Source of the DNA: Parietichytrium sp. I65-24A
Taxonomy: Eukaryota > Sar > Bigyra > Thraustochytrida > Thraustochytriidae
Assembly (NCBI GenBank): GCA_012862575.1
Contig: BLSF01000001.1
Coordinates: forward strand, 806,001-870,000
Direction: 5' to 3'
Length of the DNA: 64,000 nt
Shown here: positions 1-64,000 of the stretch, piece by piece
Position numbering within the stretch: position 1 is the first letter of the stretch
Layout: each line of letters starts with the position of its first letter
Notes under the pieces: generated by a model
What the model was told of the DNA's origin: nothing
What the model saw: the letters and a program-made list of their open reading frames with translations, nothing else
Database searches by the model: none
Program-made: the position numbers and the translations under genes

Positions 1-563
1 CCTACTGGATACTTTTGGGCAATGATCAACTGCCTGATCACCTCAGCTTACGTCCTGTACATGCCTCGGGCAATCAGCGACAGCAAGCTAAACGCCTTTG
101 GAAGGGTTTATTACAACAATCTCCTCTCACTCCCAATGTTAGCCGTTGTGGACCTCACCGTGTATAACGACTTTGCTAAACTGATGTGGTCAGAGGAGAG
201 CATTGGATCCACCAATTTCATGGAGCCTGGCTTTGTTGCTACAGTGATTTTTAGCGGCTGTATTGGCTTCTTCCTCAGTCTAACATCTTTCCAGTGCGTT
301 CAACACACGTCACCAACTACTGTAAGTTTTGGTTTTTTCGAGACGGCGATGTGATTTGGCCCAGTGTGTGTTCTGACAACAAGACTTTTGCTCTCCACCT
401 TATTTAGTATTCAATGGTCGGTGCTATGAACAAGATTCCGCTTACCGTCATTGGAGTGATGATGTTCAAAACACAACTTAGTGTAAAATCGGGCATGTTC
501 ATCAGTCTCTCGCTTGCTGCAGGGATACTTTACGCCTACACGAAAGCTCGGTCAAGATCGTAG
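1..563 (+). CDS. GDP-mannose-type nucleotide-sugar transporter, C-terminal part
   Basis: Partial gene: the frame is open from base 1, so the N-terminal half lies outside the window. Exon 1 runs to 321; an intron (322-407, GTAAGT...TTTATTTAG) is removed and exon 2 ends at TAG 561-563. Splicing joins SPTT to YSMVGAMNKIPLTVIG. The GAMNKIP segment corresponds to the GALNK nucleotide-sugar-binding motif of Vrg4/GONST GDP-mannose transporters (family knowledge). Hydrophobic helices are visible around it (FVATVIFSGCIGFFLSLTSF, and the final helix before a short basic tail KARSRS). Expected role: import of GDP-sugar into the Golgi in exchange for GMP, for glycosylation. The exact substrate cannot be fixed from the C-terminus alone. 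Without splicing the frame would stop inside the intron, which supports the intron call. Confidence 0.8.
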
Positions 564-868
564 GCTGCGTCTGTTCTTAATTTTGAATGGTGGCTGCCTG
601 CGAGCCTTTAAAAAACTAGACAATTGCTGGTGTGATTCGATCGACGAAAGACGACTTGTAGTGTTGTAAAACAAACAAAGCGAGGATCAATAGCTGCAAT
701 CGAGTTGACGCTGTAAATGGACCCTGTGCGACACTTTCGCGAACTCAGTTCAATGCCTTTTCATGGGTAATATAAGAATTTCAACTTCTTTTCACTCTGT
801 TCGCACACGAAGATGTTTTTTTCTTGGTTACTTCACTTGTATCTAGCTTGTAGTAGTATGACGTTTAG
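564..868. other. Intergenic, 3' ends of two convergent genes
   Basis: The nucleotide-sugar transporter (+) and the acyl-CoA dehydrogenase (-) converge here. The stretch is AT-rich with short T runs. I see no open frame with coding character and no RNA gene. Confidence 0.6.
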
Positions 869-2122
869 TTATAACTTTGCGGCCTTAACAGCGAAGAGGT
901 TGAGAATCTCCAGACTGCCGCCGGGGATCGCATAGGAACGCACCTCGCGATAGAGCCTTTCTACTCGTTGCCCCTTCCCTTCGCGAGTGTATGAGGAACC
1001 TCCGAGAATCTGGGAAGCTTCTCGAGCGCAAAATTCGAAACACTCTGCTGCCATGACCTTATACAGAGCCATCGGCCCGCCGACTGCGGGCCCCACATCA
1101 TTGTCCATCTGAAAGGCCAAGCTTTCGCCCATGGCCCAGGAGGCTTCAATGAGGCGAGCCATGTTAGCAACTTTTTCCCTAATGATATCATGCTCGATCA
1201 GTTTGCGACCAAAAGTGGTCCTTGTTTGAGCGAACGAAACGGCATCCTCGAAGCATAGTCGAGCCTGCCTGATAGCTTGGGTTGCAATGACGAATCTCTC
1301 ATGATTGAAATTTACCATTAGCGGCTTAAAGCCCTCATTTTCCTTCCCAATAAGGTGTTTGGCAGGCACTCTGACGTCTTCAAAGGTTACCACGCAGGTT
1401 CCTCCAAGCCAGTTGCCCTGAAGTTTCATGCGCCTGACTGATACACCGGGGCTCTTGGCATCTACGAGCAGCAGCGAAACACCGGAAGCGCCCTTGCCAC
1501 CAGTTCTACACGCGACGGTGAAGTAGTCTGCATGAACCGCCCATGTAATCCACTTTTTCTGCCCATTCAGCACATACTTATCGCCATCCCGGTGCGCTGT
1601 CGTGCGAAGGTTTGCAACATCGCTTCCGGCATAAGGCTCGCTGATGCATAATGATATACATTGCTCCCCCTGCAGCACCTTGCGGACCACTTTTTCTTGA
1701 AGGTACTGCGAGCCGTACTTCATGATCGGTGGCAGAGCCATGGTATAAATTGTAATTCCCGCAATCAGTCCGCTTGCTCCACTTCTGGACAGCTCGTCAA
1801 TCCAGATGAGGTCGTGGAAATGGTCAAATTTAGCCCCGCCCGGCAGCGGTGTTCCACCCAAACTTGCCGGCATTTGAGGAGCAAACACCCGTGCTGCAAC
1901 TGCTTTTTTGGCCAGTGCCTTTGCGTCAACTTCAACCCCATTTTGTACGCAGTCCTCCTCCCATTTATCTACAAACGGAATCATTTCTTCGTCCACAAAC
2001 TTTCGCACTTGGGCGCGGAATTGCACGTGCGACTCGTTATAATACGGAGACGGAAACCCTTGATACCATCCTGGCTCAGCGTATGGAACATCGCTGCCAA
2101 ACTTGTCCCAGCGCCTGGCCAT
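869..2122 (-). CDS. Acyl-CoA dehydrogenase, possibly peroxisomal
   Basis: 417 residues from the ATG at 2122; the frame extends four codons upstream only through a TTG. It has acyl-CoA dehydrogenase landmarks in order: an N-terminal helical domain, SEPYAGSDV (about 161-169; FAD/substrate-binding strand), NGQKKWITWA, the FEDVRVPA segment, then the C-terminal helical domain with TRTTFGRKL and QILGGSSYTREG. The usual YEGTSEIQ catalytic segment of medium-chain enzymes reads IPGGSLEI, so that catalytic Glu is absent. A Glu in NHERF (about 275) sits where isovaleryl- and long-chain enzymes keep their base on helix G. The protein ends in -AKL, which fits a type 1 peroxisomal targeting signal ([SAC]-[KRH]-L). 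It probably oxidises an acyl-CoA to the enoyl-CoA in fatty-acid or branched-chain catabolism; the substrate is not resolved. It is divergent from the next gene. Confidence 0.9.
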   Translation of the reverse strand: MARRWDKFGSDVPYAEPGWYQGFPSPYYNESHVQFRAQVRKFVDEEMIPFVDKWEEDCVQNGVEVDAKALAKKAVAARVFAPQMPASLGGTPLPGGAKFDHFHDLIWIDELSRSGASGLIAGITIYTMALPPIMKYGSQYLQEKVVRKVLQGEQCISLCISEPYAGSDVANLRTTAHRDGDKYVLNGQKKWITWAVHADYFTVACRTGGKGASGVSLLLVDAKSPGVSVRRMKLQGNWLGGTCVVTFEDVRVPAKHLIGKENEGFKPLMVNFNHERFVIATQAIRQARLCFEDAVSFAQTRTTFGRKLIEHDIIREKVANMARLIEASWAMGESLAFQMDNDVGPAVGGPMALYKVMAAECFEFCAREASQILGGSSYTREGKGQRVERLYREVRSYAIPGGSLEILNLFAVKAAKL

Positions 2123-3126
2123 CTTTCTCGTCAACGCTGCTCCCTCGACACACCCAAAACAGCACGACCTCGTTCGCGAGCGCTGCGGCGGGTGCTTGCC
2201 TTTGCTTGTTTGAGCTTTTTACGCTGAGCTTGATGGCACAGCCAAGTCCTATCTCTCTACGCTTGGGCTAAATGTAAAAAGGTGATTTCGTCGTCTTGTG
2301 TGTTGACTGATTGATGGTGGGGATCTGACTTTCTCAGGACGTTCATGTCCACTCCATACTCACAGACTCACACAAGTCTCGAGAGGCAGCACCACAGTGC
2401 CGCAGTGCCACAGTGCCACAGTGTCCGAAATCTGGGCCGTTTCGCTGGCACAGTCCCTTCTAATCCCTTGAACGCTTCTTTCTATCGCTTTCTTGTCTCT
2501 CTTGTTTTTATAGAACCCTTGGACTCCTTTGACACCGTCAAAAACGTCTTCCAATAGTGAAAAGTGAAAAGTGAAAAGTGGCAGATCGGACAATCTTTGA
2601 AATGCTTACGATTTTGTGGAACGTTTTTCCGGAACGATTTTCAAGTGTAGAGAGTGTTACATATAGTGACCATTAGTAAATATTATAAACCAGATGGCAG
2701 TCACACACAGATAGTATTAGAAGTATTAGATTCACAAGTGTCCGTTCGTGCTAGCTGGTGCCACGTGCTACTACCGACGGTCTACTAGCTCATAATGTTC
2801 ATGCTATTCGAATCGGTAGCAGTGTCTGAACCGCACTACCGTTCCAAGTTGACACGTTTTGCTGGGAGGTGTCCTCGCTGCGTACACTTTGAGAGTATTA
2901 ATCATTGACACTCGCAGCGGGCGAGACGGGGTGATGCACACGTGGGCTGTTTAGGTTCCGAGGAGAGCTACACGTGGACAGCTCAGTTGGTGGATCGTGC
3001 GAAGCTCCAGTCGAAAGGGTTGCAGACGGTAAAGACAACGCGGGATAAGTTCATTGACATTCTCAATCAAAGGTTTGAGTCATTGATTTATAATTATAGG
3101 GCCGTGGAAACTGCTGTTGGCAGAAG
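2123..3126. other. Divergent intergenic region with short tandem repeats
   Basis: Shared upstream region of the acyl-CoA dehydrogenase (-) and the IQ/TPR protein (+). It holds small tandem repeats: CACAGTGC-like units at about 2391-2425 and GTGAAAA units at 2558-2580. Near the right edge, a GTAAAG at 3029 and an AT-rich TATAG ending at 3099 could be a 71-base intron that joins an upstream open segment to the IQ/TPR frame. That upstream segment has no in-frame ATG, so I did not extend the gene. Confidence 0.5.
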
Positions 3127-6100
3127 ATGCTGCAGCGAAGAGTCGATTGGAAGCAAAGGTATGCCGCTTCCAATGTGTCCATCAAGCAGCAGCGCAGCGC
3201 AGTGATAATTCAGCGAGTCCTGCGCAGGGCTTATGTCCGGGCGCATGTGGTACCCAAGGTGCGCTACTTGAACTATCTTCGGGAGGTGATTGGCCTAGAT
3301 CAAACTTTTCAGATGCTCTGCAAAGTTCAATGCGACATTGAGGGGAGGAAGCGACAGGGGTACGATCTCTTCAAGCACCAGCCATCAAAGGTTATCTATG
3401 GCTGCCTTATTGAAGAGCTCACTTGCGAGGTGAACTCCACGAGCGAGCAATACGTGTTTGCTTACAGACCAGACGCACTCAGGATGGGTTACTTTTTAAA
3501 TTTTTGTAGAGACTGCCAGCTGTTCTGCAATAACGTTACGATCGGGAGGTGCGTGGAACTCTTTCGTCAGTTCGCAACCAAATTTACATCTTTTGGTGAA
3601 GTCGATGATACCCCTCTTCAAAGACAGTGGCTTGACAGGGTTGGTTTCGAATCGATTATTGAAGAGCTCAGCGTGGCAACAGGTTACGAATCCCCGGATC
3701 GATTCTTCGATGTTAAAATTCGGCCAGCGATGGCGGACGCGCAATTCTCAAACGTTTTTGGCGCAAACTCGAGCATAGGGCAGCTTTTTCTCTTTCCTTC
3801 GACAGTGGAGCTCTTGGTCAAGCATGAGAGTGTAATGAAGCCCCTCTATGTCTATTATGCCACGCAGGAGATGTTGAGGCTCGCGCATCAGAGGCTCACC
3901 TGGGACGAGGTGGCCAATCGCGGCAAGGAAAACGGTATGAAGTATAGCGCATTTGTGCAGCTTCTCAAAGACTTCAATGTGGCTCCCGGGTTGGTAGGTT
4001 ACTCTATCTACTCCACGCTGTATATAGAATCGAGGCAAGGCCACCGCTCTGACCTTCCGTGCCCAGAGTGTAAATATTTTCGCGTCGGAAGCTTCAATGG
4101 AAACAGGTGTAGGATGTGCTATATACCAAGAAAACAGCGAGGATTTGAAAACTTGAGCGCCGTTCGACAAGCATTTTGGGAGACGGCAGCCGCACCTGGT
4201 CTCGTCGCTCCAGAAACTCTTGCAAGATTTCAAGATGATGATTTGAGTGACAGCGAAGATGAGGAAGACGAACAGGAAGAAGTTGCTGCGGCGAAAGAGA
4301 GCGACGAAGAAGATATGGTTCAAGAAGCCCAGGGCAAAACTGGTACCCTCACAAGTGATAGAATCGCCCTGCATCAGAGTGAAGGTGAAGACACTGGAGG
4401 CAGCGCTGAGGAGGATCAAGGAGCTGGACTGGACACCAATAGTGACGATGCTGGAGAGGATCGTTTTGTGGACGACGATGGCGGCACTCCGAGGCCAGCC
4501 TCCCAAATTTCAGGGTCCTCGGTGCACGAGGGCGATGCAGAGGCAAGTGAGGAAAACAAAGAGGAGTCAGCCCAGGCAACCATACAGAAATTTTTTGGTG
4601 TAACTCCAAAACCGGTAAAAAAGCGCAACAGGAGACTCAGCTTCGTTGAAATGGATGAGAAACTCGAGCTCGAAGGAGAAGAAATAGCTTTGCTCGACAC
4701 CAGCGAAGCCAGCGGAGGCATTGAAAGAGTTCTTCGGTTGTTTTACAGAGGTTGCACGGCGGAGATGAAGCGCTTACAGCAGACGTCTATCCGACTACGG
4801 GACATGCTCTTGCCTGCCAAGTTCGTCAACTTTGCAACCTTTGACAGCCATTTAAGGCGCGTGGAGATGCAGCATCAAATTCTCGATGAATACAATTTGA
4901 ATCTGCCGGAATTTATGCTTTGCATGGCCGGCGTGGCTAGGGCTGCATTCCACCCTCAGGAGAGGAAACGCTTGATGGTGGTGGAGGCGGAGGATGTAGA
5001 TGTGCTAAGATCATCTCCAGGAAAATTGGAAAACTTTCTGATGCTCTTGAATCAACATTATCGTGAGCTGTTTGGGGTGTCCTTCATTGAAAAGAACGAA
5101 GAGGCTAAGATCAAGCCTGACGAAGGGCTTCCAGCTGTGCAGAAGGAGCTTGATGCACTTTTACAAAAGATTTTCTACCAATATGCCAAGCTTGACTCGC
5201 CTCTGGATCTTGACTTTGTCAGCTTTGAAACCTTTCATCTCTTTGCAAAGGAGAGCACATGCTTCAAGACACTGACTTGGGAGCAGGTGGATGATGCAGC
5301 CGTTTCCGCCGCTTCCAAGCTTTATGTAGAGAGAGAGGACGCACAGTCGAGCGGAGACTCAGAGCAGAACCTGGTCCTGCTGCAGCAGCGAGCGATGGTG
5401 ATGCGTGTGAATCAAAATATAGGCGATGGCAAAGACGAAGAGACTGGGAAATTGTCGATCATGAAAACCATGCAGCAGGAAGAGAAGGTGGAGACTCAAA
5501 AAGCTGCCAAGGGCTTGGAGTCGCGTGACTTTTTCCACGCAGTTGACCTGCTCTTCTACCAACAGGCATGCAACGAGCATGGCGTTGAATCAAGCGCGAA
5601 CCACGAGTGGTATCAAGACAGTCGGCATTCGTCGATGGGGATCTCTCCCGAAGGGAAGGTGAAGAGGTCGGCCCTAGAGAGGCTCACGATTGTTTTTCAA
5701 TATTATCAACCAGCTTCTCGAGACTTTGATCGAGCAGCCAACTCGTATAAACCCAAAGGTCTTTTGAGTTGCCAAATTGAAGATCACAACAAAGGTATGC
5801 GAAAGGGGCTCTTACAAAAGCGAGGGGCAAAAACTTCTCAAAAGGTTAACTTGGCAGCATTGCAGGAACAGGAAAATCCTGACGCTCTGCTTGAGAACAA
5901 AAAGCTCCACACAGCCACGAAAAAGGTGACAGAAAACATCGAGTCAAAGACTGTCTACGGTGCTCTGCTCCAAGTGTTGAAATCGGAGCGCGTAAATCCA
6001 GGATCAACACAGATAGAAGCAGTGCAGCAAACAGAGGGTCAGCAGCGCGAGATAGGTTTGAGAATCCCCATCTTCGGAGAGCAGGGTAAAAAATGGTCTG

Positions 6101-8550
6101 CCACTCTGGAGGACTCGATCAGCAGCCAACTCACAGATATCGGGGCCCCAAATGCTCCCGTGATCGGAAAATCTACAAAGAACGCAAAAGCTTTGTCTTT
6201 GTTTGGCGTAAAATCAACGAAGGCTGTGCCGCAAATTCGCCCTCCGCAATCCACCAAATTCGCCCCGATTTTGCAATCTCCACGTGCAAGAGCGATCTTT
6301 GATCATAGGAACAACGCTGAAAAGGGCCAAGACGCTGACGCCGACTTTGCTTCGGAATCCGATTATATTCAGTTTTCTTTGTCTGAGGACGTGGTCGGAG
6401 GCGCGGACGATGATACGCTTTCCGTGGGCTCTTCAGCAAGCGATGATACAGTATTAGGGTTCGAGCGAATGGCTGGGCAGTCAAATAAGAACCAACCACC
6501 GAAAACAAAGTTTAAGCCGAACCCAAAGTCGCAGCTCAAGTACACAGATGATGGACACGTTCTCATTGACGAGATTGACACCGCAAAAATTATTTGTAAG
6601 CTTGGTCACTCGCTCGAGAAGAGTAAAGGTGCAGCAAGACACTTGAAGCGATTTGGCGCTGAAAAAAAGCGTCAAGTTCGTTTTCAAAACCCAGCAGTCG
6701 TTGACGGCCTAATCCCGGCTGCGTTGCCTGGAGAACTCGGCAAGGGCTACTTGGAGAAGCGGAGAAGAAGCTCACGTGAGGAGGTTTTGGACCTATCCGA
6801 GTTTGTTAAACCAAAAGAAAAGGAAAAAATGTCTATCGCTGCAAGGGAGAAACTGGCTGCCAGGGCCACTCAAGGTGCTGATGAAGATCCTTATGCTGCC
6901 TCCAGGAATTTGTTTAATCTTTGGGACGGCAAGAGCGTCTCAAAATTGCGAGAGCGGTCGGGCTACGCTTTGAACAATTCAGGCAAATATCAACAAAAGG
7001 ATTGGGCTCACTTATCAGTATATCCCGATATACAGAAAGATATTGACCTGGCTCAAATGGAGCTTATTAATGTCCAAAGAACTCGGAAGCAAATGTCGCA
7101 CAAATTTTCCAAGCTGATGTCATTGATCAAAGCTGAAAGTAAAGCGAAGACTCGCTCGGAGGCATTCGCTTGCGCGTTGCTGACTGATGGTTCAATCGAT
7201 GAATTCACAGCGAAAATCCAAGTAAGCAAGACACAGACTCCTCCCGAAACTTTAGACCCGGAGCCGGGTACCGTGGCAGGTGGCTTAAGATTTGGGATCC
7301 ATCGAAATCCAAAACTGCAAAGACTCTTCAAATTTGAGGATAAGTCTCACTCTGTGAGCAATGAAGAGTCAGCACACAGTGCTTCAGGGGAGAAGTCAAA
7401 CGAAGATGAGGAGCAGAGCCAACCTTCCCAACTTCAGGTTCAGCTGGTCACTGCTCCAGCTCAGAGTCCCGGGGCCACAAAACCAGGTTCGCCTGTGAAG
7501 AGAAGGAACCTTGTGACGTCGTCCATCTCTCAAAAGCATGTTGTTGACGTAGCGAACCCGAAGAGGCTATCTCCACGTGAAACCAAAGCAATGGTGTCTT
7601 CCCCAAAAACTGGCAAGAGGGAAAGATATGTTCACTTTTTGCAGCTCTACGAGCAGGCATCCATTAGCAATCACGAGGAATCTCTTCACGAAGCACTGAA
7701 GCAAGCGCGGCTATTGAAGCGTAAAGGGCCAATCATAGCAGCGCTTGGTAGCTTGTCTCACTGTCTTCAATCGCAAGGACGGGTAGTGGAGAGCATCCCG
7801 CTTTTAAATGAGCAGCTTAGTTTGTTCATCCAGGAGAAGAATGATCTGGGACAGGCAACTGTGCTTGGAGATCTTGGCGACATACAATATTCTTTGGGCC
7901 AGTACAAAGAAGCCGAGCTTCTTTTTCGGGATAGGTTGGAAGTTGCAACGGAGATCTCGATGACGAATGCGGGAAAGCGTGCGGATAACAATCAAAGCGA
8001 TACCGAAGAGGATCCTGAAGATGAATTCGGAAACTCTCTTCGTCCAGTACTCTCCAAGCCTGGACTGCGGTCAAGTGAGTTGGCTGCTAAAAGCGGGGTG
8101 GGAACCTCCCTAGCAGGCATCGGAAACTCTCTTCGAATGCAAGGGCAAGTCGCTGAAGCCAGGGACATTTATGAGCAGCATTTAAGTTTTGCGTATGCAA
8201 TCGATGACACTGAAGAGATCTCCTGCGCGTTGGCGAACCTTGCAAGTTTGCTGTTGGATATTGAAGATTTTGAAGGCGCGCTAGAGTACCTTGCCGAAGA
8301 ATTAGGCCTGCTTTTGGACGGGGTTTTGTCTCCCTCAAAAGAGCGCACAGTGTTCCAACTTTACAAGAAGATCTCGCACCTTCAGTATACATTAGGCCGC
8401 CTCGACGACCTTCGATCCACGCTTGCATCTTGGGAGGCTTTGGCTCGTCGCCTGAACAGACGAAAACAAGTACTTGCTGCTGCCAGCCGTCTTGCGGAGA
8501 TCCAACAAGAAGCTAATGGTCAGCAGCCGGTGGGCTTGATCCGCACGTGA
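3127..8550 (+). CDS. Giant IQ-motif / zinc-knuckle / TPR protein of unknown function
   Basis: 1807 residues with no name that I recognise. The N-terminus carries an IQ calmodulin-binding motif (AVIIQRVLRRAYVRAHV, about 25-41). Helical EF-hand-like segments follow (for example KYSAFVQLLKDFNVAP), then a four-Cys knuckle C312-x2-C315-x12-C328-x2-C331, then a very acidic low-complexity stretch (about 375-480). Two further helix-rich segments (about 530-720) repeat the F-x-x-F/L style (LPEFMLCMAGV, VSFETFHLFAKES). The middle is basic, Ser-rich and probably disordered. The C-terminus (about 1498-1800) holds TPR-like helical pairs split by an acidic insert (DTEEDPEDEFG). Large IQ plus TPR proteins are often cytoskeletal or flagellar in protists; that role is inference. 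The first ATG is used, and an upstream exon is possible (see 2123-3126). Confidence 0.85.
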   Translation: MLQRRVDWKQRYAASNVSIKQQRSAVIIQRVLRRAYVRAHVVPKVRYLNYLREVIGLDQTFQMLCKVQCDIEGRKRQGYDLFKHQPSKVIYGCLIEELTCEVNSTSEQYVFAYRPDALRMGYFLNFCRDCQLFCNNVTIGRCVELFRQFATKFTSFGEVDDTPLQRQWLDRVGFESIIEELSVATGYESPDRFFDVKIRPAMADAQFSNVFGANSSIGQLFLFPSTVELLVKHESVMKPLYVYYATQEMLRLAHQRLTWDEVANRGKENGMKYSAFVQLLKDFNVAPGLVGYSIYSTLYIESRQGHRSDLPCPECKYFRVGSFNGNRCRMCYIPRKQRGFENLSAVRQAFWETAAAPGLVAPETLARFQDDDLSDSEDEEDEQEEVAAAKESDEEDMVQEAQGKTGTLTSDRIALHQSEGEDTGGSAEEDQGAGLDTNSDDAGEDRFVDDDGGTPRPASQISGSSVHEGDAEASEENKEESAQATIQKFFGVTPKPVKKRNRRLSFVEMDEKLELEGEEIALLDTSEASGGIERVLRLFYRGCTAEMKRLQQTSIRLRDMLLPAKFVNFATFDSHLRRVEMQHQILDEYNLNLPEFMLCMAGVARAAFHPQERKRLMVVEAEDVDVLRSSPGKLENFLMLLNQHYRELFGVSFIEKNEEAKIKPDEGLPAVQKELDALLQKIFYQYAKLDSPLDLDFVSFETFHLFAKESTCFKTLTWEQVDDAAVSAASKLYVEREDAQSSGDSEQNLVLLQQRAMVMRVNQNIGDGKDEETGKLSIMKTMQQEEKVETQKAAKGLESRDFFHAVDLLFYQQACNEHGVESSANHEWYQDSRHSSMGISPEGKVKRSALERLTIVFQYYQPASRDFDRAANSYKPKGLLSCQIEDHNKGMRKGLLQKRGAKTSQKVNLAALQEQENPDALLENKKLHTATKKVTENIESKTVYGALLQVLKSERVNPGSTQIEAVQQTEGQQREIGLRIPIFGEQGKKWSATLEDSISSQLTDIGAPNAPVIGKSTKNAKALSLFGVKSTKAVPQIRPPQSTKFAPILQSPRARAIFDHRNNAEKGQDADADFASESDYIQFSLSEDVVGGADDDTLSVGSSASDDTVLGFERMAGQSNKNQPPKTKFKPNPKSQLKYTDDGHVLIDEIDTAKIICKLGHSLEKSKGAARHLKRFGAEKKRQVRFQNPAVVDGLIPAALPGELGKGYLEKRRRSSREEVLDLSEFVKPKEKEKMSIAAREKLAARATQGADEDPYAASRNLFNLWDGKSVSKLRERSGYALNNSGKYQQKDWAHLSVYPDIQKDIDLAQMELINVQRTRKQMSHKFSKLMSLIKAESKAKTRSEAFACALLTDGSIDEFTAKIQVSKTQTPPETLDPEPGTVAGGLRFGIHRNPKLQRLFKFEDKSHSVSNEESAHSASGEKSNEDEEQSQPSQLQVQLVTAPAQSPGATKPGSPVKRRNLVTSSISQKHVVDVANPKRLSPRETKAMVSSPKTGKRERYVHFLQLYEQASISNHEESLHEALKQARLLKRKGPIIAALGSLSHCLQSQGRVVESIPLLNEQLSLFIQEKNDLGQATVLGDLGDIQYSLGQYKEAELLFRDRLEVATEISMTNAGKRADNNQSDTEEDPEDEFGNSLRPVLSKPGLRSSELAAKSGVGTSLAGIGNSLRMQGQVAEARDIYEQHLSFAYAIDDTEEISCALANLASLLLDIEDFEGALEYLAEELGLLLDGVLSPSKERTVFQLYKKISHLQYTLGRLDDLRSTLASWEALARRLNRRKQVLAAASRLAEIQQEANGQQPVGLIRT

Positions 8551-9308
8551 ATAGCATTTTTGACATGCGTTTTTACATGTTAATCTCAATGAATTTGGAT
8601 CTTCAGGCCCTTCGTTTGCTAGTGCAAGACTTCATCAATTACAAATACAATCTCAGGTGCTTGCTCCGCATTCAAAGCATAAAGAGCACATAAAGAGCAA
8701 AGCAACCGATGCTGCCGACCTCCCAGCTCCTTTATCAAGATAATCTGTTTCATTCCTGACAATTCGTTTTTAATCGAGTCGCTGGCGATCGACGATCGAC
8801 GTTCCAAAATATTGCCTTGGTCCCCTGCGTCTCCTGACTCCGAAACTCACAATCAGTCGCACAGATGTTCTGAATGAGAGTGTCGGAGTAGTACCGGTGC
8901 ACTTTTAGCGTTGCGCACTACGAGTAGGAGTGCAGCAGTACCAGGTATTCTCAATCTCAAGCTGGATTGTTCAATGTTCATTTGTTGAAGTAACTGTCAG
9001 CGAAGGAAGGCGAGTGCCTAGAAACCAGCAATAAGCTCCTTGCTTTCAGCGTGTTTCAATCAGTGTCCGCGAGGATAGCGAGCTGTCTGTCAGTACCACC
9101 TGTCGGAGAGTGCACACTCAGATCAAGCTCGCGGCGTCTCCTGGGCTGTCCCGCAGTCTGGATTGAGGACTCTGGGTTGTGGACTTTGGGAGTCTTTTGT
9201 CGTGACTGTGGACCGCGAACAAAGGCTGCGTTTGAGCGGCTTTGTTCTCTCTAGTTTGTTCTGTGGGGACCGCTTGGAGTACAGAAGCCAGGGGAGCTGA
9301 GGGCGAAG
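8551..9308. other. Intergenic; upstream region of APC7
   Basis: This gap separates two + strand genes. It contains mixed AT- and GC-rich sequence and a short duplicated GCGATCGAC/GATCGAC patch near 8785-8802. I see no gene. Confidence 0.5.
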
Positions 9309-11249
9309 ATGGAGTCGGAATCGGACACGCAAGCGTACGCGCAGGTGGTCAACTTGCAGAGGCAAGTGCGCGAGCTGGCGGCTGACGATGTGTTCGACTC
9401 CGCGGAAGCACTGGGAAGCATGATGGTGAGCATTTCGTCAAAACTTAGCCACGCGCTTCCAATATTTGGTGCAGGTTCAGTAAGTGCCTTTGGGCAGCGG
9501 GCTTTCGCGATGTGATGGGAAAATTGAGGGACGAGGGGAGGGGTTCATAGGTAGTAGAATGACAGCGATCTAACTGAAGCGGCTATAGCAAATTGAGTCT
9601 GTGATAATCTATGCGGATGTCCTGAAGGGCAAAAGGGAGCTGAAGAGGGCGATTGACTACTACATGCAGGCGCTGGGCCTGAGGAAGAGTCTGCGGGACC
9701 CACAGCCATTTGGTAAGACCTTTGCATGAACGAATCGTCTGACGAAAGGCTTGAATGGCGTGAATTCACTCTAACCTGTGATGTCTTGTTTGCCAAAGAC
9801 GAGTCGGTGCTTGTGCCTTCGTGGAAGACTGGGAATCGGAACTCCCCAGAACTGGAAGACTCCGAGACAAAAACCGTGGAAGTTGGGGTTGTTGAAGCTG
9901 AGCTTAAATTTCGCGTGGCGAGGTGCCATGCACAGCTAAATAATAAACAAGCGGCACTGAAGACGCTAGAGTCTATCTCGGCTCGTTTTCGAACACATAC
10001 CATGTGGCTTACCATGTCAACGCTTTATGAGCAATTGTCGATGAGTAGACCCGCTGTTGGCGCCAGCAGGGAGGCGATTAGCGTTTGCCCGTACGCTCTG
10101 TCATGCTATCCCTCTCTGGTCCAACTTGGCGTTCCTGAGGCGGAGCTTCACACGGTCTTGACCTTGCATCGCCACCAAGAAGCAGATGAGGAGTGGCTGC
10201 GAAGTTTTATTGACGGTCATGCCGCTCGGCTCGTGAGCGAGCCAAGTCAGAGTCGAAAGCATTTCGTGAAACTCAACAAATTGATTCCAAATAACGCCCA
10301 CATTCTCACCACGCTGGGAGGAATTGAAGCAGAGATGGGGGAGTTTCACTCTGCGCTGCTTTTGTTCCAGAAAGCGAGGTCAATCGATTCAAAAAACTTG
10401 AAAGGGTTGGACAGATTTGCGATGCTCCTCCGTGAGCAGAAAGACGCCGTGATGCTGAATAATCTTGCCAAAGAAATGATGGAGATTGACGACACAAGGC
10501 CAGAGTCGTGGTTAGCCGTAGCGCTCTTCACTGACCTCAGAGGTGAAGCGATGAGCGCGCTACAGTTCACCTCCAAGGCGCTAGAGATTGACCCCCAATA
10601 CGTGGAAGGGTATCATCTGAAGGGAGCGCTTCAGCTTCGAATGGGGCAGCCCGAGCTTAGCGTGTCTTCCATGTACAAAGCATATTCCCTCCGGAGAGAC
10701 TTTGACGCGTACAAAGGTCGTGTGAACGCATATCTTGCAATAGGAAAAGTGACCGAAGCTTTGCGAACCGCCAAGGGAGCACTGCAGCTCATGTCCAAAG
10801 ACCCGCGTGCAGTCTTACTCGTCGGCAGGGTGCTGGCTCAAACACCAGGGGATGGGCGAAAGAAGGCGAGCAAGGCTTACGCAAAAGCTCTAAAGCTCAA
10901 TCCTCTGTGCCACGAAGCTGCTATTGCTTTTGCGGACCTCTATCTCGCACAGCACCAATCATCTGGCGACTCCGACCTGCAGCCTGCCATTCAAATCCTT
11001 GTGCAAACTCTTCAGCACCAATCCAAAGACTTTTTGCACGTTAAACTGGGAGATTTATTCACGGCAGCGTCTGACTATTCGGCTGCACTTACTCAGTATC
11101 ACAATGCGCTCAGCATAAATCCAGACCACGAACTTGCAAAGCTGGGAATTGAGCGCCTGGAGAAGCTCATGCGCGGGATCGACCCTGACATGGACGAAGA
11201 CAACGACTACGACCTCGAGAACGAAGATTATTGCGACCAAGATATGTAA
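9309..11249 (+). CDS. APC7: Anaphase-promoting complex subunit 7 (TPR scaffold)
   Basis: Three exons are inferred: 9309-9479, 9589-9712 and 9799-11249, with introns GTAAGT...TATAG and GTAAGA...CAAAG. The phases fit: exon 2 ends in one base (G), which pairs with AC to give the Asp of DESVLVPSW. An alternative first donor (GTGAGC at 9426) is also in phase. The product is about 581 residues, close to animal APC7 (about 565). The sequence aligns by eye along the whole human protein: an early helical segment with YADVL (human YHADSL), then EAELKFRVARCHAQL (human EVKYKMAECYTML), then a string of TPRs such as GLDRFAMLLREQ and GYHLKGALQLRMGQ, and an acidic tail like the human one. APC7 is part of the TPR arm of the APC/C ubiquitin ligase and helps bind coactivators during mitosis. 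The gene converges on the next one with 152 bases between stops. Confidence 0.9.
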
Positions 11250-11401
11250 GGAGATCGAAAAGACCAAACTCAGAAAGATGAGAAAAGCAATATACACTTG
11301 AAGTTATCCTCGCCGCTTTTACAGAGTTTGCAGAGGAAGGAATACACAAAGAGGCGGCGCCTCAGCCAAGGCTCGCAGGGGTGGGGTCCTGGGTGGTGGT
11401 T

Positions 11402-11992
11402 TTACTCACAATCGAGGTCCATAAAGCTAGGGTCAGCTGACATCTTGCTTTCGATATCGGATTGCTGGTGGTGATCCGTGACGAAAAAGCTGCTTTCCGA
11501 AGTGGCGTTTGACTCTTGGTGCAGTGAATCGTTGGTGAGTCCGTGCCTGGATCCCTTCCTGCTGATCTTCTTCTTCTTCTTCTTCTTGCCAGAAGGAGAA
11601 GCATTCGGTAAAATACTCGCAGACCTAATTTGTTGTTGGAGTTTTTTGTCTTCCTTCAGTTTAGCCAGCCTCTCCTGCTTTTTCAAGTGCTCGAGCGCTT
11701 CGTATCGCTTCTGCTGCACGCGATGACGAAACTCTTCTTCCTCCTTCCTCCGCCAGTACTCCTGCTTCTCGGCAGCCTTGAACTCTTGCTCAATAATATG
11801 CAGACGTGATGTGTGCTTGTCCATGTTGATCACGCGTCCCTTGACGTCGATGAGCCCATTCGCGTACAGATGCGACTGCACATGTTTCTTTTCAAAAAAC
11901 TTTTGCAGGTTTTGGTCTCTCAGCGGGTTGTACTGCGGGAGCTTCTCCTTGTGAAACCTCAGGTCAAACCCGCCCTTGTTGTTCCCGCTCAT
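11402..11992 (-). CDS. Small coiled-coil protein, unknown
   Basis: 196 residues from the ATG at 11992. The frame stays open upstream to 12184 but only with a non-ATG start and repeat-derived residues, so that part is taken as 5' leader. The N-terminus has a compact motif, KLPQYNPLRDQNLQKFFEKK followed by HLYANGLID. A long charged helix, rich in E, K, R and Q and likely a coiled coil, follows at about 60-135. Then comes a run of seven Lys, and the protein ends in an acidic tail. The PLxDxxLxxFF...HLxxxGLI pattern recalls short cilia-associated proteins, but I cannot name the family. A 9/18-base tandem array lies just upstream (12152-12270). Confidence 0.7.
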   Translation of the reverse strand: MSGNNKGGFDLRFHKEKLPQYNPLRDQNLQKFFEKKHVQSHLYANGLIDVKGRVINMDKHTSRLHIIEQEFKAAEKQEYWRRKEEEEFRHRVQQKRYEALEHLKKQERLAKLKEDKKLQQQIRSASILPNASPSGKKKKKKKISRKGSRHGLTNDSLHQESNATSESSFFVTDHHQQSDIESKMSADPSFMDLDCE

Positions 11993-12151
11993 CTTGTTCT
12001 CGCAGCCTCTTGCAGCGTCCACTCGCGACCACCCACCTCTTTGCGGCGTGCTGTTCCCGACTCTTGGCACTTTTCCAAAAGTCCCTTGCGTCACTGTCAC
12101 TGCTCCCTTGCTCGCCAAACACTCGCTCTCTTGTACCTTCGATTCCGCGCG

Positions 12152-12270
12152 CTCCAATCTCTCCAATCTCTCCAATCCTTCCAATCTCTATAATCTCTAT
12201 AATCTCTATAATCTCTCAAATCGCTACAATCTCTCAAATCGCTATAATCTCTCAAATCGCTACAATCTCT
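12152..12270. repeat. Tandem array, 9-base units evolving into 18-base units
   Basis: CCAATCTCT-type units are followed by three AATCTCTAT units (12183-12209). Three 18-base units AATCTCTCAAATCGCTAY then follow (12210-12263), with a partial copy. The array sits 160 bases upstream of the ATG of the - strand coiled-coil gene, so it is probably in its 5' leader or promoter. Confidence 0.9.
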
Positions 12271-13459
12271 TTCGCGCCAAAGTCATTTCACTTTCTCGCG
12301 GCAAATGCGTACGCTTTTCGGTAGCAATGCGTTAGTCTCCCATCGACGAGTTGAACGGATCTTCTGGTCAGAGGGTCGGCCGAGTGTAAACTCTGAAGAC
12401 TCTGAATAAGTGGCTGCTTGGAATTTGGAGAAGCGTTCCGCAAGGCGAGTTAGCCGTCGTTTTAGATAGTCTTAACCCCGATCACTTGTCAGTCTTGACT
12501 TTGATTTCTGTGATTCCCCAAAAAAAGGTGAAAACATCCTCACAACAATACAGCCAAAAGACATCCACACTCTACCATTCCCACTAGCGCTGTGCCAACA
12601 CACCATCGTTCCCACTCTAAAGTCTAGCAGTTATTGCTAGCCTACCCAATGAAGTCCCATAAGAAAAGCACTGATCCCTAATCTTCGTACCACGTCGCTA
12701 CGTATCCAAGTAGCCGCTTCCCCTCCCCCTCCTCCCCCCCAAAAAACCCTCTCGTTTGCGAGATTGTGAGGGACATCTAAATTCTTTTCTAATTTTTTCA
12801 CAACCCAGCATCCCACAAGCCACGGAAATCCGAGGCCGCCTATCTACCTTAGCGACAGACTACGCCACAGTTCTTACAGACGCATAACCGAGTTCTACCA
12901 CCGGTAAGGAGCGGCTATGAACTGGTGGCGAGGCCCCCTAGTCGAGAAGAGAGGCGCCACTCCACGCACGGCCTCGGGGACTAGAGGTACTAAAGGGACG
13001 GTAGCGACATACGTTATCTGCGGACTACTGCGGACTACTGCGCCGTGTTTTGTATGCGAGGCGCGGCGGGAGCGTGTCCCGGCGATCCGCTTCCGCGTGA
13101 GTGAGTGAGTAATCATTTGTTTGTGTGTTGTGTGCGCCAAGCAAGTGGGGCAGAGAGAGAGATAGATAGATAGAGAGAGAGAGAGAAAGGGCCAAGTGGA
13201 GAAAGTGGAGAGGAAAAACAAAAGTGTCCGTAGGCACTGGACTGGAAGTTCGATAGTGAGGCTGCGCAAGACGGTTGTTTGTGGCTTATGTTTCTGTGCG
13301 AGAAGACGACTTTGCCTGGGCTTGCTTTCATCTGTTCAATCAATCTATTCGCGTGGTCGAGTCTGAGTTCGAAGAAGGAACGGGTGCTCGAATCAGCTGC
13401 CAGGTGATTGATTGATTACCTTGGCGCGGTGATTGTGTGTGTGTGTGTGTGGGACAGGG
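12271..13459. other. Intergenic region with C-tract and GA/GT microsatellites
   Basis: About 1.2 kb between divergent genes. Visible items are a C-rich tract (12719-12740), a GA/GATA microsatellite (13151-13187) and a GT run (13434-13451) that ends just before the ATG of the TPR gene. Open frames here are products of these simple repeats. Confidence 0.6.
13151..13187. repeat. GA/GATA microsatellite
   Basis: A run of GAGA and GATA units. It creates spurious Leu/Ser-rich open frames on the opposite strand. Confidence 0.9.
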
Positions 13460-14446
13460 ATGGCAAATTTGTTTGAGTTCTGCTGTGGCGGCTCGGAAAG
13501 CCGTGGCGGGAATAACGCCGAAAGAGAGACATGGAGCTCAGACCCAAAGTCGTTCGGGGAGTATGGGAAGGAATTGGGCGAAGAAGCAGACGCGGCTACT
13601 GATTTAAGGTTTCTGGAAGAGGCCTTTACATTGGATGAGGGCTCCAAATCGAGGTACGAACAGATGCTTGCGGAAGAAGAACAAAGCCTTCTCTTGTCTC
13701 ATAGTGGGAGGCGCAACGAAGGCGATGCTTCTGGCGGCCCAGGGTATGCCGATGGCGACATTTTCGGTGCTGAAGGGCTTGCTAACTTTAGTGGGGTGGG
13801 CGAAGCAATGGATATCGACGGCCTGGAGTCTCTAGTCGTGCCGCTCGCTCAAAAGGATCTCTTTGCTGAATATCAAGATGTGATATATATGAGCGACGAC
13901 GAGGCTACCGTCGCTTGGTCTAAGGTGGACGAAGACAAGTCGGGCTTGGAGTTTCTCCATGCTGGAGTCAAATGTTGCTATCAAAAAGAGTTTGCTTTAT
14001 CAAAGCGCAATCTTAAAATGTGTATTAAAATGGCGATTCAAGATAAGGATGAAATTCTTCTTGCCAGGGCGTGCGGGAATCTTGCAAACATATACGAATC
14101 TGAGGGGCGCTCACACAAGGCGCTTGGCCTGTACCAAAGATGCATTGCTCTTTTGAGAGACAACGGCGACGTCATGCGAGAGCGCTTCATGATCTCCAAC
14201 GCTCTTTTTTCTTGCGTGAAATTAAAACAGTATGAAGAGGCTGTACAACTGGCGCGAAGGCAACTGGAGATATTCAACATGCAGCTCAGCGAAGGCACGC
14301 GCGACGCCGAGCTTGATGCCTCTATCGGGGAGACGAAGCATACTATCGAGGTGCTGGAAAAGGCAATTAGTAGCGGTCAAGAAGTAGAGATTGATGAGAA
14401 CCCATCAAATCGAGTGCTCCTAGCCGTTCAAGACTCTCACAAGTAG
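13460..14446 (+). CDS. TPR-repeat protein with Cys-Cys N-terminus
   Basis: 328 residues from the ATG at 13460; the frame begins nine codons earlier only through a GT microsatellite and a TTG. The N-terminus MANLFEFCCGG carries a CC pair near residue 8 that could be acylated and tether the protein to membrane (inference). The first half is Gly- and acid-rich and probably disordered. Residues about 160-270 form TPR-like helix pairs, including ARACGNLANIYESEGRSHKA (classical TPR A/B helix residues) and ISNALFSCVKLKQYEEAVQL. I cannot assign a family. It converges on ATG9 with 361 bases between stops. Confidence 0.75.
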   Translation: MANLFEFCCGGSESRGGNNAERETWSSDPKSFGEYGKELGEEADAATDLRFLEEAFTLDEGSKSRYEQMLAEEEQSLLLSHSGRRNEGDASGGPGYADGDIFGAEGLANFSGVGEAMDIDGLESLVVPLAQKDLFAEYQDVIYMSDDEATVAWSKVDEDKSGLEFLHAGVKCCYQKEFALSKRNLKMCIKMAIQDKDEILLARACGNLANIYESEGRSHKALGLYQRCIALLRDNGDVMRERFMISNALFSCVKLKQYEEAVQLARRQLEIFNMQLSEGTRDAELDASIGETKHTIEVLEKAISSGQEVEIDENPSNRVLLAVQDSHK

Positions 14447-14807
14447 CAATTGATGTGGGGCTTGGGAAGCCAACATTCAGTTTGCTTTTTTTTTATAAAT
14501 TGGGCCATGCAGGGTGTAAATAATTTTGCGCAATCGCTTTAATGAAGGCCTTTGCTTGTACCATGCATCGAACTCGCACATGGCGCTCTACGATGGTGAG
14601 ATGCAGTCAGACGAATAACCGCAGTTTTTATTTGTACAACTTTTGAAGAAAAACTCAGAATTAATTCAGAACTCAAAAGACGTAGGTTTCATTTTTGTAC
14701 AAAGTGTTCTGTGAACAAACATAAACATAAATATCGCGTTCATAGTGCAAGAAGGGCCAAGTGCAGATGTAAGCTTCGGACGACCTCGCGCGAGCGAACC
14801 AAAGTAG
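14447..14807. other. Intergenic, 3' ends of TPR gene and ATG9
   Basis: AT-rich convergent spacer with a T run (14487-14494) and no open frame of coding character. Confidence 0.5.
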
Positions 14808-16994
14808 CTAAGGGCGGGGACCTTTTGCGTTATCAACTCGATCGCGAAACTCCTCCATCCAATAAAAGTAGTTCTCCCCATTAGGATACTTGAACGTGTT
14901 GAGTGGATGTGCTATCGTGTCTGATGCTGCAAAGTACTCGTGGTCGGCTTGCGAGGACACCTTCTGTCCCGCTCCTCCGCGCTGCTGACTTTGCCGAAGC
15001 TGCTGCTTCTTTTCTATCTCCGCAGCCGCAGTGAAGGACGAGGTCATGTTCGCATAAGATGTAGAGCTCCCATTCTCCGTCCCTTGGTCATTACTTACTA
15101 GGCTGTCCTCGATGGCGTTCCGCTGGAAGCGATCCAGTTTCGTCATCAGACAGTTGCCTCCACCTTCGTCGCCAACTCCGTTTAGGGTATCCTTCCAATT
15201 TGGGTAGTTGACCTTGAAATTGAGCAATGATTTTTCCAGCTTTCCACCGGACAAGGTGACTCGATGAACGCTCACAAAGTTCCCGCCGCCAAGGCGAGAA
15301 ACCACTTCAGCCCCGTACTTTTGGTCTCCGTTTCGAGCCAAGTTAAAAGTGGAATATACACACACATCTCCGACTCCGTCCACAGATTCGGTGCGCGCCA
15401 TGAGAAAGTCGAGCAAACCTTGAGTGTACTTTGGAAAGACGAAGATCAGAACATAAGGCGTCGTCAGAATGCAAAGTAACTCCCGAAGTAGCAAGACCAC
15501 CTTGTATGGAAGATAGTCGCTGAACTCGTCCCGGACGTCAAAACTGTGAGTGTTCTGTCGCCACCGATCTGGAAGGAAATGTGTGAATGCAACGACCTTC
15601 CGCATGCTCTTGTCCGGCGAGAAAACAAGCTGCTCGAGTGGTGGAATGAGACTCCGAGCGAAGGCCAGCACTCCCGAAAATACAGCAATGTACCACACCA
15701 AATTTCGATCGTCCAATTTAATATGAAGCAGGATGGACTCATCCAGCAAAGTGAGGAGCATGAGGATACCGACAAAGCCACCGGTCACAAATGATACTCC
15801 CCCCGCAAGTACTGTGGGTACGGGCGATGGAAACTGTCGTAAAAAATCGTCAGCGTGCTTGACAGATGCGATAGTTCGCTTCTGAAAAATATGCTCCAAT
15901 TCGTTGAACTCGCGAAAGCGCCAAAGAGCGTATAATGACCACCAGCGCGGGCCAAGGTAGTTTCGTTTTCCGTGCCACTCCTCGGCATGCTTTAAAAAGG
16001 AATAGATGATCATGAACCCGATCGAGAAAGGCGTCAGAACAAGGTTCAGAAATCCAAACATAACGAATCGATTCTTGAGGCCAGCCACGTCTCGAACGAA
16101 ATTTTTCCGCACTTGGAATTGCTGGTCAAACATTGGGTCAAGGACGCACAGCTCAAGCATGAGCTCCAAATTCTTCCCAAAAAACCAGTTACTTCCTAGC
16201 ATTTCGGTTCCCAGAGGCAGTACCTCCTCGTTAATAAGTGCAATGAGGTAGTTCTTCTTGCGCATGATCCTCATCGCAACGTCCTTGGCGTCAAACCCAG
16301 AGCCATTTAGCTGGATTGGGCATTCGCCGGCTTCTTGGAGGGCCACAAGTTTGTCCACGACCTGGCTCCACTCCATGGTTTGCAACTCCCTGGTCGATAT
16401 CCGTAGCCGTTTCTGGAAGAAGTGGCGCATCTCGAAGCTCTTTTTCAGATTGGCAACTGAGAGCAGCACTGTCCAGCACCAGTACCCCGCGAACAGCAAA
16501 AAGTAAAAACCCACGAAGAGGCGGTACGCCAGAGAGCTATGCCCCCCGAGGCTCATAGTATAGTGCGAGAACTCCTTGCAGGTGGCTTCATCTTTGCACT
16601 TCATTAGCTCGTGCCAGTCCACAAACCCAAGCAAGAACGTCGAGAACAAGATCGTGAACCCCAGCGTTAAAATATTCACTCCCGTTTTCGCGAGTATGCA
16701 CGCGAAACCCTTTTCGTAATAGTAGGCGTACACATTCGCAAAAAACTCGTCCAAGTTGCTGGGTCCAATCCACTCCTCCTCCTCCTCCTCCTCATTGTCC
16801 TCATTATCCTCTTCGAAACGCCCGCCACCGCGCGGGGGTACGCGCGTACCCCTAGACGCGGACTGTATTTGCTCGTACTTGTCCTTCCTTCTGCCGCCGC
16901 CCATCGCGCGCCCCTGCTCCACGTCGATCATCTCCACGCTCTGCATCCCTACGTACCCGCCCAGACGGTCCCTGCCCTCCTCCGGCGCAATCAT
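14808..16994 (-). CDS. ATG9: Autophagy-related protein 9 (lipid scramblase of phagophore growth)
   Basis: 728 residues from the ATG at 16994. An earlier in-frame ATG (17144) would add 50 Pro/Ser/His-Thr residues translated from pyrimidine- and GT-rich leader, so I prefer the later start. After an acidic N-terminus (a run of Glu, about 61-73), the ATG9 core begins with LDEFFANVYAYYYEKGF (about 80-96) and TM1. Family hallmarks follow: RKKNYLIALINEEVLPL, RKNFVRDVAGLKNRFVMFG, LWRFREFNELEHIFQKR, and a final helix pair around SFVTGGFVGILMLLTLLDES with PPLEQLVFSPDKSM. The C-terminal 150 residues are polar and Ser/Gln-rich, as is usual. ATG9 is a trimeric vesicle membrane protein that scrambles phospholipids delivered by ATG2 during autophagosome formation. 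The region around 16835-16852 encodes RGTRVPP from a perfect 18-base palindrome. Confidence 0.93.
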   Translation of the reverse strand: MIAPEEGRDRLGGYVGMQSVEMIDVEQGRAMGGGRRKDKYEQIQSASRGTRVPPRGGGRFEEDNEDNEEEEEEEWIGPSNLDEFFANVYAYYYEKGFACILAKTGVNILTLGFTILFSTFLLGFVDWHELMKCKDEATCKEFSHYTMSLGGHSSLAYRLFVGFYFLLFAGYWCWTVLLSVANLKKSFEMRHFFQKRLRISTRELQTMEWSQVVDKLVALQEAGECPIQLNGSGFDAKDVAMRIMRKKNYLIALINEEVLPLGTEMLGSNWFFGKNLELMLELCVLDPMFDQQFQVRKNFVRDVAGLKNRFVMFGFLNLVLTPFSIGFMIIYSFLKHAEEWHGKRNYLGPRWWSLYALWRFREFNELEHIFQKRTIASVKHADDFLRQFPSPVPTVLAGGVSFVTGGFVGILMLLTLLDESILLHIKLDDRNLVWYIAVFSGVLAFARSLIPPLEQLVFSPDKSMRKVVAFTHFLPDRWRQNTHSFDVRDEFSDYLPYKVVLLLRELLCILTTPYVLIFVFPKYTQGLLDFLMARTESVDGVGDVCVYSTFNLARNGDQKYGAEVVSRLGGGNFVSVHRVTLSGGKLEKSLLNFKVNYPNWKDTLNGVGDEGGGNCLMTKLDRFQRNAIEDSLVSNDQGTENGSSTSYANMTSSFTAAAEIEKKQQLRQSQQRGGAGQKVSSQADHEYFAASDTIAHPLNTFKYPNGENYFYWMEEFRDRVDNAKGPRP

Positions 16995-17737
16995 CGCGAG
17001 TGTGTGTGTGTGTGAGTGTCCGCGCGCACTCCCTCTCACAAAGCAATACCGTACCTGTGGGACGGGGGAGTGAAATATGTGTGTGGGACAGAGTGGAGAA
17101 AGTGGACAGAGGAAAGGAAAAGGAAGGAGCGGAGAGGAATTCATTCACATGTGAATTCATTCTTCTTGTGAGAATTAGGAGGCGCGCCAACTAGGATTTG
17201 GGTTGAGAGGTGTTAGGAGTCCTGGGGAACGTGCTGAGAACGTCCTAAGGAAGCAGTAGGACCCTATAGGACACCAGGAGGTTTACTATAGGGTAAAGGG
17301 TAGCTCTCGGAGTAGAGGCGGGTGAGGGGGAGAACACCCGAGGGGGTAAAAGAAAAGAAATTTCTACCGAACAAAGAACTGCTCCTTTTCCTGACCGTTC
17401 AAAATTTTACGCACTTCTTCAATCAATCAAATTGAATCATTCAATGAACAATCAGTTATGATCAGTTGATTGAACATTGATTGTTGATTGATTGATTGAT
17501 TGACAGTGAGAACAATGTTCTGAACTCTGATTGAACATTGATTGTTGATTGATTGATTGATTGACAGTGAGAACAATGTTCTGAACTCTGAAAACAAGAC
17601 ACAGGTTGGTTGCCTTTGAGCTGGCGCGTTTTGATGGAGAGTTAGTCTACTAAGGTGCGCGGCGGCGGCGTGCACAGGCGCAAGCCAGCGCTCAAATCAA
17701 TACATGCGCCGACTCGGTTGAAGACGGCAGGCGCGAA
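16995..17737. other. Divergent intergenic region between ATG9 and LRR gene
   Basis: It contains a GT run (16999-17016), a block rich in AGGA/CTAGG-like words (17200-17340) and an exact 61-base tandem duplication (listed separately). No gene is seen. Confidence 0.6.
17468..17589 (+). repeat. Exact 61-base tandem duplication carrying ATTGACAGTGA
   Basis: Two head-to-tail copies (17468-17528 and 17529-17589) appear identical. Each contains a (GATT)n stretch followed by ATTGACAGTGA and then GAACAATGTTC, a short palindrome. They lie in the ATG9/LRR divergent spacer. Confidence 0.92.
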
Positions 17738-18703
17738 ATGAACTTGCGGAAAGACTCGGAAACGGACGATGCAAGTGAGCTGGAGCTGTGGATCGCGAGC
17801 CGCATTGACTCCACGAAGGACGGGACTTCGAATGCGCTTGAGGATGGCAAACAAAGGCCCGTCAGCGCGGCTACGGCAGGGTCGAGGGTGAAAAGAGGCG
17901 CGAACAATTTGCTGAAACAAGGCAGTAAAGCCGTCCGGCTCGGACGGTCACAGTCTACGCGGCCAAATGTCAAGCAGCGAGACTCACTGATGAAGAAGGA
18001 ACTGACATTCACCGGGCAATGCCTCACTTTGAGGAAGGTCTGCTTGGACGATAGCAACGTAGACGTTCTCTGGAAGTCTTGCAAGATGCCAAATCTGCGC
18101 GAGCTCAGTCTTCCAGGAGACCCTCTCGACGACATTTATTTGAGTTGTAGTGGGCTTGGGCGCATAGCGGGTTCTGGATTACTGACGAGCAATCTGACGA
18201 GTCTCGATCTGAGCTACAATGAGTTGACCGGAGATTTGTCGTCTCTCGCCCAGCTCGAACTGAGCAAACTCGTATTGGCCCATGCGAAACTCTCTGAGAC
18301 CGCTCTTCTTAGCTATCTTTCAAACTTGGCTCCGGCAAATTCGATGCTTGAGCACCTCGATGTGTCGCACAACGATTTCGGGGACGAGGGCGTCATCCAG
18401 CTGACACTGACTATAGGTCGTCTCCCGGCCATTCGTCATGTCAACTTGGCGGGGAATCGACTCTCGTGTCTAGGAGGCAACGCCAAAGTCTGTCACGCGA
18501 TTGCAGAGTTGCTCAAGGTGACGCGGAGTTTGCTCGTTCTTGACTTACGGGAGTGCAGTTTGGACTCAATGAGCAGAGAACACATCGTGCGTGAGGGACA
18601 CAGCCACAATTGTTCATACGTTGACGTCACCCCAGGGCTCCGAGATAGCTGTCTGGACGGCATCACGGTTCGCACTCCTCAGAGGTGCCAGCTCTTGTTC
18701 TAG
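17738..18703 (+). CDS. Leucine-rich-repeat protein
   Basis: 321 residues. A basic, Ser/Thr-rich N-terminus (about 1-90) is followed by leucine-rich repeats of the ribonuclease-inhibitor style. LTSLDLSYNELTG, LEHLDVSHNDFGDEGV, IRHVNLAGNRLSC and LLVLDLRECSLDS each fit the LxxLxLxxNxL scaffold. It is probably a cytoplasmic protein-interaction module. No kinase, NACHT or transmembrane segment is visible. Flagellated protists carry many such LRR proteins and I cannot name this one. The ATG at 17738 follows a purine-rich context (GCGCGAA) and is the first in frame. Confidence 0.8.
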   Translation: MNLRKDSETDDASELELWIASRIDSTKDGTSNALEDGKQRPVSAATAGSRVKRGANNLLKQGSKAVRLGRSQSTRPNVKQRDSLMKKELTFTGQCLTLRKVCLDDSNVDVLWKSCKMPNLRELSLPGDPLDDIYLSCSGLGRIAGSGLLTSNLTSLDLSYNELTGDLSSLAQLELSKLVLAHAKLSETALLSYLSNLAPANSMLEHLDVSHNDFGDEGVIQLTLTIGRLPAIRHVNLAGNRLSCLGGNAKVCHAIAELLKVTRSLLVLDLRECSLDSMSREHIVREGHSHNCSYVDVTPGLRDSCLDGITVRTPQRCQLLF

Positions 18704-20019
18704 CTAGCACAAATTCGACCTCGTTGTGATTTCTTCTCGTACCCGCTTCAATCGTAACACCGTTTTGAACCGATTTCGCGCGACTTTGTGCTGCATTTGC
18801 TCGGAGCTGGTCTCATGAGACTGTAGAATATGTAAAATCTGAATTCTGTAGAACGTAGAACGTACATAAATAGGCAAGCTCGCCGCTCCTACCTCTCCTC
18901 ATCAAATACTAGTCCTGGCTGTGATTGTTTTACGCGCACTTTTGGCGCGGGCACCGTGATTTTATGTCGCACCAAGCAAAGTCGCCTCGGCAGCGATTTC
19001 TGACAAACATTTCCCTGGAAAGATCCTGATGCGGTTGTTCTCTAGCTATTCATATTGGTTTCTGTCTTGCTCGTGGTGTGTGTTGTGTTGTCGTTTCTGG
19101 CGCGTCTCTTTCCCAAGCCGTGAGCTTCTAAAACTGGCAGCGGTATTACAGACGGATAAAAAGTACCGCTACCGACGCTGCCGACGAAATTTCTTTGTTG
19201 CTTCCCGAGACAGAATTCAGATTCAGAAGAAAGGCCTCAACTTGGCTCTCTGCTCTCTCTGCTCTCTCTGTATAACAGGCCTCGCCGGGTCAGATCAGGA
19301 TCAGTTCCCCACCTGAGTAATAATCCAGAATCAGAATCCAGGTTCAGAATCTGTTATTTCAGAAGCCTACTTGCGATGTCCAGCTTCTATGATTTGCAGG
19401 CTTTCTTCTTCTTTCACACTGGTGTACATCAGCCAGCGCTTCTCCTACGATATACCTGGTGGTCGAGTGCAGAGTACAGAGTACAGAGACTCCAGGATCG
19501 TTTGCATAATTCGTTTGTTTGATGAGATTCGTCTCTCATCAATTCAATCAAAAGACTCAAAAGTCGCTGTAATTCGTCGTATCAGTTATCAGTTGCGCTT
19601 CCCATTCGCCACTATTCGCCATCTCCCCTCCTTACTCTCCGCTAACACCTCCTACCGGCACTCCACTTCGAAAGCTTCACCAGCCCGGTAATTACACTAC
19701 CAACACTGCTACGTTAAGGATGGGCCTAGAGAATTAAAGTTTGCTGGTACATTTACAGTAAGTGCAGTAGAAGAGAGTGATAAGGTGGCACTAAGTACTC
19801 CCAGCGGGGAGAGTCTTGTTCTAGCAAGTGCGGTAGGAAGTGGTAGGAGAGAGGGACGAGTAGTATCTTATGTATCTTGTATCTCTTGTATCGAAACAGT
19901 CGAAACAGAATGATCTTGTTGTGTTGTTATGTTGTTGTTGCATGAGATTGAGCAGCAGACCCGCAACGTACCCGGAGAAGAAGATAGCCCAGTGGACAGA
20001 GCAAGGAGCGCGCAGCAAG
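18704..20019. other. Intergenic, 1.3 kb
   Basis: Repetitive short words (GAATCAGAATCCAG, GTACAGAGTACAGAG near 19465-19485, and CTCTCTG near 19240-19270). Short open frames here lack coding character. No RNA gene is recognised. Confidence 0.5.
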
Positions 20020-20599
20020 ATGAAGACCCTATCGATGATCGTTGGCGCAGCATGCGTGATGGCCACTCAGGCCAGGTTCAAGAGCCTGGTTGACCAGGTG
20101 GAAGTGCCGACCAAGGCGGACGACGTGTTGGTCAAAAACACGGAAAACATCGCCTGCTGGAAGGACATGGACTTTAGAGGAATTGGCAGGCTCGACAAGA
20201 CCTGCAACGACGATGAAGAGCGCAGCATGGGATTCTGCTACAAGAAGTGCAGCATCGACGCGGAGGGATTTGGGTGAGTTGGGACTCTTTAGTAATTTTT
20301 TTTTCGTGGATTGGCTTTCGCTTCTGGCATCGTGAATTGACACACGGACTAACATACATATATTTTTGACGCACAGTCCTCTCTGCATTGATAACTGCCC
20401 TTTGACCTACGACGTGAGCGTCGGTGTCCTCTGCTGCAAGGATAAGGACACTTGCTCCAAGGACATCAAGGACATGGCTGTTCAGATCCCATGGGATATC
20501 GCTCGCGCAGTGCTTGACAACAAGGATATTGGCAAGATGATCCGCGATATCAAGAACCTTGTGCATGATGTGCAGGGCGCCGTGTTCGAGGAGTGCTAA
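20020..20599 (+). CDS. Small secreted cysteine-rich protein
   Basis: Two exons (20020-20273 and 20377-20599) flank an intron (GTGAGT...GCACAG). The split codon GG|T restores Gly and the product has 158 residues. MKTLSMIVGAACVMATQA is a plausible signal peptide. The mature part has ten Cys, mostly in a central block: C near 35 (KTC is the second), then GFCYKKC, GPLCIDNCPL, VLCCKD and DTC, with one Cys in the final EEC. The spacing resembles the secreted "G-x-CYPxC..GxGPVCWxxCP..GxxC" modules found in many protists (pattern recollection, not a database match). The C-terminal third is helical and Asp/Lys-rich without Cys. It is probably an extracellular or wall-associated protein of unknown role. 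Coding quality is high, with G/C-ending codons in both exons. Confidence 0.82.
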
Positions 20600-21342
20600 G
20601 CATACACGCTTTGAATCCAATAATGAAATGATATTTAATATCTATTCTTTCTCCTTCCCTTTGCTTTTCCCCATAGGTACCGGTACCACCTCTTTTGAAC
20701 ATGTTATCTGGGTTGGAGTCTGAGAAATAGATCCACTCCGGAGGCCCGCTTCTCGAGCTAATTTCATGACCGATATGGCTCGCGTGGTGATTGATGACAA
20801 TTTGTGTAGTGTGCCTCTGCAAGTCAGTCCCGTCCAAAGTCCTCTACAACCGTCGACAACCCGAAAGCCGCCCAAGACGGTTACAAATAAAGCCGAGACT
20901 GGCTAATTAGGTTTCCTGTGTTCAGAGCGCCGTCACAAGTTTGACAACTCTGGATGCCCAAATATAGCCGCGGACACAGGGACCAGCTCGTGCATTTATA
21001 CATCATTCACATCCTTCAAGTACTCCCTCGGGCGAAAAAACATTTCTTTCCTATCAGCTCGTATCAAAACTAACATGTCGTCTCTACTCACAGTAGTACT
21101 GTACACCCAACTCATACTGTACTCGCATTCCAAGGTCCTAACAGCTAAGGCTTCCACACTTTCCAACGTCTGCTCCTGAAATCCCCAAATACATTTCAAC
21201 AAGACCTGAAACGCAAAAAGTGCGACGTGTCCGCGCCTGAAACTGTAAAACCGTGAAAAACCGTGACACCGTGACACCGTGTCGTCGAGCACAGGCCGGT
21301 GGGTGTTCGCGCAGAAGGCGGCCGTTGCCGCGAGGCTGGAAG
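20600..21342. other. Intergenic between secreted protein and DZIP1-like gene
   Basis: It contains a GGTACCGGTACC palindrome at about 20676-20687 and a repeated ACCGTGA/ACACCGTG patch (21249-21280) just before the DZIP1-like start. No gene is seen. Confidence 0.5.
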
Positions 21343-24300
21343 ATGGACCAGGAGTTCAGTTTTGTGCGAGCGCACAGGCGAGTGAACTGGGACAAGATCG
21401 CGCAGTTGCCTGCGCCAGAGCGGTATTATGGGAGCGCGAACGTGGAGGTTGGCGCGGCGAAATTGGGGCTAACTTTGGCGGACGTGCTGTACGGAGCAGT
21501 GGAGAATGACGAGACGCTGGAGGTACCGCAAGACGCTGTCCATGCATTCAAAGTTGCCCAGCTGTGCTCGCAATACCTGGTTCATTGCCAGAACGTTCTG
21601 GCAGAGCGCCAAGCGCAGCTTGAGGAGAACATCGAGTTTGGCGTGCGGAAAATCCAGTCAAAGCATGATGAATTTAAAGGCAAGAGAAGGAAGAGGAAAA
21701 TGCTGCGACGGGAGATTGATAAAATTGATGACCAAATCGCGCAGTACGATGCCATGCTTCGCGCAGCTGACCCTAGCTTGGCCGCGCGTTTTGGCGCGCT
21801 AAGCGACGGAAAGGAAGCTATGTATAGAACAGTTGCGCGCTCGGGGGCGCGCAAAAATTCTCGCGCGAATGCGGGTGACTCTGATGTTGACAGCACGAGC
21901 GAGCTGGAGGGAGAGCAAGTTCTTGAATACGACGTGGATGAGTCCAAGTTGGACCCGGCTTTGAGCAAAGACCTACATGCGTGTAGGCATTGGCAAGCAA
22001 AAACAAAGAAGTGGAGGGCATCTGCTCGAGAGGCCAAGTCCGCAAAAGAACGGCTCGCTGAAGTTGAGCGCCAGCTTGCGGAACTTGAGGCGGATCGAAA
22101 GCAGAAGAGCGCCCTTGTGGAGCAGCCCAACGCCCTTTTGTCTCGGACCCCTCCGCCGCAAGTCGACAGAGGGAGGGACCCGGCTGTCAAGTTGCCGAGA
22201 AATCATCCTCAAGGGAAGGATGCTGGAGGGATCCAAGAAGCAGACTCTCCACCTGATAACCCGAATGGCCGTACTTCCGTTGATGAGGACTCGACATCTT
22301 TTGCTGATCCATCTCTGGACTCTTCAAGCATGGATATGGTACAAGAGGAGGAGGGAGACGAAAATAAGGCTGACGAAGTTGCTGTAGAAGAGAAGATAAT
22401 GCAAGAGTCACGAAGTCAGATCGACTCTTCTTCCATAGGCGCCCGGCAAAGTGCCGAAGAATACGACGTTGCACAGCTAGCTCTCGAGCACACATTTGGA
22501 AGCGAAGGGGAAGCGCCTCTTACATTAGATGACTCTGCTGCGTATGCTCTTCCGGAGGACAGTCCTCTTTCAACTGCTTCGAAACAGTCTCGCGCGATAT
22601 CAGAAGAAAAGGAAGGGGTCCAACGCGCAGAAGAAATGAATGACTCTCAAATTGTTACAGAGACACAAGATTCTGAAGAGAACGCAGACGATGGTCCTTT
22701 GAGCAGCTCCTCACCAGAACCAGAAGACGTGGCGTTTGTTTCTAAAACGGAGCAGGAAGTGGTGAAAGCAGCGGATGTCAGTGAGAATTCGCTGAGCACG
22801 AGAGCGAGCTCAGAATCAGAAGTCATAAAGAAAGAGGAGATTCTTTCTCAAGTGTCCGATAACTCCATTTTGCGCACTAGGGACCCAAGCGCAATTAACG
22901 CGAGCACAGACCTCGCCAGCGCCTTAGAAGATGCGTCGCCAGGGGCCGGGAATCCGATTGGCGAGGAGTATACCTTTGTGGAGCCAGACTCGCTGAATCA
23001 GACGTTCCGATCCAGCGCAGATTCCTTTGCAGAGGAACTACAGAGGGAAGCTGAGCTTGAGGATGACAGTTTGATCGACAATAGGGACCAGTATCTGGAC
23101 GAGAGCGGCTTTGAGGAGTCGAAAGCCAAATGGGAAGACAGTGGCACGTTGAACGAGACAATGGACAATTCTGAAGACGATAGTCATTATATCGAAGAAA
23201 AGGAAAGTGCAGGGAGGTCGCAAGAGGATACAGACCACAGCCCTCGTCAACCAGTTTGGAAAATGAATGCACACCCAGACATGCAGAGGGACGACTTTGA
23301 GAGCACTCTGAACTCAGAGGCTGATACAAACAATGTAGAGGACACGGAAGACGTTGTGCGATTGTCTTCAAGTGATGATGGGCGGAGCGACAACTCCTCC
23401 CGCAAGAGCCCTCCTCCGGTATCCAAACCAAAAGCGGAGCCAGAATGGGACATGTCCGCATTTATGAGTATGTATGCTGATGCCGCGGCTGCCGCTTTGC
23501 AAACGCCAAATGAATCTGTGGGCGTCAATTCTCTCGGGTCTCCTATGCATGCATTCAAGTCAGAGAAGCATTCGGAGCAGGAGAACAGCCAAGATCTCTC
23601 CCAGCTTCCGCTGAGCCCTACGACGACACTTGGTGCATCGTCATTATTGGACGTAATGGATCATTCCGATGGAATGAATCTGAGTGCGAGTTCAAGTGAA
23701 AGCCCGTGCGGAAGGAAAGACTTGGTGGGGCGCGGCGCAGGCGAGAAGCGACAAGCCAGGCGAAACGCTTTGGACACTTCGATAGAAGATATGGACGGAG
23801 AGCAAAGCGGTGTCGACGTATCTTTGGCAGAAAGTAGTGGAGGCCGATTCAACAACGACAGCCGCGAGATTTCAGGGTGGAGCGAGGATGTCCGCCGAGG
23901 CGATGCTCCCGAGAGCGAGAATTCCCGTTCCCGGGTGAATTCAATGGAAGATGACGACTATTCGGATTCACAGTCAATACTTTTAAAATCTCCAAAAAGC
24001 GGCCAAAACTCACTCAGCTCTGGCTCTTCGGGAGCAGTTGAGCGCAGGCGTCATACGGTCATGAGCGACGAAGACGATGACATGGGCCGATTCAGCCCCG
24101 GCAGTGAAAGTTTCCGAAGCGAGGCTTTGGAAGGTCTCCGGAGCACATACGAGGGGGTGGAGGACGACGAGGAGAGCCTGACTCTTGACGAGTCACATGC
24201 GAGGTATTCACATCCTCGTAACAGAACCGAGCAGCTGTCCCGCGACTCCCTGTCGCCTGGAGATGCTGGTTTCAACGCAACTGTTAAAAGCACGTTTACA

Positions 24301-25134
24301 ATTCGTGGCGCCGATGAGAACGGGCCAAGCGATGGCGACGAAGAAGAAGACTCGGTTCTCATGGGAACAATGAAAGGCACCGAGGACTTTCCTCGACATA
24401 TTATCGAAAGCGAAGGTGAGAACGACGGGGATGACGGAGCAGAGGAAGCTTTTGAAAGCGACTATGACGACGAAGACGAGGACCCCGAGGCGTCGGTAAT
24501 GATTGGGACCATGACGAAGGAGACGGGGAAGAAAATTGCTCGCGCGGCCAACGAGGCCGAAACCGCTGCTGCTCCTGTCAGTCAGCCAAGCGGAGCCGAA
24601 GCAGAAGCAGGAGAAAGTGAGGAAGAAGACTGGTTTCTAGGGCTCCCCAGGGGCATTAGCCATGAGCAAGTCCTGGTATTATCGATCGGGAGTATCCGCA
24701 TTGTGAAGGAACTTGCTCTCGCAACCTCTCTTGGGCCGAGAAGCCAATTTAAGCTGCAAGTCAAACTTTCCAGAAACGGGCCAGAAGTCGACTCGCCACC
24801 TCAGCCGGCAAGCTCAGTTTCCAAGGGGACAGTTCTACGGTTTGACCACACGATCTCCTTCCTCATCTCTCGGAACCGCAAGTTGGGCGGCATGCTCGCT
24901 TCTTGCAGTGAGGACGAGTGGTTCATCCGCCTAGTTTTAGTGAGATGCGAGGCAGGCGAGACCGAGGAGAAGCGTCTCGCCGTCGGCGAGATCAAGCTTG
25001 CACCCCTTGTCACCCGGGATGCTGATGTTGTCAAACAGGAAGTCACGATGATGCAGAGGGTTGAGGCGATCGGAATGGTTTCCGTAACCGTGAAAGGGCA
25101 CAAACACCTTGCTGAAATATCTCACAGCGCTTGA
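21343..25134 (+). CDS. DZIP1-like basal-body protein with C-terminal C2-like domain
   Basis: 1263 residues from the ATG at 21343; the frame begins upstream only at a GTG. Residues about 4-95 match the N-terminal domain of DZIP1/DZIP1L (Iguana): FSFVRAHRRVNWDKI corresponds to the F-x-F-x-x-R-x-x-x-x-DW-x-x-I start, and FKVAQLCSQYLVHCQNVL to the RLAQLxIEYLLHCQ helix. A basic coiled coil follows (about 95-150, plus another near 215-260). No C2H2 finger of the animal type is seen. The middle 800 residues are acidic and Ser-rich with little order, including the near-repeats SVLMGTMKGTED and SVMIGTMTKET. The last about 160 residues look like a beta-sandwich of C2 type (VLVLSIGSIRIV, FKLQVKLSRN, WFIRLVLVRCE, RLAVGEIKLAP, GMVSVTVKGHK). 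DZIP1 acts at the basal body and transition zone in ciliogenesis. That role here is inference. Confidence 0.75.
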   Translation: MDQEFSFVRAHRRVNWDKIAQLPAPERYYGSANVEVGAAKLGLTLADVLYGAVENDETLEVPQDAVHAFKVAQLCSQYLVHCQNVLAERQAQLEENIEFGVRKIQSKHDEFKGKRRKRKMLRREIDKIDDQIAQYDAMLRAADPSLAARFGALSDGKEAMYRTVARSGARKNSRANAGDSDVDSTSELEGEQVLEYDVDESKLDPALSKDLHACRHWQAKTKKWRASAREAKSAKERLAEVERQLAELEADRKQKSALVEQPNALLSRTPPPQVDRGRDPAVKLPRNHPQGKDAGGIQEADSPPDNPNGRTSVDEDSTSFADPSLDSSSMDMVQEEEGDENKADEVAVEEKIMQESRSQIDSSSIGARQSAEEYDVAQLALEHTFGSEGEAPLTLDDSAAYALPEDSPLSTASKQSRAISEEKEGVQRAEEMNDSQIVTETQDSEENADDGPLSSSSPEPEDVAFVSKTEQEVVKAADVSENSLSTRASSESEVIKKEEILSQVSDNSILRTRDPSAINASTDLASALEDASPGAGNPIGEEYTFVEPDSLNQTFRSSADSFAEELQREAELEDDSLIDNRDQYLDESGFEESKAKWEDSGTLNETMDNSEDDSHYIEEKESAGRSQEDTDHSPRQPVWKMNAHPDMQRDDFESTLNSEADTNNVEDTEDVVRLSSSDDGRSDNSSRKSPPPVSKPKAEPEWDMSAFMSMYADAAAAALQTPNESVGVNSLGSPMHAFKSEKHSEQENSQDLSQLPLSPTTTLGASSLLDVMDHSDGMNLSASSSESPCGRKDLVGRGAGEKRQARRNALDTSIEDMDGEQSGVDVSLAESSGGRFNNDSREISGWSEDVRRGDAPESENSRSRVNSMEDDDYSDSQSILLKSPKSGQNSLSSGSSGAVERRRHTVMSDEDDDMGRFSPGSESFRSEALEGLRSTYEGVEDDEESLTLDESHARYSHPRNRTEQLSRDSLSPGDAGFNATVKSTFTIRGADENGPSDGDEEEDSVLMGTMKGTEDFPRHIIESEGENDGDDGAEEAFESDYDDEDEDPEASVMIGTMTKETGKKIARAANEAETAAAPVSQPSGAEAEAGESEEEDWFLGLPRGISHEQVLVLSIGSIRIVKELALATSLGPRSQFKLQVKLSRNGPEVDSPPQPASSVSKGTVLRFDHTISFLISRNRKLGGMLASCSEDEWFIRLVLVRCEAGETEEKRLAVGEIKLAPLVTRDADVVKQEVTMMQRVEAIGMVSVTVKGHKHLAEISHSA

Positions 25135-26732
25135 GCTGTTCCTCGCCAGACTGTCAGACAACAGTTGTCCCAAAGGTATGATTCATTCTCAGTTTCCAGA
25201 TCAATAAATGTAAATAGGATTTCAGCTGTGCGTTCTTTAGCAATGTTCGTGTGATTCATTCGACTTTTTCCAAACCGGCCGACTTGTCACGGGTTTCTCG
25301 ACTTCCTTGCAAAGCACACAACGTTTTTTCATCGTCAAAGATATTGAATGCGTCCCAACCAAATAGCCTCTACACAAAGGTTTTGCGGCTTGACAGTGAG
25401 CTCGTGGCATTAGCGAGCCACGGACTGCATTGACTGCATGGCAAAGCCCTCGTCCCGCACACACTTTACACTGTGCACGGGCAAACCTGGCCGCGGACCC
25501 GATCAGCTTGGCTCGTTACATCGAATCTAGCTGTAAGTCTCACGGCTCTGATCCACGGCACGACAAGAAGGGCTGAGCGCGTCACTTTGCTTGCCTACCA
25601 TTTTAAACTGATTCTGTAAAACAAAAGAAACTTCAGAAGAAGTATTCTCGTGCAACCTTCAATCTTGCGTAGGTTGTGCACTGAGTAGCTCGTTTTACTG
25701 TCACGAAACTTTTGAAAGTTGTTGCCACTCTGGCGAAACGATGGCGTTCAAGCGCAGCCTACCCAACTTTATACCGTCACTAGCTTCAGGAGCGACGGGC
25801 GGTCGCACTTTTCCGTCTAGATGGCTCTGTAGGGCTAGCTAGCATGCTGCCAGTCTCGCACTTTCCCATTTGTTTTTTTTTGTTTGTTCAAATGAAAATC
25901 TACGAATGAACTGACTGTGAATGAACTTACTCATGTCAACTTATTGGCCCAAGTCAATTCATGTCAACTCGGTCAGGTTGATTGAAGATCCAAGTCCTGG
26001 TACTCGAGTAGCTCTACCGTTGACAGCTCGACCCACCCTCTGGAAGGTCGCGGAACACGTCGGGAATGAATCTGGCTGCAAAGCGGCGCTCAGCGCCCAG
26101 ACCTTGTGCGAACAGGAATTCTCTCGCAAAGGTGTGCGACCGTGGCGAAGAAGTGGCTTTCTTGGCAAGGTGTTGGGAGATAGATGAAGGAGGCTGCAAG
26201 AGTGGAAACAAGTACTTTTGACACGCTGAGACGTTTTTGGTTTTAGAATAATACTTGGGAGATTAGAATGTAAGGTTTGTCCCCCGTTCTTTTCCATACC
26301 ATTTGCAGGTTGCAAGTTGCAAGGGCTTGGCTTGTGTTCTGGCTGACAGTGGGTGAAGTCCACTTGGTATCTACTGAGATAAAGATAGAATCGACAGAAT
26401 TAGTTGCGGATGGCGAGGGAACTCTGGGGGATGATGATCGGTATGATCGTTCGAGACTCTTTTTGCTCTCTGAGATTGGCCCGTGATCGAGGAGCAGCTT
26501 CGATAATCAATAGCCCTCCTGATTGGACGGAGCGACAACTTTAGGATCGAGATGGCAGCCCGAACGGTGCCGTTCAAAGGGTCGAGCTCGTTGAACATTC
26601 ACCTTGAGCAGACCTCAAACCAGGCAGACGACCAAAAGAGTCGAAGAAAGAAACGACCGCCACGTGAGCCAGAACTTTCGTTGACCGGCCCAGAGTCTTG
26701 CAGCTTTATTTGTATTTGAAACTCACAATAAA
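25135..26732. other. Intergenic, 1.6 kb
   Basis: No supported gene. CAATAAATG at 25203 could be the polyadenylation signal of the DZIP1-like gene. A CTGACTGTGAATGAAC block at 25911-25926 is a one-mismatch copy of the interspersed ATTGACWGTGA motif. Confidence 0.5.
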
Positions 26733-26963
26733 ATGGACGGTATCATCGTCGCGATCATCGTTTGCTGCGTGATGTTCCTCGCAGTGTGGATACCATATCA
26801 CCTGTGCAAGTGTGAGCGAATTGCCGAAAAGGCTCGCGAAGAGCGCCAAGAGGAAGAAAATTACGGCCGAACGGCCAAGTTTATCCGGCGCATATTTCCT
26901 GCACTTAGCAAAGACGCCCCCGAGACACGTTGCAATCAGGAGCTCCAGGTCGTCGAGCCTTGA
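26733..26963 (+). CDS. Small single-pass membrane protein, unknown
   Basis: 76 residues. It starts with a hydrophobic helix (IIVAIIVCCVMFLAVWIPYH, about 4-23), then a Cys pair (CKC), then a charged cytoplasmic tail rich in E, R and K (ERIAEKAREERQEEEN). Codon use is GC-ending and purine-first like its neighbours, which argues for real coding sequence. The length is short and I know no family. An alternative is a non-coding transcript with a chance frame. Confidence 0.5.
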   Translation: MDGIIVAIIVCCVMFLAVWIPYHLCKCERIAEKAREERQEEENYGRTAKFIRRIFPALSKDAPETRCNQELQVVEP

Positions 26964-27221
26964 ACCACCGGCGCCTCTCGCTCGGAAGTACAGCTATGAA
27001 TTATAAATACCACTTTACATTTGCACACATTTCTATAAAATATAACAATAAACAATCAAGAAGCAATTTCCACCCTTGCGATCTATTTTCCTTTCCGAGC
27101 GACATAATACAGGCCAAGTTCCGGTTCCGGTTCTTGGTTCTTGGTTCTTCAGCTATCTCGGATCTCGCTTGCGCACATTCTCACGGTCTGTCCGGACCGG
27201 GTTCTCCGCGCAAGAACCGGA

Positions 27222-27273
27222 GCCACGTTAGTTTGATGCCATGCGAGGCCACGTTAGTTTGATGCCATGCGAG
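27222..27273. repeat. 26-base tandem duplication
   Basis: Two adjacent identical 26-base copies (27222-27247 and 27248-27273) each contain GCCACGTTAGTTTGATGCC. No gene overlaps them. Confidence 0.9.
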
Positions 27274-28665
27274 TCGTGTGGCTGTGGTGTGGCGTGGAGA
27301 CCCACGGAATTCGACTGTGCGGCGGAAACGAAGGTGTGACGACGGAGGGCCCTGTGAAGGAGTCTTCTCCAGAAGGAGTCTTCTCTGCTTCGATTGCGAC
27401 GCGTCGCGACAGAAAGAAAGAATTCAGAAACATCTTGATGGTTTTTCATCAATCTCTCTCGCCCCCTCACCCTCGTTCGCTCCTCTCACGACTTACGACA
27501 CACGACATGGACTGTTGCGCGCTGGGCGGCTAGCAGGGCTCTATCCTATGCGATAATAGTAAGGGAAACGCGGTGAGATTTCCGCGAGCAATGTAACGAG
27601 TTTCGAGGCAGCGTCACGTTTGCGGACACGAACATTCGCCATCATGGCCACACGAAGATTCTATCGTGTGTTCTTCTATCGCGCAGCTGACCAGCTCCGT
27701 CTGTCTCTCTCCGCACAATCCGCAGGATCCGCAGGATCCGTAGGAGGTGGAAAGTCGCCATCAAGGCTATCATGTCAGAGTCATTGCGAATGAAAGATCT
27801 TTGTTTTACACATTCACAGAGAGAGATGCGAGCGGCTGGCAGGTCCCCTGCGGCACCTGCGGCACCTGCGACTCACGTGACTCGTGAGCACTCAATCATA
27901 GATCCATTTCACTCACCCTGAGAGACCCTGAGGTCCCTGAGGAGACAGCTCCTCACGCACTTTTATCTTTCTCTTAGAATTTAGATTATTTCAGAATCAG
28001 AACGCTCTTCGCATTGTCAGACAAGATACATCAAGAGCAATCTTTGATCAGATCAAGTAGATCAAGGATAGAACTGTCAGAACAGCTGGTGTAGTGATGC
28101 CGTCCATTTTCCTAGCTACGAGGAGCAAGTAGCAGGTACATTAGGAGAGCGAAGTGGTGAAATGCATTTCACATACGACCTCACTGGCCGAGGTAAAGAC
28201 GTAGAAGAGACTTTGAAGCGCGTCTTGGTGGCGCGTCTAACAGGTTTGTCTGCTGGTCTGTCTAATAGCTAGCTCTAGAGTCTTTTGCATAAATTTATTC
28301 CTTCTCCACTTTCTCTCAAAACTGATCAAATTCTAGTTTTATTCTCGCCAAAGGTTGGATCCTGTTGTCCAGTTTCGAACTTTGAAAGAAAAAAAAAGGA
28401 AAGGAGAGCAGAGCAGAGCAGAGAGGACATAAAGTGGTTAGCGGCGCTCCCTCCCTCCCAGCTCCTCTCGGCGTCCATCCTTCCTTCTTTCGGTCTTTCA
28501 ATCTTTCCTTCTTCCCTTCTTTCAGCGTCGAGTAAGAGTGGGCAGTCAAAAGGTGTAGGGCCGGGCGGGGCAAACTTGGGAAGAATGTACCAAGTCAACT
28601 GCCACGAATGTCGTCACTCGAAGGTGGCAAAAGACTAACGTTGGGTGGCACGGCTACTGAGTACT

Positions 28666-28683
28666 TGAGTACCATGGTACTCA
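28666..28683. repeat. 18-base perfect palindrome TGAGTACCATGGTACTCA
   Basis: Perfect inverted repeat with its centre at CCATGG, preceded by CTGAGTACT. It belongs to a set of GAGTAC-containing words in the intergenic DNA of this window. Confidence 0.9.
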
Positions 28684-29735
28684 GTGCAGCGAAAGCTGAA
28701 TTGTGAGGAAAATGTGTAATGGTTTTCGCTGCGGCACATGTGGCACATGGCCTAGTTGGCGATATCCTCAAACTGGCGAGAGATGGCCGGCCATTCGTCA
28801 GAGACGGATGGTGAGGTGAGCTGCTCTGGCTGCTCTTGCACGGAGTGTACTCTAGTGTACTGCGTTCTCAAACGAGTCGCGCGGCGTTTCGAAGCGCCAT
28901 CTCCATCTCCATCTCGATTGTCAGAGTGTAAGTTTAGTGATGTTTAGTGCGCAAGAGTCGAAGGCGAAGAAGGCGCACACACTGGCTTGGTTGGAGACAT
29001 GAACTGCGCCAAACGAACGCGCTACATGTCCGGCCTAGTCGCCGCCCCGAGCCAGGTGCACCGGGTCGCTGCGGGCCAACCTGCCGCAAGGTATTGCGAA
29101 TGCACGACAGAGTGGCGGCACGAGCCCACCGGAACGCGAGGCACCGGTCGTGAAAAGGCCTTTCATCGCGAGACTCTACTTCCTTCCACCTTGACACTGT
29201 CTGACATGTCTGACGAACCATGCCCTGATCGTCGTTCAGAGCTGGATTATTTCTAACGTTCGATAATTCATAAATCTACGCTATTATCTCCCCAGATCCA
29301 CACACCGTGCGCTGCCGGACCGACCAGACGAGGCACTCAGCGAAGTATTGGTACAGTACTCAGTACTCACTATGATCGATGACCAATGATCGATGATCGA
29401 TGATCGGCCCGTGCATCAGGAGCTGCTCGGTTTCGGTTTTTCCACTTTCATTTCCCTTAATTCTTATACAACGACGGCATTGATGAAGATGAAACAGGTC
29501 CAGGTGCCGATGAAAGATCCCAGAAAACCCTCCCGCTAAGGAATGCAGTAGCGGGGCGATACGCGTTCTTCTCAGACCGGCCGGACTCACGGCATCGATC
29601 GACTGTGAAGAAGACTTTCTTCGCCTTTTTTTCTTGGTCAAAGAATCGACAATGTGCATGTATGCATTGAACATCGACAGTGAATGAAAACTGCGGAAAT
29701 GAAAGTTGGAAATGTTCATTTCGGAAAACTTTTAA

Positions 29736-29745
29736 TTGACAGTGA
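29736..29745 (+). repeat. Copy of interspersed motif ATTGACAGTGA
   Basis: Exact 11-base match (29735-29745). Related copies with one mismatch lie 62 bases (TCGACAGTGA, 29674) and 137 bases (TCGACTGTGA, 29599) upstream, all in the same orientation. Confidence 0.7.
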
Positions 29746-32700
29746 ATTGTCGAGCAGGCGGGAGGAAGTAGAAAAAGAAATGTGTTCGTGACGCGTATGG
29801 AGGAATACCCGCTACCTAGGTCCCTCCTTCGCCAAGAGAATTACTGACAAGGCTATACGGCCTCTTACGCAAGACACGGTTTCGCACTCGTTGTTGTTCC
29901 GCTCTTCACTCTTTGTAAGCCAACACGGTATCCGGGTGTGCGCCGTAGTGCTAGTGAATTGCCCAGCCGCGGGATAGCTGCCGGTCGGCCTAGCTGGGCT
30001 GCAAAGAAGGTGGGAGATGCGCATAGGACAGTCATAAGGAACGTACTAGGGAAGCTCGAATTGTGGAAGTTGGAAAACGCCAGAAACTGAGCAGAAATCT
30101 TGCAGAGGCCCACCCTAGGAGGCGACTGCGACGAAGTGTAGACCGTCGAGAGAAGTGCCAGCCGGACCGAGGAAAGAGAAAAGAAAACTCTTCTGTGTGG
30201 TTGAAAGGTAAGTTATTACCTGTTCTCTGTGCGTGTGCTCACAGCCAGAACTAACTCTAGTTGCCACTTTTGGATGGAAAAATAGGGAAGGAAAGAAAGA
30301 AAGAGAAGGCAGCGTTGTTGCGCAAGTTGGCGCATATCTCCGCGCCCTCTCTCTCTACTCTTCAATGGATGGACTGACTGCTGATGCACCACCCAGAAAC
30401 TAACAGCAAAAAATGCAAGCTCACGACTTTGGCGGGGAAGGGAAGGGGAGGATATTCGTTTCTCCCGCCACAGGGTCCAGAGGGAGGAGACTTTTTTCTG
30501 TCCTGGCCATCCTGGCTAGGCCACTGGCTGTGAATGAATTGTGTGTTGTGTCTTGTGTGCTGCGAAAGTTGCGAATTCTGAATCTGGCTTGCACGTCAGT
30601 CAGTGATGGGAACGAAAACAACTCACGAGCCATCGTGACACGACGCAAAGGACCTGCATTGACTGTGAATGTAACCAATGTGCGAAATCGACGCAGAAGA
30701 GATTTCTCCCTTCAACTCTACGGCTTTCCAGTCGCACTCCCACTACTCCTACTGTCGGCAATGTCGGCAAGCTTACTCGCAGAGTGAAAAGAGTGGAATG
30801 AAACTGAGCACTAGTAGTGAGTGCCCAGAAGTCAGAAGCTTAGTTGGGTATCGACAGAAGGTAAATAGAGATGGTCTGCTTCGTCTGGCTCAAAGTCTAA
30901 CGCGAACCACTCCAGATGGCCCCACCGATGCTTTCCCCTCGTACTCTAGCTACTAGTACTGTACCCAGTAACCTTCGGTAGTACCAGTAGTAGCTGAAGT
31001 AGTGGGATGGGTAGTGTACGGTAGAAAGGAGGCCCAAGCCCAAGTGACGCTGTTTTGAGAAATGAGAAAGGCATTTCAAAGTTCCACAAATGGGTAGCTG
31101 TGGTACGGTGCGCTAGATAGATGAGGGTCGTCGCGTATGCAAAGAATCTTTGCGGCCGTCGTGATGACACGGTCAGTGACATTTTTCACTGTTAAGTTTG
31201 TAGTTAGTTCCTCTGCCATCATGCACAACTGCAAGCTGAATGATAGTTGACTCAAACGTTGGAAAGCGGCCGTCCCTCGACAAAAAAAAAGCGCTGCCTT
31301 GTGCCTTCCTCTACTTTTTTCCAGGATTCAGGTAGCTCGCTGGTTTCCAAACAGGATTTAGAGTTCAAAATTTAGAATTCAGAATGCACAGGTCAGAACT
31401 TGAAGGTTTTCGCCCTGTCGAGAGAGGGGAAAGCAGCAGTCCATCCTCCCTTCTTCCTCTTTCCTCCCTCTCCTTCCTCCTTCCTCCATCCTCCTCCTCG
31501 GCCCATGCACGAAATGTTACAGTCCTGCCTTAGAGGGTGGCAGCGCCCGTAGTGGTTCGCGGTAGGTATCGGTAATGCCTCTGCTGAGTGGCGTCTGTCC
31601 GTCTGCTCTCTCTACTCTCCTCCTCCTTCTCCTCCTTTTCAACTGTGATGGTTTGTGTTGTCTGCGGAATGCGGGACGACGTCAAAGAATTGATTTTGAT
31701 TATTACTTCAAAAAAAACAAAAGCGTTGTCAAGTTGTTTTGTTGTTCTCCTTCGTGTATTGAATAAAAAGGCCTTGAGCAAGTATGACTGGGCCCACCCG
31801 AGGCGCCGTGTGATTACAATTGGAATGCGGAATGAGCGGAATGGGAAAAGACGGTCGACAAGTTGATCGATCAAACATCGGCCAAAAGTCGCAAGGTTGA
31901 AGAATGTCGAAGAGAGACAAGATAACATCGATAGTCTCCGCGAAAACCGTGCCTGTCGATCTTGAAGCCTTACCGGCAAGCTACGGGAGAACTCGCGCGA
32001 AACGAGGGGTAATCCGGCGGCGCTTTCTTTCACTATTGGCACGCACGGAATCTGTTCTCAGAACTGGCAACTGACAACTGACAATACTGGCTGGTCAACT
32101 CGGACTCGAACGGATGGGCGTCACAGTGGGATGTGGGCGATGACGAAAGCGCGACATTTCGCTCATATGCTCTGCGTGGTTGGATGAATTAGCCATTGCG
32201 CATAGCGGCGCTCGCGAAAAAAGCTCAATTGCCGCGAAACTCTCTGTTCTCGTCCTAGAAAATAGAAACTTTATAAACTTCGATCCACTCCTGCACACAC
32301 CCTGCGCACGTACCGCAGCCGAGGAGGTGAAATGTATTGCAAGCTCGAAGACTCGTGGGCGAAAGAGGTAGAGCCAACGTAAGGCACGAGGAGGCAAGAA
32401 GTACTTATGGCGGGAGGTTATGGGAAGAGGCAAGTGCATACATACGTGGCTTGGCGGTGGAGGTGGCGTAGGCGGCACTAGCGAGATGGCGATGCGGCAA
32501 AGGCCCAGAGCGACGAAGCTGCGATCTGAAGATCGATCCACTTCTCGCTACGGTCGTCTAGCGGCCGCCAATCGTTTGTCTTGGCAATCACAACGTGCGA
32601 CGCAGCGAAATTGGCTTTGTGCTGACGGACGCAGTAGAACGGCGGCCTTTTTTCAGCGATGCAACGAAATCCTGCGCTCTCGCACTATGCTTACAATGAC

Positions 32701-33133
32701 TGTGCTGACTGTGTTGGCAGGCTCAGAACTTTAGTGGCACACTCGTACTGTAAGACAAGAGGCTTTGCCTTACTACCTGCTTGCTTGTGAGAGGGCAGCA
32801 GCCGTTTCTCAATCCTTCGTTCGAGTTGCAGCTCCCACTGCCTCACACTGCCTCCCACTGCTCCCGCCCTCGTCGTTGTACTCACTCACTCGCTGCCAGT
32901 CAATCATCAATCATTCAATCATCAAACAACCTCCTCAGAGAAACTTACACAAGCACGGCTCAGTCTCTCTCTCTCTCTCTACTGAATACCGCCCATCCCT
33001 TTCATGCTGATCTGATCGATACTTTCTGTTCAGGCGTCAAGGCCCGTCAGGTGTCAGTTTTCAGGGTGGGTTGCCACTCTCGTGACTCTTGCTCACAACA
33101 CACAGCAGTTCAAAACTCTTTCGGTCTCAGCAG

Positions 33134-33163
33134 CCTCTCTCTCTCTCTCTCTTTGTCTCTCTC
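33134..33163. repeat. CT microsatellite
   Basis: Pyrimidine run upstream of the zinc-finger gene. A similar CT run lies at 32963-32980. Both give spurious Ser/Leu-rich frames. Confidence 0.85.
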
Positions 33164-33725
33164 TGCCGCTGGCTGGAGCGAGAAGGTAAATCACGAAAGG
33201 CCGGATATAGAGAGCTCTTTCTGTACCGCCAGGCAAGCTTGGCCAGGCCAGACCGGACAAAGCAAGAACGAGACGAGTACGAGTACAGTACTCAACGTCT
33301 TGCGACACGAGAACGTGAGGAAGGAAGGAAAGGAAAGAAGAAACCACGCAAAAGTGTGCGACTTCGCTTGATCAGCGAACCGGATTGTGCGGCAGTGAGA
33401 CAGACATAGACTCTTTTCGCACTGGCACCGCTGTGCTCTGTTCGAACACGACGACACACCTTCATAGAACACATCCTGACGTCCATTTTTCGGACAGCAA
33501 AACCCAAAAAGACAACCGACCAAATCGCCAGCAAGCCCGGCAAACTTGCAGACCCGCTCCGACCGTTGCTTGTCTCAAACTGGTCGCGAAGAGATCAGAA
33601 AGCAATCGTCAGTTGCAAAAATAGAATCAGTTGAAGCGGCGCCAGCACGTTCTCACAGTCTCCAAACTGCGCAGCAGATCAATTCCAACGCGCGTTTGAC
33701 CAACGACGAGCTCAACCGACACACA

Positions 33726-34733
33726 ATGACACAGTCTTCTGCCCTGGACGTTGCCTCACTGGCCTTTCTTGCCCTACTCTCAGGGGCGAGCAACACCCAG
33801 AAGAACAACTACATCGCCTCATACAGCCCACAACTTTGCCAGCCGCAGCAGCAGCAGCCCAACACCGCAAAGTTTCTCAGCCACGGCTTCCACCAGCAGC
33901 CGCACCAGTCTGCGCAGCAACACATGCAGCTCTTCAAGCACAACCAACAACAGAGCAACACAATCACGGACGCTCTGAACGAGTTGCTTGTTCGATGCAT
34001 TTCTCCAAACACCTCCTCCGCTCACCAAGCACACCAACACCCCGTCTACGTCAAGACCGAGACCTCGGAACCGTTCTCATCTCAAACCTTCGACAGGAAG
34101 CGCCGCTACTCGGACCTCGACTCCTGCCCGCACTCCCCGAGCTCCCATGCTTCCAGAGACTGCGACTCTGACGCATTCCCCACGGTTGCCTTCCAGCACC
34201 AGCAGAGCCTCGCGCAGATGTTGGAGCTCGGCAAAAACTTTCCTGGCCTTCCAAAGCTCGAAGCCATGAGCATGCATTCTTCTCCTTCTGCAAGCGACGA
34301 CATCGAACAAAGCGGGGCGTACAAACGCGCAAAGAGGTCAAGAGGCAAGCTGTGCCTCATGAATGGCTGCGATAAGCTAGCTCGCGGCCGCGGCCTGTGC
34401 AAAAAACACGGAGGAGGCCGCAGATGCCAGGCTGACGGCTGCAAGAACAGCGCCCGCGGAGGATCACATCTTTGCACTTCGCATGGCGGAGGCAGAAGGT
34501 GCCAATTCGAAGGCTGCTGCAAGGGTGCCGAGGGAGCTACCTTCTTCTGCGTCGCTCACGGAGGAGGCAAGCGATGCAATATGACTGGCTGCACGAAAAA
34601 GGACCAGGGCAAGGGCTTTTGCAAAGCGCATGGCGGCGGTAAGCGCTGCGGAGTGCAAGAGTGTTCCAAGAGCGCAAAGTCTGGTTCGGAGTTTTGCACC
34701 GCTCACTACAAGAGGATCTCCACCGACGAGTAG
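33726..34733 (+). CDS. Five-finger CxxxxC..CxxH protein ("WRKY19-like"), probable DNA-binding
   Basis: 335 residues from the ATG at 33726; the frame is open upstream only from a TTG. The N-terminal 200 residues are Gln/His/Ser-rich (QPQQQQP, HQQPHQSAQQH) and probably act as a disordered activation-type region. A basic patch KRAKRSRGK (about 200) could be a nuclear signal. Then come five near-identical units with spacing C-x4-C-x9/10-C-x2-H joined by GGGRRC or GGGKRC linkers (about 210-328), for example CQADGCKNSARGGSHLCTSH. Stramenopile genomes often carry such arrays labelled as WRKY19-like; they lack the WRKYGQK heptad, which is absent here too. The likely role is a zinc-binding transcription factor, with an unknown target. 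The long CT-rich upstream region suggests a complex promoter. Confidence 0.85.
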   Translation: MTQSSALDVASLAFLALLSGASNTQKNNYIASYSPQLCQPQQQQPNTAKFLSHGFHQQPHQSAQQHMQLFKHNQQQSNTITDALNELLVRCISPNTSSAHQAHQHPVYVKTETSEPFSSQTFDRKRRYSDLDSCPHSPSSHASRDCDSDAFPTVAFQHQQSLAQMLELGKNFPGLPKLEAMSMHSSPSASDDIEQSGAYKRAKRSRGKLCLMNGCDKLARGRGLCKKHGGGRRCQADGCKNSARGGSHLCTSHGGGRRCQFEGCCKGAEGATFFCVAHGGGKRCNMTGCTKKDQGKGFCKAHGGGKRCGVQECSKSAKSGSEFCTAHYKRISTDE

Positions 34734-35172
34734 ATCATGTATTATATTGCCTCGTCTTCCCTACGCCTGCCAAAGAGAAGCTCGGCTCCACCTTTTGTCT
34801 GATTACTATTATCAATGTACTGTAGCTTGCCAGAGTTGCCAGACTCTGCGTTATGTGCTGTCGATTTATCTATCGTCCATGCCATGTATCAACACCAAAG
34901 TAACTTTATATAAAATCGTTCTTGTCTCACCAATCTCAATTTTTTGAACAAACACTCTCATCGACCTGATCAACCAGTCTCTCTACTAGACTCAGCAACC
35001 TTCAGGTTTTTTTTATTTGATTGATTTTGAAATAATGAAAATGCTATTTATGATGACCACCGCTATCGCATGAAGGCGGTGCGCAGACAGATAATTTCTC
35101 GTCTGTGCGACTCGGTTGCGACTTTTTCTATTTGCCTATTTGTCACGTTCTATTAGTTGAAGAGACACAGTG
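34734..35172. other. Intergenic, convergent 3' ends
   Basis: AT-rich spacer with a T run near 35008-35016 and a small hairpin-like ACCGC...GCGGT near 35060-35080. No gene. Confidence 0.5.
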
Positions 35173-36240
35173 TCAAGCTTTGGAAGCTTGTCGTGTCCAC
35201 ACCTTGAGCCGTTCTGGCTCGGTGATGAAGAAGTCCCTCTCTGCTTTCCACTTCTCCCAGTCGATTGTAGCCAGCTGCGGAAAAGAAGAGACGCTTGTGC
35301 GTGGATCTATGTGTTTCGCATCGACATCTACCAAGCCGCTTCCGTTTACTATGCAGAACAGTGCGTCGCTCTGAGCACTCGATCGTAAAAGGGTCAAGCG
35401 CAAAGCCTTTTCAAGTCCCGGGCTGCCGTCAGTTCCGTTATTCCATAAGATCCCATGTCGGCCGGTTCCAACTCTGACGAGCCAAGCTAAATCTGCCGCT
35501 CGGGATTTCTCCGACCAGTCCTCCAACAGCCGCGCGCAATCAGGATGCACGCATTCGTCGTACGCCTTCAACTCTAGGGGCCGGCTCGTCGATAGCAAAT
35601 GTCTCCATCGCAACTTCACCCACGCCGAGCTCATGGACCCGAGTATGTGAAGCTCCTCTCCTCTGCACCTTGAAAAAATATCTACACACTCGCCATCGTT
35701 CACCTCGTTCTCTGAACTCGCGACGCAAAACCCAGCGAGCAATTCCGCGCCTTTCGTCAGCGTCCCAGCCCAGAGTACGCGCCGCTCCATCGCCACGCTC
35801 CCATCTTGGCGAGTCCAAAACTTGGACACTCTTACCATTGCACCGCTCTTTCTCAACATTTTACCAACCAACGTCCACACCGCGGGAACGGAACAGCTCT
35901 CCGACTGAACTTCCACATGTAACTCCACGCACACCTTCCCTCGCGGCGGCTCCTTCGAGACGTGCTCTGCTAGCCTGCCCAGCACGGCGGCTCGCTCATC
36001 GTCCAAAGAATCGCTATCCACTACGCATAACACGTGTCGGCAGCGCCGCAACGCCGAGGCCAGTTCGCCAGGGCCAGAATGTGGGCCAGAGTTGGAGTTG
36101 GAGTGCCAGTCAAGCTCTACAGGGACTGGCAATCCGACGCCAAGTCGACGAAGGAGCTCGCTTCCCGCAGCGAGGTGCGTCTCCCTGTCCCCGCTGCGCA
36201 GTAGAAGGGCTTTGCCAACGGCGTTCTGCGACATTGACAT
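35173..36240 (-). CDS. Unknown 355-residue protein
   Basis: The start is the ATG at 36240; the frame reaches 36297 only through a TTG. There is no signal peptide, transmembrane segment or recognised domain. The N-terminal half alternates hydrophobic strands and helices (KALLLRSGDRETHLAAG, CRHVLCVVDSDSLDDERAAV, KVCVELHVEVQSES), which suggests a cytoplasmic alpha/beta fold. The C-terminus has DWEKWKAERDFFITEPERLKVW, a Trp-rich helical tail. Codon use is consistent with a real gene. I do not assign a function. Confidence 0.65.
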   Translation of the reverse strand: MSMSQNAVGKALLLRSGDRETHLAAGSELLRRLGVGLPVPVELDWHSNSNSGPHSGPGELASALRRCRHVLCVVDSDSLDDERAAVLGRLAEHVSKEPPRGKVCVELHVEVQSESCSVPAVWTLVGKMLRKSGAMVRVSKFWTRQDGSVAMERRVLWAGTLTKGAELLAGFCVASSENEVNDGECVDIFSRCRGEELHILGSMSSAWVKLRWRHLLSTSRPLELKAYDECVHPDCARLLEDWSEKSRAADLAWLVRVGTGRHGILWNNGTDGSPGLEKALRLTLLRSSAQSDALFCIVNGSGLVDVDAKHIDPRTSVSSFPQLATIDWEKWKAERDFFITEPERLKVWTRQASKA

Positions 36241-37124
36241 TTCGAGCCCAATTCCAATCCTGCGGTCGTTCAAGCCGCAAAAACAAACAATCGGCAACGA
36301 TCTCCGTCTTCGCTCCCAGTCAGCGTCCTCCCCAGCGCGAACTTTCTGAGCACCTTCGCTAACTCAGGCGGGGGATGCCAGATGATGCCAGTGCGCTGCC
36401 AATCCCCAGTTGTGTTGACTTTGCGCGCGAGTACTCGCGAGTACGCCAATGTGCGAGTACTCACCAACAGCAACGCGACAGTTTCGCCGTCCGCGAGTGA
36501 CCCTTTTATTAGTCCTCTGCGCTCCGCAAGGTCGCTTTGTTGACTTTTGACTGCCAAATCCCAAAGAATGAAAGTGCTAAAAAGGTGAGTCAAACAAAGA
36601 AACAAAAGAAGACTTTGAAATACTTTGCTCAAGAAAATTCGAAAAATTGAATTTGTGTTTTGTTAGGTTTGAATTATTACCGGTACTCAGTACACCATTG
36701 TTAGTTGTAAGCTTATGACATACCAGCACAGTAATAGTGCTCCGTGTTCGAATCGGCGGGTAGAGATGACTACCTAAAATTATAGGAGTCGCCATACTGT
36801 GAATGTTGGGGATTGACATTGACATGAATGAAGACAATCGCGCTCACATTAACATCAAGATCACAGACGATGCATGGAGAGGAGAGCAGAGAATGAAAGA
36901 GAGAATGAAAAGAGAGAGAGAGAGAGAGAGAGAGAAAGATTGGAGCGTGGCACGTCTCGATACAATGGGAAGAGAACTTTCGCTTCAAAAGAGATGACGA
37001 GAGAGTTGGAATGGCCGCTACAGCTGCCAGAATAAGGTCGTTCTGCGAGCAATTAAAGTGCGGATCTGTCTGCTGACACCGGACGACGGGCTGTGTCTCC
37101 TTTCGCGGTTCTCAGGAAAGAATT
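36241..37124. other. Intergenic with GA run and GTAC palindromes
   Basis: GTACTCGCGAGTAC (36431-36444) is a perfect 14-base palindrome next to two further GAGTAC words. GGTACTCAGTAC lies at about 36681-36692 and a GA microsatellite at about 36909-36936. No gene. Confidence 0.55.
36909..36936. repeat. GA microsatellite
   Basis: About 28 bases of GA repeats between the unknown 355-residue gene and the seven-helix protein. Confidence 0.85.
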
Positions 37125-38417
37125 TCAACAGCTGGAGCTGGACCCGAGCTTGGTAGTGAGGACAATCAAGCTTATCAATCCCGAGACCATGCGAAAAAGT
37201 AGGGAAATGGTGACATCGATCGAGTTTCCCATGCGAAGGTTAATCCGGCGAGCATCCAGACTCACTGTAAACATGTTCAGCAGATACCGATCGCCCAAGT
37301 CCTCTTGCTTCAGCTCGAACGGAGAAGGAATCAGCCGGGAGAGTACGTGTGGAAGCTCAGAAGCCCGATTGTTTGCCATTGCAGCAGGGATGCAAAGAAC
37401 AACAATCGACAACACCACGGAGATGAACCAAGATAACTCCATTAAAATCCGTGAGTCGCTAAAATCTGCGTTGATGAAATCCGCCACCAAAAGAACGATG
37501 CACAGCCCAAACCCCACAAGAATAACCAGCCCTGGTGCGCTGGTGACTTTATTAATTGTTTGCACAAAATCGCACAGGTCATAGTATGGGACGGTAAACG
37601 CCGCCAGCACCTCTTTCAACTCACTAATTGGCAATTGCTCCCTCTGAATGAGCGCAGCTTCTCTTAATAGCGCTTTGTATCTGCCCGCAGTACTGAATGA
37701 GGTGATCGCAAGAAGTGTGAAAGACAACCCAAATGTCAAGGTGAAACACGGCACAACCGCCAGACAGACAAATAGTGCTAGATTCCAAGTCTCTTCCTCG
37801 GATGATGTGCGAAGAAATGGGCTCAGTCGACCTAGCAAAGAAGACTTGATGGATGCCACAAACAAAAATACATCTTCCAAGAATATTGGGACCAAAATCG
37901 TCAGCCACACGCATGCCTTGAGAACAGATCGAAATCGCTGTTCCTGCCATTCATTTCGCGGAGTGGCACTGAAAATCTGGAATACCACGCAATTCTCCAG
38001 CGTCGGGGAAAACCACACAAACCAAATTTGCAGGCCGGCTATAGTCGACATCCACAGCGCACACACAAGCTGGAATTGAAGATTTTCCAAAAACTCCTGG
38101 TTACCTGAAGTAAAATCAAGAAAGGTGCCAATGAGCAACACAATTACGAAAGTCGCCATATAAAGACACCGTATATATCTTGAGACATTGTGTACACGTC
38201 GCCATCGCGACTCTTGGCACAGCGGAAGCAACCCAGCAAGTTGCATAAAAAATATATACAAGCGCACCTCCCGAGCCCTCAAGTCCGTCTTAAACTCTTC
38301 ATCCTGCACTTTTCGCCGTATTCTCTCTTTGAGCATCTCCACTTTTGACTTGCTGCCATCGTCCGGTTCCGGCGCCGGCGCAACTGCAAGAATCGTTCTG
38401 TGTCCTTTCCTCCACAT
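37125..38417 (-). CDS. Seven-helix protein with insect gustatory-receptor layout (GRL-like)
   Basis: 430 residues from the ATG at 38417. The frame reads on to 38510 from a GTG, and a strong donor GTAAGT (38504-38499) hints that an upstream exon may supply a different N-terminus. I see seven hydrophobic helices at about 84-102, 114-136, 166-190, 212-240, 294-314, 328-347 and 399-423. The N-terminus is long and basic (no signal peptide), the loop between helices 4 and 5 is 53 residues and amphipathic, and a 50-residue polar stretch separates helix 6 from helix 7. This is the topology of the 7tm_7 gustatory/odorant receptor family: N-terminus inside, cytoplasmic anchor helices between 4/5 and 6/7. 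Before helix 1, FFMQLAGLLPL and RWRR resemble the F-x-x-x-G-L-x-P opening of these receptors. The TY-x-x-x-x-Q motif of insect helix 7 is not kept, as reported for distant protist homologues. A ligand-gated channel role is inference. Confidence 0.6.
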   Translation of the reverse strand: MWRKGHRTILAVAPAPEPDDGSKSKVEMLKERIRRKVQDEEFKTDLRAREVRLYIFFMQLAGLLPLCQESRWRRVHNVSRYIRCLYMATFVIVLLIGTFLDFTSGNQEFLENLQFQLVCALWMSTIAGLQIWFVWFSPTLENCVVFQIFSATPRNEWQEQRFRSVLKACVWLTILVPIFLEDVFLFVASIKSSLLGRLSPFLRTSSEEETWNLALFVCLAVVPCFTLTFGLSFTLLAITSFSTAGRYKALLREAALIQREQLPISELKEVLAAFTVPYYDLCDFVQTINKVTSAPGLVILVGFGLCIVLLVADFINADFSDSRILMELSWFISVVLSIVVLCIPAAMANNRASELPHVLSRLIPSPFELKQEDLGDRYLLNMFTVSLDARRINLRMGNSIDVTISLLFRMVSGLISLIVLTTKLGSSSSC

Positions 38418-39169
38418 CCTGGCGCATGATTTCTGCTTTCTTGTCGCCCGGCAACGAGGTCTCGTCGAAGTTCGTTCCTTGCCGTGAGTTGCGCCTGCAC
38501 TTACTCGCACGACTCGGACACTCGACTAACAGCAAGTCTCGAAGCTCGGCTAACCGCCCTGCGTCCCAAACAACCGCCCCTGGCGGCGTCAACAAGCGTC
38601 GTCGTAAAGGGGCCAAGAATCACTCTTCACTGATTTCCCCCCAGCATCCCTTGCCATTGCCAAGGCTCCAAGAAGCCAAGTCACCTTGAGACGCCATCAT
38701 GATACCGGTAGTATTGGTACTGACTGTGAGCACCTGTACTGGTACTGAGTACTCGCATCGTCAAGGATAGTGGATGATGGATGGTCATGGTTGGCATTCA
38801 TGGTCACCTTGTTCTCACAGTCTTGGCAGTCGCCACAGTGCAGGATCTACTAGTTATTATTAGTACCCGCTACGGGTCCAATACCCTTCAACGGCCAAAT
38901 TGCACACCAGATCACGGTTTCGCACCAGATCACAGAGGATCGATCGATGGGATCAACACTGGTGGCGGCGAACGCATGCGAACGCACGCAATCTCGCTGG
39001 GGCCACGCGAGGTAACAGAGCTCGCCCTCGTAACGGAGAGGCAGGCATAAGGCGTGGTGAGCTGGTCAATACATGACGCGAGAAGGAAGAAGAGTGGGAC
39101 TTGAAATTGCATCGGCATTGGTCGCTGGAGAGGACGGCTCTCTGCCAGGAGCAGGGGAAAAGCAAAAGC
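38418..39169. other. Divergent intergenic region
   Basis: Between the seven-helix gene (-) and the kinesin (+). It holds GTACTGGTACTGAGTACTC (about 38738-38756) and a CTGACTGTGAG copy at 38720, plus a duplicated CACCAGATCACGGTTTCGCAC patch (about 38905-38935). It may include a 5' exon of the seven-helix gene. Confidence 0.5.
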
Positions 39170-41197
39170 ATGGAGTCGCCGAAGAAGAGTGCCGGAGGCA
39201 GGCGGGATGGAGCACAAATGCGCGTTAAAGTGCACTGCAGACTACGGCCTGATGAGAGCAGCTCTGGAGACTTTGTGCAAGGAGGGCAGTCTGAAAAAGG
39301 TGATGTCGTGTCGCTTCGAGGTGAGGAGACTTGGCAATTTGACTCTTTTCTGGGAGAGAGCGCTGGGCAGGCCGTCGTGTACGAAAAAGTTGCGCAGCCC
39401 ATCGTGTCCAGCGTGCTTGCAGGGTATAACGGCACAGTGATGGCGTACGGCCAAACTGGCAGTGGAAAGACGCATACAATGTTTGGCTCGGCCAAGGATG
39501 CCGGAATCATCCCTAGATCTCTTGCGCACCTGTTCAAGGAGGCCGAGGCGGACAAGGAAAACGATACGACGATTTCAGTTTCATATGTACAAATCTATTG
39601 CGAGTTGCTGACCGACCTCTTGGCACCCGAGGCTGTGGACCTGACGGCCAAAGTGGGCATGGGCAAGCGCATCACACCAAGCCTTCACATTCGAGAGGAT
39701 CCCAAGAACGGAGTCTTCATAGAGAATCTTCAGGCAGTAACTGTATCCAGCGTAGAGGAAGCCATGGCCATTATCAGCGAAGGGGACGAAAACAGAGTTC
39801 GGGCCGCAACCAACATGAACGCAAGCTCCAGTAGAAGCCACGCTTGTGTCATTGTTAGTGTCAAACGAAGAGAGCTCAAACGGAAAAAAGTCAAATTTGG
39901 AAAGCTCATATTGGTAGACCTGGCAGGAAGTGAGCGGGTGGCAAAGTCGCTTGGCGAGAACGTGTTTAATGGCGTCCGATTTTCTGAAGCTAGGGCCATC
40001 AACGTCAGTTTGTCTGCGCTCGGAAACTGTATCAGTGCGCTGGCGAAGAAACAAAACCATATTCCCTTTCGAGACGCAAAGCTCACAAGGCTGTTGAAGG
40101 ACTCCCTCGGTGGCAACTCCATGACCGCGCTCGTCATCAACATCTCGAAAGATCCTACGTCGTACAGCGAGACCAAGTCCACGCTGGCATTTGGTTCTCG
40201 TGCAATGACTGTGACCAACAACCGAGTCCGTATAAATGAAGAGATTGATTTTGAGCAGCTGTACACCAATCTGCAGAGCTCTCTGGACTCTCGAGAGGAT
40301 CATATTGCAGAGCTGGAGATTGCGCTGCAGAAGAAAGAAATTGAACTCGCAGAAGCGCGACAAAGCGCTGCAAAAGCTGAAAGCGAAAGGGAAATGCTAG
40401 CAATGCAGCTCACAACGGTGAACGTATCTGGTGATGTGGCTGAGCAAATCAAAGCTCTTCAGGAGCAGCACCGCGAAGCGCTTGATCAGACAAGGTCAAA
40501 ATACGAGGCTCAACTTGGCGAACAGTCCAACAAAGCATCTGCCGCACAAGAAGAGTGGTATAGAATCGAGTACGAACTCAAATCCGAGCGGGAAGAGCAT
40601 CTCCGAACTTGCGCACTTTTGCGGGAAAAGCAAGAGCAGCTGAGTGACATTGAACGGACCCACGGAGAACGACTGGCAGAGCTTTTGGAAGAAATCCGAG
40701 CAGCCAATGAGAAGAACGAAGCTCTTGCAAAGAATCTTAAAAACGCTTTCGACGAGAGGAAATTAATGTTGGAGAAGTGCAGCCGTTTAGAAGCCAAGAT
40801 AAACGAGTCCAAGACTTTTGAGGAACGGGGCTTAGATCTCATGAACCGTTTGACCAACCGAGTTGAGTTGCTAGAAAAAAATAGGCGAAGCGGACCGCAT
40901 TCCAGTTCTGGAAATAACTTTGATGATGATGAGTCGGACAGATACTCGTCGGGAAGAGCATCCGTCCATTCGCTAGGTAGCAATCAGGAATCGCGCTCCA
41001 GGTCTCAAAGACCCACTTTCACTGAGAGCACCACCCCTGCGCTTCCCCGGGCCACAAAAAGCCCCCACAAACCAAACCTCCCTATTGCTGCAGTGCGCCC
41101 GGGAATTCAAAAGCTGCCCTTCAGTAAGCCAGGCGCAGTCGTGCGGAAGAGCTCTTCCAGCAGCAAGTCAACAACTGCCTCGATACTTCAGTTTTAA
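39170..41197 (+). CDS. Kinesin motor protein, ARK-type
   Basis: 675 residues from the ATG at 39170. The motor domain (about 17-355) has the P-loop GQTGSGKT (94-101), switch I NASSSRSH, switch II DLAGSER and the HIPFRDAKLTRLL microtubule-contact segment, so it should be an active ATPase. Just after the motor, RINEEIDFEQLYTNLQ resembles the EE-[FVI]-DY-x-x-L-x-x-x-L segment after the motor of armadillo-repeat kinesins (ARK) of plants and protists. A coiled coil follows (about 360-590), and the tail is Ser/Pro-rich and basic. No armadillo repeats are visible; they may be absent or in an unseen exon. The motor lies at the N-terminus, which predicts plus-end movement. The gene converges on the proline-racemase-family gene with 182 bases between stops. 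Confidence 0.9.
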   Translation: MESPKKSAGGRRDGAQMRVKVHCRLRPDESSSGDFVQGGQSEKGDVVSLRGEETWQFDSFLGESAGQAVVYEKVAQPIVSSVLAGYNGTVMAYGQTGSGKTHTMFGSAKDAGIIPRSLAHLFKEAEADKENDTTISVSYVQIYCELLTDLLAPEAVDLTAKVGMGKRITPSLHIREDPKNGVFIENLQAVTVSSVEEAMAIISEGDENRVRAATNMNASSSRSHACVIVSVKRRELKRKKVKFGKLILVDLAGSERVAKSLGENVFNGVRFSEARAINVSLSALGNCISALAKKQNHIPFRDAKLTRLLKDSLGGNSMTALVINISKDPTSYSETKSTLAFGSRAMTVTNNRVRINEEIDFEQLYTNLQSSLDSREDHIAELEIALQKKEIELAEARQSAAKAESEREMLAMQLTTVNVSGDVAEQIKALQEQHREALDQTRSKYEAQLGEQSNKASAAQEEWYRIEYELKSEREEHLRTCALLREKQEQLSDIERTHGERLAELLEEIRAANEKNEALAKNLKNAFDERKLMLEKCSRLEAKINESKTFEERGLDLMNRLTNRVELLEKNRRSGPHSSSGNNFDDDESDRYSSGRASVHSLGSNQESRSRSQRPTFTESTTPALPRATKSPHKPNLPIAAVRPGIQKLPFSKPGAVVRKSSSSSKSTTASILQF

Positions 41198-41379
41198 GAC
41201 TTTGCGGCGCAGCGATGGAAACCTCCACTTTATGCATTCTTTCTATTAGTCTAGCCGCTAGAGCACTTGACTTTGTAGTGAACACCTTGCTATGTCAGTA
41301 TTTATCGTTGTTTCTTTCACCGAGAGCCCCTGAGAGTGCAGCATTACCGGATCTAATTCGGGTCTCCGGGAAATGCTGT

Positions 41380-42516
41380 TCATGCCCAGATATCGCCGAC
41401 CGTGTAGCCTTCCGGGAACGGGTCCGTTTCGTGCAGCACAACCTTGGAGTACTGCGTGATCCACGCCGACCCAGTTATCGAGGGAACAATGGCGGGAAAT
41501 TCTGTGACCATGGTTTCGGCTTCAACCTTCCCTGTGAAGATAGTGCCAAGAACAGATTCATGGACAAATGATTCATGAAGCTTCAATTCCCCTCGTGCGC
41601 ACATGACTGCCATGATTGCGCAGGTCCCTGTTCCGCACGGGCTTCGATCAATATTGCCTTTCCAGGTGCTCGGCTTGTCCCACTTGAGTTCGCCCGTGCT
41701 CATCACAACAGCATTTCTACTGTGGCATCCGTGTTGAGTCGCGCCTTTCTCAGAGGCATTGCCTCGGAACGCCATGATATCCGGTCCCGCGTAGCCGTTA
41801 AGCGGGTGTCGCATCGGAAACTGCTCTCTGGTGGCTACCTTGATCATCTCACCCAATCGAACGATTTCTCCTCCGCTCTCTGGCTCGAGCTTGGCGATGC
41901 TGGCAAGCTCGGGTACGGTCAAATTGTGAGGATTGCGCAGATCAACGATGGCGTACCACATGCCTCCGTACGCAATATCAACGTGCACCACGCCGATGGT
42001 GGGCACATCCACGTGCGCTTCGAGCTTGCCCACGAAGGATGGTACGTTGGTGAACTTGACCGACTCGGCTTTCCCGGCCTTGCAAACCGCCTCAATCTGT
42101 ATCTCCCCAGCGGGAGCCTCCAAGCAAAACCTTGTCACCGGCTCAACAATTGGGATTCTGCCTGTTTCCAAAAGGGCCGTGCAGACGCAAATGGTGTTGT
42201 GGCCCGACATGTTGGGGTAAATGCAGTTGTTCTCTCCGATGACAAAACTAAATCGCGCTTGCGGGCACGCTCGCGTCGGCGGGTATACAAAGTCCACATT
42301 CTGGCACGGATATCCACGAGGCTCGTTCAGCAGCAGCTTCCGCGCCCAGTCCGCCTGCGCCACAACCTTCTGTCGCCGTTCCGCGCAGCTCGAGACCGAG
42401 CCCACGTCAGGACTCCCGCCCACCACCACCCTCGCGGGCAGCCCTGCGCAGTGGCAGTCCACCGTCTCCAGTGTCTTCACCGTCTTCGCCACCTTCAGAG
42501 ACTCCAGAGGCTCCAT
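41380..42516 (-). CDS. Proline racemase family enzyme (hydroxyproline epimerase/dehydratase type)
   Basis: 378 residues, full length. The first active-site segment reads NMSGHNTIC, with Ser104 in place of the Cys of proline racemase. The second keeps its Cys in DRSPCGTGT (Cys294). In this family Cys/Cys pairs are racemases or 4-hydroxyproline epimerases, Thr/Cys is trans-3-hydroxy-L-proline dehydratase, and Ser/Cys members vary (family knowledge). Other conserved parts include DCHCAGLPARVV near the N-terminus, GGMWYAIVDL and HPLNGYAGPDIMAF. The enzyme probably handles hydroxyproline from protein or wall breakdown. No dedicated catabolic partner gene lies nearby. The start is an ATG at 42516 and no targeting peptide is obvious. 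Which reaction it performs is not settled. Confidence 0.88.
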   Translation of the reverse strand: MEPLESLKVAKTVKTLETVDCHCAGLPARVVVGGSPDVGSVSSCAERRQKVVAQADWARKLLLNEPRGYPCQNVDFVYPPTRACPQARFSFVIGENNCIYPNMSGHNTICVCTALLETGRIPIVEPVTRFCLEAPAGEIQIEAVCKAGKAESVKFTNVPSFVGKLEAHVDVPTIGVVHVDIAYGGMWYAIVDLRNPHNLTVPELASIAKLEPESGGEIVRLGEMIKVATREQFPMRHPLNGYAGPDIMAFRGNASEKGATQHGCHSRNAVVMSTGELKWDKPSTWKGNIDRSPCGTGTCAIMAVMCARGELKLHESFVHESVLGTIFTGKVEAETMVTEFPAIVPSITGSAWITQYSKVVLHETDPFPEGYTVGDIWA

Positions 42517-42834
42517 TCCCAGCGTTCAAGCGTGGCAGGCAAGCAGGCAACGATGATAAAACAGTCAAGTCACTCTCGCCCGCTCCAAGAGGGTTCGGCT
42601 ATTTTGTAGAGGTGGAACGTGCGAAGATACTTATACAGCTGAAGGATACAGACATCATCCGAAAAGACGTGCGAGCTGGAGCAGCGACGATAGTTGAACG
42701 CTGATTGTATTTAAAAGACATGCAAAAAGGGGGAAACAACAGGATGGGAGTTTTCTGATTGGAACTGGGGGAGATGGTGGGTAATGTATATCAAACGAGA
42801 TGGGATTTGTGGAGAATGTGGCTGTGGGGAATGG
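42517..42834. other. Short intergenic stretch
   Basis: 318 bases between two - strand genes: promoter of the proline-racemase-family gene and 3' end of the acyltransferase gene. No other feature is seen. Confidence 0.5.
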
Positions 42835-44694
42835 TTATTTAGACGCAGAGCTGCTGTCCCGAGCCACTGTGATGGAAGACTCGGACGCAGAGAGCTGTGG
42901 GGTGAGATCGCCGGACTCCAGGAGCTTCAATGTGTGCTGAGATCGCCTCTTGGCGATCAGACTTGAAGGGATAATGCGGTCCTCTGCCCATCCGGGGACG
43001 CTATCAATGTTGTTTTCAACAAATTCCTGGACGCGGAGGATGAGACGCTTGCGATCCTGCCGCAAGATCTCGGCTGGATTCCTCTTGTTGGAGCGACATA
43101 CACTAGTGACACAGATGAGTAGAGATGGCAGCGCGCGGATTCTCCTGTTTACGCTCTCTCCAACGCGAACCACAAAGTAAAATGTATAGAACGGAAACAC
43201 GAAGAAAAAGACGATGGGGATGAGCCACCACGCGTTCTCAGCAAGAAAAGTGTACCACAGACCGTCCTCCACATCCTTGTGCGGCCAGAACACGAACAAA
43301 AGTACGAGACCGAGAATGGTGTACAAGAAGAGAAGGATGATGACGAGTTTTGCGCCGTTGATGACCTTTTGGCTTGCCGCCACATCGCGAGCGGCGACCT
43401 TCACTGAGCTCCCAGCGAGAGCTTTGGCCATTTCCTTTTCCACTATGCAACGAAGGCGAAGGGGAATTGGTAGATTGAGTACGAGGCCAGGGAGAGCGAT
43501 GGGAAATGCGATGAGGATAAGAAACATTGTCAAAAAGATTTCGAACCAGGCATACAACATGGTCGTTGCCGATCCGAGTGGCGGGAGGTCGCGCACTTGT
43601 TTGTCCGTAAGACCCTGTGCCCATGCGAACTTAAGGTAGACGTGGATGTCTTGAAGAAGATGCATGTAGACAGGGTTTGATTGCCAGAGCTCGCTAGCTT
43701 GGGCAAACCTGTTGTTCAGCTTGAGGTAGTCCTTGGACGAAAGATCCACGTTATTCTGGTACATGCGGCGAGCTGTGCGGATGGCCTTAAGTTGCTCGTA
43801 GTTTGGCGCATGAATTGTCACAGAACGAAGGAGATCAGTAATCTGCTCGAGAAGTTCTGCGCACGCCTCGCGTTTCTCGCCATTGTTGAAGCGCTCCACG
43901 AGCTCCGGGCTCGGCTCGATCGGCTTGCTGACGTCGACAAATGCTTTGCTTCGAAACGTGTGGCCGCTAAAGTAGTTCATTCCAACGGCGCAAATACGCA
44001 CTGGGGCGCCACGGGACATGGCTCCGAGTGCCATCAACGTGACACCAGCCTTAAGCGGAAGAAGATCCGTATTATCGTGCGAGCCGCCTTCTGGGAAAAT
44101 TCCAATGGTCCCGCCTGCCAAAAGTCGGTCGTACACTGCCTCGAACACCTTGTCCTGAGGGATCTTTGGAACGACCTTGTATTTGGATCCAGGCTGGAAG
44201 GCCTGGAAGTTGGCCTCCTCGCCCTCCGGCAATGCCTTAATGCTCACCTCAGTGTCCGAGATGACTTCATTCACGACGAATTGCCCAACTTCTTTAATTG
44301 AAATCATGCAGCCCTTCTGGGAAGTCTCCGTTGTAAATTTGGTTCCGCTTCCCTGGATTCGCAGTCCTTCGAGATCGAGCAATTCGATTGTGCCCTGACC
44401 AGGGGTAGCTTGATCTTGCGGGCGCACGACAGGAACGGCGTTCAGAGCGCGAGCAATATCGCCGATCACAGGCCGGTGCATACTTTTCTCGGCGATGATG
44501 AAGGACACCTTCCTCTTGCCGGCAGTCTTAAGCATGACCATGGCATCCACAAACTGATTAAAATGCGGGCCGACGAGGATCACCGGCCCTTCCTCTGGGA
44601 TGTTCTCCCTGTTGACGATCTCAACTCCATTCGCGAAGAAGATGTCCAGAGCCGTGGTCATCAAGAACTTGGCAAAGCCATACCCGCACCCCAT
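42835..44694 (-). CDS. Glycerol-3-phosphate / DHAP O-acyltransferase, yeast Gat1/Gat2 type
   Basis: 619 residues from the ATG at 44694; the 20 upstream codons begin with TTG. The PlsC catalytic motif is HFNQFVD (44-50), an H-x5-D form like the PHANQFVD of yeast Gpt2/Sct1, and the substrate-binding motif is FPEGGSHDNTDLLPLKAG (200-217), almost as in yeast. Between them is an insert of about 100 residues. The C-terminal half has three or four transmembrane helices (about 395-430, 470-490, 505-527), placing the enzyme in the ER membrane. The reaction is transfer of a fatty acyl group from acyl-CoA to the sn-1 position of glycerol-3-phosphate or dihydroxyacetone phosphate, the first step of glycerolipid synthesis. 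In oil-rich protists this step feeds triacylglycerol and phospholipid pools. The Ser-rich C-terminal tail may be phosphorylated (inference). Confidence 0.92.
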   Translation of the reverse strand: MGCGYGFAKFLMTTALDIFFANGVEIVNRENIPEEGPVILVGPHFNQFVDAMVMLKTAGKRKVSFIIAEKSMHRPVIGDIARALNAVPVVRPQDQATPGQGTIELLDLEGLRIQGSGTKFTTETSQKGCMISIKEVGQFVVNEVISDTEVSIKALPEGEEANFQAFQPGSKYKVVPKIPQDKVFEAVYDRLLAGGTIGIFPEGGSHDNTDLLPLKAGVTLMALGAMSRGAPVRICAVGMNYFSGHTFRSKAFVDVSKPIEPSPELVERFNNGEKREACAELLEQITDLLRSVTIHAPNYEQLKAIRTARRMYQNNVDLSSKDYLKLNNRFAQASELWQSNPVYMHLLQDIHVYLKFAWAQGLTDKQVRDLPPLGSATTMLYAWFEIFLTMFLILIAFPIALPGLVLNLPIPLRLRCIVEKEMAKALAGSSVKVAARDVAASQKVINGAKLVIILLFLYTILGLVLLFVFWPHKDVEDGLWYTFLAENAWWLIPIVFFFVFPFYTFYFVVRVGESVNRRIRALPSLLICVTSVCRSNKRNPAEILRQDRKRLILRVQEFVENNIDSVPGWAEDRIIPSSLIAKRRSQHTLKLLESGDLTPQLSASESSITVARDSSSASK

Positions 44695-46911
44695 CTTTCC
44701 TCCCGCTGACTCGCTCGCGATCACCGACTGTGCTCTACGGTATACAAAACCCAAGCCCCGGTCGTATTTCGATGCGCGGACACGTCGCAGCGATCGCTCC
44801 CGGCCCTGCTCTTGCTCTCACTCACGCTCTTCTCCGTCCGAATACGACTCAAGAAATGGGCACCAAGTTTGCTTTTTCACTACCAAGCACTTGACTGCTG
44901 TCTCGACCGCAAGCACTGCCCTCACACTCTCACTCAGGCGCTCGGGCACTCAGGCAAAGCAATAGGCAACTGGTAACCGTGTGAAACCTGCGACCTCGGT
45001 TTCACTAGCTCGCGCATACAACCTGGCCCTAAAGCCGCCCAGTTTGCACAACAACCAGAGTATAGCGCTCTGCTTAGCGACCGAGACCGGGAGAGAGAAA
45101 GGGGCGGGCGCAAAGTTTACTGGTACGACCTAGTCAACTCAAAGTTTACGATCAGCGTTAGATGGAATGAATATCTCGTGTCGATTGCTGTGCGGGATTG
45201 TTCAATGCAATGAATGAATGAATGAATGGAATGGAAATTGAGCGATTTACAACTCCCAACTTGCGTCGGTTTCGCTGTGTTTTCGTCCTTGCCCACTCAG
45301 TCTGTGCCAGCCTCTGACTCTGACCCCCCTTAATAGAACAAATCAATTGACGCAACGACAAGTAGCTACCCACATGCATATTCTTCCACTTGCACCTCTC
45401 GATTTCATCTGCACACTCCGCTACGTGAAGGCCGTAGTCGCCTGTAGCTGTGGCGCGTGTGTGTTCTCTCACGTTGTTGTGGCCAGTGTGCACACCTTTG
45501 ATGTCCTAATGCTCAGCTACCGTAACGCATAATGTTGACCCCACGGGATCCTCTGACCCACGCTAGCTAGCTAAGCCGTTCGTAGCCAGGTTCTATTGAT
45601 GAGTTGTAGCTGACATAGCTGATAGATAACTTGGGTGAAAATATTTCTTTGCCTCTTTCTTTCATGTGTTTTTTGATCAAGATTGACAGTGAAAGAAGTT
45701 GAGTATCAAATGAAAGTCGGTGGCGGGTGGACGAGATCCTTTTGCAGCCTTTGGTTTGAGTTTAATCGTCGCCCATCGTCGTAACCATCATCAGCAAATC
45801 AGCAAAATCAGCAGCAACAGCAGCATCACAAGTTGAAAGTTGACTTTCTTCATCCTGCCTTCCGATGCTTGACTGGCTGGTTGCACTCATGACTGTGATC
45901 ATCTGCGCTTGATCGCTTTCAAGATTAAGCTGACGTATTGGAGCTAGGGAGCATAGTTTCAACTTCACGGCTTCGCGACTTCACAATGGCTCCGGTGAGG
46001 TGTGAAATCAGTGCACCGTCTTTTCTGATTAAGACATTGCGGAAAAGGGGAATCGCAGCTCGTAAATCCAGTGCGGAAAGCAAGGTGGTAAGACGGAAAG
46101 CTAAAGCTCCGTTTCCTAGCAACGCAACTTTGAAAAGCGAAGCATGGCCGATCGTCTTGGTACCTCTGAATGCGTGACCCACAGATCATGGTCCCACATG
46201 AAACCATATCACCGTCCTAGCTCTGGTTCTGGCGTGCACGTGTGGTAACGGTAAACGTACCTGCGATTTCACCAGCCAGCGCCTGAAAAACGTAAATCAC
46301 AAAACAAGGTCAAATTCATCAAGTTCATCAAGAGTTTCACTTCGCGCGTGTGGAACTAGGTACTCGCAGTCTGCACCATGACGTCCAAGGCTATGCTGGC
46401 TCTCTTGCACCGCGCGGCGCTCGCTGTGAACCTAAAGTACTGCGCGTTCTCCAGGAGCATCGTGTCTGATCCGCAACAACGCAGTCCCTGAAATGGGTGA
46501 GCTCGTGCCTGTAAACGGCACTCACTAGTGCTTTCGTAGATACTCGTACACGTAGCACCCACAGCAGGTGTGCACCTCCGAAACCCATTTCCTACTAGTT
46601 GGAAAAGTTGAGATAAAAGTTATTAAAAGTTGGAAGATGTTGGACCTGGTTGGAAGAATTGAGGAGTTGTCAGAGTTGTGGAATTCAGGAGAACCGGGTG
46701 AACATGCCGCAGTTCCATCTTTGGCTGGTTCTTTTTGGCTTTTGTGGATCCATCAAGTGGCACTTCTTAGTTAGTAGATAGAATGAAATAGTTGACTGTA
46801 AAAATGTGCTCTGCTGTTTATTGGACTTCAAACTTTCAGCGCAGAAAGTAGTTAAAAAAATTGTACAAAAGGGATGTCATAAAAAGTGCAAGGCTCTCCG
46901 AGTCGGAGGTC
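44695..46911. other. Intergenic, 2.2 kb
   Basis: Upstream of the acyltransferase and downstream of the first sugar transporter. It holds an exact ATTGACAGTGA (45682-45692) and a GAAT microsatellite (about 45205-45231). A short frame, ATG 45986 to TGA 46177, would encode a 63-residue basic peptide in a fair start context, but nothing confirms it. Confidence 0.45.
45683..45692 (+). repeat. Copy of interspersed motif ATTGACAGTGA
   Basis: Exact match followed by AAGAAG, + orientation, in intergenic DNA. Confidence 0.65.
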
Positions 46912-48591
46912 TCATTCGCGGAAGTGGACTGGTTTGCAGAATAATATCCGGATTGTTTGTCTCGCATTTCTTTTGAAGAAATCGGACAAGGATCCCGAGC
47001 GCGCACCGGCCTCTGGCTTATATTCGTAGTTAAAGACGTGTCGGAGGTCCTCCATACTGACGCCCATAGTCTCTGGCTGGAGGAAAATCACGCACGGAAG
47101 CACAACGACAAAGTTTATTACAAAGGCGAACATGACTGTCACCGCGAAGCCAGCGACAGCATCGAGCTCATGAAAAGCGAAATCGCCAAAGACAATATTG
47201 GAAAACATGTTGGTCGAAACCGCAAGCGACATTCCGATGCCGCGCTGGGAGATACCCCAGCTCTCGGCAGGGACAACCCATCCGATCGATCCCCAGCAAA
47301 CGGAAAACACGACCTGAAACACAAAGATCAACACTACCGTGAAAGTCTGAATGCTGTGAGTCTGTCCTTCCGCGTCGCTCTTTGTCACATCCGACCCTGT
47401 TCCAAAAATGGCAACCGAGTTGACAAGAAAAACAGTGCAAATGATAATGGTGCCCCAAAGCGTCATGAATTTGCGCCCGAGGCGATCAACTGCAAATATC
47501 GAGAGCGCGGTGGCAAGCCAGTGGGTAAGCTTGAGAGCTAAATCGTACCTAAATGGGTCGCAGCCGAGCGAGCTGAATAATATGGTCGCGTAATTCATAA
47601 ACCAATTGATTCCCGTCACATTCTGACAGAACGCGACAGATACACCACACAGTGTGGAGGAGATTGCGGTTCCACGGAAAAGGTCGGCAAAGTTGGGACC
47701 AAGGCCCTTTTGGGCCTCCTTCAATTCTTCCCGCATAGCCTCCAGTTCAGATGAGACAATGGTCTCCCTCTGGAGTGTTCCCCTTGCCAACAAAGTCAGA
47801 GATTTTTCTGCCTCGCCCACTCGGCCGGATGCCATCAAGTACCGCGGGGACTCTGGCAAGATTGTCAACGTCATAATGAAAATGAAGAGGCAAGGAATGC
47901 ATTGAAGCCCAATACCCAATCGCCAGCCCCAAGGCACGTCCTGCATTGCCTCGTTGTACAGCGCCATGACAGCAATACCTGTTACTATGAAGAGCTCGAA
48001 AAATGTGATGACTTTGCCGCGATAGGATGGCGGGGCAAGCTCTGCCGAATATATGGGAACGATGGTCAGCATGAATCCGTTTCCGACTCCGCACAGACAC
48101 CGCCCCAGCAAAATAGAGATCCACGCTGAGTCGTGGTTGGCGAGGCCCGCCACAGACTGCCATCCAGCGCCGAGGAAGAACAAAGCGCTAGCACCTAAAA
48201 GAACCTTTCTTCGCCCAAATCGATCCGCTAGCATGCCAGACACAGGTGCCCCAAGCAACGAAGTCACATGGAAAAGCACGGCGAAGAGGCTAATTTGAGC
48301 GGCAACTTTCGGCGAGTCGCCATTGTTGCTTTTCAGTCTCGGAATTCCCATATCATCTCGAAACCAATCCATGCTCGTCACTGCCGTGGTGCCTATATCC
48401 AGCCCAAACGTGCTCCCGCCAAGCACCGCCGTGAACAGTGCCAGAATAGTAAAGCAATTCAGCCCTCTTTCCGAAGCGCCAGAACTTCCTCCGCTCTCTG
48501 AGCTATAACGTCGCTGCTTCTTGTCGCTTCCCAAAAGCGGATCCGACTCCTGAACCGCATTTTCAACAGCCGCCTTGTGCGTTCCCAGCAT
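46912..48591 (-). CDS. Sugar/proton symporter family (MFS) transporter 1
   Basis: 559 residues with the twelve hydrophobic helices of the sugar-porter family. Motifs in order: GGSTFGLDIGTTAVTSM (helix 1), DRFGRRKV (loop 2-3), GRCLCGVGNGF and SAELAPPSYRGK (helices 4-5), PESPRYL (after helix 6), QNVTGINWFMNY (helix 7), VDRLGRKF (loop 8-9) and PETMGVSMEDL at the C-terminus. The N-terminus carries a cytoplasmic extension with SDPLL and a Ser-rich patch that could act in sorting (inference). It is the most diverged of the three copies here: its loops differ while the motifs match. It probably imports hexose at the plasma membrane; direction and substrate are not shown by sequence. Confidence 0.9.
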   Translation of the reverse strand: MLGTHKAAVENAVQESDPLLGSDKKQRRYSSESGGSSGASERGLNCFTILALFTAVLGGSTFGLDIGTTAVTSMDWFRDDMGIPRLKSNNGDSPKVAAQISLFAVLFHVTSLLGAPVSGMLADRFGRRKVLLGASALFFLGAGWQSVAGLANHDSAWISILLGRCLCGVGNGFMLTIVPIYSAELAPPSYRGKVITFFELFIVTGIAVMALYNEAMQDVPWGWRLGIGLQCIPCLFIFIMTLTILPESPRYLMASGRVGEAEKSLTLLARGTLQRETIVSSELEAMREELKEAQKGLGPNFADLFRGTAISSTLCGVSVAFCQNVTGINWFMNYATILFSSLGCDPFRYDLALKLTHWLATALSIFAVDRLGRKFMTLWGTIIICTVFLVNSVAIFGTGSDVTKSDAEGQTHSIQTFTVVLIFVFQVVFSVCWGSIGWVVPAESWGISQRGIGMSLAVSTNMFSNIVFGDFAFHELDAVAGFAVTVMFAFVINFVVVLPCVIFLQPETMGVSMEDLRHVFNYEYKPEAGARSGSLSDFFKRNARQTIRILFCKPVHFRE

Positions 48592-49371
48592 ACTAGCTCC
48601 TCAACCCTTCCCTTTCTCTTTAACCAATAATCTGGATCCTCCTTCTTTCTGCTCTTGCGCCAACTCCGAGACGCCTCTCGCCAGATCCGCGAGGACACGT
48701 ATCCTTTACTAACTGCAACTATCGTGCACTAATGCCGCTCTTCACCGTACAAGTGGCGGTAGCGGCGATGAAGTATGTAACTGTCCTCGCTCAGAGCGTA
48801 CCCCTAAGACCCGTAAGCTACAACTTGAAGTCAAGTAGCAGATACTTTAAGAGCTTCCGATCACTTCTGATTAGCCTAAGTGTGACCTATAGATCAGTAC
48901 TAGTAGTGCTATGATAGTAAGAGTAATGCTAGTGCTATTCTCTATTTATAGATCGATGTATTTATGTGTTTATCTATGTCTCTCATTATCTCTTCGAAAC
49001 GAAAGACGATGACGCGATGATGAAAGAGAATGAATGAATGAATGAATGAACGGAATTGACTGTGAACCAATTCGACAATTCTTTTTCGTTCAAGACAAAA
49101 AGTCTTCCACTTTTGCTGTGCGTTTTCCAGGGATATATGCGTAGAGAATCGCAGGCGATGAGTGGTCCGCGATTTCAAAAACTATCAGACTTTGCAGGCG
49201 AGGGACTGATGAAGAATAGATGCGGTGTCTGATGCAGGTGTCGGGCGATACGAGAGCGTATCCATCGCGTTGATGACGCGCTCTGGTTGGAGAAAGAAAG
49301 GAAGATTTGAAACAACAGCAATAAGTTATAGGATATAAATTATAATAAATTAATGAAACGGATGGCGCCGT
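48592..49371. other. Intergenic between transporters 1 and 2
   Basis: It contains a GAATGAAT run (about 49028-49050) followed at once by the motif ATTGACTGTGA (49055-49065). Part of it should be the promoter of transporter 1 and the 3' end of transporter 2. Confidence 0.55.
49056..49065 (+). repeat. Copy of interspersed motif ATTGACTGTGA
   Basis: Exact match preceded by GAATGAACGGA. It shows the extended pattern GAATGAAC..TTGACWGTGAA seen in other copies. Confidence 0.65.
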
Positions 49372-51030
49372 TTATGCAGTGAGAGCGCTCTCGTGGCCCT
49401 CTGGGAAGCCAAGCCGTGGGTCCGCGGAGCGGCAGGTGTAAATGCGACGAGCCTGCTTTGCGTTCCTGGAGAAGAACTCGGAGAGGGTTCCATGCTTTGG
49501 GTTCTCGTTTCCACCCTTCTCGAAACCGAACACATAGCGCATCTCCTCCATGGTGACTCCCTTGGTCTCTGGCTGGAGGAAGACCACAGTGCTGAGAACG
49601 ATAACGATGTTGAGGATGACGGCTACGAGAGTGGTTCCTGGGAGACCAAGCGACGAGGAGGTCATTGCGTGGAAGCCGTAGTCCCCGAGGGCAATGTTGG
49701 TGGCCATGTTTGCAGCGACTGCAGTGGACATTCCAGCCCCGCGAAGTGCGATTCCCCAAGACTCAGATGGTACGATCCAGCCCACGGTACCCCAGCAGAT
49801 GGCGAAGACAACCTGAAAGAAGAAGATCATGATGACGCAAAAGAGCTGGACAGCCGCGGTGGTCTCATCTGGATTGGCCTGAGTAACCTCAACTCCGGTT
49901 CCATAGATGGCAATGGTGATGGACGCGAATACAATAATAACGAAGGTGGTTCCCCACACAGTCAAGAACTTGCGTCCGAGACGGTCGACGACCAAAAGAG
50001 CTGCAAAAGTTGCAACCATGTTGATACTTTTCAAGATGAGATCGAAGGTGAACGGCTCAAATCCAAGCGAATTGAATAGTACAGTAGCGTAGTTCATGAA
50101 CCAGTTCACTCCGGTAACGTTTTGGCAAAAGGCGATCATGACACCGCAAAGAGTGGATGAGAGAGCAGACCCCTTGAAGAGGTCAAAGAAGCCAGCATGA
50201 CCAGCTTTGCGAGACTCAGCGATCTCTTCGCGCATGTCCTCAAGCTCGTAGTTGACAATCAAGTCGAGGTCAGCAGAGCCGTTGCCAAGGCGGTTGAGCG
50301 CAGTGCGGGCTTCCTCCTCGCGATCCTTGTTCATCAGGAAACGAGGAGACTCTGGAAGCACAAAGACAGTCATAAGGATGATAACAAGGCAAGGAATGCA
50401 CTGAAGTGCAATACCCAAGCGCCAGCCCCACTCGATGTCCTGGACAACATCGTTGACTCCGGCCATAATGACAATTCCGATGGTAATGAAAAGCTGGAAG
50501 AGAGTCACAGTTTTTCCACGGAGGGAAGCCGGGGCCAACTCAGAAGCATACAGGGGCATAATGGTGAGAACGAAGCCGTTTCCAATTCCACCAATGCTGC
50601 GACCGAGGAGAATAGAGTTCCATCCAAAGGCAGGGTCCACAAGACCTGCGAGTGCTTGCCAGAAAGCGCCGACAAAGAAGAGGGTGCACGCGATGATAAT
50701 CACCGGTTTGCGGCCGTACTTGTCAGTGATGAAGCCGGAGAAGGGGGCTCCAACCAGAGAAGCGATGTGGAAGAGTACGGCAAACATGCTGATCTTGTTC
50801 GCAACCTCCGCGGAGTCGGAAGAACCAGTCTCGAGAACAGGGATGCCCATTTCCACTCGGAAGGTGTCCATACTAGTGATGGCGGTGGTTCCAATGTCGA
50901 GGCCGAATGTGCTGCCTCCCAAGATGGCGGTGAAGAGGACCGCCATGGTGTACCCATTGAGCTTGCGCTCCGGACGTGGCTCCCCGTCCTTGTTGTCCCG
51001 GCTGACCGGTGCGACGTAACCACCAGGCAT
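49372..51030 (-). CDS. Sugar porter (MFS) transporter 2
   Basis: 552 residues, twelve helices. Key segments are GGSTFGLDIGTTAITSM, TDKYGRKPV, GRSIGGIGNGF, SELAPASLRGKT, PESPRFLM (226-233), QNVTGVNWFMNY (303-314), VDRLGRKFL, WIVPSESWGIALRGAGMS and PETKGVTMEEM. In the helix 7 signature of glucose porters (QQ-x-x-G-x-N), the second Gln is Asn here (Gln303-Asn304), while the later Asn309 is kept. It is very close to transporter 3 in protein and nucleotide sequence, so the two arose by a recent duplication. The C-terminal tail (KQARRIYTCRSADPRLGFP) is also shared. Probable role: hexose uptake, proton-coupled by family. Confidence 0.92.
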   Translation of the reverse strand: MPGGYVAPVSRDNKDGEPRPERKLNGYTMAVLFTAILGGSTFGLDIGTTAITSMDTFRVEMGIPVLETGSSDSAEVANKISMFAVLFHIASLVGAPFSGFITDKYGRKPVIIIACTLFFVGAFWQALAGLVDPAFGWNSILLGRSIGGIGNGFVLTIMPLYASELAPASLRGKTVTLFQLFITIGIVIMAGVNDVVQDIEWGWRLGIALQCIPCLVIILMTVFVLPESPRFLMNKDREEEARTALNRLGNGSADLDLIVNYELEDMREEIAESRKAGHAGFFDLFKGSALSSTLCGVMIAFCQNVTGVNWFMNYATVLFNSLGFEPFTFDLILKSINMVATFAALLVVDRLGRKFLTVWGTTFVIIVFASITIAIYGTGVEVTQANPDETTAAVQLFCVIMIFFFQVVFAICWGTVGWIVPSESWGIALRGAGMSTAVAANMATNIALGDYGFHAMTSSSLGLPGTTLVAVILNIVIVLSTVVFLQPETKGVTMEEMRYVFGFEKGGNENPKHGTLSEFFSRNAKQARRIYTCRSADPRLGFPEGHESALTA

Positions 51031-52239
51031 CTTGTTTGGTCTAGGTGCGAACGAACTTGTTTTCTACGATCTCGTGACTTTTCAATGATTCGAGCTTTGG
51101 TCGAGTTGCAGTTTGGGGTTTGCTGATGATGAAATCTCGCTGTTCAGAAGATACGCAGAATGGCCTGCAATTGATGTGCCAAGAGTAGGGAAGAATGTGG
51201 CTCTGAAGCAGGACATAAGGAAGTTTCAGCGTTCTTCAGTAAGTACTACGAAAACGATGGCTTCAGTGGTCGTCTGCGGTCTCCAACTCGCATGAGTACT
51301 GAGTAACAGATGATGTCAATCGTTTAGCATGCTCTGGAAATGAAGTTGCACACCGTTGCAGCCTGAACCCTTTCTTGGAGTGATTTGAAGCTTGAGCCAA
51401 GCAGCTTCTTTCTGGAAGAGCCAAAATTGGGACTTTTTCGGTCGATCTTTAGATCGGAAATTTGCAAATGAAAACACTTTTGCTCTCTCACCCTCTCTTG
51501 TCGAGCTAGTCATGTGAAATGCTTCGCTTTTAGATTACAAGAGCAGACCAAAGCCATGGTTTTGCATTTTTTGTTGCCCTCTGACTCCTTTGATTGACAA
51601 ATATTTTTCTCGCGTTCATTCTCCTATGCGAGCGCTATGAATCGCGAAAAAAAGCGATCTAAATTTCCCTTTTCCCCACCATGTCAGATACTCCCAGCTG
51701 CCACTTCTGTGAGACAGCTGCCCCACTCGAACTTCTTCAGCAGGCACAGCAGATAAGTTATTCCAAAGAGCAATCTTTGGAGCTGGGCATCACCGCTCTC
51801 ACCTAACTTGAACGTACAAAGTTGAACATGCAGTCCGCCTGACTTTGTTCGTGGATCAGAGGGCAAATGAAAGATTTTCAAACTTACCTGTAAGTCAAGT
51901 AATCCATTTTCGCCCATCCGACCTGCTCTCTGTAACACTTCCACCTCAAAGAAAAAATGCACTCGCTTACCCGAAGGCAAGAGCTGGCGTCACGGTATTC
52001 GGCACAATATCGGTATTATTCATTCCCTTGATGCCCTTGATTTCCTCTGCAGACTAGCATCTTTGTGAGCCAAACCTCAGTTTCGGTTAGCTTGGCGCTT
52101 TGGTGATTTAGGTGTGTACTGTACCAGTCTTAAAGGTCTTCGTCCATCTCTCAAGAGACAGACAGACCTTAGTCGGCGATACATTTTTTTTTCATGAGTG
52201 GCTCTCAGTCGTCTCTGATGCCTCATGTGAGTTCATTGA

Positions 52240-52264
52240 AAGAGAGAGAGAGAGAGAGAGAGAG
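52240..52264. repeat. GA microsatellite
   Basis: About 25 bases of GA repeats in the spacer between two sugar-transporter copies. Confidence 0.85.
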
Positions 52265-53298
52265 TGCACGCCGACATTCTGAGCAGCGCTAAGCTTAGCG
52301 GCGCTGGTGGACCGTGCCGTTCGAGCCCTTGATTGCTCTTCGCAGCTTGCTTGCGGAATACCGGAGAGAGAAGGAAACTGAAGAGTGAGAATGTACTGAC
52401 AGTTAATACGCTTTTCCTTTGCTTTGATTTTGGTGTTTCGCCAGCCCCTGAGGACTCAGAGGACTACCTAGAGTCCGCACTCGCGACGGACTGACAGTGA
52501 ATTTCATTGGAGCAGAGGTGTGAGTTTCTTGTTTTCGCCTCAATGGTTGGATGGCGTCAAGTGCTCGTGCATCTGAATTCTGAATGATGGTCGTCTCTCT
52601 GTTGAAGGACATGTTAGATGAATAGATGGAGAGAGGTCGCACGTGGTTAGTACCACTCTAGCTTAGTAGAGGGCCGTCAAGCTACTAGTCTGTGAACATT
52701 CTGTAAGTGTACAGAATGGAGAATAGAAAAAACACTGCGAGTCGCACAAGAGAAATTCTCATGAAGTGGGTGGGGGCTTTCGCCTTTTAGAAACTAACAG
52801 GTGTGAGAGTTCATGGTCAATCACACACTTCTCCTCAGCACGTTAATCAATGGGAAAGGAAGATCAACAAGGAAGAGTCAACAGAGCAGCTTGCTTCGCT
52901 TGCTGATAATCTTCAACTGCCTGAAGCCTTCGGAACGAGCGCCATTTCCATTCTTCAAGAGCCCCGACTAACGCGTGTTTGTTGTGCTCCGAAAGAGGAG
53001 GGAATAGTTTTCAATTTTACAAATTCCTCGATTGATTGATTGATGAATGAAAGGTTGATGAGAAGAGGGAATGTGTCCATAACACACTGCGCTTTCTTCG
53101 GATACTTCGGATCACAGTTAGTACAGTCGCTACACGAATTCATCTTCTACTCCTAGTGTGCTTGAGTTGTGCGACGCGATCAGTGGATGAAGGCGAATGA
53201 ATTCTCATGACAAGTTCCAACTCTGGCGCAGGCCCTAATGCTATGGATGCCCCCGCGTGCTGGGCTGCTGGCATCGTTGTCGGGTTGTCAGAGAGAAA

Positions 53299-53327
53299 AA
53301 AGAAAGAAAGAAAGAAAGAAAGAAAGA
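53299..53327. repeat. GAAA microsatellite
   Basis: About seven GAAA units. They give Lys/Glu-rich spurious frames. Confidence 0.85.
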
Positions 53328-55112
53328 GGAGTATTCGTACTGCGCCTGCGAAGAGTGAGTCTGTGCTTGGTGATTGGAGCGGGACCGATTGAGAGGATAA
53401 ACTTTCTCGTTTTGAGTCAGCCGATCTTGAGAAACCGCAGAAGAGCGAAATTTATGCTATCCTTTGGCAGAATTGGCGAATGGGACAAACGTAGCGAGCA
53501 GCAGAGCGAGCTAGTTTGGATTGGAAGTACGCTTGAGAAGCGCGTTCCTTCAAAGCTAAAGCTTATGTGCGACGAATTGCATCAAGACTCAGTCCCGTAG
53601 TTTCGATCGGGTTGCTATTCAAGAGCACGCGAGTAAAATTGCTCCAAAAATATTGCGTAAGAAATTTCCATCGAGTGAAATCTCTTTCTTAGACATCTCG
53701 TCTTTGGGATCTTTTTGCACACGTTGGGAAAGCAGAGAACACCAAATGAACTTTCCACGAGTGCCGATTCCGCGAAAGGTTGTTTGAGTCACAAACTGGC
53801 TGCTGCCAGCGTCCAAAACGAGATAGAAACGCCAGCAACTTTACTTGTGAGGCTGAGTTTATCAAGATCGAATACTTCAAATCAAGGCAACCAAACGTCC
53901 GCCAGCGGCTCCTCCAGAATAGCGGTCGTCTGGCCGCCAATGCAGACTTTTGGTGAGCAAGAGGAAGATACAGTTGTTCTCGATGACTCGCAGCTGCGTC
54001 GCCTGTTTGTAAATCTCTAGAACCAAACTACATGAGCTACATGACACAGCAAAACGGATGGATGACACGTTGATTACCACCTGCGACGCAATAGTGACGT
54101 GGTTCGATTTGGTCTCAGATGGAGCTGAAAGACAGAGGACGTCATCTACGGCTTCCGTATGGTAAGTAATGTGCCAGAAGTAACAGAGCACTTCCTTCCT
54201 GGCAGGTTCGATTTCAGAACGAGAGGACGATGGAATGCCACGAATCAGCAGCCGGCGGACGAATCAATATTTGAAGGTAAGCTTCTCAAAACTTTCTTTC
54301 TTCAATATTTTATGTCAAGGTTGGTCAGACCGAGCATGAAAAAGAAAACTGCCGTCCATGACAATGAAGGTCATGGTTGGGAACTGATTACTCTCTGAGT
54401 CGGACAAGCATTCAGATTCCTCGCGATTGACCAATAACAACTATCGTGCAGAGTTTCCGGCTCATAGACACTCGTGGAGTTTGACTTTGCTGGACAATAA
54501 TCAGCGTCGCCGGTGTGCTGACCAAACGTTGCCATTTGGAGAAACTGCGTTGGAGAAAAGAAAGCAAAGAAACGAAGCAAGTTGAAAGCAAAATTTGTGT
54601 GTCGAACGAAGATCTATTTTTAGCTCGTAGAGAGTCCCTCCGTAATCTCCGACACTGTCGGCGCATGAATCGGTCGCAAATAAGACACCTCTAATCTAGA
54701 AGGGCTAAATGAACGGATGCGCTCCGCCAGAGAGGCAGAGTTGCGACTCTGATTTTCACCATTCGCACTCGTGAACTGGCATATGCACGTGTGTAAGCAT
54801 GGCTTGCACTGGCTAGAAGCCAATAACTTTATTTGTGTCAAGCCAACCCAGCCGTAGAGCATTTGCTGGCAATTTTACCATAAAAGTATGCCGATATTAA
54901 TCAAATCATTAACTAGAAAGTAGGGTCAGCGAAACTGCCTGAAGAGTGTGCGTTGAAACTAACGAAAGTGTGACTAGAAATTTCACTAGGATCTTTCATG
55001 AACGAACGAACAACAAATGAGCAAGTAAACAAATGTTTTCTTTTCAAACAGTTGGAATAAAAATATGATAAATATATGGAAACATATACGACCGAAACGC
55101 GCTCGCTGATGT

Positions 55113-56831
55113 TTATGCGACGTTTGCGCGGTCAGAGTTGTGCTGCAAGTGAGCGAAACCAAGTCTTGGGTCTGCGGAGCGGCAAGTGTAGATGCGGCGA
55201 GCCTGCTTGGCGTTGCGCTTGAAATATTCTCCCAGAGTTCCGTGCTTTGGAGAGTCGCGACCACCCTTCTCGAACCCAAACACATAGCGCATCTCCTCCA
55301 TTGTGACCCCCTTGGTCTCTGGCTGAAGGAAGACGACTGTGCTCAAGACGATGACGATGTTGAGAATTACAGCGATGAGAGTGGTTCCAGCAAGCCCAAG
55401 GGAGGAGGAAGCCATTGCATGGAATCCGTAGTCACCGAGAGCGATGTTGGTTGCCATGTTTGCTGCGACAGCGGTGGACATACCAGCACCACGGAGAGCA
55501 ATACCCCACGACTCGGATGGCACGATCCAACCGACGGTACCCCAGCAGATGGCAAAGACAATCTGAAAGAAGAAGATCATGATGACGCAGAAGAGCTGGA
55601 CAGCAGCGGTCTTGGAGTCAGGATCAGTGTTTGTTACATCCACGCCAGAGCCGTAGATAGCGAGAGTGATGGACAAGAACACGATGATGACAAAAGTGGT
55701 TCCCCACACAGTCAAGAACTTGCGTCCGAGACGGTCCACCACCAAAAGAGCTGCGAAAGTGGCAACCATGTTGATAGCCTTGAGCACCAAGTCAAAGGTG
55801 AAAGGTTCGAATCCGAGAGAGTTGAAGAGCACAGTCGCATAGTTCATAAACCAGTTCACTCCAGTAACGTTCTGGCAGAAGGCAACCATGACACCGCAAA
55901 GAGTCGAAGCGAGAGCAGTTCCCTTGAAGAGATCAAAGACGGTTCCGCTGCCTGCTTTGCGAGCCTCAATAATCTCCTCGCGCATCTCCTCAATCTCAAA
56001 GTTGACAATATCGGTAACGCGAGCGGACCCATGTCCAAGACGAGCGAGAGCGCTACGTGCTTCGTCCTCGCGATCCTGCATCATGAGGAAACGAGGAGAT
56101 TCTGGCAGAATGAAGAGAGCCATCAGAATGATGATAAGGCATGGGATGCACTGAAGAGCAATGCCAAGGCGCCAGCCCCACTCAACATCCTGAATACCCT
56201 CGTTGACGCCAGCCATGATGAGGATTCCGATGGTGATAAAGAGCTGGAACAGGGTTACAGTTTTACCGCGGAGAGAAGCTGGAGCGAGCTCAGACGCGTA
56301 CAGAGGCATGATAGTGAGAACGAACCCGTTTCCGATTCCTCCCAGGCAGCGCCCGAGAAGAATGGACTTCCAGCCAAAGCCAGGGTCGATGAGACCAGCA
56401 AGAGACTGCCATAGAGCCCCGAGAAAGAAGAGGATGCACGCGAGAATAATCACGATCTTACGGCCATACCTGTCAGTGATGAATCCGGAGAACGGAGCGC
56501 CAATCAAAGAGGTAACATGGAAAAGCACCGCGAACAAACTGATCTGGTTTGCGGTCTCAGAGGAATCTGAAGACCCAGAGACGAGCAATGGGATTCCCAT
56601 TTCAGCGCGAAAGGTGTTCATACTGGTGATGGCAGTGGTTCCGATATCGAGACCGAAGGTGCTGCCTCCCAAGATTGCAGCAAATAGAACCGCAATCGTG
56701 TGGCCATTGAGCTTGCGCTCTGGGCGTGGCAAGTTCTCGTCGATTACGTGGTTCACGTAGCCACGAGCATTTTCATCCTGCTCCCCAGGAATTCGCTCCG
56801 TGTCCTTCTTGATGTCTTGCTCGAGAGACAT
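55113..56831 (-). CDS. Sugar porter (MFS) transporter 3
   Basis: 572 residues, twelve helices. It is the closest relative of transporter 2: long blocks between helices 4 and 12 are identical (SELAPASLRGKTVTLFQLF, QNVTGVNWFMNYATVLFNSL, VDRLGRKFLTVWGTTFVIIV). The differences cluster in the N-terminal tail (EQDIKKDTERIPGEQDENAR, acidic and absent from copy 2), the loop after helix 6 and the last residues. The same Gln-Asn substitution is present in helix 7. The differing cytoplasmic tails suggest that regulation or sorting, rather than substrate, has diverged (inference). The ATG at 56831 starts the family-specific N-terminus. Confidence 0.92.
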   Translation of the reverse strand: MSLEQDIKKDTERIPGEQDENARGYVNHVIDENLPRPERKLNGHTIAVLFAAILGGSTFGLDIGTTAITSMNTFRAEMGIPLLVSGSSDSSETANQISLFAVLFHVTSLIGAPFSGFITDRYGRKIVIILACILFFLGALWQSLAGLIDPGFGWKSILLGRCLGGIGNGFVLTIMPLYASELAPASLRGKTVTLFQLFITIGILIMAGVNEGIQDVEWGWRLGIALQCIPCLIIILMALFILPESPRFLMMQDREDEARSALARLGHGSARVTDIVNFEIEEMREEIIEARKAGSGTVFDLFKGTALASTLCGVMVAFCQNVTGVNWFMNYATVLFNSLGFEPFTFDLVLKAINMVATFAALLVVDRLGRKFLTVWGTTFVIIVFLSITLAIYGSGVDVTNTDPDSKTAAVQLFCVIMIFFFQIVFAICWGTVGWIVPSESWGIALRGAGMSTAVAANMATNIALGDYGFHAMASSSLGLAGTTLIAVILNIVIVLSTVVFLQPETKGVTMEEMRYVFGFEKGGRDSPKHGTLGEYFKRNAKQARRIYTCRSADPRLGFAHLQHNSDRANVA

Positions 56832-57813
56832 GGTGGCCCGAGAAAAGGTATACTCCGCTTGCTCGCTTGCTTGCTCGTTTTAAAGTGATCGAGGCTTCTG
56901 CTGCCTTCGAGTTTGGGGTCTGCTTGCTTTTGGTGTCTGACGATGAAATGGAATCAACCACGCCCTATCAGAAGCCCATCCTTGCCTTCTCTCTACTGGG
57001 GCATAGATTTCTCGTAGACCGGAAGTTGACAACTCTCGCTGAAAACAATTTGATTCATAAAACCAAAAAACAGAGGGCCTTGTGAGTTGCCAAGAATCAT
57101 TTCTTGGCTCATGTGCTCTTTCATTACTTCAGAAACAGGATCGAGAAGGAAATGGGACAACATCTTTTTCACGAGAGAAAGAAACAAGACACTTTCTTTT
57201 CCTCTCTTGGAAGGGAGAAGGGCCTCTGCGGAAGCTTCAGTTTCTTCCCTCCAACCTTCTCCTCGGTACTCTTCTGTTACTCACTCGTACTTTGCAGCTG
57301 GTCGACCGCGTGGTACGAACTCAGACGTACTGGGCTGCTTTTACAAAAAAAAACGCACGGAGCAGAATTCTCGCGACCCGTCTACACAGCTTCTAATGGC
57401 ACGCAGTCTTCTCTCTCAAAGCGCCTTCAAATTGTGGCGTCAAAATTGCAGGCTCCCGGCCAATAGATAAGACTTTGACATACTCGGTAGTACTCCCCTA
57501 CCGATAGCTATCCAATCAACCAACTGCCCATCGCACGAGAGGAAGGAGCAGGAGACATGGATATCGAATTCATTTTATTTCAACCTGTCGTCAGGTCCGG
57601 TCACAGACTCCTCAGATCTCCTCAGAATGAAAAGTCTCACGGTCCTCAGGAAGGCAAATGTCCGAGAGCCCGTGCGGTGCGTGAGAAATTTGCAAGAAAT
57701 GACAAACGCATTCGGACTCGGAAATGTAACACGTCGATGGTCATAATGCCCACGGTGTCGCCTTGCGATTACTTGTGTAGGCAGTGTAAAGCGGGACGAA
57801 GGAGCGGGAGCAA

Positions 57814-57854
57814 GGGAGGGAGGGAGATGGAGGGAGGGAGGGAAGGAGGGGAGG
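57814..57854 (+). repeat. G-rich tract able to form a quadruplex
   Basis: Repeated GGGA units with at least six GGG runs separated by one to five bases, on the + strand. Confidence 0.8.
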
Positions 57855-57965
57855 AGCATCCCAACTAGTTCCCGAGCCCGATGAATGTGTTGATTCCCAA
57901 ATTGAAAATGATGGCTTCAGTTCAATGGACAATAAAGTTGAGCCATTTGTAATTTGTAATTTTAA

Positions 57966-57975
57966 TTGACTGTGA
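57966..57975 (+). repeat. Copy of interspersed motif ATTGACTGTGA
   Basis: Exact match in the context TTTTAATTGACTGTGAAAGC, + orientation. Confidence 0.65.
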
Positions 57976-60900
57976 AAGCAAATTTAATTTTAACCTAGTC
58001 TACCAGTGAGTATCGCTTGTTGTGAACACAATTCACGGTCAATAGCAAAGAATCGAAAATTTCTCACGATCTTAAAGAATCCGAAGCTCAAAATTTTTAT
58101 ATCGAGCGACCCAAACACAACTCGAAAGCAATACCAATTCAATTTGCGCACAAGTCATAGTTGTCGACCAACGCTAGACAGGCAGTGTCGGCTTTGACTC
58201 GCTGTCAGCAAAGCTTCATTTGACGCAGAGATTGCACCCAGCGCGGGAGCTCGAGGTTAGCAGGATCACAATTCCCTCCCTCCCTGAACTCTTCCGAAAG
58301 TGTTCGAGGGACAGCTACTGTAGTGTGTTGCCCTCCACTCCACTCAACTCACAGTGTTGTTCCGAACGAATTCCAACAGCGTAAGGTCATTTCCGCTCTG
58401 AAAGTCTCAAAAGTCTGTTCTGAATCAAGTCTTCCAATGCCTCTCTCCCCGTAGTGCTCTCTCTACATTCTCAAAGTCAGTCATTTCGTGCCTAGATCTG
58501 GACTAGGAAATCGTGGTACAACTAACCTGGGGAGCTTCGAAAACTGGATAGCTTACTCATCACTTAGATGAATGTTAGAGCCCCGCAACTCCACCTTGGG
58601 GGAGAGAAAGAGGGATAAAGAGGGAATGCGAGCGAGGCGTGGGAGGGGGGCAACGCGGTGAGATGAACAAATTACTTGCGAAGGACACAAGACTACAACG
58701 AATACGAATACGAATACGTCTCGACAGGGAACTCCTGGACTTTCTTCTCGGGCTTCTCCTCTCCAGTTGCTTTTTCAATCAAGGTAATAATTCAAAATTG
58801 ATTTGGAAAGAGACTTTAAAAGCCTATTTCTAGCGAGTACTGAACTCAACAGGCCCTCACAAAAAAACAGCGACGACTCCTGCCTCCTCCTCCAGTCTCA
58901 GCTAAAGCTCTCTAAAACATCGGCTAAAAGTAACAGTGGCTGGAAAAAAGGCTCCTGCAGGACGGTAGTAGTGCTGTACTCATGTACTTTTGAGAGTGCT
59001 TTGGCGCCCAAATCACCTGGTTTGTAGCGAACGCTATGCATGCTCAAGGACCCTGAACACCACAGGAGCAAAAAGACCGTAAGAGTGCTGTACCAAAATT
59101 ACCGTACTTGCAGTCCCGCCAACAGCAAGACATTTCTTTCCCTGTCTTTCGGCGTTGTCTCAAACAGGAGAATAAAATTTCTCTCTGAAAGGTCTCCTCC
59201 TGCGCCCCCGACCCCCTCCGTCCAAGAGGCTGACAACCTCCTTGAGAGATTTCGCCACGCGTTGATCAGAATTTGCAGTCCACAATTTTCGCATTAACTC
59301 TTCCAGAGGCATTCTCCAGAACCGTCGGCAGCTCCAAACTCGAATTCCAGAGACGTGGGGGAGTAATACGACGCCCTCCCTCGCAAGAGGACTTTCCAGA
59401 GCCACGACGCAACTGTTGCAGTTATGATCGGCATTAGGTTAAACATATCAAGACAGTTGCTCAACGAAGCAAATGTTTTGGAGAGAAATTCGGTATGCCC
59501 GAGTCGCCAGAGGTAGCATGTGGCCTTGGCGGCTCGACATTTCAACACCATTCCGTCCAAGCCAATCGGCAAGAAACGGCGGCGATAAATTTTTGGCAAG
59601 ATTGCAAGATGACATTAGCGAAATTGGAAACACGGAGAAGAAAGAAGAAAGACAGCTTCACATCTAACCAGCGCCATATCTCGTAGAACAGAAAAATGAA
59701 ACGGGACAATCCTGGACTACCCATTTGCCCAAACACTTAACTAGCTCAAGTAAAAGATCATATCATGGCTTTTTCATCTTTCTTCGAGCTCAGATAAATC
59801 TTACGGGATCTTACGAGCTGGGCGGCCATGCAACATTGTAATCGTAGCTACCAGATTCAGTATAAGTCTAGCATTCCGGCTATTTTCGAGTTTCAATGAG
59901 AGTTCGTGAAGGACCACTGAGAGTACACTCTCATCCTCCTTAAACTTCCGCTAGCTTCATGATCAGTCGTAACGATGTTCGTATCCGTGGAGGTTAGTGG
60001 TAAGGAGGTTTCGGACGTACCTGCCTCACTCTTACAGATGAGAGTTTGTCAGTCAGTCAATCAATACAAATATTGACATCGTGTGGCGCGGACGCCATAG
60101 CAGTGTTTACTTGCTCGATAATCACCACGGGGGCAAGAGAAGAAACAGCCCAAGAAGTGGTGATTTCCCACGGCTACGAGCACTCCATTAAAGAGTAGCG
60201 AAGACAAAGCGCTCAAGTTGGAAAAAGAGGGTCCGAGGTCCGGGTAGGTCACGCTAGAAGTAACTCTGCGAGGTGCGAGCTGCGAAGACTCGGGTTGTGC
60301 CAGAGGGAGGAGATTTTTTGATTTGATGGTGACCAGCAGCAACCAGCAACAAACGACCGGTGAAATCTGTAGTAAATCGGTGGTCTCGAGTTTTGGAAAG
60401 CAAAGTGAAAGTCGGGCCAAGAGCGAGCTCGGGGATTCCTAGCAAATTGTGCGTCAAGTTGTGAACCAAAAAACCAAACATCTGAGGGTGCCGGAAGGCC
60501 GCACAACATGAATTGTACCGAGACTTTCAAGAGTTGCGTTGTGTTTCTCAGCACTCACGTCGTGAAAGACAATGGTTGTACCCACGCCGGATGACTCATA
60601 GTGACGTCGGTGAAGAGCTGGCTATACGCCATCGGAACCTCGAGAGTTGGAACCCATGGACAATAATTGGCTGGGAGTGAGTATTGACCTGACGGTGCAC
60701 TGATCAGATTGGTTTTGCTTTTAGCGTTCTTAAATTTCGAACTTTTTTCGGTTTCCGCAACGTGTGCCCTGAAGAGAGTGAAAGAGGGGAAGTGCTTAAT
60801 CGTGGGACGCCATCCTCTATGCATGGCCAACATTCTTCTTTCTCCACGACGTCATCTTGGAATTCCTGTTCGCAAGGAGATGGATGAGAATTTGCTGTGC

Positions 60901-63432
60901 AATGATGAGAATTTGAAAGACTTTGATCCTCTAGCGCCTCTGCTCCTTGCAATTTCACCTTCCCTCACAAATGTCCCAAAAGTGCGGAATCAAGTCAATC
61001 ACCTGTGATCTCACCAAGGGACCTCATGAAGAGGACCAAACTTTGCAAAAGATTACGCTGTGTAGCTGTGCGCGGAGCGATGTGGCCAACTTTGTGAAGC
61101 TTCAAAAATTCTTGAATACTTGTCAAGGACTCATGCACCTCAGGGACGCACAGCCCTCGACACTTGATTTCGGAGCATGGCGCGATCGGAGCGGAAGATT
61201 ATACTTTCCGAGAGGTCTTCCAATCACGACATGAACTCTGACAAGGACATAAACCAAACCTATGCACAAAAGCATGGCGGCAGTGAAGCACAAATCGATC
61301 TATGCACAACCTTCTTTCTGAGATTCCCATGTTCCAGCCCAGTCGCCAGTTTGGCTTGCAATTCGTCAAGCGTTTTCCATGTGTTGGTCGGCTTTCTCGT
61401 AATACGAAATATTTCGTCTTGATGAGGATCCGAAAGATGTTCGAAAGTGTCGTTTTGTGTTGGAATTGTTGAACTTCAGCAGGTGTTTTCGAATTCCCAA
61501 GCGTTCAAGTCGAGCAGAACTAGCAGAACAAGTTCTTCGTTTTACTTTCCCGATAACAAATCTGCTCGTAATGCTTCTTTATTGCTGCACCTATTCAACA
61601 ACGGCTGCTCCATCGAAGAATGAGAAATGAGCTCGGAACCCTTGGAGCTGCTGGACTGTGCGGAAAACGTCAAATTTGCCCCAGCTGTAAGGCCTTCGTT
61701 CAAAACGGAGCAGCTCGCGGACGGAAGGGAAGGAATGAACAGGTGAAAGATGTTGAAATGAAGGGTTCGAGCAAACTATTTCACAGCCAACTCTTGAATA
61801 CCGATCCCAAAACTCTCATTCATGCATGATGTACAGTCCGAGTTGCTTCTTTTGCAACATACCCATACCGCGACCCCGAAGTATCTCTTAGGTGACGCAA
61901 GACCTTAAGCTGCGACGTCATTGCCACGAAAGTTCGATCTTTAAGCCGCGAAGTCTTTCAATCAAAAGCCTAAACGACACAGCCGCGGCTCTTGCCTCCA
62001 GCCCTCACAAAGTCTGCTGCTGGTAGCTTGTGTACAAATAAGGCGAGGTAAGAACCAACCAAACGTTGGAGGGTTGGATGAGAACTCATTCGGGGAGTTG
62101 CCAGGCAATACGTGTTGGCCAATGTTGGCCACCGTTCCTTCACCACTCCCCTTTCCTTTTCCCGTAATGAGCTGAGCGAAAGTTCAAGTTGTTCTTGTCG
62201 CCACTTGCTAGGAGAGAGAGAAAGAAAGAAAGAAAAAAAAAGCTCTACAAGCTCTACAGCGCAAGAGCATAAGAACATCTCCCCATAACTTCCCACGATG
62301 CAAATGGAAAAGTGCAACCCGCAAAACTCTTCCTTACTGGCAGTTTTCAAGGGCGGCGAGCTTGTGTTTCGAGCCTGTCTTTAGGCCGTATGAAAATTAA
62401 ATCGAGCGGCCAAAATATTTTCGTTTGACGTCGTTTGACGACCGGACAAACCGCCGATGTAGAATTGACTTGGAAACACACCATCATCGTTTCCATCCTT
62501 CTTCCACTTGTCCACAAAACGAGATCTTTAAACTCGTTTGACGACAAGATCTTGTCCACACTTCCCTTTTCCGAATGCTGTTGGTTCTTTGCAAATGAGA
62601 ATATCTAAAACTCGTTTCACGACGACACCAGACCTTTTCGGTTCCCTCACGGAGTTTTGGATCTCTACCGTTTCTGAAATCTCAGAACTGAGAAGATTTC
62701 TTGGCAGTGAATTGAAAAATTTTGGAGTTCAAAAAAGTCTTTGTGCAATCCAAATCTTTCCAAAAAGAGAGATAAAAAAGTCCTAAACTACAGCGTTTTC
62801 TCGGACGTTTTCAAGCATATTGCGTCGCAGCTCCTGCCAACGTCGTCGTTGCTTTGGACCAACTTTCTTTCGGCGACCTATGCAGCTTTGCAAAGATGTC
62901 TCTGTCTGCACTTCGTGCGTGCAAACTCTTCGAAATTCAAACCAAGTAGACCCGGCACGGTCGCACTGACGTGTGAGTTCATGATCTATCCACTCTCCCG
63001 AGACTCCCGAGGACCTCCCAACCCCAATTCAATCCCCAGACTGATATCACTCGACGAACAACGAACTCCTTCGCGAGCCGTTGACGCCTAGCCGCCTTAG
63101 GATCTTCTTACCACTCCCTACCACCCTCCCTAGCCACTCTGTACCTCGTGGGGCGTCGTTACTAATCGTGCATTACTCGATGAATTATTGGCCGAGTGAC
63201 TCCAGCCAAACCAAACCATAACGAGCAGAATGCGCGAAAAGCGCAGCGCTCTCACGGCAATCACCCGCCCGCTGTCGTACGTCACGTGCCGTGTGCCGTG
63301 TGGTACATTGCACGCGCAAGTAGATTTCGTGGTGGCCGCGAGGTCATAGAGCGAGAGGGTTTGGGCATTTGGCAGAGTTTGCAGAGTTTGCAGAGTTGGC
63401 AGCTGGGAGGCTGGGTTTTCAGGTTCGGGAAG

Positions 63433-64000
63433 ATGTCGGCGCTGATGATTCGATGGCTCGGCGCCATGGGTTTCCAGGTCAACTCGCTGGAGGAGAACTG
63501 CGCGGATGGCACGTTGTTCGCGAGGATATTGGTCAGCAAGGGGGCGTGTACGAAGACTGAGGTTTCGCAGCTCCGGCAAGACGCGAGTAATGTGCAAGAC
63601 AGAGCAGACAATTTTGACAAGCTTGAGGAGCCATTGCGCAGAATTGGAATGACTTTTGATACTCGCCTGTTGTCCAAAGTTATTCTCGAAGAACCCGGCG
63701 CAGCCGCCAAGTTTTTGTTTGATCTGAAATGCCAACTTGAGCCTCGAACTGTACCGGAATCGCTCCGGAACCGCAAAAACTCGAGCAACTCAAAGGACGG
63801 AGGCTTTCTGCAGGAAATACAAAAGCCAGAACGCAAGCCCGCTCCAGATCCTCGACTAGAGAAAGCGGTGCAAGGCACTCTTACCAATAAAGAGGTCGCA
63901 GTTGCTATTCATTTGGCCAAGTTTGGAAAGGAGCGGATCGAGAGAGAAAGAGAGATTTTCCGCCTTGAGGCACGAGAAGAGGAACAGTTTCGACTCGCAG
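63433..64000 (+). CDS. SPEF2/CPC1-like flagellar central-pair protein, N-terminal part
   Basis: The gene runs off the window, so only the first 189 residues are seen, with no intron. The start MSALMIRWLGAMGFQVN parallels the SPEF2 start (a CH-like domain opening with a W-L pair). Residues about 1-105 form the calponin-homology-like (CH_2) domain, including FARILVSKG, NFDKLEEPLRRIGMTFD (SPEF2: NFSRLEPTLNLLGVQFD) and EEPGAAAKFLFDLK (SPEF2: EKPGVATKLLYQLY). A charged region rich in Glu and Arg (ERIERERE) begins a likely coiled coil. SPEF2/KPL2 and its Chlamydomonas counterpart CPC1 build the C1b projection of the axonemal central pair. It would be needed for motile zoospore flagella. The Gly- and Trp-containing CH-like fold also occurs in other axonemal proteins, but the phrase EEPG-x-A-x-K-F/L-L is a good SPEF2 marker. 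Confidence 0.8.
   Translation, partial: MSALMIRWLGAMGFQVNSLEENCADGTLFARILVSKGACTKTEVSQLRQDASNVQDRADNFDKLEEPLRRIGMTFDTRLLSKVILEEPGAAAKFLFDLKCQLEPRTVPESLRNRKNSSNSKDGGFLQEIQKPERKPAPDPRLEKAVQGTLTNKEVAVAIHLAKFGKERIEREREIFRLEAREEEQFRLA

Follow-up and report, generated by a model that had tools for sequence, protein, structure and literature searches.

Gustatory receptor-like (GRL) proteins outside animals are few and scattered, and the survey of Benton et al. (2020; PMC7746228) reports 17 candidate sequences, its published list covering chytrids, an amoebozoan, Thecamonas, Vitrella and two green algae. That survey kept candidates that had most or all of a set of features: a length of about 350-500 aa, seven transmembrane helices, an intracellular N-terminus, inner loops longer than the outer ones and best similarity to a known GRL/DUF3537 family, with no stronger resemblance elsewhere. 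For animal GRLs the same text gives a motif in the seventh helix, (T/S)Yhhhhh(Q/K/E)(F/L/M), which it treats as diagnostic but not definitive; many insect ORs also deviate from it. The plant DUF3537 proteins (PF12056) belong to the same proposed superfamily (PMC7746228), and structural screens described in PMC9998090 place the PHTF proteins, a branch that occurs eukaryote-wide, in the 7TMIC superfamily as well.

How such proteins work is described for insect receptors, in which the motif is TYhhhhhQF (PMC11100771). In BmGr9, according to the same text, helix S7b lines the pore, the first motif residue forms a hydroxyl ring, the tyrosine contacts the head group of a lipid that penetrates the pore, the glutamine swings into the pore on opening and the phenylalanine is the gate. 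The position of BmGr9 T429 is often charged in insect receptors.

Among the titles and abstracts that our literature searches listed, none described a GRL from a stramenopile or a labyrinthulomycete; the wider survey of Himmel et al. (2023, Curr. Biol.) may list the lineage. The terms labyrinthul-, thraustochytr- and stramenopile, along with three genus names, are absent from PMC7746228 and PMC9998090, the latter of which mentions SAR 7TMICs generally under a different spelling. Here we describe a single-exon gene, as read, whose product is probably a divergent gustatory receptor-like member of the 7TMIC/GRL superfamily, judging from its sequence.

Results

The locus holds a single open frame that appears coding

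The genome searched comprises 42.5 Mb in 172 contigs, and the window, the whole stretch of 64,000 nucleotides that was analysed, spans positions 806,001-870,000 of contig 1. The gene lies at window positions 37125-38417 on the minus strand, where an uninterrupted frame of 430 codons without internal stop runs from an ATG at 38417 to a TGA at 37127-37125. An earlier sequence-only reading had marked a feature at these positions, and the feature proved to be a real, single open frame; its strand is supplied here. The start codon is uncertain, with an out-of-frame ATG 10 bases upstream and an in-frame GTG 93 bases upstream. Scored by codon log-odds against ten neighbouring ORFs, the frame gave +0.094 per codon and was the sole positive one among six, the remaining five ranging from -0.06 to -0.38. 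The neighbours themselves scored +0.114 to +0.250, so that the gene falls under every one of them, but their scores are favoured because the same ten ORFs trained the measure. The GC3 of the gene (0.543) lies within the range of these neighbours (0.521-0.678). By its codon log-odds the ORF appears to be coding. A tblastn search of its own genome found no paralogue, the second of two matches having an E-value of 0.278.

The surroundings of the gene are those of an ordinary eukaryotic contig. A kinesin ORF begins about 0.7 kb away on the opposite strand, and the window also has genes for ATG9, a proline racemase and an acyltransferase. Beside the receptor gene lies a 374-aa ORF (35173-36297, minus strand) with no Pfam match at E<=0.01, and at 33546-34733 on the plus strand we observed a protein with five WRKY19-type zinc-finger stretches (PF24906). 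Further along the minus strand, three similar sugar-transporter-like ORFs stand within 10 kb (46912-56831); two were checked as Sugar_tr, and the three are a local gene family.

The protein matches the insect chemosensory receptor profile along nearly its full length

The sequence-only reading had taken the product for a GRL and proposed a 7tm_7 profile search. Against Pfam, the 430-aa protein matched 7tm_7 (insect chemosensory receptor) with an E-value of 7.9e-5 and 22.6 bits, and the match was nearly full length, with residues 52-419 aligned to positions 2-361 of the 370 in the profile. It was the sole match with E below 0.1 among 24,736 families, the next family reaching only 0.45, so that best similarity to the GRL family is seen here by Pfam profiles, as against the reciprocal BLAST of the published survey (PMC7746228). 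The score nevertheless falls short of the curated cut-off of 26.6 bits for 7tm_7 (PF08395), and therefore the protein is not filed as a curated member of the family.

Several controls bear on how this score should be read. None of ten control sequences, nine shuffles in 10-residue blocks that preserve local hydrophobicity and one reversal, matched 7tm_7, while five of the ten gave one weak match each to some other Pfam family (best E 0.034), so that 7.9e-5 stands well beyond anything these controls produced. In a six-frame 7tm_7 search of the genome, the ORF ranked first of two scored candidates (E 7.1e-4); the other, at E 0.036, contains two internal stops and by eye lies in low-complexity DNA. 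As yardsticks, DmGr43a scored 144.1 bits and DmGr64a 66.9 on the same profile, and DmOrco scored 20.1 over its C-terminal part only, which is less than the 430-aa protein and also under the cut-off. Orco is a true member with solved structures, so a divergent true member can score below the curated threshold. Because of the shuffle and reversal controls, the genome ranking and the Orco yardstick, a chance match to 7tm_7 is unlikely. Elsewhere in the window, no 7tm_7 match was found in two MFS transporters and ATG9 at E<=10 or in ten other ORFs at E<=0.01.

Neighbouring families in the superfamily did not claim the protein. Trehalose_recp (PF06151), on which DmGr64a scores 572.6 bits, was not listed for it at E<=10, nor were 7tm_6 (PF02949), DUF3537 (PF12056) or PHTF (PF12129), bearing in mind that the HMMER filters drop most matches above 0.1. 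The best NCBIfam E-value was 1.8, offering nothing useful, and no PDB sequence matched at E<=10.

Similarity to single insect receptors was weak. Scored against 300 block shuffles, whole-protein alignments to four receptors gave Z-values between 0.3 (for Orco) and 2.9 (for the 8zdz receptor) when the blocks had 8 residues and between 0.3 and 3.9 when they had 15, and a C-terminal fragment of BmGr9 gave about -0.2 and 0.0. With only the C-terminal 140 residues compared, Z ranged from -0.2 to 1.8 over five receptors; Gr64a gave the 1.8, and the other four stayed at or below 1.2. When the protein was compared by hhalign with a profile built from four receptors, it scored 14.1, under at least ten of 100 shuffles and also under the genome's PHTF homologue and five membrane ORFs of the window (ATG9, three sugar transporters and the acyltransferase), which scored 15.2 to 19.2; this profile has little power, since it missed PHTF too. 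Searches for relatives in two contig collections not meant for eukaryote genomes returned 2 pattern stretches in the viral collection and 42 in the genome collection, none of them confirmed.

Hydropathy and charge predict an inverted seven-helix topology

We predicted topology from a hydropathy scan with a 19-residue window and a count of positive charges. As the sequence-only reading had claimed, there are seven strong hydrophobic peaks, the number of helices listed for GRLs (PMC7746228), and the length of 430 aa falls within the published size range. All features lie on the minus strand. A cytoplasmic tail is predicted for residues 1-50 (38268..38417), with 13 K/R, and is followed at residues 51-69 (38211..38267) by a weaker segment, VRLYIFFMQLAGLLPLCQE, that contains the FFMQLAGLLPL opening described earlier (mean hydropathy 1.12) and that may be a re-entrant, S0-like element; it aligns with FMFLAQCVAIMPLVGIRESNPRRV of DmGr64a. 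The strong peaks that follow are S1 (residues 82-100, 38118..38174), S2 (117-135, 38013..38069), S3 (169-187, 37857..37913) and S4 (213-231, 37725..37781), from which a long, predicted cytoplasmic stretch, a would-be anchor, extends to residue 296 and includes a second weaker segment at 270-288 (mean 1.07). After S5 (297-315, 37473..37529) and S6 (330-348, 37374..37430) comes a polar 6/7 loop, residues 349-401 (37215..37373), that would contribute to the anchor and has an S7a-like helix in a low-confidence model. The seventh peak, at 402-420, belongs to the predicted pore helix S7b (402-424, 37146..37214).

Positive charges were concentrated on the predicted inner side. Lysines and arginines numbered 13 in the N-terminal tail, 4 before helix 1 and 4, 6 and 7 in the inner loops, where the 6 of the helix 4-5 stretch were counted as 5+1 around its weak segment; there were 0, 3 and 1 in the outer loops and 1 in the C-terminal tail. 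This pattern fits a predicted N-terminus inside and C-terminus outside, the inverted plan of insect chemoreceptors, and the positive-inside count thus agrees with the intracellular N-terminus listed for GRLs (PMC7746228) and with the orientation that the sequence-only reading had expected of a topology prediction. The predicted inner loops (33, 65 and 53 residues) are longer than the outer ones (16, 25 and 14), again as in the published list (PMC7746228). The 4/5 loop is indeed long, as was noted before, but it measures 65 residues by our boundaries rather than 53; the polar 6/7 stretch is likewise present, with 53 residues where 50 had been given.

The pore-helix motif is partly conserved and in register

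Near the C-terminus the protein carries S416-L417-IVLTT-K423-L424, in which three of the four named motif positions are kept in the register of insect receptors. The motif tyrosine is replaced by L417, and two of the five positions described as hydrophobic are threonines. Two MAFFT alignments set this stretch, gap-free, on TYLVILIQF and TYELVLLQF. The Pfam match ends at V419 (profile position 361), which by our own count from the match ends puts S416 on position 358, where Gr43a has the motif threonine; K423 and L424, extrapolated past the match end, would occupy positions 365 and 366, the Q and F of Gr43a, with L424 at the gate leucine of Orco. When residues 401-430 were shuffled 100,000 times, three or more of the four named positions recurred at that register in 0.33% of the shuffles and at any position in 7.5%. 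Another three-of-four match, at residue 320, arose by chance outside any hydrophobic helix. These data suggest that the pore-helix motif is partly conserved in the right register, which supports kinship with gustatory receptors. The most distinctive detail of the protein is that two predicted pore positions are occupied by basic residues, R409 and K423.

Structure models are too poor to assign a fold

Single-sequence AlphaFold2 gave mean pLDDT values of 40.6 for the whole protein and 41.3 for residues 45-430, both too poor for a fold. Comparison of the first model with PDB chains gave nothing above Z 4.9, which is not meaningful for so poor a model, and the best chain for the second was human XPR1 (Z 5.2 over 109 residues, rmsd 4.8), again from a model too poor to trust. 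Neither an Orco nor a gustatory receptor chain was among the matches listed, which is uninformative with models at pLDDT of about 41. The first model contains separate helices at 377-393 and 399-425, at low confidence; they resemble the split seventh helix of the superfamily, although this is weak evidence.

The host genome also encodes a PHTF homologue

A PHTF1/2 homologue (PF12129) was found elsewhere in the genome, scoring 47.3 bits, above the cut-off, when the genome was searched and 43.8 bits by hmmscan. The match lies on contig C91 (67512-67847) in an open frame of 902 aa (916-3336 on the plus strand of locus L009, running past the locus end). A second PHTF match, on contig C7, was below the cut-off (19 bits, E 0.0245). 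With the GRL-like gene, two distinct branches of the superfamily, in the sense of PMC9998090, are thus represented in the genome. Neither 7tm_6 nor DUF3537 matched in the genome, but they matched in none of the control genomes either, so that absence is not implied.

The genome gave some indication of the kind of host. It contains IFT46, a ciliary gene (302.7 bits), and no chlorophyll-binding protein at E<=0.001, a search in which the cyanobacterium among 14 control genomes did match; the host is thus probably a protist that lacks photosynthesis and forms a cilium at some point in its life. For the role in a zoospore or vegetative cell that the sequence-only reading put forward, IFT46 says no more than that the host carries a ciliary gene. 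A sequence for the LABY-A primer had 0 exact sites, but only the 3' part of the 18S was read, and the result therefore says nothing about lineage. Pieces of 18S rDNA from its 3' end lie at the end of contig C16 and on C61, and on C16 the rDNA stretch is preceded by what by eye is retroelement polyprotein-like sequence; the rDNA therefore seems broken in the assembly. For a PUFA-synthase subunit A model, 18 candidates were scored and 13 matches listed; the strongest, at 143.8 bits, stayed under the cut-off, in a search in which long models may miss. On contig C66 (8562-22499), one uninterrupted frame of 5583 aa shows four matches to the ketosynthase region and three to profile positions 2093-2251 of the omega-3 PfaA model; its product is probably a giant type I PKS or FAS with multiple modules.

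Discussion

By description, the protein resembles the protist and fungal GRLs of Thecamonas, Vitrella, Protostelium and Spizellomyces (PMC7746228), which have 350-500 aa, seven transmembrane helices, an inside N-terminus, longer inner loops, a partial TM7 motif and few introns. With the insect gustatory receptors Gr43a, Gr64a and BmGr9 (PF08395, PF06151) it shares the nearly full-length 7tm_7 match and a motif in which S-L-IVLTT-K-L stands in place of T-Y-hhhhh-Q-F, and in both it and Gr64a the S0-like segment is followed by RRV, although identity to Gr43a and Gr64a is only 16 and 22% in the MAFFT alignment. It differs from these receptors in the lost tyrosine, in K for Q, in R409 where BmGr9 has T429 and in the missing Trehalose_recp match. 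Insect Orco (PF02949) has a leucine at the gate position too and a similar 7tm_7 score, but its 7tm_6 profile was not listed for our protein. The same holds for the plant DUF3537 profile and for PHTF, of which this genome has a homologue in a long ORF of its own. Publications have described GRLs of unicellular eukaryotes since 2020, and the protein is probably a divergent further member.

The main challenge to this placement is that an unrelated multi-helix membrane protein, a transporter or an orphan, might resemble 7tm_7 by chance through its hydrophobic pattern. The sub-threshold profile score, the weak pairwise and hhalign results and the XPR1 match would all suit such a protein, the last coming from an untrustworthy model. 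We consider this improbable, as shuffles that keep hydrophobicity never matched 7tm_7 (0/9, and 0/1 for the reversal), the ORF ranked first of the two candidates scored in the genome, the match is nearly full length and the motif register fits. A foreign gene, animal or otherwise, that entered the assembly as contamination is far less probable still: the gene is single-copy by tblastn and relatives were not found, as contamination might predict, but it is embedded in a contig at least 870 kb long among kinesin, ATG9 and proline racemase genes, its GC3 lies within the range of its neighbours, its codon log-odds are positive and it has no introns as read. The kinship with gustatory receptors read earlier from the sequence therefore gains support from the 7tm_7 match and its controls, the N-inside topology and the partial motif.

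Whether a divergent GRL of this kind conducts ions is a separate matter. A true homologue that is non-conducting, serving as a scaffold or a lipid-handling membrane protein, is unlikely but deserves more weight than either of the alternatives above. It would fit the loss of the tyrosine that in BmGr9 contacts the pore-penetrating lipid (PMC11100771), the basic R409 and K423 at predicted pore positions and the threonines in the hydrophobic part of S7b. Against it, the motif retains its polar residue at S416 and its hydrophobic gate residue at L424, and many insect ORs depart from the motif too (PMC7746228). Given the homology, we lean towards the GRL also being a ligand-gated channel.

By analogy with the solved insect receptors, from which tetramer, pore and gating are taken (PMC11100771), four subunits would assemble through an intracellular anchor made of the 4/5 and 6/7 (S7a) stretches, and four S7b helices would form the wall of the pore on the extracellular side. 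Binding of a small molecule among S1-S6 would shift S5 against S7b and open the gate, which would alter membrane potential or calcium. In such a pore, going by the alignment, S416 would keep the hydroxyl ring, L424 would be the gate, as in Orco, and L420 would provide the second hydrophobic constriction. With L417 the contact to the lipid would be lost, and the glutamine and T429 would give way to K423 and R409, respectively. Each of these two basic positions would then place a ring of four positive charges along the ion path of the tetramer. Two such rings are unfavoured in a conventional cation channel, so that the protein may be anion-permeable, differently gated or silent. The boldest form of this idea, a GRL in a protist lineage without a described one (stramenopile or labyrinthulomycete, should the host belong there), its pore rebuilt by R409 and K423 to be anion-permeable or differently gated, strikes us as improbable; against it, the published motif itself permits K at the glutamine position (PMC7746228), and insect receptors often carry a charge at the T429 position (PMC11100771).

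A protist gene that looks distantly akin to the taste-receptor channels of insects is a further sign that the family is much older than animals. Each new GRL lineage bears on whether insect taste and smell receptors originated from an ancestral eukaryotic channel or through gene transfer, and the significance of this one would rise if its lineage and ion selectivity were shown. With one gene copy in a unicellular host, it would offer an uncomplicated setting in which to find out what such a channel senses.
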